Below the pieces are notes generated by a model, which had not been told where the DNA came from, did no database searches, and saw only the letters and a list, made by a program, of their open reading frames with translations. This document shows positions 1-64,000 of a DNA stretch of 64,000 bases, piece after piece. The position numbers and the translations under genes were made by a program. The DNA comes from Rhododendron vialii (lineage: Eukaryota; Streptophyta; Magnoliopsida; Ericales; Ericaceae): contig NC_080557.1 of NCBI RefSeq assembly GCF_030253575.1, forward strand, positions 47,723,501 through 47,787,500. The letters run 5' to 3'. The first letter of the stretch is position 1; each line of letters begins with the position of its first letter.

Positions 1-1143
1 GTCAACCACCACTAACGTTGCCAAAAGTACAATAGACAGGCTATGTTACAAAACAAAATGTAAATCGTTGTTCATATACAGCATCTTGCATAGTGAAATT
101 GTTAATCTTCTCGCTTACTATCGTCAGTTGCCTCCATTATCATTCTTCGATTTTTTTGTTATCACCCTCACATATTCTAGTTACAGTCTTTTGATTGATT
201 AGCATTGTCGATTTCTCCCTCAGCGGCCTTTGTTATACTTGTCATAGTACATTTCCTCACAAACTTGTCAAATATTTTAGTCCATTCGATTTTTCCAATC
301 ACTGATCTTGATCACCTCCATGAACGGCCTTTGAGTTTTGTCACTTTCCATGTTCATTCAATTCACTACAGTGATCCCTTAATTAGATATACTGTATCTC
401 TCAATATTATTTCATGAAACCTATTATCGCTTCCATATTTCACTGCCATGTGCATGGGTTCCACCAATCTTGTAAGTTGCAAGTGTTTGTGTATGTGTGA
501 GTGATTTCAGAGTTTTTGTCAAATTTTATGGCTCTCAATTCCGTTATATGACATATTTCACTGCCAATGTGACCCGCTTTAGGCCAGAAGGTGGCCCAGT
601 CACATTAGAGCAGTACTCATAACATGTGATGGCCCACTTGACAGTAGAAATTGACTTAGTATTTGTAAATAATGTTTCCAAAAATCATAAAGGAATGTCT
701 AGCGCATAGGCGCCGACTAGTTGGCCACCTAGCACGTAGGTGAGGACTAGGCGCCGACTAGTTGGCTGCCTAATCTAGGGGTTAGACCATTGCCTAGGCA
801 GCCTAGCGCCTAGGCTTAGACTAGTCGGCCTAGGCGGACAACTTTTGAACACTGTTTGTAAATTGTATTAAGTTTGTTTTGGATTCCAGGTCGCACGGGT
901 GTCCACTTGGTGGTGGCCCACTTGCCCTTGAGAAAGTATTAAACGGTATTGAAGTCGATTGTGGGGCGACGAAGTAAAAACGTGTTCCCACTCTTATATC
1001 AGCATTTATTAATTTGACTTCCGCAAACAACGAAGGAAAAACATGTTCCCGCTTTTATTATAATATGTATAGACTAGCACACTTCAACATCCTAGCTTAT
1101 GCTGGTATGACGTTAAATAAACCATTTAAAAATAGGACAAAAC
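1..1143. other. Intron/flank beyond BRN exon 6
   Basis: No exon of the RNA-binding protein could be recognised here. The stretch is AT-rich and holds one short hAT-type element at 670-854. It is most likely the sixth intron of the gene, since RRM3 has not yet appeared. Confidence 0.5.
670..854. mobile_element. hAT-type MITE, 185 bp, with 8-bp target duplication
   Basis: The element is flanked by perfect 8-bp direct repeats tttgtaaa at 662-669 and 855-862. Its ends are imperfect inverted repeats (left taatgtttccaaaa; right, reverse complement, cagtgttcaaaag). The interior is made of repeated ctaggcg/cgactag palindromic words. An 8-bp duplication is the hAT signature. No coding capacity. Confidence 0.6.
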
Positions 1144-4100
1144 CTGATAAGCGTATTCATTGTATGGGGGAATGTAACCCATTGGTAAAGATCCGTATAT
1201 AGACGGATGTTGGGCAGAGTTAGCATTGGGCATATTTGAAGCCTCTGTTTGACCTTTCTGAGCCCTCCGAGCTTGCCTTTCTTTCTCTGTATCTGCCCAT
1301 TTGACAACTAAGGGAACACTTGAGCCCTGATACAGAAAAAAACTAAGAATATTTCAGCTTACAAGAGCCTTTAATAAAATTGACTGCCTTCAGTTATATA
1401 TTGTCCGAAACAAACAATAAGGCAACAGACGGCATAAGGGAAAAGTTTTACGCATTTGAAACTCATCAAAATCTACATGGCCTTGGTGTAAATGGAACCT
1501 CAGAATGAGCAGAATATAAATTACGACTTAAGCAAAATTCAACACGTTTCTTAAGAAACCATAACATAGCTGGACTCACTTAAACCTGTTCATGCAGAGT
1601 ATTTTGAAAGTGCACAACATTTTACAATGACAATGGTTCCAGGAATCGAAGGACAAATTGTTAACTTTATGCCCGGCCGAATCCATTCAAGGTACAAACG
1701 TACTAATATCCATGGAGTCTTAGTCTAAAGGCAGACGAAAAGACTCTAAATCATGAGATAGCTTCTCTGAGATGCTACACCGTCTGATAGCCCTTTCAAA
1801 AAGAAGGCTGCATACAAGCCATTTAGTTCCCTCGATGACCTTGATGCTCAAAGTGCACCTGTTTCCAGGGTCCCTCACATGGCTTGCTACAGCATCATAG
1901 ACTGAGAAGACAGTAGGGTCATATATAAACAAGAAGACAGCCTTTGGGTGGCAGAGTCTGATATATTCCAGAAGGTAAACTAAATGATTTTCATATCAAC
2001 AAGTCTGATATCTTCCAGTAGCATCAGATCAGGAATAGGACGAGTTTTGACATCAATACATTCAACATGTAAAGTTGTCCATCGATAGTATAATAAACAC
2101 AAACCTCCATTTTATGCTTCCCACTGAGTGCCTCTATTGCTGCAAGAGCTTGTTCCTTTGTCTCGTACTTCAGAAAAGCACAGCCTGCAACAACGAAGAT
2201 AATCAAGAAAGTTCCGGGATCAATCCATAGCCTAGTTTTTGGTGGTACAATCACAAGACAAAAGGTCAAACCTATAAATTTACCTTTGCTGGTTTGCTGA
2301 GAACCTCTAAGAATTTGGAAGTCTTTAACAGTTCCATATTGAGAAAATAATGCAGAAAGCTCAGCATCTGAAACATTCTTCGGAAGCATACCAACAAAAA
2401 GTTTGTGTTCTGGATCATAGAACATTAAAAAATTATCAGTGAAAACAACTTGAACGAATAACACATGATAGGTCAGTAGATTAGCAAATCAGGATAAGAT
2501 GGAGAATGAGAACTGGGACAGGCACAGTTTGTGATAACGATATTAAGGACGGAGTATTTTACAGAACGCTGAAAATCACATTACACCTAGCCTTTCCAAT
2601 TCTCCATCAGCATACTTCACTTGCAACGGACTAGATGCCTGAATTGGACACAAAAGAACAGGATGCCTTCAAATCAGAGATGTAACCCACAAGTTCGAGT
2701 CCAAAACACAAGCAAGTTTGAAAAAAATAAATCTACTGCCAAGAGTTTCATGCTTAAACAATATGTAAGATCAAGTTTGTATACATTCCAAGGTTCAGAT
2801 CAACTGTATAATTCACAATTATTATCTGGCCACTGGAAGAGAGAACGCGTATAGAATCATTCTTTGAAGCTCTACGGTAAATACTGGCTTGGACAATCTC
2901 TCAATTCAGTATTATGATATTTAACAATCAAGAGCTCATAACCAAACCAAACCGAGCCTTGTGTCCCAAGCAATACAATCAAGAGCTCATATTACCAAAC
3001 ATGGTTAAGCAAATCTGCTGCAAACAAACAAAAAAAGAAAACTTTTTTTCAATCAGCAAGTCAGTGCGTATTGCTTTCCATCAGTTTCTTCCCATTGAGC
3101 ATTAGGAGTTGTAACCTTCTTACATCGATTTTGCAAGGCATAGTGGTGTTGGTGATAAGGGAGTTATGAGATGGTGGAGGTGAAGGAATGGTGCTTTCAT
3201 GATGGTAGGGTGAGGTGGCGATGTGACGGGGTGTAGCGGGCGGGGAAGGGAGGCAGGTGTGAATGCTAGTCTGGGCAATCTCTCACTTCAGTGATGTTTG
3301 AAAAATCAAGAGCTCATATTTACCAAAACTGGTTAAGCAAGTCAGCAGCAACCCCCCAAATAACTTTTTTGATCGGCAAGCCAGTGGCTATTGCTTCCCA
3401 TCAGGCATCAGTTGTCGTCTATGTAGCACGGACACGGATACGGATACGGACACGGGACACGGCAATTCTAAAAAAATGGGGATACGGACACGGCGGGGGA
3501 CACGCCACGTGTATAAATAAATAAAAAATAAATATATTTACATATATATATATAAATATATATATAATTATAAACCATTGTATATGAATAATTTCACAAA
3601 TTGTATAAAAAAATTTCAAAGGAAAAATTACAGTTTAACCCAAATGTTTTGAATAATTTCATATTAACCCCCAAAAATTTTAAAAATATTACAATTTGAC
3701 CCCTAGCCGTGTCCCCAGCCGTGTCCCCTATCAAAAAATAATAAAAATTATTGGACACGCCACGTGGCGTGTCCAATACGTGTCCCCGTGTGTCCCCGTC
3801 GTGTCCCCGTGTCCAATACGTGGACACGGCGCCCTTTTGGAGTGTCGGTGCTACATAGGTTGTCGTAGCCTTCTTACAACAAGTTTGCAAGGAATGGTAG
3901 TGGTGGCGATAGGGGGTAATGGGATGGTGAGGTAAAGAATGGTGATAGGGCTGCGGTCAGCGGTGGACACAAGGGGTGCCTGGGACCCTACACAACTCCA
4001 AATATTTTCACATACTATACTAGTTTTTCAAGTTAATTTAGAAAAATTCTATTGGATTGGCCCCTGCAAATCCCTTGAGTGAAGAGATTTTCTTGAACTT

Positions 4101-6298
4101 CCTATATGTATGGTAATAATCCCTAAAAATTCAAGTTATCAATCATTTTTAGGTCGTGTATAAAAGTGAATGGTGGCTATGTACATACACTCAATCTCGT
4201 CTCTTCCTTGGACCTTGAAAGTAGCAATATATACTTATTAAATACACTTTTATTGTCAATATAAAATTCATGTGGTTTGGGCCCCTGCTAGACAAAAATC
4301 ATATATCCGCCATAGGTTGCAGTGGCGGTATAATGGTGGGTGGCGGGCGAGGGACGCAGGTGGTGGTATCACTGAATGTGTGGGGTTGGTGACAGGTGGT
4401 GGGCGGTATATTAGTAGTTACAAACGTAGTCACCTTTAAATAAGAAATCTTCTACTTACTACTAATGTTTTCAAATCAGAATACGTATTGTGTATCATTT
4501 TTTCACTTATATAGTACGTATCAAGATACGTATCGTGTATCTTGAGATACATTTGCTAGAAGAGTAGAAGTTTTTATTGTGTAGTTGGACAATATTTTTG
4601 GGATATTTCCATACAAGATAAACTTTGAGGTAATTCTAGAATTACACATGAGACTAATTTTCGCAAAAAAAAAAACCTCTAGATATTTCACAAGAATATT
4701 CTAGAGCTTTTAGAGCTAGATATTTTAGAGTTTCTAAAACTAGATATTTATATCTTTTTCAATAATATCTATCATATTTGGATTTTGTCAATTGGAGCTT
4801 TGTCAAAATACTAAATTTAGTTTATATTTCAACAACGTTAATCACAATTAAAATATAATTAAGAAGTAAATACACCTAATAACACCAACAAACTATGCTT
4901 ACATTTAAAAAAAATTAAGATGCAAAATTTCAAGTCTCTCAATTGGGGCCTATTACATTAAGGTTTTATGTTCCCTTTGTTAGGAAAAGAAAAGTAAGAC
5001 AAAATATAATCGAAGTATGGTTCTTTCTTTTATACAAGACCTACATTGAGGTTGAATTTCTATCAAAGGGTTTGAAAGATGTCATAATTAGATCAAACGG
5101 TTTAAATTTAAATTAATGCATTTAGGGTTCCGCTTCTTCAAAATAAGGTCCGACTTTTTTCGAATAAGTAATCGTAGGATACGTACAGAATTAGGATACG
5201 CATATAAATCGTAGGATACGCGGTGGTATCGTAGGATTTTTAAACAAAAAGGATACATGATGGGATACGTGTCGTTCCCCAAATGAGACGATACAAATCG
5301 TAAGATACGTATCGTAGGTTTTTAACAACTATGCTTACTACACCTTCACACCAATGTCCACTTCAGACTCACACTAAAAACCAAACACACAACAGTCAAC
5401 TTCAGTATAGGTACAAGGAAAGTCACAGGCCTTGCTATATCAATGTGTCAAAGTACTTACAAGAACAATGCAGCCAACTGGGAATTAACACTAAATGAGT
5501 ACTACAAAGCAAGTGTCATTCTCAGAAGAAGAAATATTACTTCCTCCGTCCAAATTTGTTTATCCAATCTTGAAAATCTAACTATTTTAAGGAACACAAT
5601 AATTACACTTAAAAGAATTACAACTATTTACTTCAACTTCTTTGAAAAGTTACTTTATTTCAAACAAGAAGGGGGCAAAAAGAGAGAATATCCACATAGC
5701 AGAATTGGGACGGAGGGAATAAGTGATTGCCCAAAATAGAAAATTTTGGAATAAGACAGAATATCCAAACATTGATCAAATTCTTCTATCTTGTTCAATC
5801 AATGTAGACTTCTACTTCAATTAATGCAGTGAAACTTTGTTAGTAAAACACAAAAGGGATAAAGATCAGATTGGTAGTTCTAACCCCTGGAAGAGTTGTC
5901 TTATTATGACACGCATCCACCGCCTTGTCGGCCTCTTGCCTCGACGGACATATAACAAAACAACACCCTGCAACACAACCAAATCACCAAAATTAGGGCT
6001 TCAAGAAACGCAGTCGAGACGCTAAAAATCACGGAACGGAAACGGGACTCAAGAAACCACTCGAATCGCACATTGCGATCCGGAATCGAAGGGAGATTCG
6101 AGAATGCAAGAGAGAGAAGAGATTCGGACCTCGCGAGGCTCGAGTGGCCTTGTCTTTGATGACGTTGACCTGGTCAACGAGAGCGAACTCCTGGAACATT
6201 GCGAGGAGTTGGTCCTCGGTCATGCTCTTGGGCACTTGACCTACGAATAACTTCACACTCTCTTCGCTTCGGTCCCGTAATTCCTGCCCTTCCGCCAT
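1144..6298 (-). CDS. BRN1: BRN1/CELF-type RNA-binding protein, 5' six exons (gene runs off left edge)
   Basis: Exons on the minus strand: 6130-6298 (ATG at 6298), 5885-5967, 2587-2638, 2284-2409, 2105-2184 and 1144-1326. All have GT-AG boundaries and consistent phases, giving 231 codons. RRM1 (about residues 16-100) has an LFVGQV RNP2 and a CCFVICPS RNP1-type strand. RRM2 (about 102-185) has LFVGML and GCAFLKYETKEQ, then the WADTEKERQARRAQK tail. Exon 6 ends in a PMGYIPPYNEY stretch. This is the layout of Bruno/CELF-like plant proteins (BRN1/RBP-DR1, BRN2), cytoplasmic RNA-binding proteins reported to bind SOC1 3'UTR and affect flowering time and defence. The third RRM and C-terminus are not found below 1144 and must lie outside the window. 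Intron 2 is 3.2 kb and full of inserted repeats. The leader is GA-rich on the coding strand. BRN1 versus BRN2 orthology is not resolved. Confidence 0.9.
2884..3960. repeat. Diverged tandem duplication in BRN intron 2 (second unit interrupted)
   Basis: A unit beginning ctggcttggacaatctctc at 2884 recurs from about 3265 (ctagtctgggcaatctctc). It shares in order the aatcaagagctcat block, the ttaagcaa block, the ttgctt-ccatcag block and the ccttcttaca..ttgcaagg block. The second unit is split by the hAT-type element at 3419-3858 and resumes at 3859. The units are clearly homologous but carry many substitutions. Further similarity (ggcgggcgagggacgcagg) appears again near 4345. Confidence 0.65.
3419..3858. 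mobile_element. hAT-type MITE, 440 bp, perfect 8-bp TSD
   Basis: Direct repeats gttgtcgt flank it at 3411-3418 and 3859-3866. The ends are inverted repeats: ctatgtagcacggacac on the left, and the reverse complement of the right end differs by one base in 17. The interior has clustered acacgg/cgtgtcc words, so the subterminal regions are also largely inverted. There is no transposase, so it is non-autonomous. It sits in BRN intron 2, inside the second unit of an older tandem duplication. Confidence 0.8.
4463..5333. mobile_element. Probable hAT-type non-autonomous element, 871 bp
   Basis: Perfect 8-bp direct repeats cttactac lie at 4455-4462 and 5334-5341. The ends are degenerate inverted repeats (taatgttttcaaatc..atacgtattg against catagttgttaaaaac..gatacgtatc), followed by repeated gatacgtatcgta-like words on both sides. 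There is no coding capacity. The family resemblance is to the 670-854 element (taatgttt terminus). Confidence 0.55.
5540..5719. mobile_element. Stowaway-like MITE, 180 bp
   Basis: TA dinucleotides flank the termini cttcctccgtcc and ggacggaggga, which are inverted repeats of the ctccctccgtcc type common to plant Tc1/mariner-derived MITEs. The insert is AT-rich and non-coding and lies in BRN intron 2. Relatives in this window lie at 27892-28416 and 43754-43966. Confidence 0.7.
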
Positions 6299-6303
6299 CA
6301 ATG

Positions 6304-6346
<43 letters not shown>

Positions 6347-6368
6347 CCCTTGTCTTTCGAGACACCGC

Positions 6369-6405
<37 letters not shown>
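6304..6405. repeat. CT/GA microsatellites in the BRN leader
   Basis: Two CT dinucleotide runs, about 6308-6345 and 6374-6404, lie immediately 5' of the minus-strand ATG. On the transcript they read as GA repeats. Such tracts are frequent in plant 5' leaders and core promoters. They generate spurious SLSLSL and RERERE reading frames. Confidence 0.85.
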
Positions 6406-6407
<2 letters not shown>

Positions 6408-9030
6408 CGTCTGAGAGTCTTCCTTCGCTAGTTGGATGCCTGTTGGGTGAGAAAATTGAATGGGGCCTATCTAGATGGCAAGTTTGGATCCTCACGGAAC
6501 TTTTAATAGGAGTATACTCTAGTTATTATTATATAAAAAGCGTATTAGTCTATGAGAATGCCCCTAGTTTTTGGTGTATATGAGAAAGTGCCCTTTTGGG
6601 TTGACTATAATTGGACAGACAGACGGCCGGAATTGGACTCTGGGGACGGACAGCGTACTGAAGATCTTTGACTTACACAAGAACTGTTGTAATGAAAGAG
6701 TCCTTTCATGGAGAAATTTTTCACCTTCGGGTGGGTATCAGTTGGAGTCCGCTTGATGCATCCAGATCATTCATTTTAATTTTGGATGGTTCGTATTTTA
6801 AAAGAAGAAAATGAGAAAAATATTTTCAATCTGAACTGTCCAACACACTTTTGGACAGCCTGGATGGGCTGCTTGGGCATCACATGGGCACATTTACGTG
6901 GTACTCACATGGCACCCAAAATTTTTTCCTTTCCATGAGTACACCATTTGCACATTACGTTAGAAGACTCACCTCGGGATTCCACATAAATGATCAAAAG
7001 TGCTTAATTTGTTTAAAATACTTTTTTTTTAAATCTATATAAAAAAATTAGCTTGGTCGAATATCGATAAGAACTTGGTCGATTATGTGCTCAATTTCTA
7101 GTCAGAAAATTGAGCAAATAACTAATCAATCTCTTATTGGTATTTGATTGAGCTGAATTTTACATGAATCCTTAAGAATACATTTCAAATAAATTATCAA
7201 CTCCGATCATTTGCGTGGGACCTCGAGATGAGTCTCGCCACGCGGAGTGTGTATTTGGTGTACACCAAATAATGCACCCATAGTTTTATTGGCGACGAAA
7301 TTCTTTTCTTTTATTCGTGTTATTTTTCACGTGTCTTAAGGTGGAATTCTTTTGTATGTGTCTCGATTGTTTATGGTGATTTAAACCATATACTTTTGGA
7401 ATTTTGATATCTGAATCATTGATGCAAGAAATTAGGTTAATATTTGATTGTCTATTACTCTTAAAATAAACATGATACGTACTTTGTTTTTTTACATAGG
7501 AGAATTGTACATTGAGGACTATAATTCAACGACTCCGATTCGATGCTTATCAGTGTTCTATTACCTTAATCTTTTGCATAGATGATTTTGAACATCGAGA
7601 ACTACAAATGAAAAGTGTGAATGTGTAGCAACTACCGTAATGAATGTACGGCTCAATTCGGATGATAGTAGTTTTTAGGAGATATGTGAATGTAATATTC
7701 ATTATTCCTATGTTTTTTTTTTCTTGGCAAAAGTTAGCAGCTTTAGTTGTAGTTAGTGAGAAATGAACGTCAATCAAATGCATCAGAGTAGATGGTGCGG
7801 CGCCTACCACCGGGGCTACCACTCCACTTAATGATCGTAGGCTTTGGAACTAATTGGAATACGAATGTAATTCCTGATGACATTTTCAATCGGGGAATCA
7901 CATTCCCAAACTAAGTAGAAAAGCATGATCTCTCTCATTCCCACGGTAATTCTATATTCCTAGCTCACTTCCACAATAAAAAGAAATGTTTACCTCTAAT
8001 AAATTTTCAAAATAACTTATTCCCGCATGCGTTTACTGAATTAATCCAAATATCAGAGTAAAATTACTTCAAGTATTGAATTATTAGGAATCAAATTTCT
8101 CCAACAAAAAATTACTGGCATCCAAATGTAGCCCAATATTAATTGTTGATACAGCTCACAAGCTGGCTTGATGCTCTGCTTAGCTGTATATATAGTACAA
8201 CTACTACCTACTACTAATGTAGAATTCTTCTGAAGTTAACGACCGTTGGGAGGAGTATTTGATTTATCCCTGACACAAAAGAAACATCGTTTAACAGTTT
8301 GTCGGCACCAACAATATTATGCCTAATAAGGAATCGGTCCGCTAATAGGTGCCCCTGAGCACTAGTTTAGGGTTTTTTTTAAATGGTTTAGGTCCAATAA
8401 ATATACTTAATTCATGAGTTGTGTTTATGGGTACTCATAAAATATTACTTTTCACTACTATTTTCTAAACTACTCATAAATGTTTGTAATACCATTTTTT
8501 AATGACAATACTAAGAATCAGAACAATTTTTTTGTATAATATATGGAAATCAAATAACTGGATAGTTAAAATTGTAAGGAAAAAAACTCTTCATCATTTG
8601 ATTTAACATTGGAAAGAACATTTTTTTTTCATTTAGTTTAACTATGACTCAAACATTCCATCTATTCTCCTACATAATGCAATACCATGATCTAGCCAAA
8701 ATATTAATAAAATAAAATAAAAACTCTCCATCAAGTATGTAGGGGAAAAATCGATCTTTTCAAGTAACTCAAAAAAAAAAATCATACATTTGGTGGAAAA
8801 AAAAAAAAAAAAAAGTGGCGGGATTCCCATTTTTCCACTTTTCGTCCTTTTTGCTGTTCTCATTTTATAGATATAGATAGAGAAATATAAAGAGTTGTAG
8901 TCATTTTTGTCAATCAATAAACTTTTTAACTTCTTTTGATGAATGATTTAATTGTATTTTCAATGTGGTTATTAATAGGTTTTGGGATGAGTATAACAAA
9001 ATGTAATTAATGTATAATTAAAATAAGAGG

Positions 9031-9194
9031 AATGCTAGGTACAAAGAAAACTTACCCCGAAAGTACCTCGAAAACAGCAATCAATGGTTGAGAATCACTT
9101 TGATGATTGTGTCACACACATCAAAGTAAATCTCAACCACTAGTTGATCTTTTCGGGATAATTTCGAGATAAATTTTCCTTGTCCCTAGCATTT
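9031..9194. mobile_element. Foldback MITE, about 164 bp
   Basis: The left end aatgctaggtacaaagaaaa and the reverse complement of the right end aatgctagggacaaggaaaa match. The inverted similarity continues through cgaaa, caaccactag and atcaaagtaa blocks to a short centre, so nearly the whole element is a hairpin. Target duplication was not clear, so the superfamily is not assigned. Confidence 0.55.
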
Positions 9195-9324
9195 CTGTTA
9201 AAATAATACCCTATAGTGTGCCCAGGGGCATCCTTTATACTATACCCAAGCAAATTAATTAGCTTGCTTCCCCATTGGACCATTGATTGATGAGCACCAA
9301 TTCATGTTCAACAAACTTTAATTA

Positions 9325-9554
9325 ACCAAACCAAACCGATCTTTGTGCTCCAATCATTTGGAGTCGGCTACATGAATCATTTTCCTCCATTGAGCTCTAT
9401 CAAGGACCTCTTGTTCACACAAACCTACTATACTCATATCGTTACGCACCACATCATATAATGTCAATTTAAGTCTACCCCTCCCTGTATCATTGCTACC
9501 CAAAACTATCATATCCGATCTCTTAATTACTACATTATTTTTCCTATCCGCTCT
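9325..9554 (-). mobile_element. 5'-truncated RTE-type LINE, 3' end
   Basis: The minus strand reads open from about 9550 to a TGA at 9354-9356. It encodes the C-terminal end typical of plant RTE reverse transcriptases (motifs SNDTGRGRLKLTLYDVV, then QWRKMIHVADSK). After the stop comes a short 3' tail containing ggtttggttt. Direct repeats ctttaatta at 9316-9324 and 9555-9563 look like a target-site duplication. It is a dead, 5'-truncated insertion. Confidence 0.75.
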
Positions 9555-10258
9555 CTTTAATTACAATTAATTAATTAAGGTCTTAATCAGTACCTGTATA
9601 ACTTTTGAGAAAAAAAGGCACATGTCACTAACATGCCAGTTTGTCAATCTATAAAAACCACATGGGACTTGGCCAAGTTTTGGTTCCTCTCCTTAAATTG
9701 AACTAACTAGATAATATCTTTTGACTAAAGGGTCTCCAATCTCCATATATATCTTCTTTATTGATTCTATCGTTCATTTTAGAGGGTCCATCAAACGTGT
9801 TCTGCATAGAAAATGATGAAATTATTCGAACATCTATAGGTATGTGATTGGGACATATTTTTAATTACTCGAACATCCATAGCTATGTGATTGGGCCTTT
9901 TTTTTATTATAATTTATTGTTCAAATCGTATAATAGGTCATCACTATTCGGAAAAAAATGTTATCAAATTATAGAACTACTAATGCCGGATAAACTTAGT
10001 TTTATATTACTATATAAATAATCTACTTGATAAATAATACATATAAATGATTCGATCAAGAAAAAAAAAAAAGGGCATCTTTAGTCAAATGGTCGAATAA
10101 TTTCTATTCAAGAAAAAAAAATGGATGGTGAGTTATACAAGATGAATGTGCCCTAATTACACATGATCAACTCAATAATTTTATGAAACAAAACACTTAT
10201 AGCATCCTCTAGTAATTCAATGAGAATTGGGAGGGAAATTTTCAAGGATATGGCTTGT

Positions 10259-10261
<3 letters not shown>

Positions 10262-10353
<92 letters not shown>
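10262..10353. repeat. Compound (CA)n(CT)n microsatellite
   Basis: A CA run of about 26 bases passes directly into a CT run of about 65 bases. Two overlapping reading frames across it are artefacts of the repeat. Confidence 0.9.
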
Positions 10354-10357
<4 letters not shown>

Positions 10358-11274
10358 GAGTCTGGATATGGCCTGTACCAAAAAAAGAGAGAGAAGAAAT
10401 TGGGACTTTTTCCACCAAAATGCTTTAATGTTCTATTGATGTTATTTATTTATTTATTTATTGGCAAACATTCAAATGATGTTGATCCATTGGTTCCTAC
10501 TTTTTTCACACTCCACTTAATTTTGTTCATCTGCTTTATTAATTTTGTTCATCTGCTTTAGTTAAATTTTTATCGAATCAGATTAAACGTGTATTGCATA
10601 CGTAGTCTTTTTTTTTTTTGAACCGCTTGTATTGCATACGTAGTCTTAGAAATGGAAAATACTATATAAATGTTTCTTGTGGAAGCTAGCTAGGCGGTTA
10701 TTGTGTCGGGGAGAGGGCTATTAACACAGTGGCATGTCCGATTACGTCACCGTCATGAAAGTGATGATGTGGTGGGTGTAATTGGTGTTGTGCACATTTA
10801 AACCGTCCGTCTCTCTAATCAATGGTCCAGATTACTCGGTATTGTGCATAATCTCAACTGTCCAACCGTCTCGGCAATCCTCACCATTGATTGCCGAGAC
10901 GAACAGTCCAACTTTGCACAGCACCATCCGTCAGACAAAAAAAAAAAGGTGAAATTATACAATAATCCAGAAATACCGCTACGTGGTACTCCCGACCAAT
11001 TTACAACCACGGAAAATGGCAAAATCGGAGTTTCATATGGAAATCGAGGCGCGAAGGACAAGTATGCCAGGCTGTCCCGCCAAGTTCCAGCCAATCCAAT
11101 ACCCTTCAATTTATTCTCGTTTCCGTTAATAAACTAGTACAGTAGAAAAGTACTGCTAATTTCACCCGCAATCGCCACGCGAGCAGTGAATCAAACACTA
11201 AACGACAAATACTTCCCGTCGTTTCATTGTACTACAAGGAATTTTAAAAATGTTTGCGGCTCCTGATTAATGTT

Positions 11275-13356
11275 TAAGAGAAAATTACGGATTTGTTTCA
11301 GTCGTCCATCCAGTACTGCAGTAGTATTATTTGTGGACCTTCTTCCCCACGATTCCAACTCAATTCCGAGGAAGCCAACTCGCAGCTGCGGAAGCTGACC
11401 AAAGCAACTCGCTGCTGCTGAAGCTGACCAAATCCATAAAGAGGGAGGCCGAAATTTCTGGTAATGAAATTGAAAGAGAAAGCTGGTGGTCTCCCATTTA
11501 GAAGAAACATATCCCCACTCCCACAAAGCCGTGTCGCAAGGTTACTAAGAAGACCCTCACCCCTCAAGAAATTTTTCACATCGTCACTAAAGTTTGTGTT
11601 TATTTCAGCCCATCTCTTCCACTGAGGAAAAACGATTTCCTTCGATGTCATGTCATGTGGGTCCCAATAATCCCCAATGACCTTGGTTTCCGAGAGTATT
11701 GGATCAAAAGCTGCGTAAACCAAAGGAGGGCGAGACAGGAGTTAACCATGAAACCCTTTCAACGGCGACGAAGCATTGATGAAACAAAAGCCGTCGACGT
11801 GAAACTCAACTACCCACTAACGCAGACTATCTAAAATCATCTGTTGGACAATAGGATAGTTACAATTCGAAGCGTTTTTGGTTCCCGGATCTTCATCTCC
11901 ACTGGAATGATAATAGGATGAGTTATCAATTTCTCTTAGTGCACAATCATGAGCGGTATGGGTGAAAACCACCTCTACAAGAAGCTCTATCCAATTTGCA
12001 TGCAATTTCTTCACCGTCTCTTTCATTGAACTACTAGTGGCTACCGGATCACCAGAACGCCCAAATAGGTTGATTGGCGAAAAGAAATGAAATGGGAAAT
12101 TAGGCCCCTTCTTCCCATCAAAAGGGAAATCGGTTCCAATAAGATAGCATTCACCCCAAGGTTTTTTAAATGGTTCACCTTCTCAGAAATGCCGAAGAAG
12201 GTCCCTGCAACATTATCGGGTTACCCACTGGACTTGTGCTTAGTAAAACGTCCCAAGTTTACCCAATAAACCACTAGTTTCTCCATTGGTATACAAGGAC
12301 GAATATTACCTCTCCAATTAAAAGGAGGTTCTTTGTCTATTTTTCCAAGACTTTTTGAGTTTAAACCCAAATGAGAATTCTCAATGATTCTAGCATATGA
12401 AATTATGAATCCAAAAGAACATGCTTCGTGAGTAATTTGTCCCCCTTTTCAGTAATTCCCCCCTTGCATCGATATCCATATATAGCTGACAAAGGGCAGT
12501 GCATTGTCCATTGAGATGTGCCAAATGTCACCTGATCAATTGACATAAGGATCAAGGTCGATCTCCAATGCGGTTTGTTCTGCCTTTGTGTCATCATACA
12601 AACACAGAACCACACCTTCTGCACTTCACGAGAAAAGGGAGAAATTGACACAACCATCAGCTGCAAAGCAAAGACCCAATGGAGCAGGATACCCTGAACC
12701 AAGACCAACAGGCACACAGAAGTTTGACTTTCTATGGCTTCTGAGCACTGAGCTTTTTGAATCACCGTCCGGTGGACACTTCAAGAGAAATGAGAGAGAG
12801 AGAATGGCGTTAAACTCACTTCGAAATCCAACTCAACTGCAACCGTACCTAGAGATTTTTGCACAAACGGGGTTTCAACAGTAGTGGATTTGGCATCTGG
12901 AGTTGAACTTTGAAAGTCCAAAGGCATAAAATGCAATGAATCAGATCTGAATATAACCCAACTCATTACCAGCTTATCCTCGCTTCTGTGTATTTGCAGG
13001 GATAACACTTCAACGTGCACGCTGTATTTGACATTATTCTTTCTGACAAGTACCTTCGCATGACCACCAATTTCTGTCCTAAATAGGTAAGCAGCAGGTC
13101 TTTCCACATTTTGGGCAAGAGAAATGCGTGATGTAGCAAATACTCTGAAATTGCGGCAACAAAGAAAAGCTTCTGTTCCTTAGGCTCTAACTTCTCCACA
13201 GACAATGCTTCTTCCCTTGTCCGTTTTCTCTATGCAATGTGTCACTCTTTTCCCACATACACAATGGGCAGGAGCTATAAGTTTAGATGATTCAGCGCCT
13301 CCACAGGCAACAAAATGGGATCGTATCATGACAACGTGTAGAAGAAGAGTTGCCAT
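11275..13356 (-). pseudogene. ISA2: Isoamylase 2 (ISA2, debranching-enzyme subunit) pseudogene, 3'-truncated
   Basis: Read on the minus strand, fragments in all three frames line up in order with plant ISA2. They are: an N-terminus at ATG 13356 (ESSKLIAPAHCV), a carbohydrate-binding-like segment near 12800-13110 (SWVIFRSDSLHFMPLDF), GYRCKGGITEKG near 12450, VKKLHANWIELLVEVVFTHTA at about 11960-12020, WDPHDM..FPQWKRWAEINTNF near 11600-11680, RLCGSGDMF and FSFNFITRNFGLPL near 11450-11540, and RLKQIRNFLL at about 11275. ISA2 forms the ISA1/ISA2 isoamylase that trims amylopectin in plastids and lacks catalytic residues itself. Here there are multiple frameshifts, an early TAG after ILDSLR, and loss of the last quarter. 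ISA2 genes are usually intronless in the coding part, so absence of introns does not by itself prove retroposition. Confidence 0.85.
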
Positions 13357-15365
13357 GTGGCAATCCAGCAGAAGATTAACTAAGAAACCAGGAATTACAT
13401 CACTACAGGAATTAGCTTCAAAGCAAGTCATTACACAATACGAAAGTGCATACACAAATAGCAGTTAGTATTGGCCAATTTTGACCACAATTGATCTCAC
13501 CAAGTAAAGATTATGGATCAAAGTTTGACCTAATAGTCCTGATTTGAAATTATGTCGTTACTACAAAAGAAACTAGTGGAGTGGGCTCGAGTTTTATGCA
13601 GGAACATATACAAGAACTGGAGGAAATGGATCTACTCTGATTTGATTGACATTCAATAACACACAAGCGGATGCTAATATGTCAAATATTGCTCGAAGCA
13701 CCAAAGTCCAAACTAATATAGTATGATTTGCATTTTGCAATGCACGTATTGAACTACATTGTAAACTCCCTTTTCGGTACAACTATGCAATTACTGAAAA
13801 CTAAACCAAATAAGCTAATTCCATCTATACACTTTGAAGTCAGATTCAACAGAATCATCCAAATGCCACAATAATGGATTTAAATTCCCATAGCCCTAAA
13901 ACTGCCATTGTTAAAACAATCGAGGCCAAGAAGTATATTGTTATAGAAACAAAGTACTCCGTAGTAAGAGAAACCAAAACCCCAGAGGCATTCTTTGGGT
14001 GGAGGAAAAATTAGATACAGCGGTTTTTTGTATTGCTCATCTCACATGAAATGGGACCCATTCCATGTGAGAGGGTGGTACAAATAACTGTTTTATATCC
14101 TAAAAAATTTCCTTTAGACGGGGTGGAATTGTATATTTTTCAGCCACAACAGATGGTGTGAAAACTTTTTCTCAAAACTGACATTTTTTAATTACCCAAA
14201 AAAAATAAGCAGGGCCAGCCCTGGGAAGAAGCCCAACTGGCCCTACAAAGAACAAAATCTGATCTTTTGAATTTTTAACGCATTATAAATTTTGATTACC
14301 GCATCATGTCGCAATCAATCCAGTTAATCTAACTCAAACATCATACTAAATTTTTTTTGTGTAATTATAAATATATTTTCAACTAGACTGAGAAGTAGGA
14401 GTAAGCAACTGCGATGGAAACTAACAGAGAGTTTGAGACTTGCCAATCAAAGCTGTAATATGAGAAGTAGAAGAAGCTGGAAAAAGAATGTGGGTAATGG
14501 CCCAAATGGGTCTCTGAATTTCTTGAGTATTTGTCGACCGCACAACGAAGGTTGATCGGGATTTGTAATCACATGGAGAGTAGGGTGTGAGTTTGGCCCA
14601 ATTTTGGCTTTTCCAAAAAAAAAATTTAAAATATAATTGGCCGTTGGCTAAAATTTCCAACTCAATCGCAACCCTTAAAAAGGCCAAAAAGTTAGTTTGT
14701 GAGGGGTATTTTCAAAAAGCCCCCTCCCTTCTTAGATAGAGTAGTATTATATAAATGATTTCATCAATAAAATTATTCTCTAGCCTTTGAAAAAAAAATT
14801 GTACAAATTCTAATTATGTCGTTACCAATTACCGAAGGGCAAATCCAATGCACGAGGCTCCCGCCGTTACCAATTACTATATTTTAAAAAATAATTTTGA
14901 TATAAACCATTAAGATATCAAGAGTCTTGCGATATTTAGCATTGTTGCCAAAACAAGAGATTCATTGGATATAGACAAGTACGTAATCATAAGATATTTA
15001 ACTCCTCTGATCTAATAATGTCATATTGATCAAATTGAATTAAAAAATTAATCATATTGAACAGTCTAAATTTATTGGTTAACTACATTAGTTTCAAATT
15101 ATTTTATCACTTCATCACATTCATCAAACCATTCCAATTTGATTATTTAACCGTCTTAATAAAATCAAACAGTCCACATTGTTAGCTCATTATTGTGGAA
15201 ACTAGATAACGTAAACATAGTGATTGTAATTTATAATTAAAATTGATTTTTCTCGACATAAGATTATAATTATTGTGAAAAGTAACTATTAAAGTTCTTG
15301 AATAAGATTTTTCAAAGAAGATAATTATTGTGAAATAGTAGTAACCATTAAGGTTCTTGTATAAG
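13357..15365. other. Intergenic stretch, no gene recognised
   Basis: AT-rich sequence upstream (on the minus strand) of the ISA2 pseudogene. No exon-like series, RNA gene or bounded transposon was recognised. Confidence 0.5.
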
Positions 15366-15402
15366 ATAATTATTGTGATAAAATAATTATCACAATAATT
15401 AT
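15366..15402. repeat. Perfect 16-bp-stem palindrome
   Basis: ataattattgtgataa (15366-15381) and its exact reverse complement (15387-15402) are separated by five bases. It is AT-rich and next to a tandem repeat and a long inverted repeat. It could be cruciform-forming; no protein-binding site is recognised. Confidence 0.85.
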
Positions 15403-15419
15403 TTCCCGATAATTATTAC

Positions 15420-15487
15420 AATAATTATTAAGGTTCTTGAATAAGATTTCTCGAATAATTATTAAGGTTCTTGAATAAGATTTCTCG
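15420..15487. repeat. 34-bp perfect tandem duplication
   Basis: Two identical 34-bp units (15420-15453, 15454-15487) contain attaaggttcttgaataag. Partial diverged copies of the same phrase occur near 15290 and 15346, so this looks like a small local repeat array. Confidence 0.85.
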
Positions 15488-15533
15488 ATATTTCCCGTTC
15501 TCTCTCTAAGTTGGAGAATTTGATGGAAGAAGT

Positions 15534-16415
15534 GGGTTCTAGAGTTTTCTAGAGTTTTGTCGAAGAAAACTGCAATCTCCAAGTTTTCTGTCCAGAAATA
15601 TCACTTTCTTTCACACACTCAAACAAGAACCTTGAATTAGGTATTCCTTGAATGGTGTTTATTTGTTTGAGTACTTGAACGAGGTATTCCTTTTCCGAAG
15701 CCAGAATTGGTTTCCAAAACCTTATTGTGTCAAGACAGCTGATACCTTGAAAAGGATGGAACCTTTTCGACTTGTTTTCGGCTTGTTTCAGTATGAAAAT
15801 AGAGTTAGATTTCAATGCATCGAAAGAGAGACTGCAATCCAATTTGCAGTTGATCATAGGTGTCATTGCAATCTTGACATCCTCTTGGTAACGATTGGCA
15901 ACAGGGAAAAAGCTTAAGGCTACTTCTACTGGAATCAGTAACTTGCATCTACTAACATCGCCCCCTGTTACCAAGAACTCAAACAAAAAAATTTCCAAAA
16001 AAATTTTCCTTTGATTTTCAAGCTACTAATTCCAGTCAAAATAGCCTTAAGCTTTTTCCCTGTTGCCAATTGTTACCAAGAGGATGTCAAGATTGCAATG
16101 ACACCTATTGTCAACTGCAAATTGGATTGCAATCTCTCTTTCGATGCATTGAACTCTGTTTTCATACTAAACACAAGTCGAAAAGGTTCGATCCTTTTCA
16201 AGGTATCAGCATCTTGACACAGTAAGGTTTTGGAAACCAGTTCTGGCTTCGGAAAAGGAATACCTCGTTCAAGTACTCAAACAAACAAACAAACGCCATT
16301 CAAGGAATACCTAATTCAAGGTTCTTGTTTGAGTATGTGAAAGAAAGTGATATTCTGGGACAGAAAACTTGGAGATTGCAGTTTTCTTCGACAAAACTCT
16401 AAAACTCTAGAACCC
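15534..16415. repeat. Long inverted repeat, arms about 400 bp, loop about 73 bp
   Basis: Left arm 15534-15945 and right arm 16019-16415 are reverse complements with about 90% identity by eye and a few small indels. Landmarks in mirror order: gggttctagagttt, ttgtcgaagaaaactgcaat, caagaaccttgaattagg, ggtattccttttccgaagcc, gcatcgaaagagaga, tcttgacatcctcttggtaac, ggcaacagggaaaaagctta. The loop is 15946-16018. A 149-codon minus-strand frame through the left arm is not recognised as a protein family. The origin (foldback element or inverted duplication) is unknown. Confidence 0.9.
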
Positions 16416-16672
16416 AGAACCAACTAATGACTTCGCCACAGCGATCACTTCTGGAGAAAGAAATCGACCGCCTCCTTGGCGACCGGGATGACTTGAAGAG
16501 GGAATACACTCCAAGAATAACCTACCCCAGAAGATTAAAAGAACAAGGTCCAATGATTGTTAATCAAGCTCAAGTGGATAATATCCAGCAGATTGACAGG
16601 CAACCAACGGCCTTCGACCACTGGACATCATTCAACCGTTAACGTCCAGTTCCAAGGTGATTTCTTCGACCA

Positions 16673-18184
16673 CTGGCCTTTTCCATTTTGGCAATCCCTC
16701 AAGTTGAAAATATTTTTTTTTTTTTTCGCTAAGCACTCAGGTTGTAATTCTTGTCAACAGTAAAACAGCTTGCTTGGCCACAACTACCAAGCTATAATTG
16801 TATCGCACTACTGGTTTGCCAATAGCAATGGATTCCAACATATTCCCCGTAAGCTATGTGTTTGTGTGTGTGTGCACCAAGCGCTTTATGTTATTTGACT
16901 AATGAAACATTCAGACTTAACCAATAAAAGTGAAAGAAAGAGAATTAAAGACGCAAACACAATGTTGAGTAACTCACCCTGATTTAATCCGAGGTAAAGG
17001 AGGCCGGTATGCTTGAGTGCTTCAATCACATTTTATATAACACTGAATGAGTGAGTCCCTAGGACCAGGCTGCAAAAAGAATGCAGGGCCTTCAAAAACG
17101 TAGAAAGAAATACCACAAGCTGTATTAATAAGTACAGACCTGCAGTGCAATTCTTATGACTAGATGCAACAGAGCCCACCACAAAGTCCTCACTACGCAC
17201 ACAAGGAGCGCCTAGAACATCCCCTCCCACTATACTTTGAAGTTCACAGGACGTTAACTCCTTGGAACACGCCGTCTCAGTTTCATGCACTCCTTCATCA
17301 TCACTGTCAAGTACTACTTCTTCTTTGTAGTCTTCGAACTTCTGAGGTGCCATGTCATCAACAGAATCTGGAATATCTAGTAGCTCAGTGTCAACGTTCT
17401 CCAATTGAGTTTCTTCAGGCGGACTTTCAAGCGCAACAGTATCACCAAAAGGTTCAGTACTTCGATACTCATCGGCTTCATTGCCAGTCCAAACTTTGAG
17501 TACATGGTCTGATTTGGAGACCGATGAGAATTGTATTGAGATTGGTTTGATAATTACCAAAATGCATGTAGGATGACTCCATATGGCAGCAAACAACTCA
17601 ATATCTACACAAAACTGGACTTGCAACGGAAATTGAGTCAGTCAATTATGTCAACGCTTCACGTAGCCTTCTAAAATTGTGCTAGTTTTAGCTTCTAAAC
17701 AAAAACTTGCAGGTTCCCTTCCTCCGTTCCTCGGGGCTTTCTCAGGTCTCACCCTATTGTACCAATGATATTACATACAATAATGCAAGTGCCTTAACTG
17801 ACTGGACTCGAAGAGTGTTGCTCATTGCTTTCATTTTCTTAAAATTTTGACAAAAGTGAGCATGACAGGGCTTAAGAACCAATACCACTCAATTGCAAAT
17901 GCACCCTTTCTCGCTGCAGGTCCTTTTTGGAAAAGGTCAAATTGGACAAACGTTTTGTACTAAATGTAATGTACTGATTACTCATAGCGCATGCCGATTC
18001 TGCCTTCGGCATACCCTTCTGCACAATTTCGGCCTCTTAGCCTCTCATGTGTTTCACTCAAAGGGATAATCTTTGCACACGCTGCTTATACAATTTGTGT
18101 TACGTACTAGTGCTCTGCCATTAAGAAGATTATGCGAAGTGTATTCATCGGGGAATAGTTCAACAGGATAATGCATCAAAATGT
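16673..18184 (-). pseudogene. Chimeric pseudogene: BRCT-gene exons joined to a Tubby-like exon
   Basis: Minus-strand order 5' to 3'. (a) 18184-17943 matches 29164-29003, upstream of the BRCT gene. (b) About 17940-17090 matches 25440-24620, including the DEG-rich second coding exon (EEVVLDSDDEGVHETETACS). (c) About 17087-16849 matches 62395-62632, the second exon and following intron of the Tubby-like gene (PGPRDSLIQCF..), with a 4-base insertion that shifts the frame. (d) About 16846-16673 matches the BRCT exon near 21145-21284 (IDEKNYILRDA region), broken by a T-rich insertion. The 3.5-kb stretch holding the BRCT promoter and first exon is absent, as is the 2.2-kb central exon. The AG before the second exon in the intact gene is GG here. 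It is probably non-functional, though transcription is possible. Confidence 0.8.
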
Positions 18185-18682
18185 TGGGTCCCAAGTCCCT
18201 GCAGTGAAGGGAATTCACTGCAAACAGCAGCGCCTCAAAACGACGCCGTTTTGGGGCGTAACTGGAGTGCTAGCTTAGCTCATGTAGTCACGTGATACCC
18301 TCTGACTAAACACACTCTCTCTCTCTCTCTCTCCCCTCTGTTTTTTTCTTTTTTTTTCGGTAACTATCTCTCCTCTGTCTTCCTAAAATCATTTTCTTCT
18401 TCAAGTTTCTTCCTCCACCTACAAGAAGTACGTGAGCTGCAACAACAATCAAAGAGGAACCAGAGCAATTTGAGTAAACTTTTGATAAATTATCAGAAGA
18501 AGATGATTACGGTATAACAAAATAATATGATAAGAATTTGATCTGTCTTTTTGGGATCCCGTGTTGAATGTAACCAAATAATTAGAGACTTGTTTTCTCT
18601 TTTGGTGTTGGACTTGATATTTGATTGGGTTTATAATGGTTCTTGTGATTCAGTCTAGCTTAGTAATTGATTGGGTTTATAT

Positions 18683-18725
<43 letters not shown>

Positions 18726-19643
18726 CTTTTTGGGTAAGTAAAGAAGACATACGATGCACTTGGTTCTCTACCTTGTTGATCCGTGTTGCCAAATTTATCC
18801 TTTATTAATTTCCTAGCTTAATGTAACATAAAGAGATTGGGTTTATCATACCAACGAATGAGGCAGATCACCTCGTTTACACATGCGCCAATGCATTTCA
18901 GTTGGTGGGCAAATCCAGAGTTATAATCCTAGAGAAGTGTCCCGTGTTTGCTTCTTGTATTTAACTCGTCTGGAAAAATTTGAGCGGACAATTGAAAACT
19001 ATACTTCAAAAAAAAAATTCAGTTTTAAAGCTGTTAAAACTTTTGTAACCTAGATTTCGAAATTTGGCTGTTCAACTAGAAATAAGTAAGATCCAACGCT
19101 TGGGTTGGATTTGGAAACTGTCTGCATAATGGGGCACCATTTTGGACACCATTCGCTGATCTCAAGTGAGCCAATGATACTGTTAGTAGACTAGTGCCAG
19201 AAACATTAATGAACAAGGGAGTCACGGTTAAAGAACTAATTAATGAGTACAGACATCATTTTGCAGGCCCAGTATTTCAGTCAAACCCGATGGGGTCTGG
19301 GTGAGACTAATTTGGAAGCTTGATCGCAACGATCAGGTAAACCTCACCAAGCTACCCTTCGGGTTGTGCTGTGCAGTGTGCACACATTGGAAGTGATGAG
19401 CCTTACACAGCACAATCAACAAGAAAATCAATACTGCTATATATCAGCAAGTAAATTACTACTAAATTATATTCACGCTGATTAATTGATACGGGGTGGC
19501 AATCCATGATCCATAGTCAAAATCTTCAGAGGTCACATTTGACTGCATAGTGTTTATGTACAACAAATTAGCCTGATCGGGGAAACTCGTCGCTATCTTC
19601 CCTTTTAGATCCTAACGCTGCATCCCCAAAAAAAAAAAAAACA
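18185..19643. other. Intergenic stretch with two CT microsatellites
   Basis: It contains a caaaacgacgccgttttg near-palindrome at about 18237-18254, CT runs at 18312-18332 and 18685-18722, and leader-like CT-rich sequence. No open reading frame follows, so no gene is called. The BRCT gene's stop lies at its right end. Confidence 0.5.
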
Positions 19644-22600
19644 CTATTGACACATGGCTACAGGTAGAGACCATTCTCCACTTTTCTTCAGGCCGATGCG
19701 AGAGCAGTTACTATTGACATGGTTTTTGAAGAGCCGGTGCCTGTTACGGGAAAACAAAGCATGCGTAAGTAACACTAGCATTCAAATTGCAAGAGATTTG
19801 GATTTTGTAATAGTAATAGGAAATAAGAATGCCAAAGCCCAACTGAAGCATACAAGCTCAATCCATGATACATGGTTCCAATTTGCCACCTCAATGACCC
19901 AGATATATCAAATTCAACATTGGATGAACCAAATGGTTATCCATATATTCCAAGTTTATTTATCTGGAGACTACAATGAGACCCACATGAAAAATCTTTC
20001 GTCTAATGGATCAAAGTAAGCTGCAAAGGATTTGCTATAAAACCAGGGTACTCTGGATAGCGTTTCTATGATAGTCTCATAGTTTTAGGTACTTAAACAG
20101 GCTTCAGCAATTATGATTGAGCCGAACTTAACCGACTTGAATGATAAATCCAAATGGTGCATGAATAGAACGAAAGACAAGGAGAGGCTCTGTCTCCTCT
20201 ATGCATATTAGCAGATACCATTTGGTTTTCTAGCAAAATAGGGTTAGGTGCTAAAGGAGGAAAGAAAGTTAAAAACAATGTTTGAATTGCTGTGCTGACC
20301 TCTCAAACTCTAGTTTCTGTGTAACTATCCCATTAAGAAGAAGCTCTGAACTGTAAACAGCTGCTCCTGCATGCGTATGAGTCCAAATTGGTGGCTAGCA
20401 TGATTCAAGAAGTCATGATTATGTAAAGTAAAGAACCATTGGATTTAATATGTACCTTTATCAAGGAATGGTGCACATAGTTCATAGTCCTGTTCACAAG
20501 AAAGAATTAATACATCTTTTGGGATCATTTTATTCATCATTGCAGTTTCTTGTATTCTATCGACGACCTGAAAGAATCAATAAAAGTCAAAACTTCATGA
20601 AATGTAACTCATCCTTTGAGTCAGGAAGTATGAAAAGGCATGTGATAAATTACAATTTCAAATCCAAGAACTACAGTTGAACTCTTCATTCAAAGTTCCC
20701 TTTTCATATTGTAACATTATCTTCCATAAACGGCAACTTTTCGAGTGTTTCTCATAGAAAGAGCCACTAAAACAGAAGTCGTCTTGCAAATCAATGTCAA
20801 TAGTTGAACCAGATAATAAGCTAACTGGACCAAATTAGTATCTTAAACAGATGACACCAGAAAAGTGTTAAACAAACTTCTATCCTTGGATTCAACAGCA
20901 TTAGCAGAATTACGTACCTGCCCATGCACTGCTTTGACCAAGCTCAAAATCAACTCTTTACCAGGTTTTATGTTTGAAGAAACAATGACTCTAAGATCCT
21001 GCTGGGAAGCAGCAAACAGTATTATGCACACTGAAGTTTGGTAAAGCAATTCTATACAAACACGGATGCAAGAATTGGGCATAGCTGATTAATACCTTTA
21101 GAAGGGGATGCTGTCTAGCATGGGCCAATGAAACTGGCATGCTAAAGCCAATTTCCTTTTCCTTTTTGGCATCCCTCAGGATGTAATTCTTCTCATCAAT
21201 AAAACATCTAGCTTGTCCACAACTATCAAGCCATAATTGTGTCACCACTGGCTTACCAAGAGCAATGGATTCCAACATATTCCTGGTCCGAACAAATCTA
21301 TCAGCTACAAAATGTGTAGCATCTGAACAACATGATGCAATGGAGCTACCTAGGCGTGCCAAAATCTGTGAGAAAAAAAATACCATCAGTGAAGGTACAA
21401 TCCTAAGCTGACAATTGGCTGATTTGGGAGCAGAAAAGAGACAAAAGAAACCTTTTTCTGCTGTTTAATAATGTCATTATCCAAGTTGTTGCTGAACAAG
21501 ACACGAACATTTGCCATGTCTCTTCGTTGTCTCAAATCTTTTGCTCTAATTTTTGGTAGTGATCCAGAAAACCCTAAGCTATTAAGCTCTTTCATCAGGG
21601 GAAATCTTGAAATCTTTCTAGTTAACAATTGCTTGCCCTTCTCGTTGCCGTTGAGAATTGATGGTGCCAGATCTACGCCTTCAGAAAAGTTGACAGGGCT
21701 GGGACACTTGGAAAGAGAGAACTCAGCATTTCCACGTGATCTTATGTCTAACTCAATGCTTTCATTTGCACCATCAGCAGAGGATACAAGAACAACACGA
21801 TCCAGTTTTCCAGATTTTTCCTCACTTTTTTCTACTGGTGAAGGTAGAATCCGATGAGCACATGCTGGTGATCGTCGCTTTCTCCTTACGTAAAAGCTGA
21901 AACAACTGATTTCAGAGTTCCCTTGTGACTTCTTATGACTTTCAGCAGAACCACAATTGGTTTCCGAGTCCACTTGTGACTTTTTATGGATATCCATAAA
22001 ATCCTTGTCACCCTTTTCCCCCTTAACCACTGTGGATGGGAGACAGATGTCACTTACTCCATTTGAATGGCATGGCAAATTTCTGTGTGTTCTTTTCCCT
22101 TTGCAATAGCCCCATTCATTTGACGTCAAATGGCTTCCTACATCAAGCTCATCTTCTGCAGGTTTACTCACTTCGACGTCTTTAGCTTTCTTAGATGTAC
22201 GCAAACCTATCTTGGGCCGTTTTCCTCCAAGACTTGACACCTGGAATGTATCAGCATTTTGACCATTCTTTTTCCTTTTCTTGAGTACACCGGCTTCCAT
22301 AACATCACTCATCCTTTGCTCAGAACTTTTTGTTGGATTCTTGGCCTCTTCCAACGGGTGTACTAATGACCGACTCCTATTCTGGTGAGCAAGGGCTGAA
22401 AACATCCTACGTTCCACAGAAGTTGATGAAACTAAATTATTATCAACTTTGTTGATGTTGTCTCTCTCTGTAACTTTTTCTTCCTTCCTTCGTTCAATTA
22501 GCTTAAATGAACTTCTGCGTGAATGGTTCTCCACATTAGAAGGGTTCCCAGCATTGGGAGGGCTTTCACCCAATGACTTCCTCCTCTTCACTTTGTTGAC

Positions 22601-25600
22601 TTCTGGTAACTCAGGATCCAGCTCTTCTCGACTTCTTTTGTCTTTTCGAGATGAACGAATTATTTTTCCACTCAACTTCTTGGAAGGCTTATTTTTTGGC
22701 TTCAGTTTTCTTGCAGTGACTCCTGAATTAGAGCATTTCCCCGTTGAACATTTTGAAGAATCTTCAACCATGTTTTCTGGATCTTGAGGAGTAGAATGAA
22801 CATTAGAGTTGGGAGGGGGTGCATAAAATAAGGCTTCCATAGCTTCAGCTGCCATTTGAGTGTCAAACCCAACATCAAATGTATCCGGGACATCCCTTCT
22901 GAGGCCACCAGCTTCTAACTGCTGCTCTGATGCTTCTGCATTGAGCTGATCATCCATCTCCTTGACAAACTTCATACCGGAAGCTTCAAGAACATCACCA
23001 ACCTCCTCAGAATTTAGCACTATTAAACTCGAATTGGAAGAATAAGCATCTATCATTTCACCCTTAAATTTTTCTTTGCACTGATCCCTTTGTTTCATCT
23101 GACTTTGGACATTTAGATTTGTATCACTCAGGCACCTAGCCACAGATGTTGCCTCAGGGCCTTCACCATTTAAGATCAAATTCTTTGTGTCTTTCAGACG
23201 ATCGCCTTCTCCACCATCAATTTCATTGGCATCCCATTCAAATGTTCCTGATATACCAAATGTGGTTCCAAGAATGGCCCTCCTGGCCAAAATTTGAGGC
23301 CCTTTTGCACATAACGCAGGAGGTGATTTCTGCGTTCTTGTCTTTTTTGGTGCAACTTCCTTTGACAAATTTACTTTGTTAAATGACAGGTAATGATCCA
23401 CGAAACTCAGGGCATTGGCTTGTGATGAATCTCCAGGTTCCTCATATTCGTTGTATCTTTTCTCTGCAGACTCATGCTCCGAAGTACGCAGCGTGCTATC
23501 TTTTTGGATAGAACTAGGCCCGATACTACTTACATTCTCAGACATGCTGCCTCCACCTAAGCCAGCACACTGAACTGTCTGCGGGCAGACAGAATTAACC
23601 CGCCTTCTTTTGTATACTGCAGAGAAGTTAGATTATTAGACAATGGACCGCGATAACATCTATCAGTTTCACATGATATGAGAGCAAAAGATAGTGAATG
23701 GGAACTAAGTTTTAAAAGTATCAAAAAGCGCTGATCTCACACAATTTGGTAGTGTTGCAATGTTGGCATAAAATTGGACAAATAGATAGATCCTCTTCTC
23801 TGAGAGAGAAGAAAAGAATCAACAATTTTTTGCTAATATGTCATCCGAAAAAAGAGATTGGATCTAGAGTCCGAGACTCTGAGGAGCAATTGCTTATTCA
23901 AATGGGAAAATGGCAAAAAGCTCCCGCAGCTAAACATAAGAAACTAGTTTAAATATGATCGCTGCAACAGTTTGTGTACAAAACTGCAAAATTTGTGAAG
24001 GGATATGTATGTTTCTTGTCCAAACCTCCTAGAAAATGGCACTGTGATGATGAACACAAATAATGGCCTTCAGATATACCCAATGTCTCATGTTTCAATC
24101 TAATAAGAATGCTACACAGTCATTTATGAAGTAAAAACAGAAACGGTCAAATTATCTGCAATTGACCTCATAGTGTCCTCCTGCCTTCAGGCTCTGAGCA
24201 GGATGTTGATAGTGTTTAGAAACACAGCCATATTGGTTGGCATGGCGAAAATTGTTCAAAGATATGACACAACAAAAAGGCTGGCTCACAATGAAATTTT
24301 GCAAGATTTGGTTCACTACTGAGCAAAGAGCCTAGCTCAGACCACAGAGTGAAACAACAGAATTCTACTTCAAAAACGTAAAAAGAAATACCACAAGCTG
24401 TACTAATAAGTGCGGACCTGCAATGCAATTCTTATGACTAGATGCAGGCTCTGAGCAGGATGTTGATAATGTTTAGAAACACAGCCATATTGGTTGGCAT
24501 GGCGAAAATTGTTCAAAGATATGACACAACAAAAAGGCTGGCTCACAATGAAATTTTGCAAGATTTGGTCCACTACTGAGCAAAGAGCCTAGCTCAGACC
24601 ACAGAGTGAAACAACAGAATTCTACTTCAAAAACGTAAAAAGAAATACCACAAGCTGTACTAATAAGTGCGGACCTGCTGTGCAATTCTTATGACTAGAT
24701 GCAACAGAGCCCACCACAAAGTCCTCACTACGCGCACAAGGAGCTTCTAGAACATCCCCTCCCACTATTCTTTGAAGTTCACCGGAAGTTAACTCCTTGG
24801 AACACGCTGTCTCAGTTTCATGCACTCCTTCATCATCACTGTCAAGTACTACTTCTTCTTTGTAGTCTTCTAACATCTGAGTTGCCATGTCATCGACAGA
24901 ATCTGGAATAACTAGTAGCTCAGTGTCAATGTTCTCCAATTGAGTTCCTTCAGGGGGACTTTCAAGCGCAACAGTATCACCAAAAGGTTCAGTACTTCGA
25001 TACTCATTGCCAGTCCAAACTTTGAGTATATGGTCTGATTTAGAGACTGATGAGAATTGTACTAAGATTGGTTTGATAATTACCAAAATGCATGTAGGAT
25101 GACTCCATATGGCAGAAAACAACTCAATATCCACACAAAACTGGACTTGCAACGCAAATTGAGTCAGTCAATTATCTCAATGCTTCACGTAGCCATTAAA
25201 AATTGTGATAGTTTTAGCTTCTAAACAAAACTTGCAGGTTCCCTTCCTCGGGGCTTTCTCAAGTCTCACCATATTGTAGCAATGATATTACATACAATAA
25301 TGCAAGTGCCTGAACTGACTGGATTCAAAGAGTGTTGCTCATTCCTTTCATTTTCATGAATTTTGACAAAGGTGGGCCATGAAAGGACTTAAGAATCAAT
25401 AGCACTCAATTGCAAATGCAACCTTCCTTGATTCGGGTCCTTTTTGTTTCACAAAATTAAGTACGGAAAAAGAAACAAAAATGCTAACAGGTTTGCCAAT
25501 AACAATGCCAAGTCCTTCCATTGTAGACCACTTCTACAAATCTTCGACACTTTCATCCATTCTTTCCAACAGCTGGAGGGAAAAGGGTCAAGATTCTATT

Positions 25601-26562
25601 AATTGAGCATTTCTTTTCTGTTTTCTTCAACCACAGTTCTGACATGATTCCACTGCTATCAAATAAGAGAAACAAAAATTTCAACGATGCAAGATGCTTC
25701 CATTGTACATCCCTTCTATGACTTCTCTACCCTACCCATCCTATGATTCTTTAAACAACCAAAAGGAAAAGGTCAAATTTTGTTAATTGACCTCTTTGGT
25801 TCTCATTTTTCTTAAGGGCTCCCTATTAATTCTCTCATTTCTAGAATTCGGTTCCAAAAACAGGGTGGCTCTACTATATCACGAGGCTGTTCAAAGAATC
25901 CACTAAAAATTGGGTTTTTCACATATAATTTTATTTTTCTCCAATATTGCTGGCACTGAATCATTCATACCTAGTCAAAGTAAATGAAAGCCCATTTAAA
26001 CTTATGAGTAAGTAGATAACATAGCTCATCAAACCAAAATAAAATAAGCCAACAAATTTTCAATCAAAAGAAATATGTGTATTGGGAAAGTCTACAATAC
26101 ATACCCCTTAAAAGGGTGTACCATATGCATCTATTTTATGGTTCATTCATAACATTTTAGTGTATTTCGTAACTTTTGTTCTAAAATTCATAACCTTTTA
26201 GCAGTACGATTCGTAACATTTTCGTTATGATTCATAACATTTTAGTGTATCTCGTAACCTTTATATAGAGCTTTGTAAATAAAATTCTTTTACATTTTTT
26301 TGTCACGGTTGAACTAAATTCCTAGAGACACCCCAGAAACTAACTCCACTTCTAACTTCTAAGCCATTGGAAAACGAAATCATTCGATTTCCAAAGAAGT
26401 CCCAATTTGTGCAGATTCAATCCAATCAATACACAACTAAAATTCAACTAGAAAATCTTCGAAACAGTCGAGAGAGGCAGAGAGTTAAATATGCGGATAT
26501 CTATTACGGTTACCAGATTGAGTATCAAACGTCTGAGTCTCAATACCACGATCATCATCCAT
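19644..26562 (-). CDS. Tandem-BRCT-domain protein (MDC1/PTIP-like, nuclear)
   Basis: Coding exons on the minus strand: 26514-26562 (ATG 26562), 24675-25046, 21452-23616, 21096-21365, 20918-20998, 20456-20567, 20300-20366 and 19644-19740 (TAG 19644-19646). All boundaries are GT-AG, phases match throughout, and the total of 3213 nt gives 1070 aa. The N-terminus is short and acidic (ETQTFDTQS). An acidic segment with DSDDEG follows. The middle (about 140-840) is long, Ser/Lys-rich and predicted disordered, with basic KRRK patches. The C-terminus has two BRCT repeats: about 840-950 (FVRTRNMLESIALGKPVVT, LWLDSC) and about 953-1045 (VIVSSNIKPGKELILSLV, YSSELLLNGIV). Tandem BRCT units bind phosphoserine partners in DNA-damage responses. 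The closest remembered relative is Arabidopsis At4g03130. The last exon keeps HRLF but then diverges from the KRTRST-type ending of relatives. The assigned starts of exons 1 and 2 are inferred. Confidence 0.85.
24188..24701. repeat. 257-bp perfect-spacing tandem duplication over a splice donor
   Basis: Units 24188-24444 and 24445-24701 are nearly identical (caggctctgagcagg ... cttatgactagatg). On the minus strand the unit contains the last ~27 nt of the BRCT gene's second coding exon, its GT donor (at 24674) and the intron start. The second donor copy therefore lies 257 bp downstream inside the intron (about 24417). Confidence 0.9.
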
Positions 26563-26756
26563 TTGAAATCGCTTTGATTGTTGCTAAAACGTAGATCCTT
26601 CACCTGATCCGTGCCACGGAAACGACATACGAGCAAAGAAAATAGGCCAAACAACAGCATTAAAACCGTTACAATCGCAGATTTCGACGAAACGATTCGT
26701 ACTAGTAGTAATTAACATACCAAGAGAAGATTAATCGAGAGAGATTGGAAATTACC

Positions 26757-26853
26757 TCATCGGAATATCAACTGTTGCGCGCGAGGGGTAGTGAGATTGA
26801 AGATGGAACGGTTCTAGGCTTTCGAATGATTTTGTACGTATATATATATATGT
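26757..26853 (-). promoter_or_regulatory. Probable promoter and untranslated first exon of the BRCT gene
   Basis: A TATA-like run (tatatatatata, about 26839-26851) lies on the minus strand upstream of a possible leader exon. That exon ends in gatgag before a GTAATT donor at about 26756. Translation then starts in the next exon at 26562. The arrangement is inferred from sequence only. Confidence 0.4.
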
Positions 26854-26997
26854 GAGGATTTGGTGGAATTTCGAAAAGTAGAGGGGGAACACTGTTTATT
26901 ATGCCAGAAGATTTTGGAGGGAACGGAAAAGAGTTCCAAATTTGTTTATGGAGAAACAGAGTATTTTATCTTAATTATGTGGCTCTGAAGACAAATT

Positions 26998-27069
26998 GGG
27001 CATTTGGTCTAGTGGTATGATTCTCGCTTAGGGTGCGAGAGGTCCCGAGTTCAATTCTCGGAATGCCCC
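26998..27069 (+). tRNA. tRNA-Pro (AGG anticodon)
   Basis: 72-nt cloverleaf with acceptor stem gggcatt/aatgccc, D-loop tctagtggtat, anticodon stem tctcgc/gcgaga with AGG in the loop, variable gtc region and T-arm ccgag-ttcaatt-ctcgg. Box A (tggtctagtgg) and box B (gagttcaattc) are present. The T-loop has caa where cga is usual. A run of seven or more T residues from about 27081 is a pol III terminator. The gene is intronless and lies divergently, about 150 bp from the BRCT promoter. Confidence 0.95.
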
Positions 27070-27080
27070 GATATACTGTA

Positions 27081-27088
27081 ATTTTTTT
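27081..27088 (+). terminator. Pol III T-run terminator of tRNA-Pro
   Basis: An uninterrupted T tract about 12 bases past the tRNA 3' end, as expected for RNA polymerase III. Confidence 0.7.
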
Positions 27089-27129
27089 CCCATCCTGTTC
27101 AGCTCAAGACTTAACGAGCCATTCAGCCT

Positions 27130-27475
27130 AATAAGCCAAATGATTTATTTTTTCGTCCTTATTCTTATCTTTTTGTCGTATTTGTTAGTTTTTCGTTAAT
27201 TTTGTGTGGATTATTTGCTTCATCATGATTAGAAGAATTTAAAAAGTAAAAAATTATGATCGAAACCTAAATTTTTTGAATAAAGACAAAAATAAGCCAA
27301 TTCTTTCTTTCGCCTTTATTGAAAAATCGATTTCGATCGTAATTTTTTACTTTTTAGATTCCTCTCGTCATGATGAAGCAATAATCCACAAAAAGTTTAC
27401 AAAAAACTAACAAAAACGAAAAATTTGATTATGGACTTATTAGGTCGAATAAGCTATTTGGCTTCTTATTCCGTT
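27130..27475. repeat. Foldback element, about 345 bp
   Basis: The left part (aagccaaatgattta ... tttgttagttttt ... ggattatttgcttcatcatga ... aaaaagtaaaaaatta) is mirrored by the right part ending taagctatttggcttctt. The arms are near 150 bp with diverged ends. The same internal words occur in the larger inverted repeat at 40012-41541, which suggests one family. Confidence 0.65.
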
Positions 27476-27891
27476 AAGATTCTTATTTTTTTAGTACTAC
27501 TTATTTTTCGTTTTACGAGACAGGTCATTCTCGCATAATACATGACATAATTTAAAAAATAAGTACTTATTTCTCTTATCGGAACGGAACCTTTATTTGA
27601 TTTGCCAAAATTGAGTACTACACAACTCTTACCGGGTCTTAAAACTATGTTCAATCTACACAATTTGCTCGGAATTGTAATTGGTACTTTTGGAAATAAT
27701 GAACTCCATTAGACATTGTTTTAAATTTGAAAGGGAAATGACGGGAAAATAATACATCTATTTGTTCCAAGTTTTGGTACACGGTGCATTCGTTAGCATG
27801 GGCCATTCAAAAAATGTTTAGGGTGCTTGTAAGTTGATTTGAACAACTTTGAAGGACACTGTTTGTCGATTTATTAAGGTACTCCCTCCGT

Positions 27892-28416
27892 CCAAATTTG
27901 TGCGTCTAATTTTTAAAATGTATTGTGACTTTTTTTTAGGGAACACAATGATTACACCTAAGAGGTTTTAACTTTTTCAATATTTACCCTTTACTTTTTT
28001 TTTAAATAGTTACTTTATCTCGAAAATGGGAAGCAAAATGAAAACTTGATCCACTCAAAAGTCAATTGGACAAATATTTTGGAACAATTATTTGTACCAC
28101 TATATTGGACAAATATTACTACCTCCATTCAAAAGTCTAATTTTTAAAATGTACCGTAACTTTTTTTTGAGAAACACAATGATTACACCTAAAAAGTTTT
28201 ACTTTTCAATATTTAGCCTTTACTTTTTTTTTAAATAGTTACTTTATCTTGAAAATGGTAAGCAAAATGGAAACTTGATTCATTCAAAAGTCAATTGGAC
28301 AAATATTTTGGAACACTTATGACTTATCTGTACCACTATATTAGACAAATACTATTACCTACATTCAAAAGTCAATTGGACTTAAAAGTGGACAAACAAA
28401 TCAGAACGGAGGGGAG
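27892..28416. mobile_element. Stowaway-like MITE with internal duplication, 525 bp
   Basis: TA flanks (27890-27891, 28417-28418) border ctccctccgtccaaattt and aatcagaacggaggggag. Internally a block with tctaatttttaaaatgta..gtaactttttttt and a following gtcaattggacaaatattttgg occurs twice, so the element carries a tandem duplication or a nested relative. Confidence 0.6.
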
Positions 28417-29312
28417 TAGTATTTGTACCACTATATTGGTATAATAGGAAGTACTATTACCAACGGTGCCATTATGTGGGACCTAAGTCAAAAAATAAAT
28501 AAATAAAGCGTCTTTCAAAAATATTTCAAACTACTAAAAAATGCAAGAACAAAATGGAGAGCGGATAGTGTTACTGGAGAGTCGTGCGACGTTGTTTGAG
28601 ACTCTAATGCGGGTTCAAGTTGCAAGAAAGGCCTATGGAACTGAGGCACCCAAGACTAAGCCGGAGCTATGTGCTTTGTGCATTGCACTGATAGCGTTTC
28701 ATTTTTTGTGGTTGAGTGCACAAGGCCAGTGGGCAGGGGAGAAAAACCCTGGGTGAGGCAGCTCAATAAGAAGAACCCTTTACAACAAGGCCAAGGGTCT
28801 GATCTACCTGTATTGCTTGTGTCACCAATTGCAGATAGTCTAGGCCTAAATCAAGCTTCTCAGTACACCCAACATTAACATCAGTAAAACAACTGACCAC
28901 ATTGAGTATTTTGTAGAGTAGCAGTACTTTGTTAACCATCCACTACAAGCAAAAGATAGAAAAAGAGCAAAAGCAGCAACACTGACTCTAACAGTAGCAC
29001 AAATGGACTAGTAAGTTTTGTTCTAAATGTACTGATTAACTCATAGCACATGCCAATTTCGCCTTCGACATACCCTTCTGTACAATTTCATCCTCCGCCA
29101 TTAACAAGATTATGCGAAGTGTATTCATCAAGGAATAGTTCAACAGGATAATGCATCAAAATGTCACGCTGTGCTATAACGTTGATGACAAGGCATGAAA
29201 CTAACATAACAGAACATAGAGTTTCATTGATAGCAAGTTGTACCACTATTAGGTTTTTATAGTTACAAAGTACTGCCAGGTCATTATGGAAGTCATCCTA
29301 TTCCATGAAGAC
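28417..29312. other. Intergenic stretch between tRNA/MITE and the ARF gene
   Basis: No gene recognised. The piece 29003-29164 is duplicated in the chimeric pseudogene at 17943-18184. Short frames near 28541-28878 have no recognisable similarity. Confidence 0.5.
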
Positions 29313-29463
29313 CTTATGGTTACAGAAATTACATATAAACTACTGTATATGCCTATATGTATATTTCTGTGTATGTAAACCTCCTCTGTTAACACTTCCC
29401 GCTCTGCCTAAAAGGGCTCTACATATAGACATATACAGTATAAGTAATTTCTGTAACCATAAG
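29313..29463. repeat. Hairpin in the ARF 3' UTR region
   Basis: The arm 29313-29362 (cttatggttacagaaattac then tactgtatatg) pairs with 29419-29463. Twenty bases pair perfectly, then a small bulge, then about 24 of 26 pair. The loop is about 56 nt. It begins 14 bases after the ARF stop codon on the minus strand, so it should lie in the 3' untranslated region. Confidence 0.75.
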
Positions 29464-29476
29464 TAAAAGGTAGAAT

Positions 29477-32400
29477 TTAAGATGATGGCGGGTTCGATGA
29501 GCCCATATCCAACTTATCAACATCTTCCTTTGGACAGACAAACATCTTGCATACCATGGTCCGGAATTCCCTGCATCAGTATCAACATAAATTCTTAGTC
29601 CATTGTAATGAGGGCAGCCCTAAGACCAACAAATTGCATAACGAAAAACACTTGAAGCAGGTGAGTGATTTGGTACTTAACGGCCAAGGGTAATCTCCAA
29701 TCAGCATCATGTCCCCTTCACCATCTATGTAGGTTACGTACCAACCACTGCTCCCATCGATCAATGTCCCTTTGAACTCAAACATCTGGTCAAGCTCACG
29801 AATGAGTTCACCATAACCATCAAAACGTGCCAGGTCAACTGATCTTCCAAGAGTAGTTCCATACTTCAGCACCTGCAAGGGAAATATTTACAATATCTCA
29901 AAATCTCCCCAACCAAACAACGTTATTATATACTTTTTTGAACTCGTTAACCAAACAACTTATGTATTGGACTTTGGTTTCACATCAATATAACTAGGAT
30001 GATCTTTTGCTAAAACAATAAACAATAAGCTGCCTACTTTGAGACATTTACCATGATAAACAAACTTTCCCAAGCAAGTCAACCCAAAACTACAGGCAGG
30101 GATTCTTTCTCAAACTGTAGTTTACGAAACAACATCTAAATGAGCATGAAAGTGCAATTACCTTTGTACAGCTTCGGTTAGCACTGGGACAACAGTTCCT
30201 GCATTGTTTATATGGATTGTTGCCAGAAATACCCTTAGATGGCTCGGAGACCTGGCTAGGACAAGGACTACAAAGTTCTCGTGAAGAAAGCATTTGATTT
30301 GAAGGGAGCGCCATAGGACTACTAGATATATTCACTCCAAAAAGCATGCACTTGCCATTTGGTTGGCCCATTGGAGCTCCAATCTCACCTTTCTCTTCAG
30401 GAGCTGTGCATTCCTGTGAGGCTGAACTGGTAAAGCTGACTTTTGGAAAAGACAAGCTTCCACTCGCTTCAGTACAGTTGTGGGCCCCACAGGAGGTAAA
30501 TGTTGGAGGCTGATAGTTAGCAATCATTGGATGAGGAGGATTTCCACCAGGAATTGCTATTGTGCTGCCATGAGAGTGAGAAAATGGGTCACGCATCCGA
30601 ACAGGATTTGGTTGGGGTAGCAGCAGTTGCTGCCCTGATGCACCCAGTTCAAAAGCACCCATGGCTCTGCTTTCTTGACCTTGCAAGACCCCAAATTGTC
30701 TTTTCTGTACACAATTCGCTGGACTCTTCAAGAAGCCTTTGAATACAATGAACAAGAAAACTAAGAGTTACCGTCACCAATCTTTCACACAAATGCAGCA
30801 TTTTTTGGAGACAAAAAGTTACTGCAAACTGGATATGTAGCCCACAACAGGCAATTAAAAGCAACACCACTGGTTTATGACGCCATTTCAGGAGGAAAAA
30901 AAAGGAGGTTACAACTGTGTCAACAAAACCCTTTTTTACCGTTGGATCAAGAGTGCTGATGGTGATGTGCAAACTCTTCCAAAGCCATTTCTCGTGTCAA
31001 ATTTGACACCAGAAATTACGATTTGCCCAAGGAGTGGAGTAGCCCTTTTGCTCATTTCTACCCAATTTTGGCAATGGCTAGGAATTTGCCTAACTAATGG
31101 AGAGCTCTAAGATAATTTATACTTACCATTCCCTCCAAAAACGGGAAATCCAGAAGTAGATTGGTCCAAAGGTCGTGCCCTTTTACGATTGGGAAAAAGG
31201 GAACCTAACTTCTTCTTCTTCACAACAGTAGGTTCAATGCTCCAAGGAGAAACCCTTTGAGGGCGAGCTGACGTCATGGATAGGACATCCCATTCCACCT
31301 AAAAAAACATATATGTAAGTAGCAATACATCACTGGAACTTAAGAAGACATTCTGAATGCAACTACCTCAAGACATCTCCACTCCGAATCATCCCACCTG
31401 ATAGGATCGATACTATCAATACCAACAACAGTACCTGCAATTCTGGTTAATACATGTACATTCGGGCTTCAGCTAAAAAAAGAAGAGCCAAGAAATGACA
31501 TGAAGTAAGCATAAATCATTTGCATTAACTTTTTGTTCTACTTCCATTATGACACCATTCAATCAAAGGAAGCTAACAAATTTCAATTTTTCATCACTAT
31601 TGCAAGTTATTATGCTGAAAAAACTGAAATTACGTTACAATTAATTCCCTATTCCTAACCCGAGAAAACTGGGGATACAACTAGTTATTGTAAAGAACGA
31701 TGCCCCATAAACACTTTACCTGGAAGGCGTAGGTTCAGGATATTCTTCACCTTCAAACTGCATTCTGAATCTCGTTCCAATTGAAAAGTCAATTTCAGCT
31801 GACTTCATGTATTGATCATGAGGAATAATAAATTCAACAGGACTTGTCCTGCACAAGATCCACAAGTCATCTTTTGCAAAAGACTGATTACACCTAAAAC
31901 CTAAATGTCCAATGAAATAAAGTAGACCACAGACCCTAGCTTATTGTCCTCCATTTAACACTTCATATAGACAATGTAGTATTAGCTTACCAAGGATGGT
32001 AATAAACAGTAAACATGGTTCCAGTAGTCATGGCATGGAAGGCACTGGCAAGTATGCCATGTTGCATGCTGTGACCAGATAGGACAGATGCTGACGTACT
32101 TGCTTGTGATTTTGTTGCACGGCGGACCCCAACAAAAAGTTCTCCATTTTCTCCTCTATCAAAAAAATATACTCAACTATTAATGTGAAAGGAAAAACTC
32201 TGTGAAACCCTTGATAAAGTTCTAAAAACAATTGCAAGGGAGACAAAGAAGAAAAAGGAGGAGGAAGAAAAGAAAGACCATGTAACCAACCAAGCAAAAC
32301 TGCATGTTGTGCAACAGTACTAGTAAAATTAGTCTTAAAAAATGTAACAAGCCATGCTCTCACATTAGTCCATACAAGCACTGGGAAATAGGGTATAAAA

Positions 32401-34772
32401 AGTGTACATCTCTGCGGATCGGCAAGAAATAAATCGAGGGAAGAGAAAGAACCTCAGGAATATACAGGCATCCCCAGCGACAAGCTTCTTTGCACCCACA
32501 AATGAACTCCAACCGCTGGTAAGCAAGTGTCGCCTTGGCTGCCCTACATATATAGATTCAAATGACAAGAACAATTAAACAAGCTAAAATGAATTTGGAT
32601 TTAGCTCAGCAAGAGATAAGGACCTAAAAAATGCATAAGACTACAGAGAAACAGAATGAAAAAGTAAATAGCTTACTGAAGCATCCCCCAAGGAAAAAAG
32701 GGAAGCAAAGTAAAGAAGGAAAAAAACAACAGGACAATGATTAACTGTGTACAGACCATGACAAAACTGAATCTCTACACTGGTTTCACATTCACCCTTT
32801 GATATCAATGAGTCAATTTCTAGTGAAACCTGGATGTCTTGCAGTTAAAATAAACATTTTCTTATTTGAACGGGTCCATTAGTAGTATTATTCAGATAAA
32901 ATGAACGTTATGTCATGCACGGCATTTTCTTTCGCATATGATGCATAGCAGCCAAAAAACGCTTCCTATCAATGAAGATGAGCTAAAATTTTACACAAGT
33001 ATAATGGTCATTTGGTCAAAAGTAGTAGTATTACTAGTCTAATTACAATAGATGTCCAAGATAAGCTGGATGGGAACCGTCGGGTCGACTAGACAGCAAG
33101 GTAATGAGATTGAATAAGATTTATAGGGGAGGAGATTCACACTGCCCCTACTGATAATATAAGGTTATGAAGAGCATGAGGGCAGTTGGTAGTTATTAAC
33201 ATCGGAAAATGAACCTAAAAAACAAGACTGCCAAAGGAAATCATAAGTACCCCGATATATGTGGCGAAATCGCCATTCTGACCCATGCAAGTCCTTTGCC
33301 ACCAGTTCCTGTGCAGGTGGTTCTTGAGACATGTCCTGAAAGGAAAAATGAAGATGTAAGTTGGATCAGGTAAGTTTTGTCTTCACAAAATCCTGATATG
33401 ATGCACGAACCTTTTCTATCACTATCAGTACTTGTTATTCTTAGATGAACTAGGTCCAAGCATTTGATTGTAAATTACCATTAACAGATTATTAGATGGT
33501 TAGATGAAAACCGTACAAAGATACTAACCAAAGGAGGAAAGCATTCGTCAGCGTGTCGCTTAGGAACAGAGAATCCACCATGCGTGCTCGTATCAGATGG
33601 AGTGAGTCTCTTGCTAAAACAGCACGCATTGAACTTTTGGGACATAGATTGAGAATAACATCCGCTCTCTGAACTTATCCCTTCTTGCTGCAAAGAATCA
33701 AAGAGAGAAAATTGTTTGGTATGAGTAAACAAAAACCAAAAATAAAGAGAGAAAATTTGGACAGATGGACAGATAGATAGCAATCAAGCAACATGTTTAG
33801 TTACTTAGAGTCTAAATCCTCAATTCCTAACATGATCCAGTCATTACAACATGATAATTTGCAAGTACAGACTTATTGAAACAAATAAATAAAATGAGAG
33901 TCTCGTTATTAAGCCATTAAAAAGTAGAAAAGAAATACATTTTAACATTATTCAAAAGAGTCCATGAACAAAGTGGTAGAAGTTCAGCATTTACTAAGCA
34001 TGTGCATTTATATACAGTGAAAATCTCGTTCACTAACTTACCTCTGTAAGCAAAGTAATTTGTGCATACACCTCATCCGTGTGAGCTTCAGCCTGCAAAA
34101 CCGCAACTAATAAGCATGCGAAACATCAAAAGGATACCAGAACAATTATATCCTATAAAAGCTAAAACGTTAGGCCACCCGCATTGCACGAGTGACCAAA
34201 ATGCTAAAAACCTTATTAGCCCATGAGGCAATCTACCTGTAATTGGGCATAGACAACCTTGCATGGAATCTTAGAAGGTAAATCATAAACAGGCATCTCC
34301 ACTGTCCCTTCCTGGCTTGTGTATGCCTCAACCTATTCCAAAATAAATTCAGAAAGATAATGGTTCATATCGCAAAAACATAACAATAACTATGTATTTA
34401 ATTTAAGGAGGTAAACTTAGTTCACTTTTAGAGTGGCGGAACTATGTAGTTCACTTTTAGAGTGGCGGAGCTATGTTGGGGCCCGGCCCCTTGGCCCCGG
34501 CACCCCGGGCTCCTAAGTTTTAAAAATTTTATTTTGTATATACCTGCTTTTTAATATTATTGATAATTATTCGTATAATTTTAATATTATATCTTGATAA
34601 TTTTGGTTTGATTTGATAAAAAATTGATTATTTTACATTCACATTTCTCAAATTTTTTCATAAATGAAAAATAAGCACGTAACAGTTGAAGTAGCCTAAA
34701 GAAAAAATACAAAATGATTGGTACACTTTAACTGCATTAGGCTAGAATCATTTCAATGTCTACTAAGCGCCG

Positions 34773-34807
<35 letters not shown>

Positions 34808-36503
34808 CCGGTTCGTCAAAGTAAATCACTCAATATTTATTTGAATTGTACTTTCTCAATCACTTTAAGATTACACATTAACCACAAAGGGCGTAGTCCA
34901 TGTTATCTCCAATTTGGAACAACGTCAACCAACTGCGGTCGACAGAATCCTTCTTTATTACGCTTTTTGTCGTGATCGTTTACTTCGACATATACGACAA
35001 GAATCAGTAACCACATTTCCACGGTACATTTAAAGCGATAAGATTTCGTATTGATTTTGCTTAAATGAACCGAGATTACATTAATAAAAGAGTCGAATTA
35101 GGGATAGAATGGAAGAACACCTGTTCAATGTGACCTTGAGGGAAGTAGAAAACCTTATCCCCTACGCTCGGAACATTAACCAGTGGTCCAGCACAAGTAT
35201 GCCATAGTTGCCTATACAGATCATCTTTCTCGCCTAAGATCCACAACAGAGTGGTATTAACAGCACAACCAAAGATAACATATAAAAGGAACCATGAGAC
35301 TGAGTATTGGTAAGCCTTTTCCTGTTAGAATAAAATTAAACCAAACTCACCCACATTCCAGTCTCAATTCGGATTGGGCGCATGAAAATATTGTTGGACA
35401 TTTTTTACATCCCACTATCAATGGCAATATATAGCTATATACAGATGAATTCAATGAAATAAATTCACTTTGGAGAGAGGATTATCAAAATTGATATGGG
35501 GTAAGAACTTTGCAATCAACCATAGCCCATGGGAGGGTCAGCTGCAAAAAAGGAAACTAAGACAGGGAAAAGAGAACAATCCAGATACAAACGCTTATAG
35601 CTTAGTTTAGCATTCTTGCCAGAGGTTTGATAGCAAAAGAACACAGTCATAAGTCAGAACTATATAAAGTTAATTAGAGAAAGCCTGTAAGTGTGTTTCA
35701 AGTAGAGAAAGGCACTTTTTCCTTCGAGATTAGTCAATTACTATAACTAAAGGCGTTAAAGGGAAAAAAGAAATTGGTGAAAACGCTCATGAAAATCGCA
35801 TTTGATAAATCCATGACCATCAAATATCAAAAGACTAATTAGCAATGATTCAACACGAGCATGTGTTGCGCTTTAGGACCGAAATCAAACACAAAATCGA
35901 ACAGACAAAGACATAATATTTAGTCGAGGTGCATGTAAAAGCTGGCCTGAACACCCTGAGTTATCAAACAAAAATTTTGCGTGGTTCCCAAATCCGGGTA
36001 CCACCACGGACGGGCAGGGGATTCTGCTATTGCATGGAGGAATACAAAATCTCTCATACTCTCTCTGATTTCTGATACAAACTACAAGAGCAGAACAGAA
36101 TCCCACATTTTTCATCAAAAAATGATCAAACAGAATCCCATTTTTTCCCAATTAGCAGTGCAAAAATGACTAGTTCTGAAAACGGAAACAAATCAGAATC
36201 ACCAGAGAAGTTCCATTTGTGAAAGCTTGAAATTACATTTTTCTCCCAACAGAAATTGGTAGATTAAATAACTAGCCTGTCAACTCTCAAGCAGAAAACA
36301 CTTTAAAAAAATGAACGATGACTTAAAAATGAATTACTAACATGGGAAAAATTAATAAATAAAAAAAGTAAGTAACGAAAACCAGAAAGACCCAGGTCGT
36401 CACCTTGGCTATTATTACCAGTGGAGCCGTCGTTTTTGCATTTTCCCTTTGTTCCCACCTTGTCTCTCAACCCTTGGGCTTCAAGATCATTCCTAGAACC
36501 CAT
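29477..36503 (-). CDS. Auxin response factor, ARF1/ARF2/ARF9-like (class B), 698 aa
   Basis: Fourteen exons on the minus strand: 36404-36503 (ATG 36503), 35121-35233, 34237-34332, 34042-34092, 33529-33687, 33251-33335, 32453-32543, 31991-32155, 31720-31848, 31367-31442, 31127-31298, 30162-30736, 29682-29872 and 29477-29570 (TAA). All are GT-AG and the total of 2097 nt gives 698 aa. The order is: dimerisation segment ([13 protein letters not shown], about 38-50), B3 DNA-binding domain about 143-245 ([32 protein letters not shown]), ARF ancillary domain about 255-355, a Ser/Pro-rich and Cys-containing middle region about 412-604, and PB1 about 605-690 ([12 protein letters not shown]; acidic [13 protein letters not shown]). 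It binds AuxRE elements in the nucleus. A middle region without glutamine enrichment fits a repressor-type ARF. The usual GDDPW is GDYPW here. No particular ARF number is assigned. Confidence 0.93.
34434..34806. repeat. Repeat remnant and 34-base poly-C tract in ARF intron 2
   Basis: A phrase gttcacttttagagtggcgg is directly repeated near 34420-34480, leading into a GC-rich block (ggggcccggccccttggcc). About 300 bp on is an uninterrupted C run at 34773-34806 inside gccg..gccgg. The tggcggagctatg end resembles a widespread plant repeat terminus. The homopolymer may be a sequencing or assembly artefact. Confidence 0.6.
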
Positions 36504-37033
36504 CTCTCTATCTCTCTCTAAAAATGGGGAAAAAAAAGGAAGGGAAGCCTAACTAGAGGAGACAAATAGACCTTCAGGTGTGCACCACCTTCACGTATAT
36601 GTCACTCTCTCACTCTGTGGTTTTTGTCTCCCACTGCCCCGGTAGTACTGCAGTATTTCTCTCTCTAAAATAGTTTCTCTCTCCTCCTGTGTGAGTACTA
36701 ACTTTAACGCATGTTATCAAGTTATCAACGTCACAGTATTTGCATTGTGATGGGTACATTGAGAGGGTATATGAATGGGTGTATATATATATACACACAA
36801 GTCAGGAGGAGGAGGAGTAGCTGTGGTGCCTGTTCGACACCGTACACTCGCCCATCGTGGACACGGGTCATCGGTGCAAGGGCCAGACGTCTCTCTCTCT
36901 CTCCTTTCTTTCTCTTTGCTTTTAACGGTAGTTCTGCTAATTTGGGCCGAAGCTTTTCATGTTCCTGTTTTGATCCGCAACGCCGCATTCCCTTCCCACG
37001 AAAAGCAACTTAGGCCTACCATAGGCCTAATAC

Positions 37034-37421
37034 AGGAGGAATTTTTTAGTGCCGAGCGGGTACCACGTGGTATCCGTTCAGTGCATTTGAACCATTCATT
37101 TTGATTTTGGAGGGAAAATAACGGCTCAGGATGTGTTTTGATAATTAATACCCGCTAATAACACGCTAAGAACATTTATTAATACTGAAAATTTCTTTGA
37201 TGAGTATTAATTATCAAAACATGTTTTTAGCCGTCATTTTCCCGATTTTGGACGGCTCGGATTTAGAGAGAGAAATATGAGAGAAAGTGTGGGGGGTGAG
37301 AGGAGAGAGAATGTTTCAAACTGGACCATCCAATACACTTTTGGACGACTCGGAAGTGCCCGCTCGGGCACCAAGTCAACCAGGTGACGTAGTAACCACC
37401 CGGCACTGAAAATTTTCTCCT
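37034..37421. mobile_element. MITE with inverted termini, about 388 bp
   Basis: Left end aggaggaattttttagtgcc; the reverse complement of the right end is aggagaaaattttcagtgcc. An internal perfect inverted repeat of 18 bp (37134-37151 and 37204-37221, gtattaattatcaaaaca) adds a second hairpin. Flanking taataca/taatata suggests a short target duplication but is not exact. A fragment of a related sequence lies near 6800-6940. Confidence 0.55.
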
Positions 37422-37791
37422 AATATAGAATCCTAGTAATAATCTTCTTTTTTTTTTTGAAAATGATTATCACACATTCCATTTTACAATCTATATTCTT
37501 TCTTGTTTTTCAATACCTTTATTTCACCACAGTGGTAACATTTTATTATAAATTCACATGAATAAAAACAAAAAGTGAATATTGTATAAAGGAGAGTTTG
37601 AAGATCACTTTCCGTTTTTTACCCCTCCTATCATCCAGTAGTTTTACATTAGCAAAGGTCAGCTACATTTACATAGTAAAAATCATAATAAATATAGACA
37701 AAGCAAATTAGTCATTTAACTAATGCGAAACGAAAAATATCAAAGCAATCGATGTCTTTTACCCCAATTCAGGCATCACAAACTCAATTAA

Positions 37792-38029
37792 GGCTCTGTT
37801 CCAAAACACTTTCTTAAAGAATAAGTATTTATTTCACATTTTTAAACTCAAAAATAATGTAAATGAAAAATAATTTTTCAATTTTTTTACACCGTATTAA
37901 AGATCTCAATGAGATCTATCAAACAAGATCCATATTGATAGAAATTTTTTTTACGTAAGCACGTGATTTTTTAGCTTGAAATTGCCTTCTTGAAAAATAA
38001 GTACTTATTTATCGTTCTGGAGCGGGGCC
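37792..38029. mobile_element. Tourist-like (PIF/Harbinger) MITE, 238 bp
   Basis: A TAA trinucleotide precedes (37789-37791) and follows (38030-38032) the element. The termini are ggctctgttccaaaac and, reverse complement of the right end, ggccccgctccagaac, with subterminal aataagtacttattt. A three-base TAA duplication and GG(C)C..GTTC ends fit Tourist elements. Related copies or parts lie at 39093-39846, near 42350-42560 and at 42992-43138. Confidence 0.7.
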
Positions 38030-38643
38030 TAATAATCATCTGATTCATCTTTATGCAAAATGTGCATGTCGAACAATCATTTTTCTCGTATTATATGTAT
38101 TAGAGGTTGGGCTGTACTTAGTTTGTACAAGTGTAAATATGTGAGGGAGCGCAATTGGATAATATTTTTGGTTGTAGAAGTGAATGGATGGTTGAGTTCG
38201 AATGATTTTACCATTTTTTTCTGAGTAAAAGTCATGTTATAGTAAAAGTAACGGTGCCATAAAATTCGGCTTTCTATTAAAATAATATTAGAAATTACTC
38301 GATCGAGTCGCACTTTGAGTTGAAAATCAGATATGAATCTTATCTCCTATAAATAAATATTACAATGAATATTGCTGCCTTACTTGATCTAAATTACTAC
38401 TTATAGCTCCCTTTTTCGTAGAGAATCTCAAATCTCTCTCTTTCTAAAAAGGAAGTTTGAGAATCATCTAACTTACCATCAAATTTCTTGATAATAGAAA
38501 AGTTGTAAATTTGTAATACAACAAGCATGTACAGATTTGAACTTTATCAAACGAATTTAACACAAAGGTGGAAATCCGAAACTCCACAATAAAAGTCGAA
38601 CATAAAATGAGATTATGACGGAGGAAGTGTATGTCAAATTTTC

Positions 38644-38898
38644 CGACCAAATTTCGATGATCCGAGCCGATCAATGTGTTCAAAACGTGATTTTAAGAGT
38701 ACTCGCTAGAAATCAGCAAAAATAAAGACCGGAAAGAACTTCATCCGAGTAGTTTTTATTTGAACCGTTCGATAAAAATAAACAAAAACTGCTCGGATGA
38801 AGTCATTTCTTGTCTTTTTTTTTGCTGATTTCTCGCGAGTATCCTTAAAATCACGTTCTGAATATATTAAGCGGCTCAGATTATCACAAATTGATCGA
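38644..38898. repeat. Foldback/hairpin repeat, arms about 120 bp
   Basis: The left arm (ccgaccaaatttcgatgatccgagccg ... acgtgattttaagagtactcgc ... aaatcagcaaa ... cttcatccgagtagttttt) is mirrored by the right arm to 38898, with a loop of about 20 bases near 38765. The inner arms match better than the outer ones. Confidence 0.65.
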
Positions 38899-38967
38899 AA
38901 AAAGAGCGTCCTCACTTTACTATGTTAATGGCGCCCTTATAAGAAGTTTTATATAACATATACATAT

Positions 38968-38998
<31 letters not shown>

Positions 38999-39092
38999 AT
39001 TGTTTTTTTAAAATAAAAAAAAGACATGGGGAATATGTGACCCCATGTGCTCCAAGGTGGGTCCGCCCCCGCCTCTAGCCGAGAGATGATTA

Positions 39093-39846
39093 GGGCCCGT
39101 TCCAGAACGTGAATAAGAACTTCTTCTTTTTTCAATAATAAGGCTTGTTCCACAAAAATAAGAAGAATGTACTTATTTTTTAAGAATTTATATAGGTATC
39201 AATGGGCACAAGGGCGGGAAATCGTACCGACAGCTGCGTCGGGCCGTCTCTGGCCACCGGACGGCAGATTCGAGCCGTCCAAAAATTCTATAAAAAAAAA
39301 ATCGAGAGGGCCTCCGCGGAAATCAACGGCATCCGAGGTGTGTAGGATGCTTGATCCGAGCACCCCTTTTTTGTGTATGTGATTTCACACGAAAAATGGG
39401 TGCTCGGATCAAGCACCCTACACACCTCGGATGCCGTTGATTCCCGCGTTAGCCCCCTCGATTTTTTTTTATAGAATTTTTGGACGGCTCGAATCGGCCG
39501 TCCGATTGCCGGAGACGGCTTGGCACGGCTGTCGGTACGATTTCCCTCCTCGGCACCCATTACTCATAGTACAACTCCTTATTTTTTAAGAAAGACAATT
39601 TCAAACTCAAAAATCATGTGTGCTTACGCAAATAATTTTCTTATCAATATGGATCTTGTTTGATAGATCTCATTGAGATCTTTAATACGGTGCAAAAAAA
39701 ATTGAATTTTTTTTCATTTATATTATTTTTGAGTTACAAAATGGGAAATAAACTTTTTATTTGAATTTTTTGGAATGACCCTTCTTATTTTTTTTTTTAA
39801 AGTTTCAAAATAAATACATTTATTCTTTAAGAATTTTTCCGGGGCC
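39093..39846. mobile_element. Nested Tourist-like elements with a foldback insert
   Basis: The outer ends gggcccgttccagaacg (39093) and ttttccggggcc (to 39846) are Tourist-like. A second start ggcttgttccac at 39142, preceded by TAA, and an end ttttttggaatgaccc near 39782 mark an inner copy in the opposite orientation. The innermost piece (39187-39577) is bounded by a 15-bp direct repeat cttattttttaagaa (39172-39186, 39578-39592). It is itself a near-palindrome with arms of about 160 bp (gggaaatcgtaccgacag, gcatccgaggtgtgtagg). Confidence 0.6.
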
Positions 39847-40011
39847 TCAGTGGTTCCCAAACAGCCAGTGAAAATTCCAACAACAAAAACGACACAACTA
39901 CTGTCTCCGTACTAAGCATGCCTGCAGGGGCATTAATGGAAAAAGGCGGCTAATACTTAACGCACAGGCACAGCTACCAATCAGGAATTGCTTTAACGGT
40001 AAACATCCGAC

Positions 40012-41541
40012 GGGGTTGGGATCCCATCCAGTGTGAAAGTATCCAGTATTGTCCATTTTTGTGGTGAGGATGAACTGCATCCAACCACATTGAAATCAAC
40101 GGTTATTTTTTGGCCACAACATTGCTTTCCCACAAAACCCTTCAAACGGAATGAAAGGAATAAGTACAGAGTAGTGGAGTATAAAATAAAGTCAACAACT
40201 CTCTTACAACTTCCGTTTTGGCCTAAATAATTCATTTATTATTATTTTTTTGTACTACTAGTTAGCTTTGCGTTAATTTTTATAAGATTATTGGTTCGTC
40301 TTGACAATGAAAATCTAAAGAGTTAAATATTATGAGCAAAATATTCCAAAAAGTTCAAGTGATTCCGAGCTTGATGTTTAAAGGACTTGGCTTTATTTTT
40401 TGTTTTTATTCAAAAAAATACTTGTGTTTTTTAGCTTTATGTAAATTATTGGTTTGTCTTGATGATATGAATCAAAAAAGTAAAAAATTAAATTTGGTTA
40501 ATAATTTTAATTTTTTGTCTTTATTCACAAGATTTTAAAATGGGTTCATAATTTTACTTTTTCAATTCCTATCATCAAGACAAACCACTAATTCCCAAAA
40601 TTTTACATAAAGCTAACAAATTCAAGTATTTTTTTTTTCGAATAAAGACAAAAACTTAAGCCTAGTCACTTAAACAAAATAAAGTTCGGAACAACTTGAA
40701 TTTTTAAAATATTTTGCTCATAATGTTTAACTTTTTATATTCATATCGTCGAGAAGAACCAATAATTATAAATAAAAAAAATCGACACAAAACTAACTAA
40801 TACCAAAAAAAGGTACAAAAAAATTGAAAAAATGAATTATTTAGGCCAAAACGGAAGTAATATGAGTTGTTGATTTTACTATTTTATACTGTACTTATTG
40901 CTTTCTTTCTGTTTGAAGGGTTAGTGGGAAGGCATGGTGTGGCCTAAAAATAGCCATTGATTTAAATGTGGTTGGATGGAGTTCATCACCACAAACTGGA
41001 CAATACTGGATACTTTTGTAAGACTAAATTTTGTAATTAGTCTTTTATGGCCCACATGTTTTAAGTATGGCATATACGAATAATAGGTCCAATAAGATTC
41101 TCCATATCTTTATGCCTAAAATTTTATTCTATTGGTTAAATAGAGAAAGTTGTTTCTATTTAGACTCTACTTTGATGGAAAGTAAGTATAATGTTTTATA
41201 AGGAAACTGGTCCTCTCTCTGCCTATAAAAGAGCGTCTAGGGTTCCATCAAATAATGTGATATACTAAACAGCTAGAATGAAAGGCAAGGGAGAGAAACT
41301 CGTCTTCCACCTAGGGCTTAATGCTCTAGTAAAATTATGGTCGCTACAGTCACTTATCGGAACGCTCAAATTCCGCATAAATGGATCCGGGTACGCTGTT
41401 CTTAATTATTTATCTTCCGCTTAATGGTTGTATTGTGATAATTATGCTAGCTCTAGATCCTGGCATAACGTAGGGTGTTAATTATCTAACACCATAAAGA
41501 ATAAAACTTACAACTTTCACACTGGATGGGATTCCAACCCC
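40012..41541. repeat. Long inverted repeat (about 0.5-kb arms) split by a solo LTR
   Basis: The left arm starts ggggttgggatcccatcc at 40012 and runs to about 40510. The right arm begins near 40530 and ends ggatgggattccaacccc at 41541. Landmarks in mirror order: agtatccagtattgtcc, gcatccaaccacatt, gccaaaacggaag, ttggtttgtcttgatgat. The right arm is interrupted at 41017-41512 by an LTR. The arms are diverged, perhaps 80-85% by eye. No coding content. Confidence 0.85.
41017..41512 (+). mobile_element. Solo LTR, 496 bp, TGTAAG...CTTACA with 5-bp TSD
   Basis: It starts tgtaag and ends cttaca (short inverted ends TG..CA) and is flanked by acttt at 41012-41016 and 41513-41517. A TATA-like tataaaagag lies at about 41224. 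No internal domain or second LTR is next to it. The undisturbed sequence at this point (ggatactttcacactgg) is preserved in the opposite arm of the surrounding inverted repeat near 40030-40047. Confidence 0.88.
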
Positions 41542-42991
41542 TTCCAACGTCCCCAAGACTTTGCATCCCCGTCAACTCTACGATTACCCGAGACCCATCC
41601 GTTCTACTAGCAAAAGCTCGGATCGTATCTATAGCCAGACAGGATGAAGGAGCAATTATTCAATACCCTGGGACACCACGTGGCAGTGTCCCAGGGCCCA
41701 AAAATAATGAATAATTTTTCGAAATCAAGATCTTCTAATTGTACAGACCAAGCACAACTGAGGTATGATTGAGCCGGACAATTTTCCTATTCGCGTTTTT
41801 AAATTTGTTCTTTTGCTTCCCCATAAAATTTAAACTAGGTTCACCCACAAAACATTATTATTTTTTAAATAGAAATACCTGTCCATCCAAGTTTTTTTTT
41901 TATTTATATAAAAATACATTCTACATCATTAGAAAGTGTGGAATGGATGGTGAAACTAAGGATTCATGGCTTGTCTTCGACCTCCCCTAAGGAAAAGGTA
42001 AATTAGACTCACCTTCACAGATTCAGATCATTCGGACTTCTGTCTATCTAATATACAATAGATGAACACTATGCTCTATATTTTTATTCTTAAATTGACA
42101 TGGAGGATCAATATTGTCTGTATTTTTCTTCTTGAATGAATAGATACGATGTAGGGTGTGCACTTGTGCTCATGCCTTTTGTAAAGTCTGTATTGAATTG
42201 ATTTTCTTTGAATGTTACAAATAAGGCCCCATTTCCACTAACAAAAAACACTAAAAATAACCCATAAGTTCCAAAAGTGGTTTTCAATTTGCAACAAGGC
42301 ACAATGGGTCCCATAAAGGAAGAAAAAGAAGAAGAATGAAATAACAAAGTCAATTCTTCTTTCGCTTTTGGTCCTTAAAAAATAAATACTTATTCGTAAT
42401 TTTCAAGTTTAAAAAAGTATATTATTGTAATAAAAAATATGTAATATGGATCATGTTTGATAGATTTCGACGAGATCTATTAAACCCTACAAAAAAAAAA
42501 AAATTTTTTGTAAGTCCATTATTTTAAAATTTGAAAATGGATTCTTATTTAAAAAAGCGAAACGTGTAAATGATCACTGTAATTCACCGGTAATAAAGTA
42601 CTTATGTTATTGGATACTCTCTTAGGCCACTCCATAACTACACATTAAAACACGATTTTTGTGTACTTAATTCTTTCTAATTTTCACATTGATCTGGTTA
42701 TAATAGAGGGACCCAAGGAGCGAAGTGATGGCACCAGGAGCAATAACAAATGTTTTTCCAGAATTCGTCGTTTACTTTCTATCTTTTCTCCAAGAGTAAT
42801 ACAGTAAGTGGGTGTTTACAAAAAAATACTGGAGTACTATAAGAGCAGATTTTGAGACTAATTATAGCTTTTAAAAAAGCTCTTGTGAGTGTTCATTAAA
42901 AATTATTATCAGTATATTTTGAGAATCTACTTATCCATATCAGCTGAAATGCTGGATTTGAAGTGCTTTTCGAATCAATCTTAGTTTCTAA

Positions 42992-43138
42992 GGCTCCGTT
43001 CTAGAACACATTCTTAAAAAAATAAGTACTTATTTCACATTTTTAAACTAAAAAATAATGTAAACGAAAAATAATTTTTCAATTTTTTTTTGCACCGTAT
43101 TAAAGATCGCAATGAGATCTATCAAACAAGATCCGCAA
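42992..43138. mobile_element. Truncated Tourist-like MITE in the DEG2 upstream region
   Basis: It begins ggctccgttctagaaca after a TAA (42989-42991) and follows the 37792 element closely (cacatttttaaact, gtaaacgaaaaataattttt, accgtattaaagatc) up to acaagatcc, where similarity stops. The right terminus is missing. It ends about 150 bp before the DEG2 TATA box. Confidence 0.6.
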
Positions 43139-43285
43139 CACTAACATGAAATAAGTCCCTCTTTTGGGCACAAAATCCACCAAGGCGCCAAAAACCAAAA
43201 CGGGGTGGGGAAAGCGATAAAAGTAACGCAATCCAAATTTAACCAGTAGAGGATAAGGAAACAACGGACTTGGGAGGGACCTGGG

Positions 43286-43293
43286 TATAAATA
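43286..43293 (+). promoter_or_regulatory. TATA box of DEG2
   Basis: tataaata, 55 bp upstream of the DEG2 start codon, followed by a CT-rich leader (ttttctctcatcg, cttctttcttcc). The implied leader is only about 25-30 nt. Confidence 0.6.
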
Positions 43294-43347
43294 CATCGCA
43301 ATTTTCTCTCATCGTCATCTTCTTTCTTCCTCAGCTCCCCCACTTCA

Positions 43348-46300
43348 ATGGCCGCAGCAGCCGTTGCCTGTTGGTTCTCTGCCATCACCTCCACCGGGAC
43401 CTCTCGTTACTCTCTATCCTCCTCCCAACGCCTCTTCTCCACGCCTCACACGCCCAATCATCGTCTGTTCGTCACCAAAGCCTCCAATGACAAGAAGAAA
43501 TCTCCCCGTAAATCCGCCAAAGAGGTAAAACCCTAAATCTCTCTGATTCACCAGCATATTCGTACTCTGTTGTTTGATAGTAGTTAATTCATTGCCAGAA
43601 AAGTAGATCCAAGGAAAGTATCCGTTGCAAAAAGAACCAACCTTTTGTTTTGCGTTTTGGATTTCAATTCATAATCAATCTGTACTTCAAGTACTTACAG
43701 GATTTTTTTTTGTTAAACATACGATAACAATTTATAGCTTAGGCACTATGTTATTCTCCTTTCTGTCCCAATTTGTTTGTCGCTTATATACTTTTGCACG
43801 AATGTTTGTCAATTTGACTTCTGGACGAGTCAAATTTTCTTTTTACCCGTGATTTTTTTTTAAAAATAAAGTAACTTTTCAATCACACTGTAATTTCGCA
43901 ATCACAGTGTTCCTTAAAAAAAATTTGAATTCTCAAAATTGGACAAACAAATTTGGACGGACGGGGTAGTAGTCGCAAATGAAGGTATCTGTCGTGGCTA
44001 AAGTTTTGCAGCTGTAGTTTATTTTTGTCATTATAAATTATGATTGTGTACCACCAATTCAGCTGCATCAAACACCAAAATGAATTCCAATAGATCCAGA
44101 ATATCATTTGTTACTGTCCTTTGGCGTCTAAGTTCTAGAGGGTGGAATATATTTGATTAGGTAGTGTACAGCTCTAAGCTAGTTTTATTAATGACAGTTG
44201 CAGTTAACTAGCTCAATGCTTGAGTTTGGTTTCTTTATTTTATTTCTTCACTTAGACAGAAGGTATATTGCAGAAGAAGTCTACTGGAAAATCAAAAGAT
44301 GAAAGACCTTGTGCAAATGCCGATGGCAACAGTGTTAGAAGCAATGCAGGGCAACCTCACTCAACAGCATTTAAATCATTTGGTGCGCAGATTAAAGATG
44401 CAAAGGGTTTTCTTGTAAATGACCAGCAGGTAAACGTTGTATGTATAACCTTAATGCAATTGGCCTCGCGCTTTATATTGTGCATGTTGATCCTCATTTT
44501 CATTTTTTGGTTTTGATATTTTGTGGGGAGTCCAATCAAATCAGCTGGCGATTCAATTGTAACTTGTAAGTATAATGCAATTAGGCTCGTGCTTTCTATT
44601 AAGCCACCTTAGGACCTTGTTGCCTTTGTGCGCCCTGAAATTTTGAGAACTCCCCATTGAAAATTCATGTGTGCAAAAAATGGTCTTTCCTGGCCTGATG
44701 GGGATATTTAAAGTTATTCCAACCTTGAGGTTCGGTGGCATGGGACCTTTTGTTGTTTCAATTTTTTTAGTTGAATAGTTTATTTATTCAGTTAATCAAG
44801 TCCTATGGTATATGCTTTTGGGGTTCTTAAACCCCCCTTAGCTTAAATTATATATTAATGAGAGTGAGCACATGTTAATCTTTTGATGTATAGTTAAATT
44901 AGTCTGAGATTTGTCCATCTGGTATGTACTGTGTTTTCTGTTTTATCAATACAAGGTTTTTACTTTGTCTAACCTTACCGTGTCCTTCCCAGGTTGAAAC
45001 AGGTAATTTTCAAGATGCAACTTGTCTTAATGCTGTAGTGAAGGTAGAGTATTGTCCTTATTTTATTGTTGCTTAGTAGTTATGACATTTAAATTTATGA
45101 AATTTTCAAGTTATTTGTTCATATATTCCTGTTCTTGTTCTGATCACCATTTGTGAAATCAACTTAAACTGCGGTTACATATGGGGGGCCTCTCCTCCAT
45201 TTCCTAGGAGTGGTATAGGTCACCACACATGTACAAGAATGGTTTTAAAATTTTCCTGTGAGCTGCCTGCCTGTGCAATAGCGTAAATCATCATATATTT
45301 ACAATCTAGGCTGAGCAAGGACTTGTTCCCATCGTCCTAAATGAGCCGTGGCATATGATAAATTACTCTTTACCCAAAGTTATTATTCACTATTAACAAC
45401 ATTCACACACACCAATTTAGTTCCATTGAGGGGGTGTGGAAGATTGGGTGTAGACCTAACCTTTAGCATTTTTTGCACAAAGTGGCTACTGACTACCCTC
45501 AAATTCCTGGATTTACTATATTCTCTAGAGTAGAACATATGTATATAAGTTGTTGATCAGATTACATATATGAACAATTGTAGCTAATATTGCTTGGAGG
45601 AGGTTTATAATTTCATCAACCTGAGGAAAGTGTTATCGACTAAAGAGTTACAGGTGCATTGTGGCTCAAAAGATAAGAATAGCTTTTCCACCTCGTCTAC
45701 CAATCTTTTATGAATTCCCAACGCTTGTCGGATGAGATATCTATGGGCTGACCTATATCACTTCTCCGAAAATTGCATCAACATGTGAATCCCATGCACA
45801 TCACTTTTCCCCTATCATCAGTGTCCATCATTCGTAAATTCAGTATATTTGGGTTGTGTCCGTATATGTGCAAATAATGTGCAGATTCTATTATGATTTC
45901 TTCTATTTACTTTTGTCATGTTGTTCATGACTTTGTCTTTATTTTTTCCCTAGGTTTACTGCACCCACACCGAGCCTGATTATTCTCTCCCTTGGCAGAA
46001 GCAGAGGCAATATACAAGTACTGGAAGGCATGTTTTAAATTCTTTACCCCTACCTTACTGTAGCTGAAATATGTGAAGAATGATTTACCCTGAAAGTTCA
46101 GAGCTGCAGTTGGTTTGAAAGTTTAATCTCGGTTATTTTGTATGCACATCATTTGCAAGATGTTGATTCTTTTGAACATATCACATTGTTTCTTATACAA
46201 AAAGGAAAAGCTCAATCTTTGGAACTTAGGAGCTATTTTCAGGAGTTTTTTTTGAAGTATTCTTTTTAGTGCAGTGCATTCATCATCGGGGATGGAAAGC

Positions 46301-49300
46301 TTTTGACAAATGCACATTGCATTGAGTATGGTACGCAGGTATTTCTGAAGTTATCCAAGACTCAAACTATATGAATGTGTCTTCCAGTCCTGGTTAGCTT
46401 TTCATTCAATCAACTTATTTCAAGCTATCATCATTATGCCAAAATTGTTGTAACAGTCTATCTTTTGAGTGGTAAAATTGATTTATTATAGTACTTGCCA
46501 GGGTGAAAAGCGTTAGCAGTTAGAAGGTAAAAGGGTTATGTCCATATTAATTGAATTGCATTCCTTAGGCCGCTATAATCTTTCTTCACAAGCGTCTGCA
46601 TGCAATTGTGAGTACTGTAGAATATGATTGTCAAAGAACTGTAATCATTAGTCATTTTGTTATGCCACAAAGCCCACAACTAATTGAATAATGAAGATGA
46701 ATTTATAGTTCTGTATTGAGGTCATGTTCTGTTTTGTTTATTGTTTGGAAGACTTCCATTCCTGTTACGTGCAAAAAACTTTATGAGATGATGTGCGATC
46801 CTAAATTGTGGAAATCCGGTTATATTTGTCTTCTCATTGATTGCAGGTAAAAGTAAAGAGAAGAGGAGATGATACAAAATACGTGGCTAAGGTATCACTT
46901 GTTTGTAAGAAAAGAAGTGTGCCGTCTTCTATGTTCTTTTCATTGTATTGTGTGTAGTATGACTTTTTAAGGGCATATTCTGGATGTTTATCGATGTGCC
47001 ATGGTGATACTTTTATTCTATTTTGGCTTTTAGGGCACTCAAGACCAGTAAAATCCCTAGTAGCCTGAAGAATGGAGTTGTTAAGTTGTGAACAACAATA
47101 GATGATGAAAATACAGTAACGCCATGTCAGGCGAGGAAGTAGGAAGTTCAATAAATGATGCTATTTTGGTCCAATAGATAGATAATCGCCCCTTTCTGTC
47201 TTTTTCATTGCTACTATCAGTACTATGTTTCCAGCAGACAAATAAGAGAAACTTGCATCAGGACCAGACATTGTGTGCAGTCTGCATACTTCAGAAACAC
47301 CATGAAATTGCTTTCTGCGAAAACATGCTACTTTTTTGCAAGACCTTAGTTAGTCCTTTACAAATGGATACCACCCATTATAATCTATCTGGGTTTGATA
47401 TTTCGATTATTCAATTGGTGAAAATTTATGCTAATATTGTATTGTTATCCATCAGTTTGAGGTGACCATGCACTGTAGTTTATACTCATTGCAGTGACAT
47501 ATGTACAGGTTTTAGCCAGAGGTGTTGAATGTGACATAGCTTTGCTTTCAGTAGAAAGCGAGGAATTTTGGAAAGGAGCTGAATCGCTTCAACTTGGACA
47601 CTTGCCTCGTCTTCAGGTTGTGTTATTTGTACTTTCTAAAATAAGAATAGTTTCAGTTGTCAGTTTGCTTTGTCAGTTTCAGTGTGTAGATTATCATAGT
47701 TGGTGTTTTCATGAAATTATGCCGCTTCAGAAATACAAATTATTCTCTAAATTTTACCATTAAACTCATAAAATTTTAAGGCCCTCTTTTGGAAGAGTAT
47801 GGATAAAGTACTTAAAGCTATTGCACCTGCATGTGATTATGCTGAAAGCACTCACAGTCCACGACTTTATTATAAGTCTCGGTCTCGCCTAACCTTATTT
47901 AGCTAGATTTGACCAGTTGATTTGGTCAAGCTGAAACGTATAGAAGTACAACCCTAATATTGGCAAACTGGTATATGGTATTTGAAATGTGGGCAAGAGG
48001 AAAAATTATCTGTTCTCCAACGCTTCAAAGGTATCTCCTGTTGATTCTTTTTAACTGGTTTTCTTTTTTGCTTTTGAATTGCCAGGATGCAGTAACTGTT
48101 GTAGGATATCCCCTTGGAGGAGATACCATTTCAGTGACTAAGGGAGTGGTATCGAGAATAGAGGTTTGTTAATTTTAATAGGATTTTGTCACTAGGTGAT
48201 AGTTGACAAATTACTTAAATCCAATGTTCATCCCTTGTGATGTCTGTTTACTCTTTACTATCAGTAAACGGAGGCCCCAGGCCCCCAGCCATATGCATGT
48301 TATCCATTGTTTTTAGTGACAATAAGGTCCGGCTATACTTTTTTTTTCTTTAGTCTTGTTAATGTATTCTGAATCCCCGTACTGAGATAGCACAATCTTG
48401 TGACATTGGGTTATTGTATAGAGATAGCATCATTTCTGACAAATTTACGATCCTACTCAAATTGATATGTTGCACCTAAGAGTTCTCGTCATAAAATGTA
48501 GGCTCTTACCAGTTCTATTATGTCAGGTCACATCTTATGCTCATGGATCATCTGAATTACTTGGTATTCAAATTGATGCGGCAATCAATCCTGGTTAGTG
48601 GATTTCTACCAACTAGCTTTCCCTCCCTTTCCGGATGGAGCTTTTCCAGTTATATCAAGTTGCATCAATACCAGAATGCTTGTATGTAGTATTCTCTTTC
48701 TCCGCCATAACCGTTGCTGTATTTGCTCGATTTTAGGTAATAGTGGTGGTCCTGCTTTTAATGACCAGGGAGAGTGCATTGGGGTAGCCTTTCAGGTAGT
48801 TCTTTTAATATTGGCAAACAAGATTTATATGGTGTAGGCTTTCTTGTGCTATTTTTATATTATCTGCTTTGAATTTGAAAAGGTCTGTACCTTGGCCTAG
48901 TCGTGATGTCCTTCGTATGACCTATTTTCAAGTAGTTGCAAGAACTAATTTTCATTTCCCGTATATCACTTTAATGATCTGAATTCTCCATATTGTGTGT
49001 CTGTATGTGGATTATTGCTGAATAAGCTGTTTTTTCTTGTCTATTGTGTTTCTACCAAAAAAAATAAAAATTACTTCAGGTTTACAGATCTGATGACGCT
49101 GAGAATATTGGTTACGTAATTCCCACTACGGTAGTTTCTCATTTTTTGGAAGACTACAAGAAGAATGGGAAGTACTCTGGTTAGACATTCTTCAGAAAGT
49201 TGTGATTTTCTTTCTTGTTGCTGTATGGTTGTGAAGTGTCTTATGCTTTGGTCCCCTTAATATGTATCCACTGATTTATGCCAATCATGATGGTGCTGAT

Positions 49301-52300
49301 CTTGTTTCGAGTGCCTTAAAGATGAAGGCGGCTGAACAGTAAACATCTAATCAGGCACTGGCCATAACTTGTTAAGTTACTAATAGTCTCAAAAGCTTAC
49401 GCTGTTAGGAAATTGACCCAACAATATCAAGCTATCCAACACCCTCCCTCACGTGCAAGCCCGTCTTGCACGTAGAGATGCACATTCATACATAGAGGGA
49501 ACAGAATGCAAAGGGGAGAAGCATATTGCAAACGAGCAACGAATGTGAATGGAGACTTGGAGAGACTTGAACCCAAGACCTCTCAACAAATGCAATTCAT
49601 TTATAGAGTTTCAAAGGCTATGCCACAAGACTCCTTGAATCTCCATGTTATTTAACTTTCAACACATTGTATAAGAAACTGCTGCAGAATTGATGAAAGA
49701 CTTGTATGTTCTATTTACGAGACTTTGAACTTTGAAGTCTAGTGTTAGGGAGACTTCATCTTCCTGCCCCTTTACCTTCTATGGGTTTATGTCAGTGTCT
49801 TGAGCTGAAAGACTTTACTGTCATTCTGTTTCTATACTCCTTTCATGAATCTTGCTGTTGTTAGAATAAATATAGCAGAATAAGTATCACCGTTCTTCCC
49901 TTTTTTTTTTTGTCATTTTTGTATTTAGCTTTTCTGTTTTTTCCGTTTGGGATTTGGTTGGTCAATAGGAGGTTGGCACTTCCATGAGAAGGCTTCAGGA
50001 TTGGAAATGTTGTAGTTGTAATTGTATCAGAATCTAAGGGAACATAATACCCTCGACAAAACAGAATGGTGGCTCTAAGGATTTAGTAGCCAACCCCGAT
50101 TGCTTAGGACACAAAACGTTGTTTGCTTTGGGTTAATTTTACTAGATAGCAGCGTCTTTATATATTTCCTGCTTCTCATTATTGCAGTCTACCTGTCTGT
50201 GGAAAGACGTTATTCTTGCAATTTGACAATGTCCTTGCCAACTGATTTATGATCTTCAATGTCATTTATGGACAAATTGCCAGGGTTCCCTTGCCTTGGT
50301 GTTTTGTTGCAAAAATTGGAGAATCCAGCATTACGTGCCTGCTTGAAAGTTCTATCTAATGAGGTCAATCTCTTTTGGCTTTACTGGTGCAAATAATTAT
50401 GTTTATGCGTTACTTCAAAGTTACAAAATCTCACTTAGCTGTGCAATCGTCATCATCTGGAGCTGTTCATATTAGGATTACTAGTATTACCTTTCTGTTG
50501 TTCCTTCGTCCTGTGACTCCTGTCATGTACCTGCTACAAAATCCCGTCCCCTACAATGGCAAGATCTCCTATCAGTGGACTGGAGGAGATCCTGAACATT
50601 TTTTTGAAGAATTGTTCACTTTGAGATCTACCTACTAATGAATTCCATGGGAAATAATAATCTGAAGGTGAAGTATGAGGTGAACATAGCCTCTGGATTT
50701 ATTTTTGTCACCTTATATAGTTGGTTTAGACCTACTTTGAGTTATAGCCATTCATTTGCTGTTTGTTCTCTTTTGTTTGAAGTTTTCATTTTCATGTACT
50801 CTCAGCTGGACTTAAAATCCCATGGTGAAGTCATCGAAGGTCGAAGAGGTCATCGTCAGGGGGTTAGGGTTTGGTCGTGTTGTCCAAGGGTTTGGCTAGT
50901 TAGGGTTTGGATCATGTTTGAATAGTGACATAACAGTCGTCGGTCACCAGAATAGTGGCAGCTACGGTGGTGGGCTAGGGTTTGGATCTGATACCATGTT
51001 ATTTGAGAAAAAGAGAAGTGGTTAGGTGTTAAATAAAAGTCCTAACAGTTCTCAACCCTTCAAGTGATATCATTAAAGAGGGGCTTTAATTTGGAAATAG
51101 CGGATATTTGGATTGAGACTGTTAACAATTTAATACCACAACATGAGGGACTTAATTCATGTTAGAGCCAACATAGAAAAGAGAAGTCAAAACGAGTATC
51201 GGCAGTTGGCCACAAACTAAAAACTGATATTGAAACTTGTGGAAGATATGGCATTATTGCTGGATGGCATTACAAATTTATCAAATTTGTCTTGATAATC
51301 TTCTGTGCTTTGTATTTAAGGTCTTGTCGGATAATCTTTTGGTTTGTTGACGTGGAATATGTAAAGCATGCAATTGGATCGCACCATGGAATTTTTCAAT
51401 AATGCAATTGTATTTATTATTTCTTGTCTTATGGAGTTATGGTAGAGCTGATACATATTCTTCACAACATCTGGTTTCAGGGTGTCCTGGTGAGAAGAGT
51501 TGAGCCCACTTCAGATGCCATTAATGTCTTGAAGGAGGTATCCATTTAGAAGATTTCAAGTTTTTGAGATTCTTATTACAACGCTTTTCTGTTTTGTCCA
51601 ATGGATCTTGGGACGATATGGCATTTCAGGTAGATAAGGAAATTCTGTCAATATTACCAAAACTTTGAGTTCCCTAGTGGTGACACCCTAATAGTGTCAA
51701 CTTGTCATTCTGTGGGTTCAAGCAATGGTACCTTCTCTTCCAAAATCTCTGTCAATAAAAGCATAATACTTCTCCACTAGTTAAATTTTCAAACCTTTCT
51801 TGATCAAGAACTGTTAATCTACGTAAAGTGAAGTGTGCTTGGATGCGAGAGTAATAAGGTAGAAGCATAGTCGCTCAAGTTCCTCTGAAGCTCCTGAATT
51901 ATCTGTTTTAAATCCAGCACTTGTAAACAGTGCTGGACTTATTTGTGTAAGATGCGAATGACTTGGGGCTCAAAATTCTTGGTATTGACTCCTGCATTCC
52001 TCTTTTAATGTACTTGTGTGAAGATAGGGGTCAAGATCAACTTTTGCTTAGTGCTAACATTTGTGCAGCACACAAACTTTTTGAGGAGGCTTGCATTTTG
52101 CTAAGTGCACCTTTAGGTGAGGGTGTAAGTTTGGATGGAAAATGTTACAGTTACACTTAAGTCTAAAACCCCTTGAGGATGGTTCACATGTATTTCAAAC
52201 TAAGTGAGGCGAAGTGCTCTAGAGTCCAGAGGCAAAAGCGCTGGGAGGTAAACAGGGTAATATTTGATGCACATTTGACAAGCTTGACAGCGATTTTAAT

Positions 52301-54635
52301 TTGATGGAATGTTGGCTATAGATTGGTCCTGGAAAAAGATACCAGGTGGTTATATGGGTAGCAATTTGAACATTGTACCAAGTGATCCTGCCTATGTGCA
52401 TGCGTACTTGTTCGGCCTCTATCTGTTTGATTGTTACCCACTCGTAGAATGTTTTGGGGCTTCTTGCTTTTTATGATCATTTTGAATTGCTGTTGGTTAA
52501 TTCAATGTTCGTGGAGTGGGAATAATATTTGTAACTCTGTGCTTTTCAGGGTGATGTTATTGTAAGCTTTGATGGCGTTAATGTAGGGTGTGAAGGAACA
52601 GTACCCTTCCGCTCGACTGAGCGTATTGCGTTTCGGTACCTCATTAGTCAAAGGTAAGGTTTTGTTTCTCTACTAAGATATTGTATGAATTTTGTGCCTT
52701 GAAAACTGCATTTGATCTGTCCTTAACTAATATGTAACTTTGAGAATGCTTGGGTAAAACACATTCATGGGCGTCTTGGCAATTCAGCTTAGTATAAACC
52801 TTCGACTGAACCATACTATCCCTTTGCTGTATAGCTTATAGAAAGACCTGCAGCATGGTTTGTCGTTTCAATTCCCTCTTTGTAGGATTATTAATTCGCC
52901 CTACTTCACATATCTTATACACTGTTGAAAACAGGCGTAGGTGCAGTACAAGCATGTGTGCATTTCATAATGGTGTTCAGTGTTCTATCACGTTTCACCC
53001 TGTCCAGTTTTCTTTGATTCTTGTCATAAGCACAAATTGGATGTTTCAACTTAGATCTAAGGATGTTCAGGATCAGATTTGCAGGTGATGTAGCAGAGCT
53101 TGGAATTATTAGAGGAGGAGCTTTAATGAAGGTTCAGGCAGTTCTAAATCCACGTGTGCATTTGGTATGTAATGAGAAACTCCTTTGCGTTGTGATGTAA
53201 ACTTTACCACTATTTTCTTCATTTGTGGCTTTCATTTGGTTAGATGCTGATTAGTTTGGGTTGCTTCTGTTTTCGTGTCAAGGTGCCATATCACATCGAA
53301 GGAGGCCAGCCTTCATATTTTATAGTTGCTGGTCTGGTGTTTACCCCTCTGTCGGATCTACTTATCGAGTATGTTTGATCAGATATTACTTTAGGCCCTG
53401 CTTGTTTGGCTCGACTAATAGTAAAGGGATATATGATCACGTAGGACAAGTAATCTTATCGGCTTAATAGTGGAGAGATTAATACTTTCACTTCCCCCAA
53501 GGTATTGCGTATCCCAGGTTTTGTGGACATACCCATTTCTAGCCTCAAAATTTTCAACCAAATGTGGAATATGTGATCCCCTTGTTTTATAGTCCAATTG
53601 GATGCTTTAATCTGATAATTGCTAATGCAAAGGCAAGTGAATTTACTTGTCTTTTCTTATTTTCTTACAGGGAGGCATCTGAAGAAAGCTTAGGTGTAAG
53701 TCATCAAGAGCAATTGATGACCCTTAGCCTGATATTACTACAAATCTAATATTCATTGGCCCATTAATTGTTGTCCACTACTAATTTAATCTGCTGTTCT
53801 CTGCTTTGAATAGTTGAAATTACTGGCAAAGGCGCGATACTCCTTGGCAACGTTTAAAGGGGAACAGATTGTGATACTATCGCAGGTAGCCTTGCATATC
53901 TTTGTCTTCAAACATATGCATGATATATTGAGATGATGAGCATTATAAAGTAAATAGGCAAACGTGCAAACTGGGAAATGGCAGTTTGCTTTGCTACAGG
54001 ATTTTGCTTCTTTGATCTTTCTCATCACTTCACAGAAATTTGCATTGCTAATATTTCTTTTTTGTCTCCTTATCAAAGCAAAGTAAAAATCCTTCTCTTT
54101 TGTGCAAGGTCTTGGCTGATGAAGTAAATATTGGATATGAGTCGATGGAATATATGCAGGCAATCTATTTTGTACCATTTGAGCATTGGAAGATTATTTT
54201 TGTTCCTAATTTTCTGTCCATCATTTCTAAAAAGAAATTATGCAGGTTTTGAAGTTCAATGGGACACGAATAAAGAACATCCATCACCTAGCTCATCTGG
54301 TTGATTGTGAGTTCTGGCTCTCTTCATCTGTTGCTAATTATAGAGTATGAATTTCTCTGTTCCTCATACTTTTCTGTTGGTGGTTAGCATTCAAGGGCAA
54401 GTACCTAGTTTTTGAGTTTGAAGACAATTACATCTCCGTTTTGGAAAGGAAGGCCTCCGCTGCTGCCTTATCTGACATTCTCACGGCCAACAGCATTTCA
54501 TCTGAAAGATCTCCGGATCTTTTGGAGCCCTATGTGGATCCCACAGGAAACAACCAGGCATATGATCACCAAGGTTATGGAGACAGTCCCGTTTCAAATT
54601 CGGAATTAGGCTTTGATGCGCTTATTTGGACCTAA
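43348..54635 (+). CDS. DEG2: DEG2-type ATP-independent serine protease, chloroplast, 622 aa
   Basis: Twenty-one exons: 43348-43524, 44256-44429, 44993-45043, 45954-46027, 46275-46338, 46847-46891, 47509-47616, 48086-48163, 48527-48593, 48737-48795, 49080-49179, 50284-50363, 51481-51537, 52550-52653, 53077-53164, 53283-53368, 53671-53695, 53814-53885, 54109-54159, 54246-54306 and 54388-54635. They total 1869 nt. A Ser/Thr-rich transit peptide covers about the first 45 residues. The trypsin-like core carries the triad His173 (LTNAHC), Asp204 (ECDIALLS) and Ser282 ([10 protein letters not shown]). PDZ-like regions follow. The closing motif [23 protein letters not shown] matches DEG2. The family sits on the stromal side of thylakoids and has been linked to degradation of photodamaged D1 and other photosystem proteins. 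Introns after exons 4 and 19 begin GC rather than GT. Intron 1 holds a Stowaway-like MITE, and the intron before exon 13 holds LTR debris. Confidence 0.95.
43754..43966. mobile_element. Stowaway-like MITE in DEG2 intron 1
   Basis: The ends ttctcctttctgtcccaatttg and ggacaaacaaatttggacgg..ggg are inverted repeats with TA near both sides. AT-rich interior, no coding capacity. Confidence 0.55.
50997..51173 (-). mobile_element. Small LTR with adjacent primer-binding site, minus orientation
   Basis: On the minus strand an LTR-like segment runs from tgttggctctaacatg to ctcaaataaca (177 bp, TG..CA). It is followed directly by tggtatcagatcc, the initiator-Met tRNA primer-binding site used by many plant LTR elements. 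The neighbouring internal sequence (50640-50996) is short and non-coding. No second LTR was found nearby, so it is a fragment or a decayed TRIM-like element. It lies in a DEG2 intron. Confidence 0.6.
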
Positions 54636-55471
54636 TCACTAATTCGATAAAGCAGTGCACCTAAGACCGTCACTGCAGCCATTTTTCAAGGGCGATTGGA
54701 GGTTGCAGCTTGCAGGCCACTGGAAAATCATCTGTACCATAGAGCTCATTTTTCAGGTACATCATCTTTTTACATGCCAACTGTTCCAAGTTTCGGCATT
54801 CATTTATTCAATTATTTGGGGGAGGGCATAAATGTATACTGAAGTAGTGGTCATGAGCAGCCTCAGAAAGCATTGCTGTACTTATCTTTGTGATGGTGAT
54901 CCGAATTTTGATTTAATTTGATAGGAAATAGGATTAATCCAGTTCTGCAATGTTACATGCACAGTTACTTTCATTTTCCTATCATTAGTCACTACAGACA
55001 AGAAATCTATTATAACTTTCACTTAGGTTTGGTGGTAATTGGAAGTTCTATTTTGGTGCAACCCCGTTATCACCTCTCGCTTTTTTTGTGAGTCTACTAC
55101 TGCTATCCCATGTCAGTTGGATTAATATTTATTTTGGGTAAGTTGTAGATTTATGAGTACCTTGGGTTATTTCAGTTTAGCCTCTGCATCATGTTTCACC
55201 ATACCATGGTAATCTTCACGTGTTCCAGAACCTCCCCCCTCCTCCCCCACAAAGAAAATAAATAAAATACATGAAAAGCCCAAATAGCAATCTTGTCCGG
55301 TTGTCCCTTAGCACAAACATATATGCTTGCCAAGCTGTATCAGCAGTAGATACCCCAATAGTCTTTTGCCACCTTCCATTCCTTCCCCCACCATAACTTT
55401 TCACCAGCCTTTTAAGCTTCAATCATGAGACTCATGACTTCTCTCTCATTGTGCATCTCTCTCTCTCATTG

Positions 55472-55523
<52 letters not shown>

Positions 55524-55582
55524 CGGTGCATTTACCATTTTTCCTGCTTCCTGGTAAAGAGTGTTGATTTTATTTTCTTTGA
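54636..55582. other. DEG2 3' end to AGP start, with CT microsatellite
   Basis: It contains the presumptive DEG2 3' UTR and the AGP promoter. A CT dinucleotide tract (about 55440-55521) lies 60 bp before the AGP start codon. No other gene was recognised. Confidence 0.55.
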
Positions 55583-55984
55583 ATGGCTTCCATGAGGGCA
55601 CAATTCACATGGGTTACGATTCTCATTGCATGTTCGTCTTCACTAGCCTTACCAACCTCGACCATTTCAGCTGCACCAGCACATCTGCCAAATCCGTCTC
55701 TACCCTTTTCTTCCCCGACCTTGTCTCCAGATATTACTCCACTCTTCCCTTCGCCAGGTGGAGCAGGGCCCCCTCCAGCTGAGTCCCCACTCCCCACCAT
55801 TCCTTCCAGCCGGAGCCCTCCGGATCCGTTCCAAGTGGTTGCTCCAGGGCCAAGCATGGCTGATTCGCCATTTGGGTTTCCACCACCTCCTTCCTCAGTT
55901 GCTCTGGGCGTGTCTGTCTCTCCACATTCAGTTATATTTCTGGGTTTTGTGACATTTTTGTTGATGCAGCTTTCTGTTGTGTAA
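55583..55984 (+). CDS. Classical arabinogalactan protein, AGP25/26-like, GPI-anchored, 133 aa
   Basis: One intronless frame starting MASMRAQFTWVTILIACSSS. The order is a hydrophobic signal peptide (about 1-23), then a Pro/Ser/Ala/Thr-rich body (about 24-112) with scattered SP, TP and AP motifs for hydroxyproline O-glycosylation (SLPFSSPTLSPDITPLFPSP, PLPTIPSS), then a C-terminal hydrophobic tail (SVIFLGFVTFLLMQLSVV) fitting a GPI-anchor signal. The LSPDI.PLFPSPG and SLPTIPSS-type phrases match what I recall of Arabidopsis AGP25/26/27. It is expected at the outer plasma membrane and wall. The frame has dense shadows in other frames because of its composition. The position directly after DEG2 matches Arabidopsis order (At2g47940, At2g47930), which supports the call. 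Confidence 0.85.
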   Translation: MASMRAQFTWVTILIACSSSLALPTSTISAAPAHLPNPSLPFSSPTLSPDITPLFPSPGGAGPPPAESPLPTIPSSRSPPDPFQVVAPGPSMADSPFGFPPPPSSVALGVSVSPHSVIFLGFVTFLLMQLSVV

Positions 55985-56965
55985 AGGTATTTCATGCACA
56001 GCTTTATGATTTGTGAGGGATTGCTGGTGGGGGCCTCCAATAATTGTATGGTTTCACTTTCTCTTCTGTGTTTATTTTATCTCCCCCAAGTGTATTTTAT
56101 GTGCCTTTGAGGCGTTTTTTTCAGATTAAAAAAAAAAAAAACTGTATTGTATGTCAGAGTGGTGTAGTATTCTGAGGTGTATGACATTGTTTAACTTCAG
56201 GTTAGATTTCTCAGAAACTTTAAAATAAATAAATAAAACCACTGAGTTGTATCTGTAAAATGGAGCACAGATAATACAATCAAATACTAGTAGTAAAGTA
56301 GAAAAAGTAACCTTCAGGAGACTTGACTACATATAGATTGAAATAAACCCTGAAATAACCGTCCATCTAGAATCAACCACTTAAATTCAAAGGGTTTGGC
56401 TCTTGTTTCTGTTTGGGGGTTCCCTTGTTGAATGACATCAGGGTGTTCGGGTTATGAAGTTAACTCAGCTTTTCTGCTTTCTCGGGTTCAAGCAATCTTT
56501 CTGGTGCCGAAACTACCTGACCCGCTCTAGAAAAAGTTGCACCAATCCCTTTGGCCTTACCTTATGACCTTGCCCAACTTTCTTCATCCCTCTTCTGAGC
56601 CCCTCCGTTTTGAGTGCTATGGGGGTCTTCTTCCTTTTCTTATGGGAAATCCTCTGTAAGCCTTTGTCTCTGCCTTTTGTTCACAGTCGTTGACGAATAC
56701 TTCGTCATCTGAAAACAATTATCGTCTATCACTCAACGTTCTTTCTGTTGCTTTTCTTCCAAGGTCTGTTGCAAACGAACTGATCTGTCTTTCTGGGTTC
56801 TGGCCTACTCAACTGTGGCAGGAAGAATCTAAACTCCTTCCCTGCTTTAGGTCGGGATGGCCACCCAGTTAGAAAGAACATCGAAGGCAAAAGAAATCTA
56901 CTTCAAAACAATACTCTGTACTGACTTTAGTTCAAGCTATTTATATGTATACATATTTTCTATGA
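55985..56965. other. AGP 3' region and intergenic DNA, no gene recognised
   Basis: It contains the likely AGP 3' UTR (to about 56120) and non-coding sequence. The frame at 56690-56872 has no recognisable similarity. Confidence 0.5.
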
Positions 56966-57723
56966 TACAACTTCCTCAGAATCATTCCGTTTGATTTGCG
57001 GGACGCAGCAGGCTCCATGTCTTGTGTATTCTATGCGCATTTCCTGTTCAGCTTCACATTTCTCTTCTTTGAGCACAGCCCGGCCGCCCTGAGTGTTTCA
57101 AGGCCCTAGATAGTATTTGAAAGTGGGGCCTCTAATATGTTAATATATTGTACAGTTCGATAAAAGAAGCAAATTAGTGTTGTGGTTCAATGGCATAATT
57201 GTGTATCACCTCTTTGGTACCTTTAGTTCCTGAGTTCGAGGATCTGAATTGTCATTTTGAAACAAATTTTTTGTACGACTTACCAAAAGCTACCGGTAAG
57301 TGGTGGTAAAGAGTTAAGATACTGAGAATCAAACTTGCAACCTTAAAGTCATTGCGCGCGCACCTAACCACTGTGCCACATCAGCCTACTTCTAATATTC
57401 TTCACATACACTATATTTAATATATTCTACTGTTTCGGGGCTCAAAACGGAAAGCTCTAGGCGGTCGCTTGGTGGGCCTATGCCCAGGACCGGCCCTGTT
57501 TGAGCACATACCTTACGACCTCTCACTTCTCTTCATCTTTCTCCATTAGTTCCTTCTTTTGAATCTTGTTCTTTTCTTTGAGTCCCTCCACTTCATCCCT
57601 CAGCTCCATCACTTCATCACTGAGCCTCACGCTGGAAACGACTTCCTCTCCATTTCTTTCTCGAGCTTCTTTCCTCCGTTTCTTTGGGTTCATAGTTCTC
57701 AGAGTAGCTACTGAATTGACCAT
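56966..57723 (-). pseudogene. Coiled-coil gene remnant (possibly KIP1/NET-like), interrupted by a hAT element
   Basis: From an ATG at 57723 the minus strand encodes a charged coiled coil (SVRLSDEVMELRDEVEGL, NKIQKKELMEKDEEK), then an in-frame TGA, then EVVRYVLK. A hAT-type element (57076-57498) interrupts it. Past the element the same frame resumes (EEKCEAEQEMRIEYTRHG) to a TAG near 56966. The DEKREVIRQL-like phrase resembles the C-terminal ends of KIP1/NET actin-binding family proteins. Arabidopsis has a KIP1-like gene (At2g47920, from memory) between AGP26 and TLP3. No NAB domain exon was found upstream. It is probably a decayed fragment; family assignment is tentative. Confidence 0.45.
57076..57498. 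mobile_element. hAT-type non-autonomous element, 423 bp, 8-bp TSD
   Basis: Flanked by tttgagca at 57068-57075 and 57499-57506. The left end cagcccggccgccctg and the reverse complement of the right end cagggccggtcctggg are imperfect inverted repeats of the CAGGGCCGG type. Inside, ttgtggttcaatggc..gagttcgagg (plus strand, from about 57178) and tggcacagtggttaggtgcg..gtttgattc (minus strand, ending near 57390) each resemble tRNA/SINE A and B boxes, in opposite orientation. Confidence 0.75.
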
Positions 57724-60700
57724 GACAAGTACTAGTTGCCACTCAATTGCCCAACTATGCGGCGAAAATTTCTCAGATTGGAGATATAATGGGAAAAGAA
57801 GAAGAAACTTCTCAGCTTACTCGTATCTTGACTAATTCTGGGAACCATAAATTCACCGTCCGCTAGCGAATGTAGCTCTAGTTCGATTGATATGTGCATT
57901 CTTGGACTAATCACTGTCGTAACATAGCAGCTCAGTTTCTTATGCTCTCTATTAAAATCAGTAGTACCAAATTAGGAGTAACTATTCAATAGTTTGGGAG
58001 TACTATTACATAGTACTCCGGACCACTTTGCAATCACATGTTCTTGTGGGGTTTATATACTTGGTGATAGACTTCACAGGAATCTGTAGTTGTAAAGTGA
58101 TCCAGAATACCATATGACGGTACTCTCATACTATTTTATAATTTCAAGTTAATAAAGTCTCAATCAATCTGTGGGTACCCACAGATAGATTCCCAACAAA
58201 TCAAATACAGGGTCCCCTAGAGGAAAATATAGAATTTTTGAAGGTTGAAAGAAACCTTGTCCATTTTTTTAGCAAGTAGCAGTACTACTTTGTGCCAAGG
58301 TAGCTTCTGCTTTAAAGATAAAGATTCCCATTCGGTTATCCCAATCAAAGATTCCTTGCTAACTAAAGAGTTATCATGTGGAATGTCAGAGAACACATGT
58401 ATTATTAGGTCATCATGTGGAAAATTAAACCTTTTTCTATCAAACTCGGGCCTTTTCATTTTTTATTTTATTTTGTCAAGTGAAAAATCAGGCCTTTTCA
58501 TTTTCAATTACTATGCTAGCGATACACATTTTTATTACACAAAAAGAAGAAAATGAACAATACCAAGAAGAAAATGAAGACAAATTGTCCGCGGAGCGAG
58601 CAGTTGAGCACTCGAGGCGCATTAGAACTCTAATTCATTTCCCAATTCCCATATTTCTAGACTAGTCTATAATAATTTCTTGCTCTCCCAATCCCCATAT
58701 CTGTTCCCAAAAAAAAAAAAGATTGACTGAAATTCCTGTTTTAAAAAAAATCTCTACGCCTCCTTTTCCCTTTTAGGCCTATCAAACTTTGAGCCCAAAT
58801 GTCATTGATGCGGTTTTCTGTATTTACATAATGAGAAGCAAAGAATATCACACAATAGACGTTAAGAATTAGTGGGAGGGAGTTAAAAAGGAAGGTTCCA
58901 ACTCCCAACATAAACCAAGTTTCAAATTACTCAGGCTGATCAAAACAAAAATTTCAAATTACTCAGATATACAATTTATGTACACCATCTAATGTATATG
59001 AACGCATAAGTTACGGCAATGAAATACTATATTTTTAACAAAAATGGCGGATTGGATTCGTGGCGAGTGAATTGGGGTGGTGTCGTTGATGTTGTGGCGG
59101 TTGAACCACCACCACTTCTGAACGATACCCTTCACGTCTTCACCTCCACCATTTCTATCTCTCCTACCTTCAACAAGAATTCAAAAACTAAACCGTTTAT
59201 TCTATTTTGACATCAACTAAATGTTGTTCAAATGACAAAAAGTTGCCTCGCTACAGCAGCGTTCACAATTCTGGTCATATGCAAAATGGAAGGACACTTT
59301 TCTTCATTTTAGGCCTTCAAAGTCTCTTCTTCATTTTAGTCCTTCAAACTCTCTCTCTCTCTCTGGTTCGACGAGCAGGGTGTCCGGCCCAACTTAAGTG
59401 CACCTCGACTATTCCTTTCCCCGGTTCAGTTAAAGATAGGCCATCCACGCTGGGACTAGGCAATTCACAATTGATTTCTCTCTTGCAGCCTGGTCCCAAG
59501 TGGTTACCAAGTTCTGAACTCAAAATGTCTAAATTTACAGATCCCTATTGCCACTTGAGCTACCCCTCGGAATTTCTCTCTCCCTCTCCTTGCCACTTTG
59601 GATATCAGCCAGAAACCGTTGCATGGTAAAATCTCGTACCAAGTAAGAAAAACTCGAAATCGAGTGAGGACATTTGCGAGATCTGATAAAAAATAACACG
59701 ATGGTCTGAGGCCAGGAGACGGAGACAGGCCTTCTGGCAAAATTGCACCTTAAAAAATAATGTCTGTGTGTTTTGTGACCCTATACTATAATCGTTTAAA
59801 GAGGGACGAGGGAAAATTAATATTGGGTTGTTCAAATCAGCACCATTTGATGTCATTGTCAAATTATTTCCACCCTCATTTCATCGAATTTTAAGAATTC
59901 ATATTTCGGGTATACAAAGTTAGTCGGGAGTATATAATATGAATGAAACGTTTCTTCTTGTTCATTAGTGGCCAAAGGAGAATCTTTTCTTGGAAAGAAC
60001 TCAAATCATTTCCTCAAAACAAAGAATAACGATTCTGACCAACTGAACGAGTCCTAGTTTATTTAATTTCTTATATAATCCAATCGCATAATTGCTAGTG
60101 TTAATATACAATAAAGACTATAGAATGGATGGTTTTCACTTGGCAATGAATTAGAGTTGTTTACATTATCTTGCGAGAGTTCAACGACAAGTTCGAAACT
60201 TGAAGCAACATTTTTCTTGGAGAATCAATCAAAATTCTAAAATTCGAACTCGAACTATCGCTCTTCTAAGGAAGCATCTTATCCGACCAGCAAAAAACTT
60301 TTACCCTCTTTAAGAAATGTTTAAAGAACAAATTACTGGTAAGATTTTACATTATGATAATACTCCGTATTATGTTCTCAATCCTTAACAGGTAAATGCC
60401 ATTATAAAGAATCATTAACACGAAAATATCACTATTCAATACTGAACACCATGCGTCAAAAATATGACGGAGCAACTTTTATTAGGTAATATACCTACCG
60501 GATTCAACCTTATTAATTGTTACATCTTTTGTAATACGATTTACATAACCTCACATAGATTTCGTAGATGGTATCTTAATGTATCAACAATTATGTGAAT
60601 GTTTAGATAAAGCCCAGTTCAAGTTCTCATAGTTCCTCATTGAGACTAAACATACTGATACTTCAAACACCAATCACACATAATAAATATGACTTTAATT

Positions 60701-60940
60701 TCGGTTCCGACATGGATGCGGTAAAATTTCCTACAGATATCCATGTGGTATGATAGGGCAATAAACCCTCGACGGGATGACGGAATGCTATACCTGCACT
60801 CCCATTTATCTCTCTATTTAAACACAAAAAGATTATGTGAATGTTAAATTGGGTTTGACCTTTTCTTTTTGTCCAAACTTGGTTATTCTTGGTTTTAGGA
60901 CCTTGCTGCCCCAAACCCGGCTTAATACCCGGCCGGCTTG
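57724..60940. other. Intergenic stretch, no gene recognised
   Basis: AT-rich DNA between the coiled-coil remnant and the Tubby-like gene. A segment near 59360-59630 (gtgtccggcccaacttaag, cacctcgactattcc) resembles a widespread plant interspersed repeat that I cannot name with certainty. The frame 58217-58459 on the minus strand has no recognised family. Confidence 0.5.
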
Positions 60941-61600
60941 CAATATATATATTGTTATGCTCTGAAAACCGGATAAGACCTTTATTCCCCACTCCAACTG
61001 ATCGCGACCAAACCCACACAGTGAGAAAAACGAAACCCTAATCTCCATTACCTTTTCCTACCCACTTAGCTCAACAATCGAGCTCTTATGGAAATGGGTT
61101 CCAAACCCTAATCTTGAAAAAATGTGAATTTGTCCTCCTCATCTTCTTCTAATCACTGACCTGTTGATCTACAGCTTCCACCCACTGAGAAAGCCGTTTG
61201 ATTATGGTTAAGTGGATTTCTCATCCATCTTTTTTGGGGCTTCTTTTTGCTATGGATATTGGGGTTATGTTTGTAGAACTTGAGATTGTGCTTGTTTAAT
61301 TGTCTTAGGATCTGTGAGTTTGTTTGTATTTGTTGGCTTGATATGTCGCTTGGTCTGTTGTATATGCCCTGGTTGGTTAGAAGGATCTTTTTTTGATTGT
61401 CTGGTCTGATTATTCCATCAAAGGTTGCACCTTTGGATCTGGAAGCTTCTGGATATTTTCAATCATTGGGTATTAGCTTCTATTTTTTGAGAAATATGTA
61501 AATTAGCATCCACTTGAAAGTGGGATTGACAAGGTTGGAAGGTTTGCGGTGTTGTTGATGTATCGTGTATGTATTTTTTATGTATAGATAGATTGTTAAG
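60941..61600 (+). promoter_or_regulatory. TLP promoter and leader with two telo-boxes
   Basis: A TATA-like atatatatatt lies at about 60944-60953. Two aaaccctaa telo-box motifs lie at 61033-61041 and 61103-61111, a pair often found in promoters or leaders of plant housekeeping genes. An upstream ATG at 61088 opens a seven-codon frame (MEMGSKP, stop) in the likely leader. A leader intron before the ATG at 61601 is possible but not proven. Confidence 0.45.
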
Positions 61601-64000
61601 ATGTCATTTAAGAGTATAATTCAAGATATGAGGGGGGAACTTGGGAGTATTTCTAGAAAAGGGTTTGATGTGAAGTTTGGGTATGGGTTTAGATCAAGGT
61701 CGCACCGGGTGGTTCAGGATAGTTCTGTTGTTATCGATGCTTTGAAGCAGAGTTGTTGGGCCAATATGCCTCCAGAGCTTTTGAGGGATGTGTTGATGAG
61801 GATCGAGGCATCGGAGCTTACTTGGCCCCCTCGGAAGAATGTTGTGGCTTGCGCCGGTGTTTGTAGGAGTTGGAGGGAGAACATGAAGGAAATTGTGAAA
61901 ACCCTGGAAGTTTCGGGCAAGTTGACATTCCCAATATCATTGAAGCAGGTGAGTTTTACAATTGCAGAAGCAACTTTATTTCTTGTTCTTTTTCAGTTTA
62001 ACCTCTATTGTTGCAGTGTGCTCGTGTTTTAGTTGGTTTCGCAAGGTGTTTTTATGTGTCTTCTTGTATATGCCTTCAGTATGTGTTTGGAGTTTTAGTT
62101 GAGGAAGATGATTGATAAGATGTAGTTATATATAATCTAACCCGCCCATGTGAGAGTATTGGAGGGAATTCCTATCCAATCCCTTACTTTGAGTTGCTAA
62201 TCTTATTTCTGCAGTGAATTGTTCGCTTCTATGAGGTGCATTAATTTTGAAAATTCTATGGTTGAGTTACGATAGTTTTTTTGCAAACAAACCTTTCTTT
62301 TGGTGAGGTTATTCGTTAGTTCATTGGCGGGGATTCTAGGATTATTCATCAGAGTATCTGTCATTATTTGTTCTTAGCCATACTAAAAGTCCTTGCATTC
62401 TTTCTGCAGCCTGGTCCTAGGGACTCTCTCATTCAGTGTTTTATAAAACGTGATCGAAGCACTCAAGCATACCTCCTCTACCTCAGTTTAAATCAGAGTG
62501 AGTTACTCAAAATTTTGTTTGCATCTTTAATTCTCTTTCTTTCACTTTTATTGGTTTAGTCTGAATGTTTCATAAGTCAAATAACATACAGAGGTCAGCG
62601 CGCACACGCACACAAACACATATAGCTTAGGATTTTTAGTTTATGATTTTCTAGTTGGATTAAGTGGTCGGGGTGTAATTTTCCCGTTTCCTCATTTTTT
62701 GTCATCTGTGGACAGCTTCCAGTGAGGATGGGAAGCTCCTTCTGGCTGCACGGAAATGCCGGCGTCCAACGTACACAGATTACATCATCTCTCTTAATCC
62801 TGAAGACGTGTCAAAGGGGAGCAGCACCTACATTGGGAAGTTAAGGTAATTCAGCTAGTATACGGTGTCATTGCTCAACGTTTGTGTTGGCTAAACTCTC
62901 CGTTTCATTCCTTTTGTACAGATCCAACTTTCTGGGGACAAAGTTCACCATATATGATTCACAGCCTCCAAACGCTGAAGCCAAAGTTACTAAATCTCGT
63001 TCAACCAGGCGAATTGGAATGAGACGAGTGTCTCCCAAGTTCCCTGCAGGCAATTATACTGTAGCCCACATTTCATACGAATTGAATGTCTTGGGTTCGA
63101 GGTAAGATAAACTCCTTAGATGTTTGCCTCTTCTTTTGGGCTGTGTTTGGACACTGATTTGTGGAGGGATTTAGCAAAGGGAAAGGACAATGATAGGGAA
63201 ACCACAGTAACAGATTTAGCTTATTCCCTTTGTCTCTCCCTTTGTAAATCTCTTAAAAAATCCATGATCCAACAAAGGTTTAAGGAAAAAACTGGGAAAG
63301 CTTTATGACCAGTAGCTTGTTGGCAGCAAGTCACTCATTATTGTTTATTGAAGAAATTAACTGCTCTGTGACAAGAGCTCGTGAGGATTGTCATTGTTAA
63401 ATTCTTTTAGGCTCCATTTTTGGATGGACTAGAATTTGAATGATGGGATTTGAAATTGCAATTCAATGACAACCATCCTAGTTCAGATGTTCATATATAG
63501 ATTTCGACATTGAATTTGAAATCCTTATCATGATGGATTTGAACAACTTTCATTAGGATTTATTTTAAATCTTTCGTGTTAGGGATTGACTTTAGGATGA
63601 TATTCTACTGTTAATCCATCTTCCTATCTAGTTTCACAAGCTACCGACTGCCACCCCTGTTATATGTTGGTTGAAGTTGAACATGAATCCCTTCAGTTAA
63701 AATCAACATCTATCCAAACGGGGACTTAACTTTTATTCTTCCAAACAAAGAGAAGCTCTCATTGTGAAGTTATTATTTTCATATACTTGTATGTTACAGC
63801 TAAGTTATTGTGAAAATAGGGGGCCAAGGAGGATGCACTGTGTCATGGATGCTATCCCTGCTTCTGCTGTTAAACCAGGGGGAGTGGCCCCCACGCAAAC
63901 CGAATTCATGCTTAGCAGTATGGATTCCTTTCCATCCCTGCCGTTTTTCAGATCCAAATCAACCCGGATGGAAAATTTCCAATCTGGACCTTTGTCCAGC
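61601..64000 (+). CDS. TLP3: Tubby-like F-box protein, TLP3-like, 5' five exons (runs off right edge)
   Basis: Exons 61601-61948, 62410-62497, 62716-62845, 62922-63101 and 63820 onward, all GT-AG with matching phases. The N-terminus SFKSIIQDMRGELGSISRKG is almost the Arabidopsis TLP3 sequence. The F-box lies about residues 50-105 (WANMPPELLRDVLMRIEASE, CAGVCRSWRENMKEI), so it should join an SCF-type ubiquitin ligase through ASK/SKP1. The Tubby domain begins about 117 (PGPRDSLIQCFIKRDRST, YTDYIISLNPEDVSKGSSTY, KLRSNFLGTKFTIYD, AHISYELNVLGSRGPRRM). Tubby domains bind PI(4,5)P2, tethering these proteins at the plasma membrane until stress or phospholipase activity releases them. The C-terminal half of the Tubby barrel lies outside the window. 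Exon 2 is duplicated in the chimeric pseudogene at about 16849-17087. Confidence 0.94.

Follow-up and report, generated by a model that had tools for sequence, protein, structure and literature searches.

What process has placed fragments of a BRCT-domain gene and of an unrelated Tubby-like gene side by side in one short segment of DNA? We addressed this question for positions 16,677–18,184 of the window, by which we mean the whole 64-kb stretch analysed (47,723,501–47,787,500 of contig C1, in a 532.6-Mb assembly of 13 contigs); positions are those of the window unless a contig or locus is named. The window looks like plant DNA, with intron-bearing genes of plant families, for example AUX/IAA. 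A preliminary description had taken the segment for exons shuffled from two genes of this window, either through capture by a Helitron or Pack-MULE or through repair synthesis. We lean towards reading it as what remains of an additional BRCT locus copy, which would have been patched with Tubby DNA during repair and struck at its edge by a transposon. A literature search found no paper on AACGACGCCGTTTT. As genome debris the mosaic is of an ordinary kind, and its history is instructive.

Structure of the mosaic

The BRCT gene, which is the closest relative of block B2 of the mosaic, lies on the minus strand at 19,675–26,700, as judged from Pfam hits and from segments conserved in other copies. 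An ORF at 20,991–21,464 (minus strand) encodes an RTT107-type BRCT domain, and the limits of exon 2, read from the sequence, are 25,146–24,676. The Tubby-like F-box gene has a Tub domain in a plus-strand ORF at 62,320–62,559 and, barely over the Pfam cut-off, an F-box (PF00646) in an ORF at 61,592–62,032; its donor segment is 62,387–62,629 on the plus strand. Of the Pfam matches, RTT107_BRCT_5 and Tub are each over cut-off. AUX/IAA was found in an ORF at 29,582–29,887 on the minus strand.

Comparison of the window with itself revealed five matching blocks at 16,716–18,184 (identity 82–94%, E 6e-18 to 0). Their counterparts are the BRCT locus (21,157–29,164) and exon 2 of the Tubby-like gene with its flanking intron (62,387–62,629), and on this comparison the mosaic of BRCT and Tubby-like DNA is real, as had been described. 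From left to right, block B1 (16,677–16,849, minus strand) is part of a BRCT-domain exon (~21,148–21,283). The self-comparison aligned 16,716–16,846 with 21,157–21,283 (plus orientation, 82%, E 5e-31), and by eye the junction sequence extends the block left to ~16,677, beyond an insertion of ~35–40 bp. This left piece is supported by a homeolog in which the equivalent of 16,677–16,702 adjoins the same exon. Block B1 contains the insertion and a poly-T run at ~16,705–16,735, and a 2-bp insertion breaks its frame. At the left edge, the 13-bp sequence CTTCGACCACTGG (16,664–16,676, plus strand) exactly repeats 16,612–16,624, with the partner copy 52 bp away; such a repeat arose in 5 of 5000 Markov-1 resamplings of 16,417–16,690, and it is possibly locally templated filler or slippage.

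Block T (16,850–17,092, minus strand) corresponds to 62,629–62,387 in minus orientation, and the resemblance to the Tubby-like gene noted before holds at 87% identity and E 4e-83. It holds exon 2, flanked by the last part of intron 1 (3' splice site included) and the first part of intron 2; a stop codon and an insertion of 4 bp disrupt the exon. Three bases, CTT at 17,090–17,092, are common to blocks T and B2 at their junction. Block B2 (17,090–17,929, minus strand; 24,625–25,446 in plus orientation, 91%, E 0) carries BRCT exon 2 at 17,620–17,141, with its frame open, and adjoining intron DNA. The next collinear fragment, at 17,929–17,943 (minus strand), consists of 15 bp of BRCT intron 1 (25,765–25,779); one resampling in 5000 gave a 15-mer match of this kind.

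The two remaining blocks, both on the minus strand, are intergenic. Block C1 (17,952–18,036) matches 29,015–29,095 (plus orientation, 83%, E 6e-18), and block C2 (18,113–18,184) matches 29,093–29,164 in the self-comparison (plus orientation, 94%, E 1e-26). Between them lies a 76-bp insert (18,037–18,112): its best other match in the window is 14 bp, and there was no match among those listed in the genome search. Parent bases 29,093–29,095 (CTC) are present on either side of it. The preliminary description had called this end of the mosaic BRCT upstream DNA. It does lie upstream of the BRCT gene, but at least 2 kb from the BRCT start and in the 3' flank of the preceding AUX/IAA gene, ~0.3 kb beyond that gene's stop as we read the sequence (29.0–29.16 kb).

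The abrupt junctions placed earlier at ~16,847 and 17,088 are correct to within ~3 bases, and the mosaic was rightly described as a DNA-level product that carries its introns along and was not retrotransposed. With exon limits taken from our reading of the sequence, introns are retained, together with splice sites and intergenic DNA. A processed retrocopy, or a retrocopy of a fusion transcript, would find some encouragement in the poly-T run close to the left edge, but the introns, the unspliced splice sites and the intergenic DNA leave it with practically no probability. The joins could in principle reflect an assembly error or a chimeric read. Nothing was found that favours this. Against it, the window contains no N, block B1 has a separate history (see below), and each block has substitutions of its own relative to its relative (5.6–16% per block, 4.9% for exon 2 alone); these are scattered through the blocks, as mis-joined parent reads would not show, and we regard such an artefact as scarcely credible.

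Copies elsewhere in the genome and the lineage of block B1

Our genome searches scored the best candidates only, so match counts are lower bounds. One of the 14 matches listed for the whole mosaic covers it, and none of the 14 is a further copy with its boundaries; the check for other copies with the same outer boundaries, which had been put forward with the capture proposal, thus came out negative among these matches. Among the matches listed for block T, one besides itself is close, the local Tubby gene; the next of 36 is at C4:40,823,704, with 75% identity. For block B2, the listed matches other than the gene itself include 79–104 bp in the BRCT gene's own tandem repeat, 55–70 bp on contig C2 and 89 bp at 75% in L009. 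A search with the region of this block returned at least 81 matches, mostly to a repeat in BRCT intron 1.

Both repeats are features of the BRCT gene in their own right. The tandem duplication (24,188–24,446 and 24,445–24,703; 257 bp, 98.5% identical) is recent and contains the end of exon 2 and intron 2 DNA, and the chimera breakpoint at 24,625 falls within it. The intron 1 repeat (26,084–26,266) is a highly repeated element of ~180 bp, with copies of up to 95% identity on many contigs.

Copies of block B1 occur at least on contig C2 (7.166, 7.087 and 1.365 Mb), contig C9 (14.66 Mb) and contig C4 (12.80 and 40.72 Mb). Two of them, at C4:40.72 Mb and C2:1.365 Mb, have the appearance of old homeologs (77–80% identity), and the former lies ~100 kb from a Tubby relative. 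We compared the two homeologous regions (C4:40,711,501–40,725,500 and C2:1,358,501–1,371,500) with the locus. The first 12 matches in each consisted of the BRCT exon of block B1, 32 bp of exon 2 (contig C2) and matches that were of low complexity or shorter than 30 bp; neither the Tubby block nor the intergenic blocks appeared among these first 12 matches, and the intergenic DNA does not align, so that an exact empty site did not emerge from this comparison.

Truncation and rearrangement have affected both BRCT copies near 7 Mb on contig C2, where exon 2 adjoins the equivalent of 21,627. Loci L009 (2,193–4,865) and L010 (2,528–4,965) are rearranged BRCT copies ~79 kb apart on contig C2, which have the same scrambled order with exon-1 DNA placed behind later exons. 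In L010, a TIR element of ~725 bp (3,035–3,759) with an 8-bp target duplication, ATTACAAC, lies inside the BRCT pseudogene copy. A 4-kb stretch that is 97% identical between contigs C9 and C4 (L011 1,847–5,896; L012 1,967–5,998) holds a ~180-bp piece of BRCT exon with abrupt ends, and may be a gene-capturing transposon. Short matches to the BRCT gene, ~90–107 bp in length, were also found at C1:34,475,106–34,475,196 (L029, 86%) and C12:30,411,914–30,412,020 (L030, 81%).

A maximum-likelihood tree of block B1 with 8 sequences grouped the chimera with the fragments on contigs C2, C9 and C4 and left the window gene outside. Support for this grouping was 95 by ultrafast bootstrap on the whole alignment and 99 by 200 bootstraps on the trimmed one. 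When two homeologs in agreement served as outgroups and C2_7165 as representative, 5 informative sites favour the grouping and 0 each favour the two alternatives; a single outgroup gives 4, 0 and 1. Rooting succeeded for block B1 only, over ~113 columns (16,738–16,850). This phylogenetic placement assigns 16,738–16,850 to a second BRCT lineage that has the dispersed BRCT fragments as its sister group. The nearest sequence in the window is therefore not simply its parent, and for most of the mosaic a decayed paralogue is for this reason a better reading than exon shuffling. The statement that two genes of this window had supplied the segment accordingly survives for the Tubby piece, whose one close listed match is local, but not for block B1. 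More generally, the locus warns against simply taking the closest match within a window for the parent, since one block here is of another lineage.

Edges of the mosaic and tests for capture by mobile elements

To the left, the mosaic is neighboured by an inverted repeat at 15,533–16,416, made of two ~400-bp arms (15,533–15,945 and 16,019–16,416, 90% identical) and a 73-bp spacer. In the genome search, the flank at 15,400–16,673 matched nothing beyond itself and the inverted repeat that it contains, and Pfam gave no match for three ORFs in the left flank (15,549–16,642). We considered a shared age for the mosaic and the inverted repeat and rejected it: the arms differ by a K2P distance of 0.056 vs 0.082–0.183 for four chimera blocks and 0.058 for block C2, and divergence is heterogeneous both with the arms included (p 0.008) and within the chimera blocks by themselves (p 0.044).

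To the right, homology of the mosaic to its relative, which runs to 29,164, ends at a Mutator-like terminus at 18,186. In the genome search, 18,186–18,674 and 18,694–18,769 (plus strand) matched a multicopy TIR element, with at least 58 matches from the best 40 of 55 candidates, including the query and two parent blocks. Six relatives are among the matches listed, at 81–91% identity over ~380–530 bp. Two relatives have both ends (L051, 942 bp; L052, 1,040 bp), with TIRs of ~140–165 bp that start GGATCCCGAGTCCC and 9-bp target duplications (CCCAAGTTT in L051, CTTAGGTCG in L052). Mutator-like elements are recognised by their long TIRs and 9-bp duplications, and on these features of its two relatives we class 18,186–18,769 as a Mutator-like element. 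The window copy begins with the outer left terminus at 18,186 and is truncated on the right, without the element's right end or right TIR. From the position of the outer terminus it follows that the chimera lies outside the element, and from the loss of the right end that the other flank of the target has been lost.

We scanned for 12-bp TIRs of at least 80% identity that were flanked by target duplications of 5 or 8–11 bp, with one mismatch allowed. No combination of TIR and target duplication enclosed the chimera, and ten single-base shuffles gave 0 or 1 each; a wider scan of 15,400–16,740 against 18,150–19,700 (duplications of 8–11 bp) likewise gave 0, with 1, 0 and 0 in three shuffles. As a positive control, the scan recovered the ~725-bp TIR insert in L010, although duplications were assessed jointly with TIRs and a more decayed one could escape.

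Helitrons begin with 5' TC and end in a 3' hairpin and CTRR, followed by a host T. Scanning for such a 3' end between 15,400 and 20,000, we found no hairpin and CTRR at the edges of the chimera followed by such a T, the right-edge site being followed by C or A. The candidate 3' end, a hairpin at 18,231–18,258 with CTAG (to 18,273), was rejected since C rather than T comes next and the hairpin lies inside the Mutator-like TIR. A minus-strand site of hairpin and CTRR at 19,079 is followed by T, but is 0.9 kb outside the chimera.

Capture by a Pack-MULE, another TIR element or a Helitron would readily yield a mosaic of gene fragments that retain their introns; a Mutator-like terminus does touch the right edge, and a piece of BRCT exon also sits in the 4-kb stretch duplicated on contigs C9 and C4. 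Yet no TIRs with a target duplication enclose the mosaic in a scan that recovers the L010 insert, the terminus at 18,186 is the start of an element running rightward, away from the chimera, and the Helitron-like hairpin belongs to that outward-facing element. The mosaic is moreover represented by one copy among the genome matches listed, and its closest donors are local. These sequence features do not support a Pack-MULE or Helitron origin, which the preliminary description had proposed, and we judge capture very unlikely.

Divergence and coding state

Divergence from the window gene is uneven. Block B1 differs at 14 of 107 sites and exon 2 of block B2 at 23 of 471 (p 0.004). Within the intron DNA of block B2, the outer part differs at 25 of 120 sites and the inner part at 11 of 180 (p 0.0002, for a split that was chosen once the counts were known). 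This step would be explained if the gene had later converted the middle of an old copy; mutagenic repair or misalignment could contribute. The outer intron end of block B2 (24 of 109 sites) and L009, the contig-C2 copy (22 of 93), are equally distant from the gene. In unrooted three-way counts there, the chimera agrees with the gene at 11 sites and with L009 at 7, and the gene with L009 at 12. These counts do not place the chimera with the contig-C2 copy, which tells against a relic of a second locus copy.

A 9-bp stretch of exon 2 reads GAAGCCGAT in the chimera and GAAGCCAAC in both contig-C2 copies, and is absent from the gene. We rejected it as a novelty common to the chimera and these copies, since a homeolog seems to retain it; it is thus probably ancestral and lost from the gene, and has no bearing on the grouping.

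For the exon 2 pair, dN/dS is 0.47 over 157 codons (p 0.11 vs 1), consistent with a constrained gene compared with a neutral copy. Under neutrality, the probability that no stop arises in exon 2 is 0.66, 0.44 or 0.28 for 11, 23 or 37 changes. Selection on the open exon 2 frame was set aside on these grounds, an intact frame being not improbable by chance. An open frame also crosses the junction of BRCT and Tubby DNA (ORF 17,033–17,641, minus strand), which chance allows. The mosaic is probably a relic without a function of its own.

BRCT exon 2 and Tubby exon 2 are both in sense orientation, with an open frame over the first junction and splice-like signals retained. Conceivably, the Mutator-like TIR at 18,186 could act as an outward minus-strand promoter of an RNA that joins the two exons, from which small RNAs would co-tune both neighbouring genes; we consider this conjecture highly improbable.

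A proposed history of the locus

The history that we favour would begin with the BRCT locus present twice, the extra copy lying immediately downstream of the surviving gene, spanning at least 21.15–29.16 kb and including the gene and upstream intergenic DNA. After duplication of the locus, the extra copy would have had a history in common with the fragments on contigs C2, C9 and C4, as the tree indicates for block B1 only. It would then have lost ~3.3, 0.3 and 3.2 kb internally, as measured on today's gene and judged from the collinearity of what remains. To close the 3.3-kb gap, repair would have copied ~243 bp of the Tubby gene, which lies 45 kb away, and joined them on one side through 3-bp microhomology, in the manner of break-repair filler DNA. 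Later, the middle of the largest block would have been homogenised with the gene by gene conversion, as the divergence step suggests. Finally, a Mutator-like element would have inserted at 18,186 and been truncated in turn, setting the right edge; the terminus and family of this element and its truncation are observed.

The BRCT-derived blocks keep the order and orientation of the locus, as by chance 2 of the 48 signed orders of three blocks would do. Collinear blocks with introns, deletions and no sign of constraint are what an unprocessed relic of a duplicate gene presents, with exon 2 still open. Block T sits at the 3.3-kb gap (21,283–24,625) with CTT common at one side, as filler DNA would. 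Break-repair patching, which the preliminary description had named among its possibilities, is what best accounts for the Tubby piece.

A fair rival is a single patchwork repair, in which a break beside an old BRCT fragment (block B1) was healed by synthesis that switched templates, copying the Tubby segment and then the BRCT parts in the order B2, intron-1 scrap, C1 and C2. The closest donors are all within 45 kb on the same contig, microhomology and short fillers are present, and block B1, the one block assigned to the other lineage, diverges unlike block B2. Repair-mediated duplications at close range are documented in vertebrates (PMC2671141). Template switching need not, however, yield blocks collinear with the locus, and the uneven divergence inside block B2 also counts against one event; we hold this history possible but rather doubtful.

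Comparison with known systems

A decayed duplicate gene, or unprocessed pseudogene, with gene conversion is a known kind of sequence. The mosaic resembles it in being collinear, intron-bearing, marked by deletions and near the surviving gene, with patchy similarity; unlike it, the mosaic holds one fragment of an unrelated neighbouring gene. Helitron capture, too, leaves mosaics of gene fragments, and a hairpin followed by CTAG is nearby, but this hairpin is part of another element's TIR, the CTAG lacks a following T and no second copy is among the matches listed.

With Pack-MULEs and transduplicated fragments, as treated in a review (PMC13317346), the mosaic shares the assembly of gene fragments beside a Mutator-like TIR. 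It differs from the Pack-MULEs described there in lying outside the element, with no enclosing TIR pair, with its closest donors local and with no second copy among the matches listed.

Plant break repair offers a closer parallel. According to PMC3289645, inserts at repaired breaks measured 127–677 bp in tobacco (n = 6) and 80–534 bp in Arabidopsis (n = 4) and came with short local fillers, and PMC2686159 describes a gene fusion with filler DNA at maize p2/p1. A deletion, a short foreign insert at the junction and microhomology are common to these examples and to the mosaic. Unlike the plant fillers in these papers, the 243-bp insert of the mosaic was drawn from a site 45 kb distant, and its junctions, those of an old event, have been blurred by substitutions. 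If the Tubby patch could be dated in relatives, plants would have one more case in which a few hundred bases of filler came from tens of kilobases off. On the reading favoured here, what had appeared as exon shuffling or gene capture resolves, under whole-genome search, into a decayed paralogue, a repair patch and the landing of a transposon.

Two minor features of the window were also recorded. A tRNA-Pro (AGG) gene lies at 26,998–27,069, immediately upstream of the BRCT gene, and on the minus strand at 11,817–12,182 Pfam gave a weak match, below cut-off, to ferredoxin-dependent bilin reductase.
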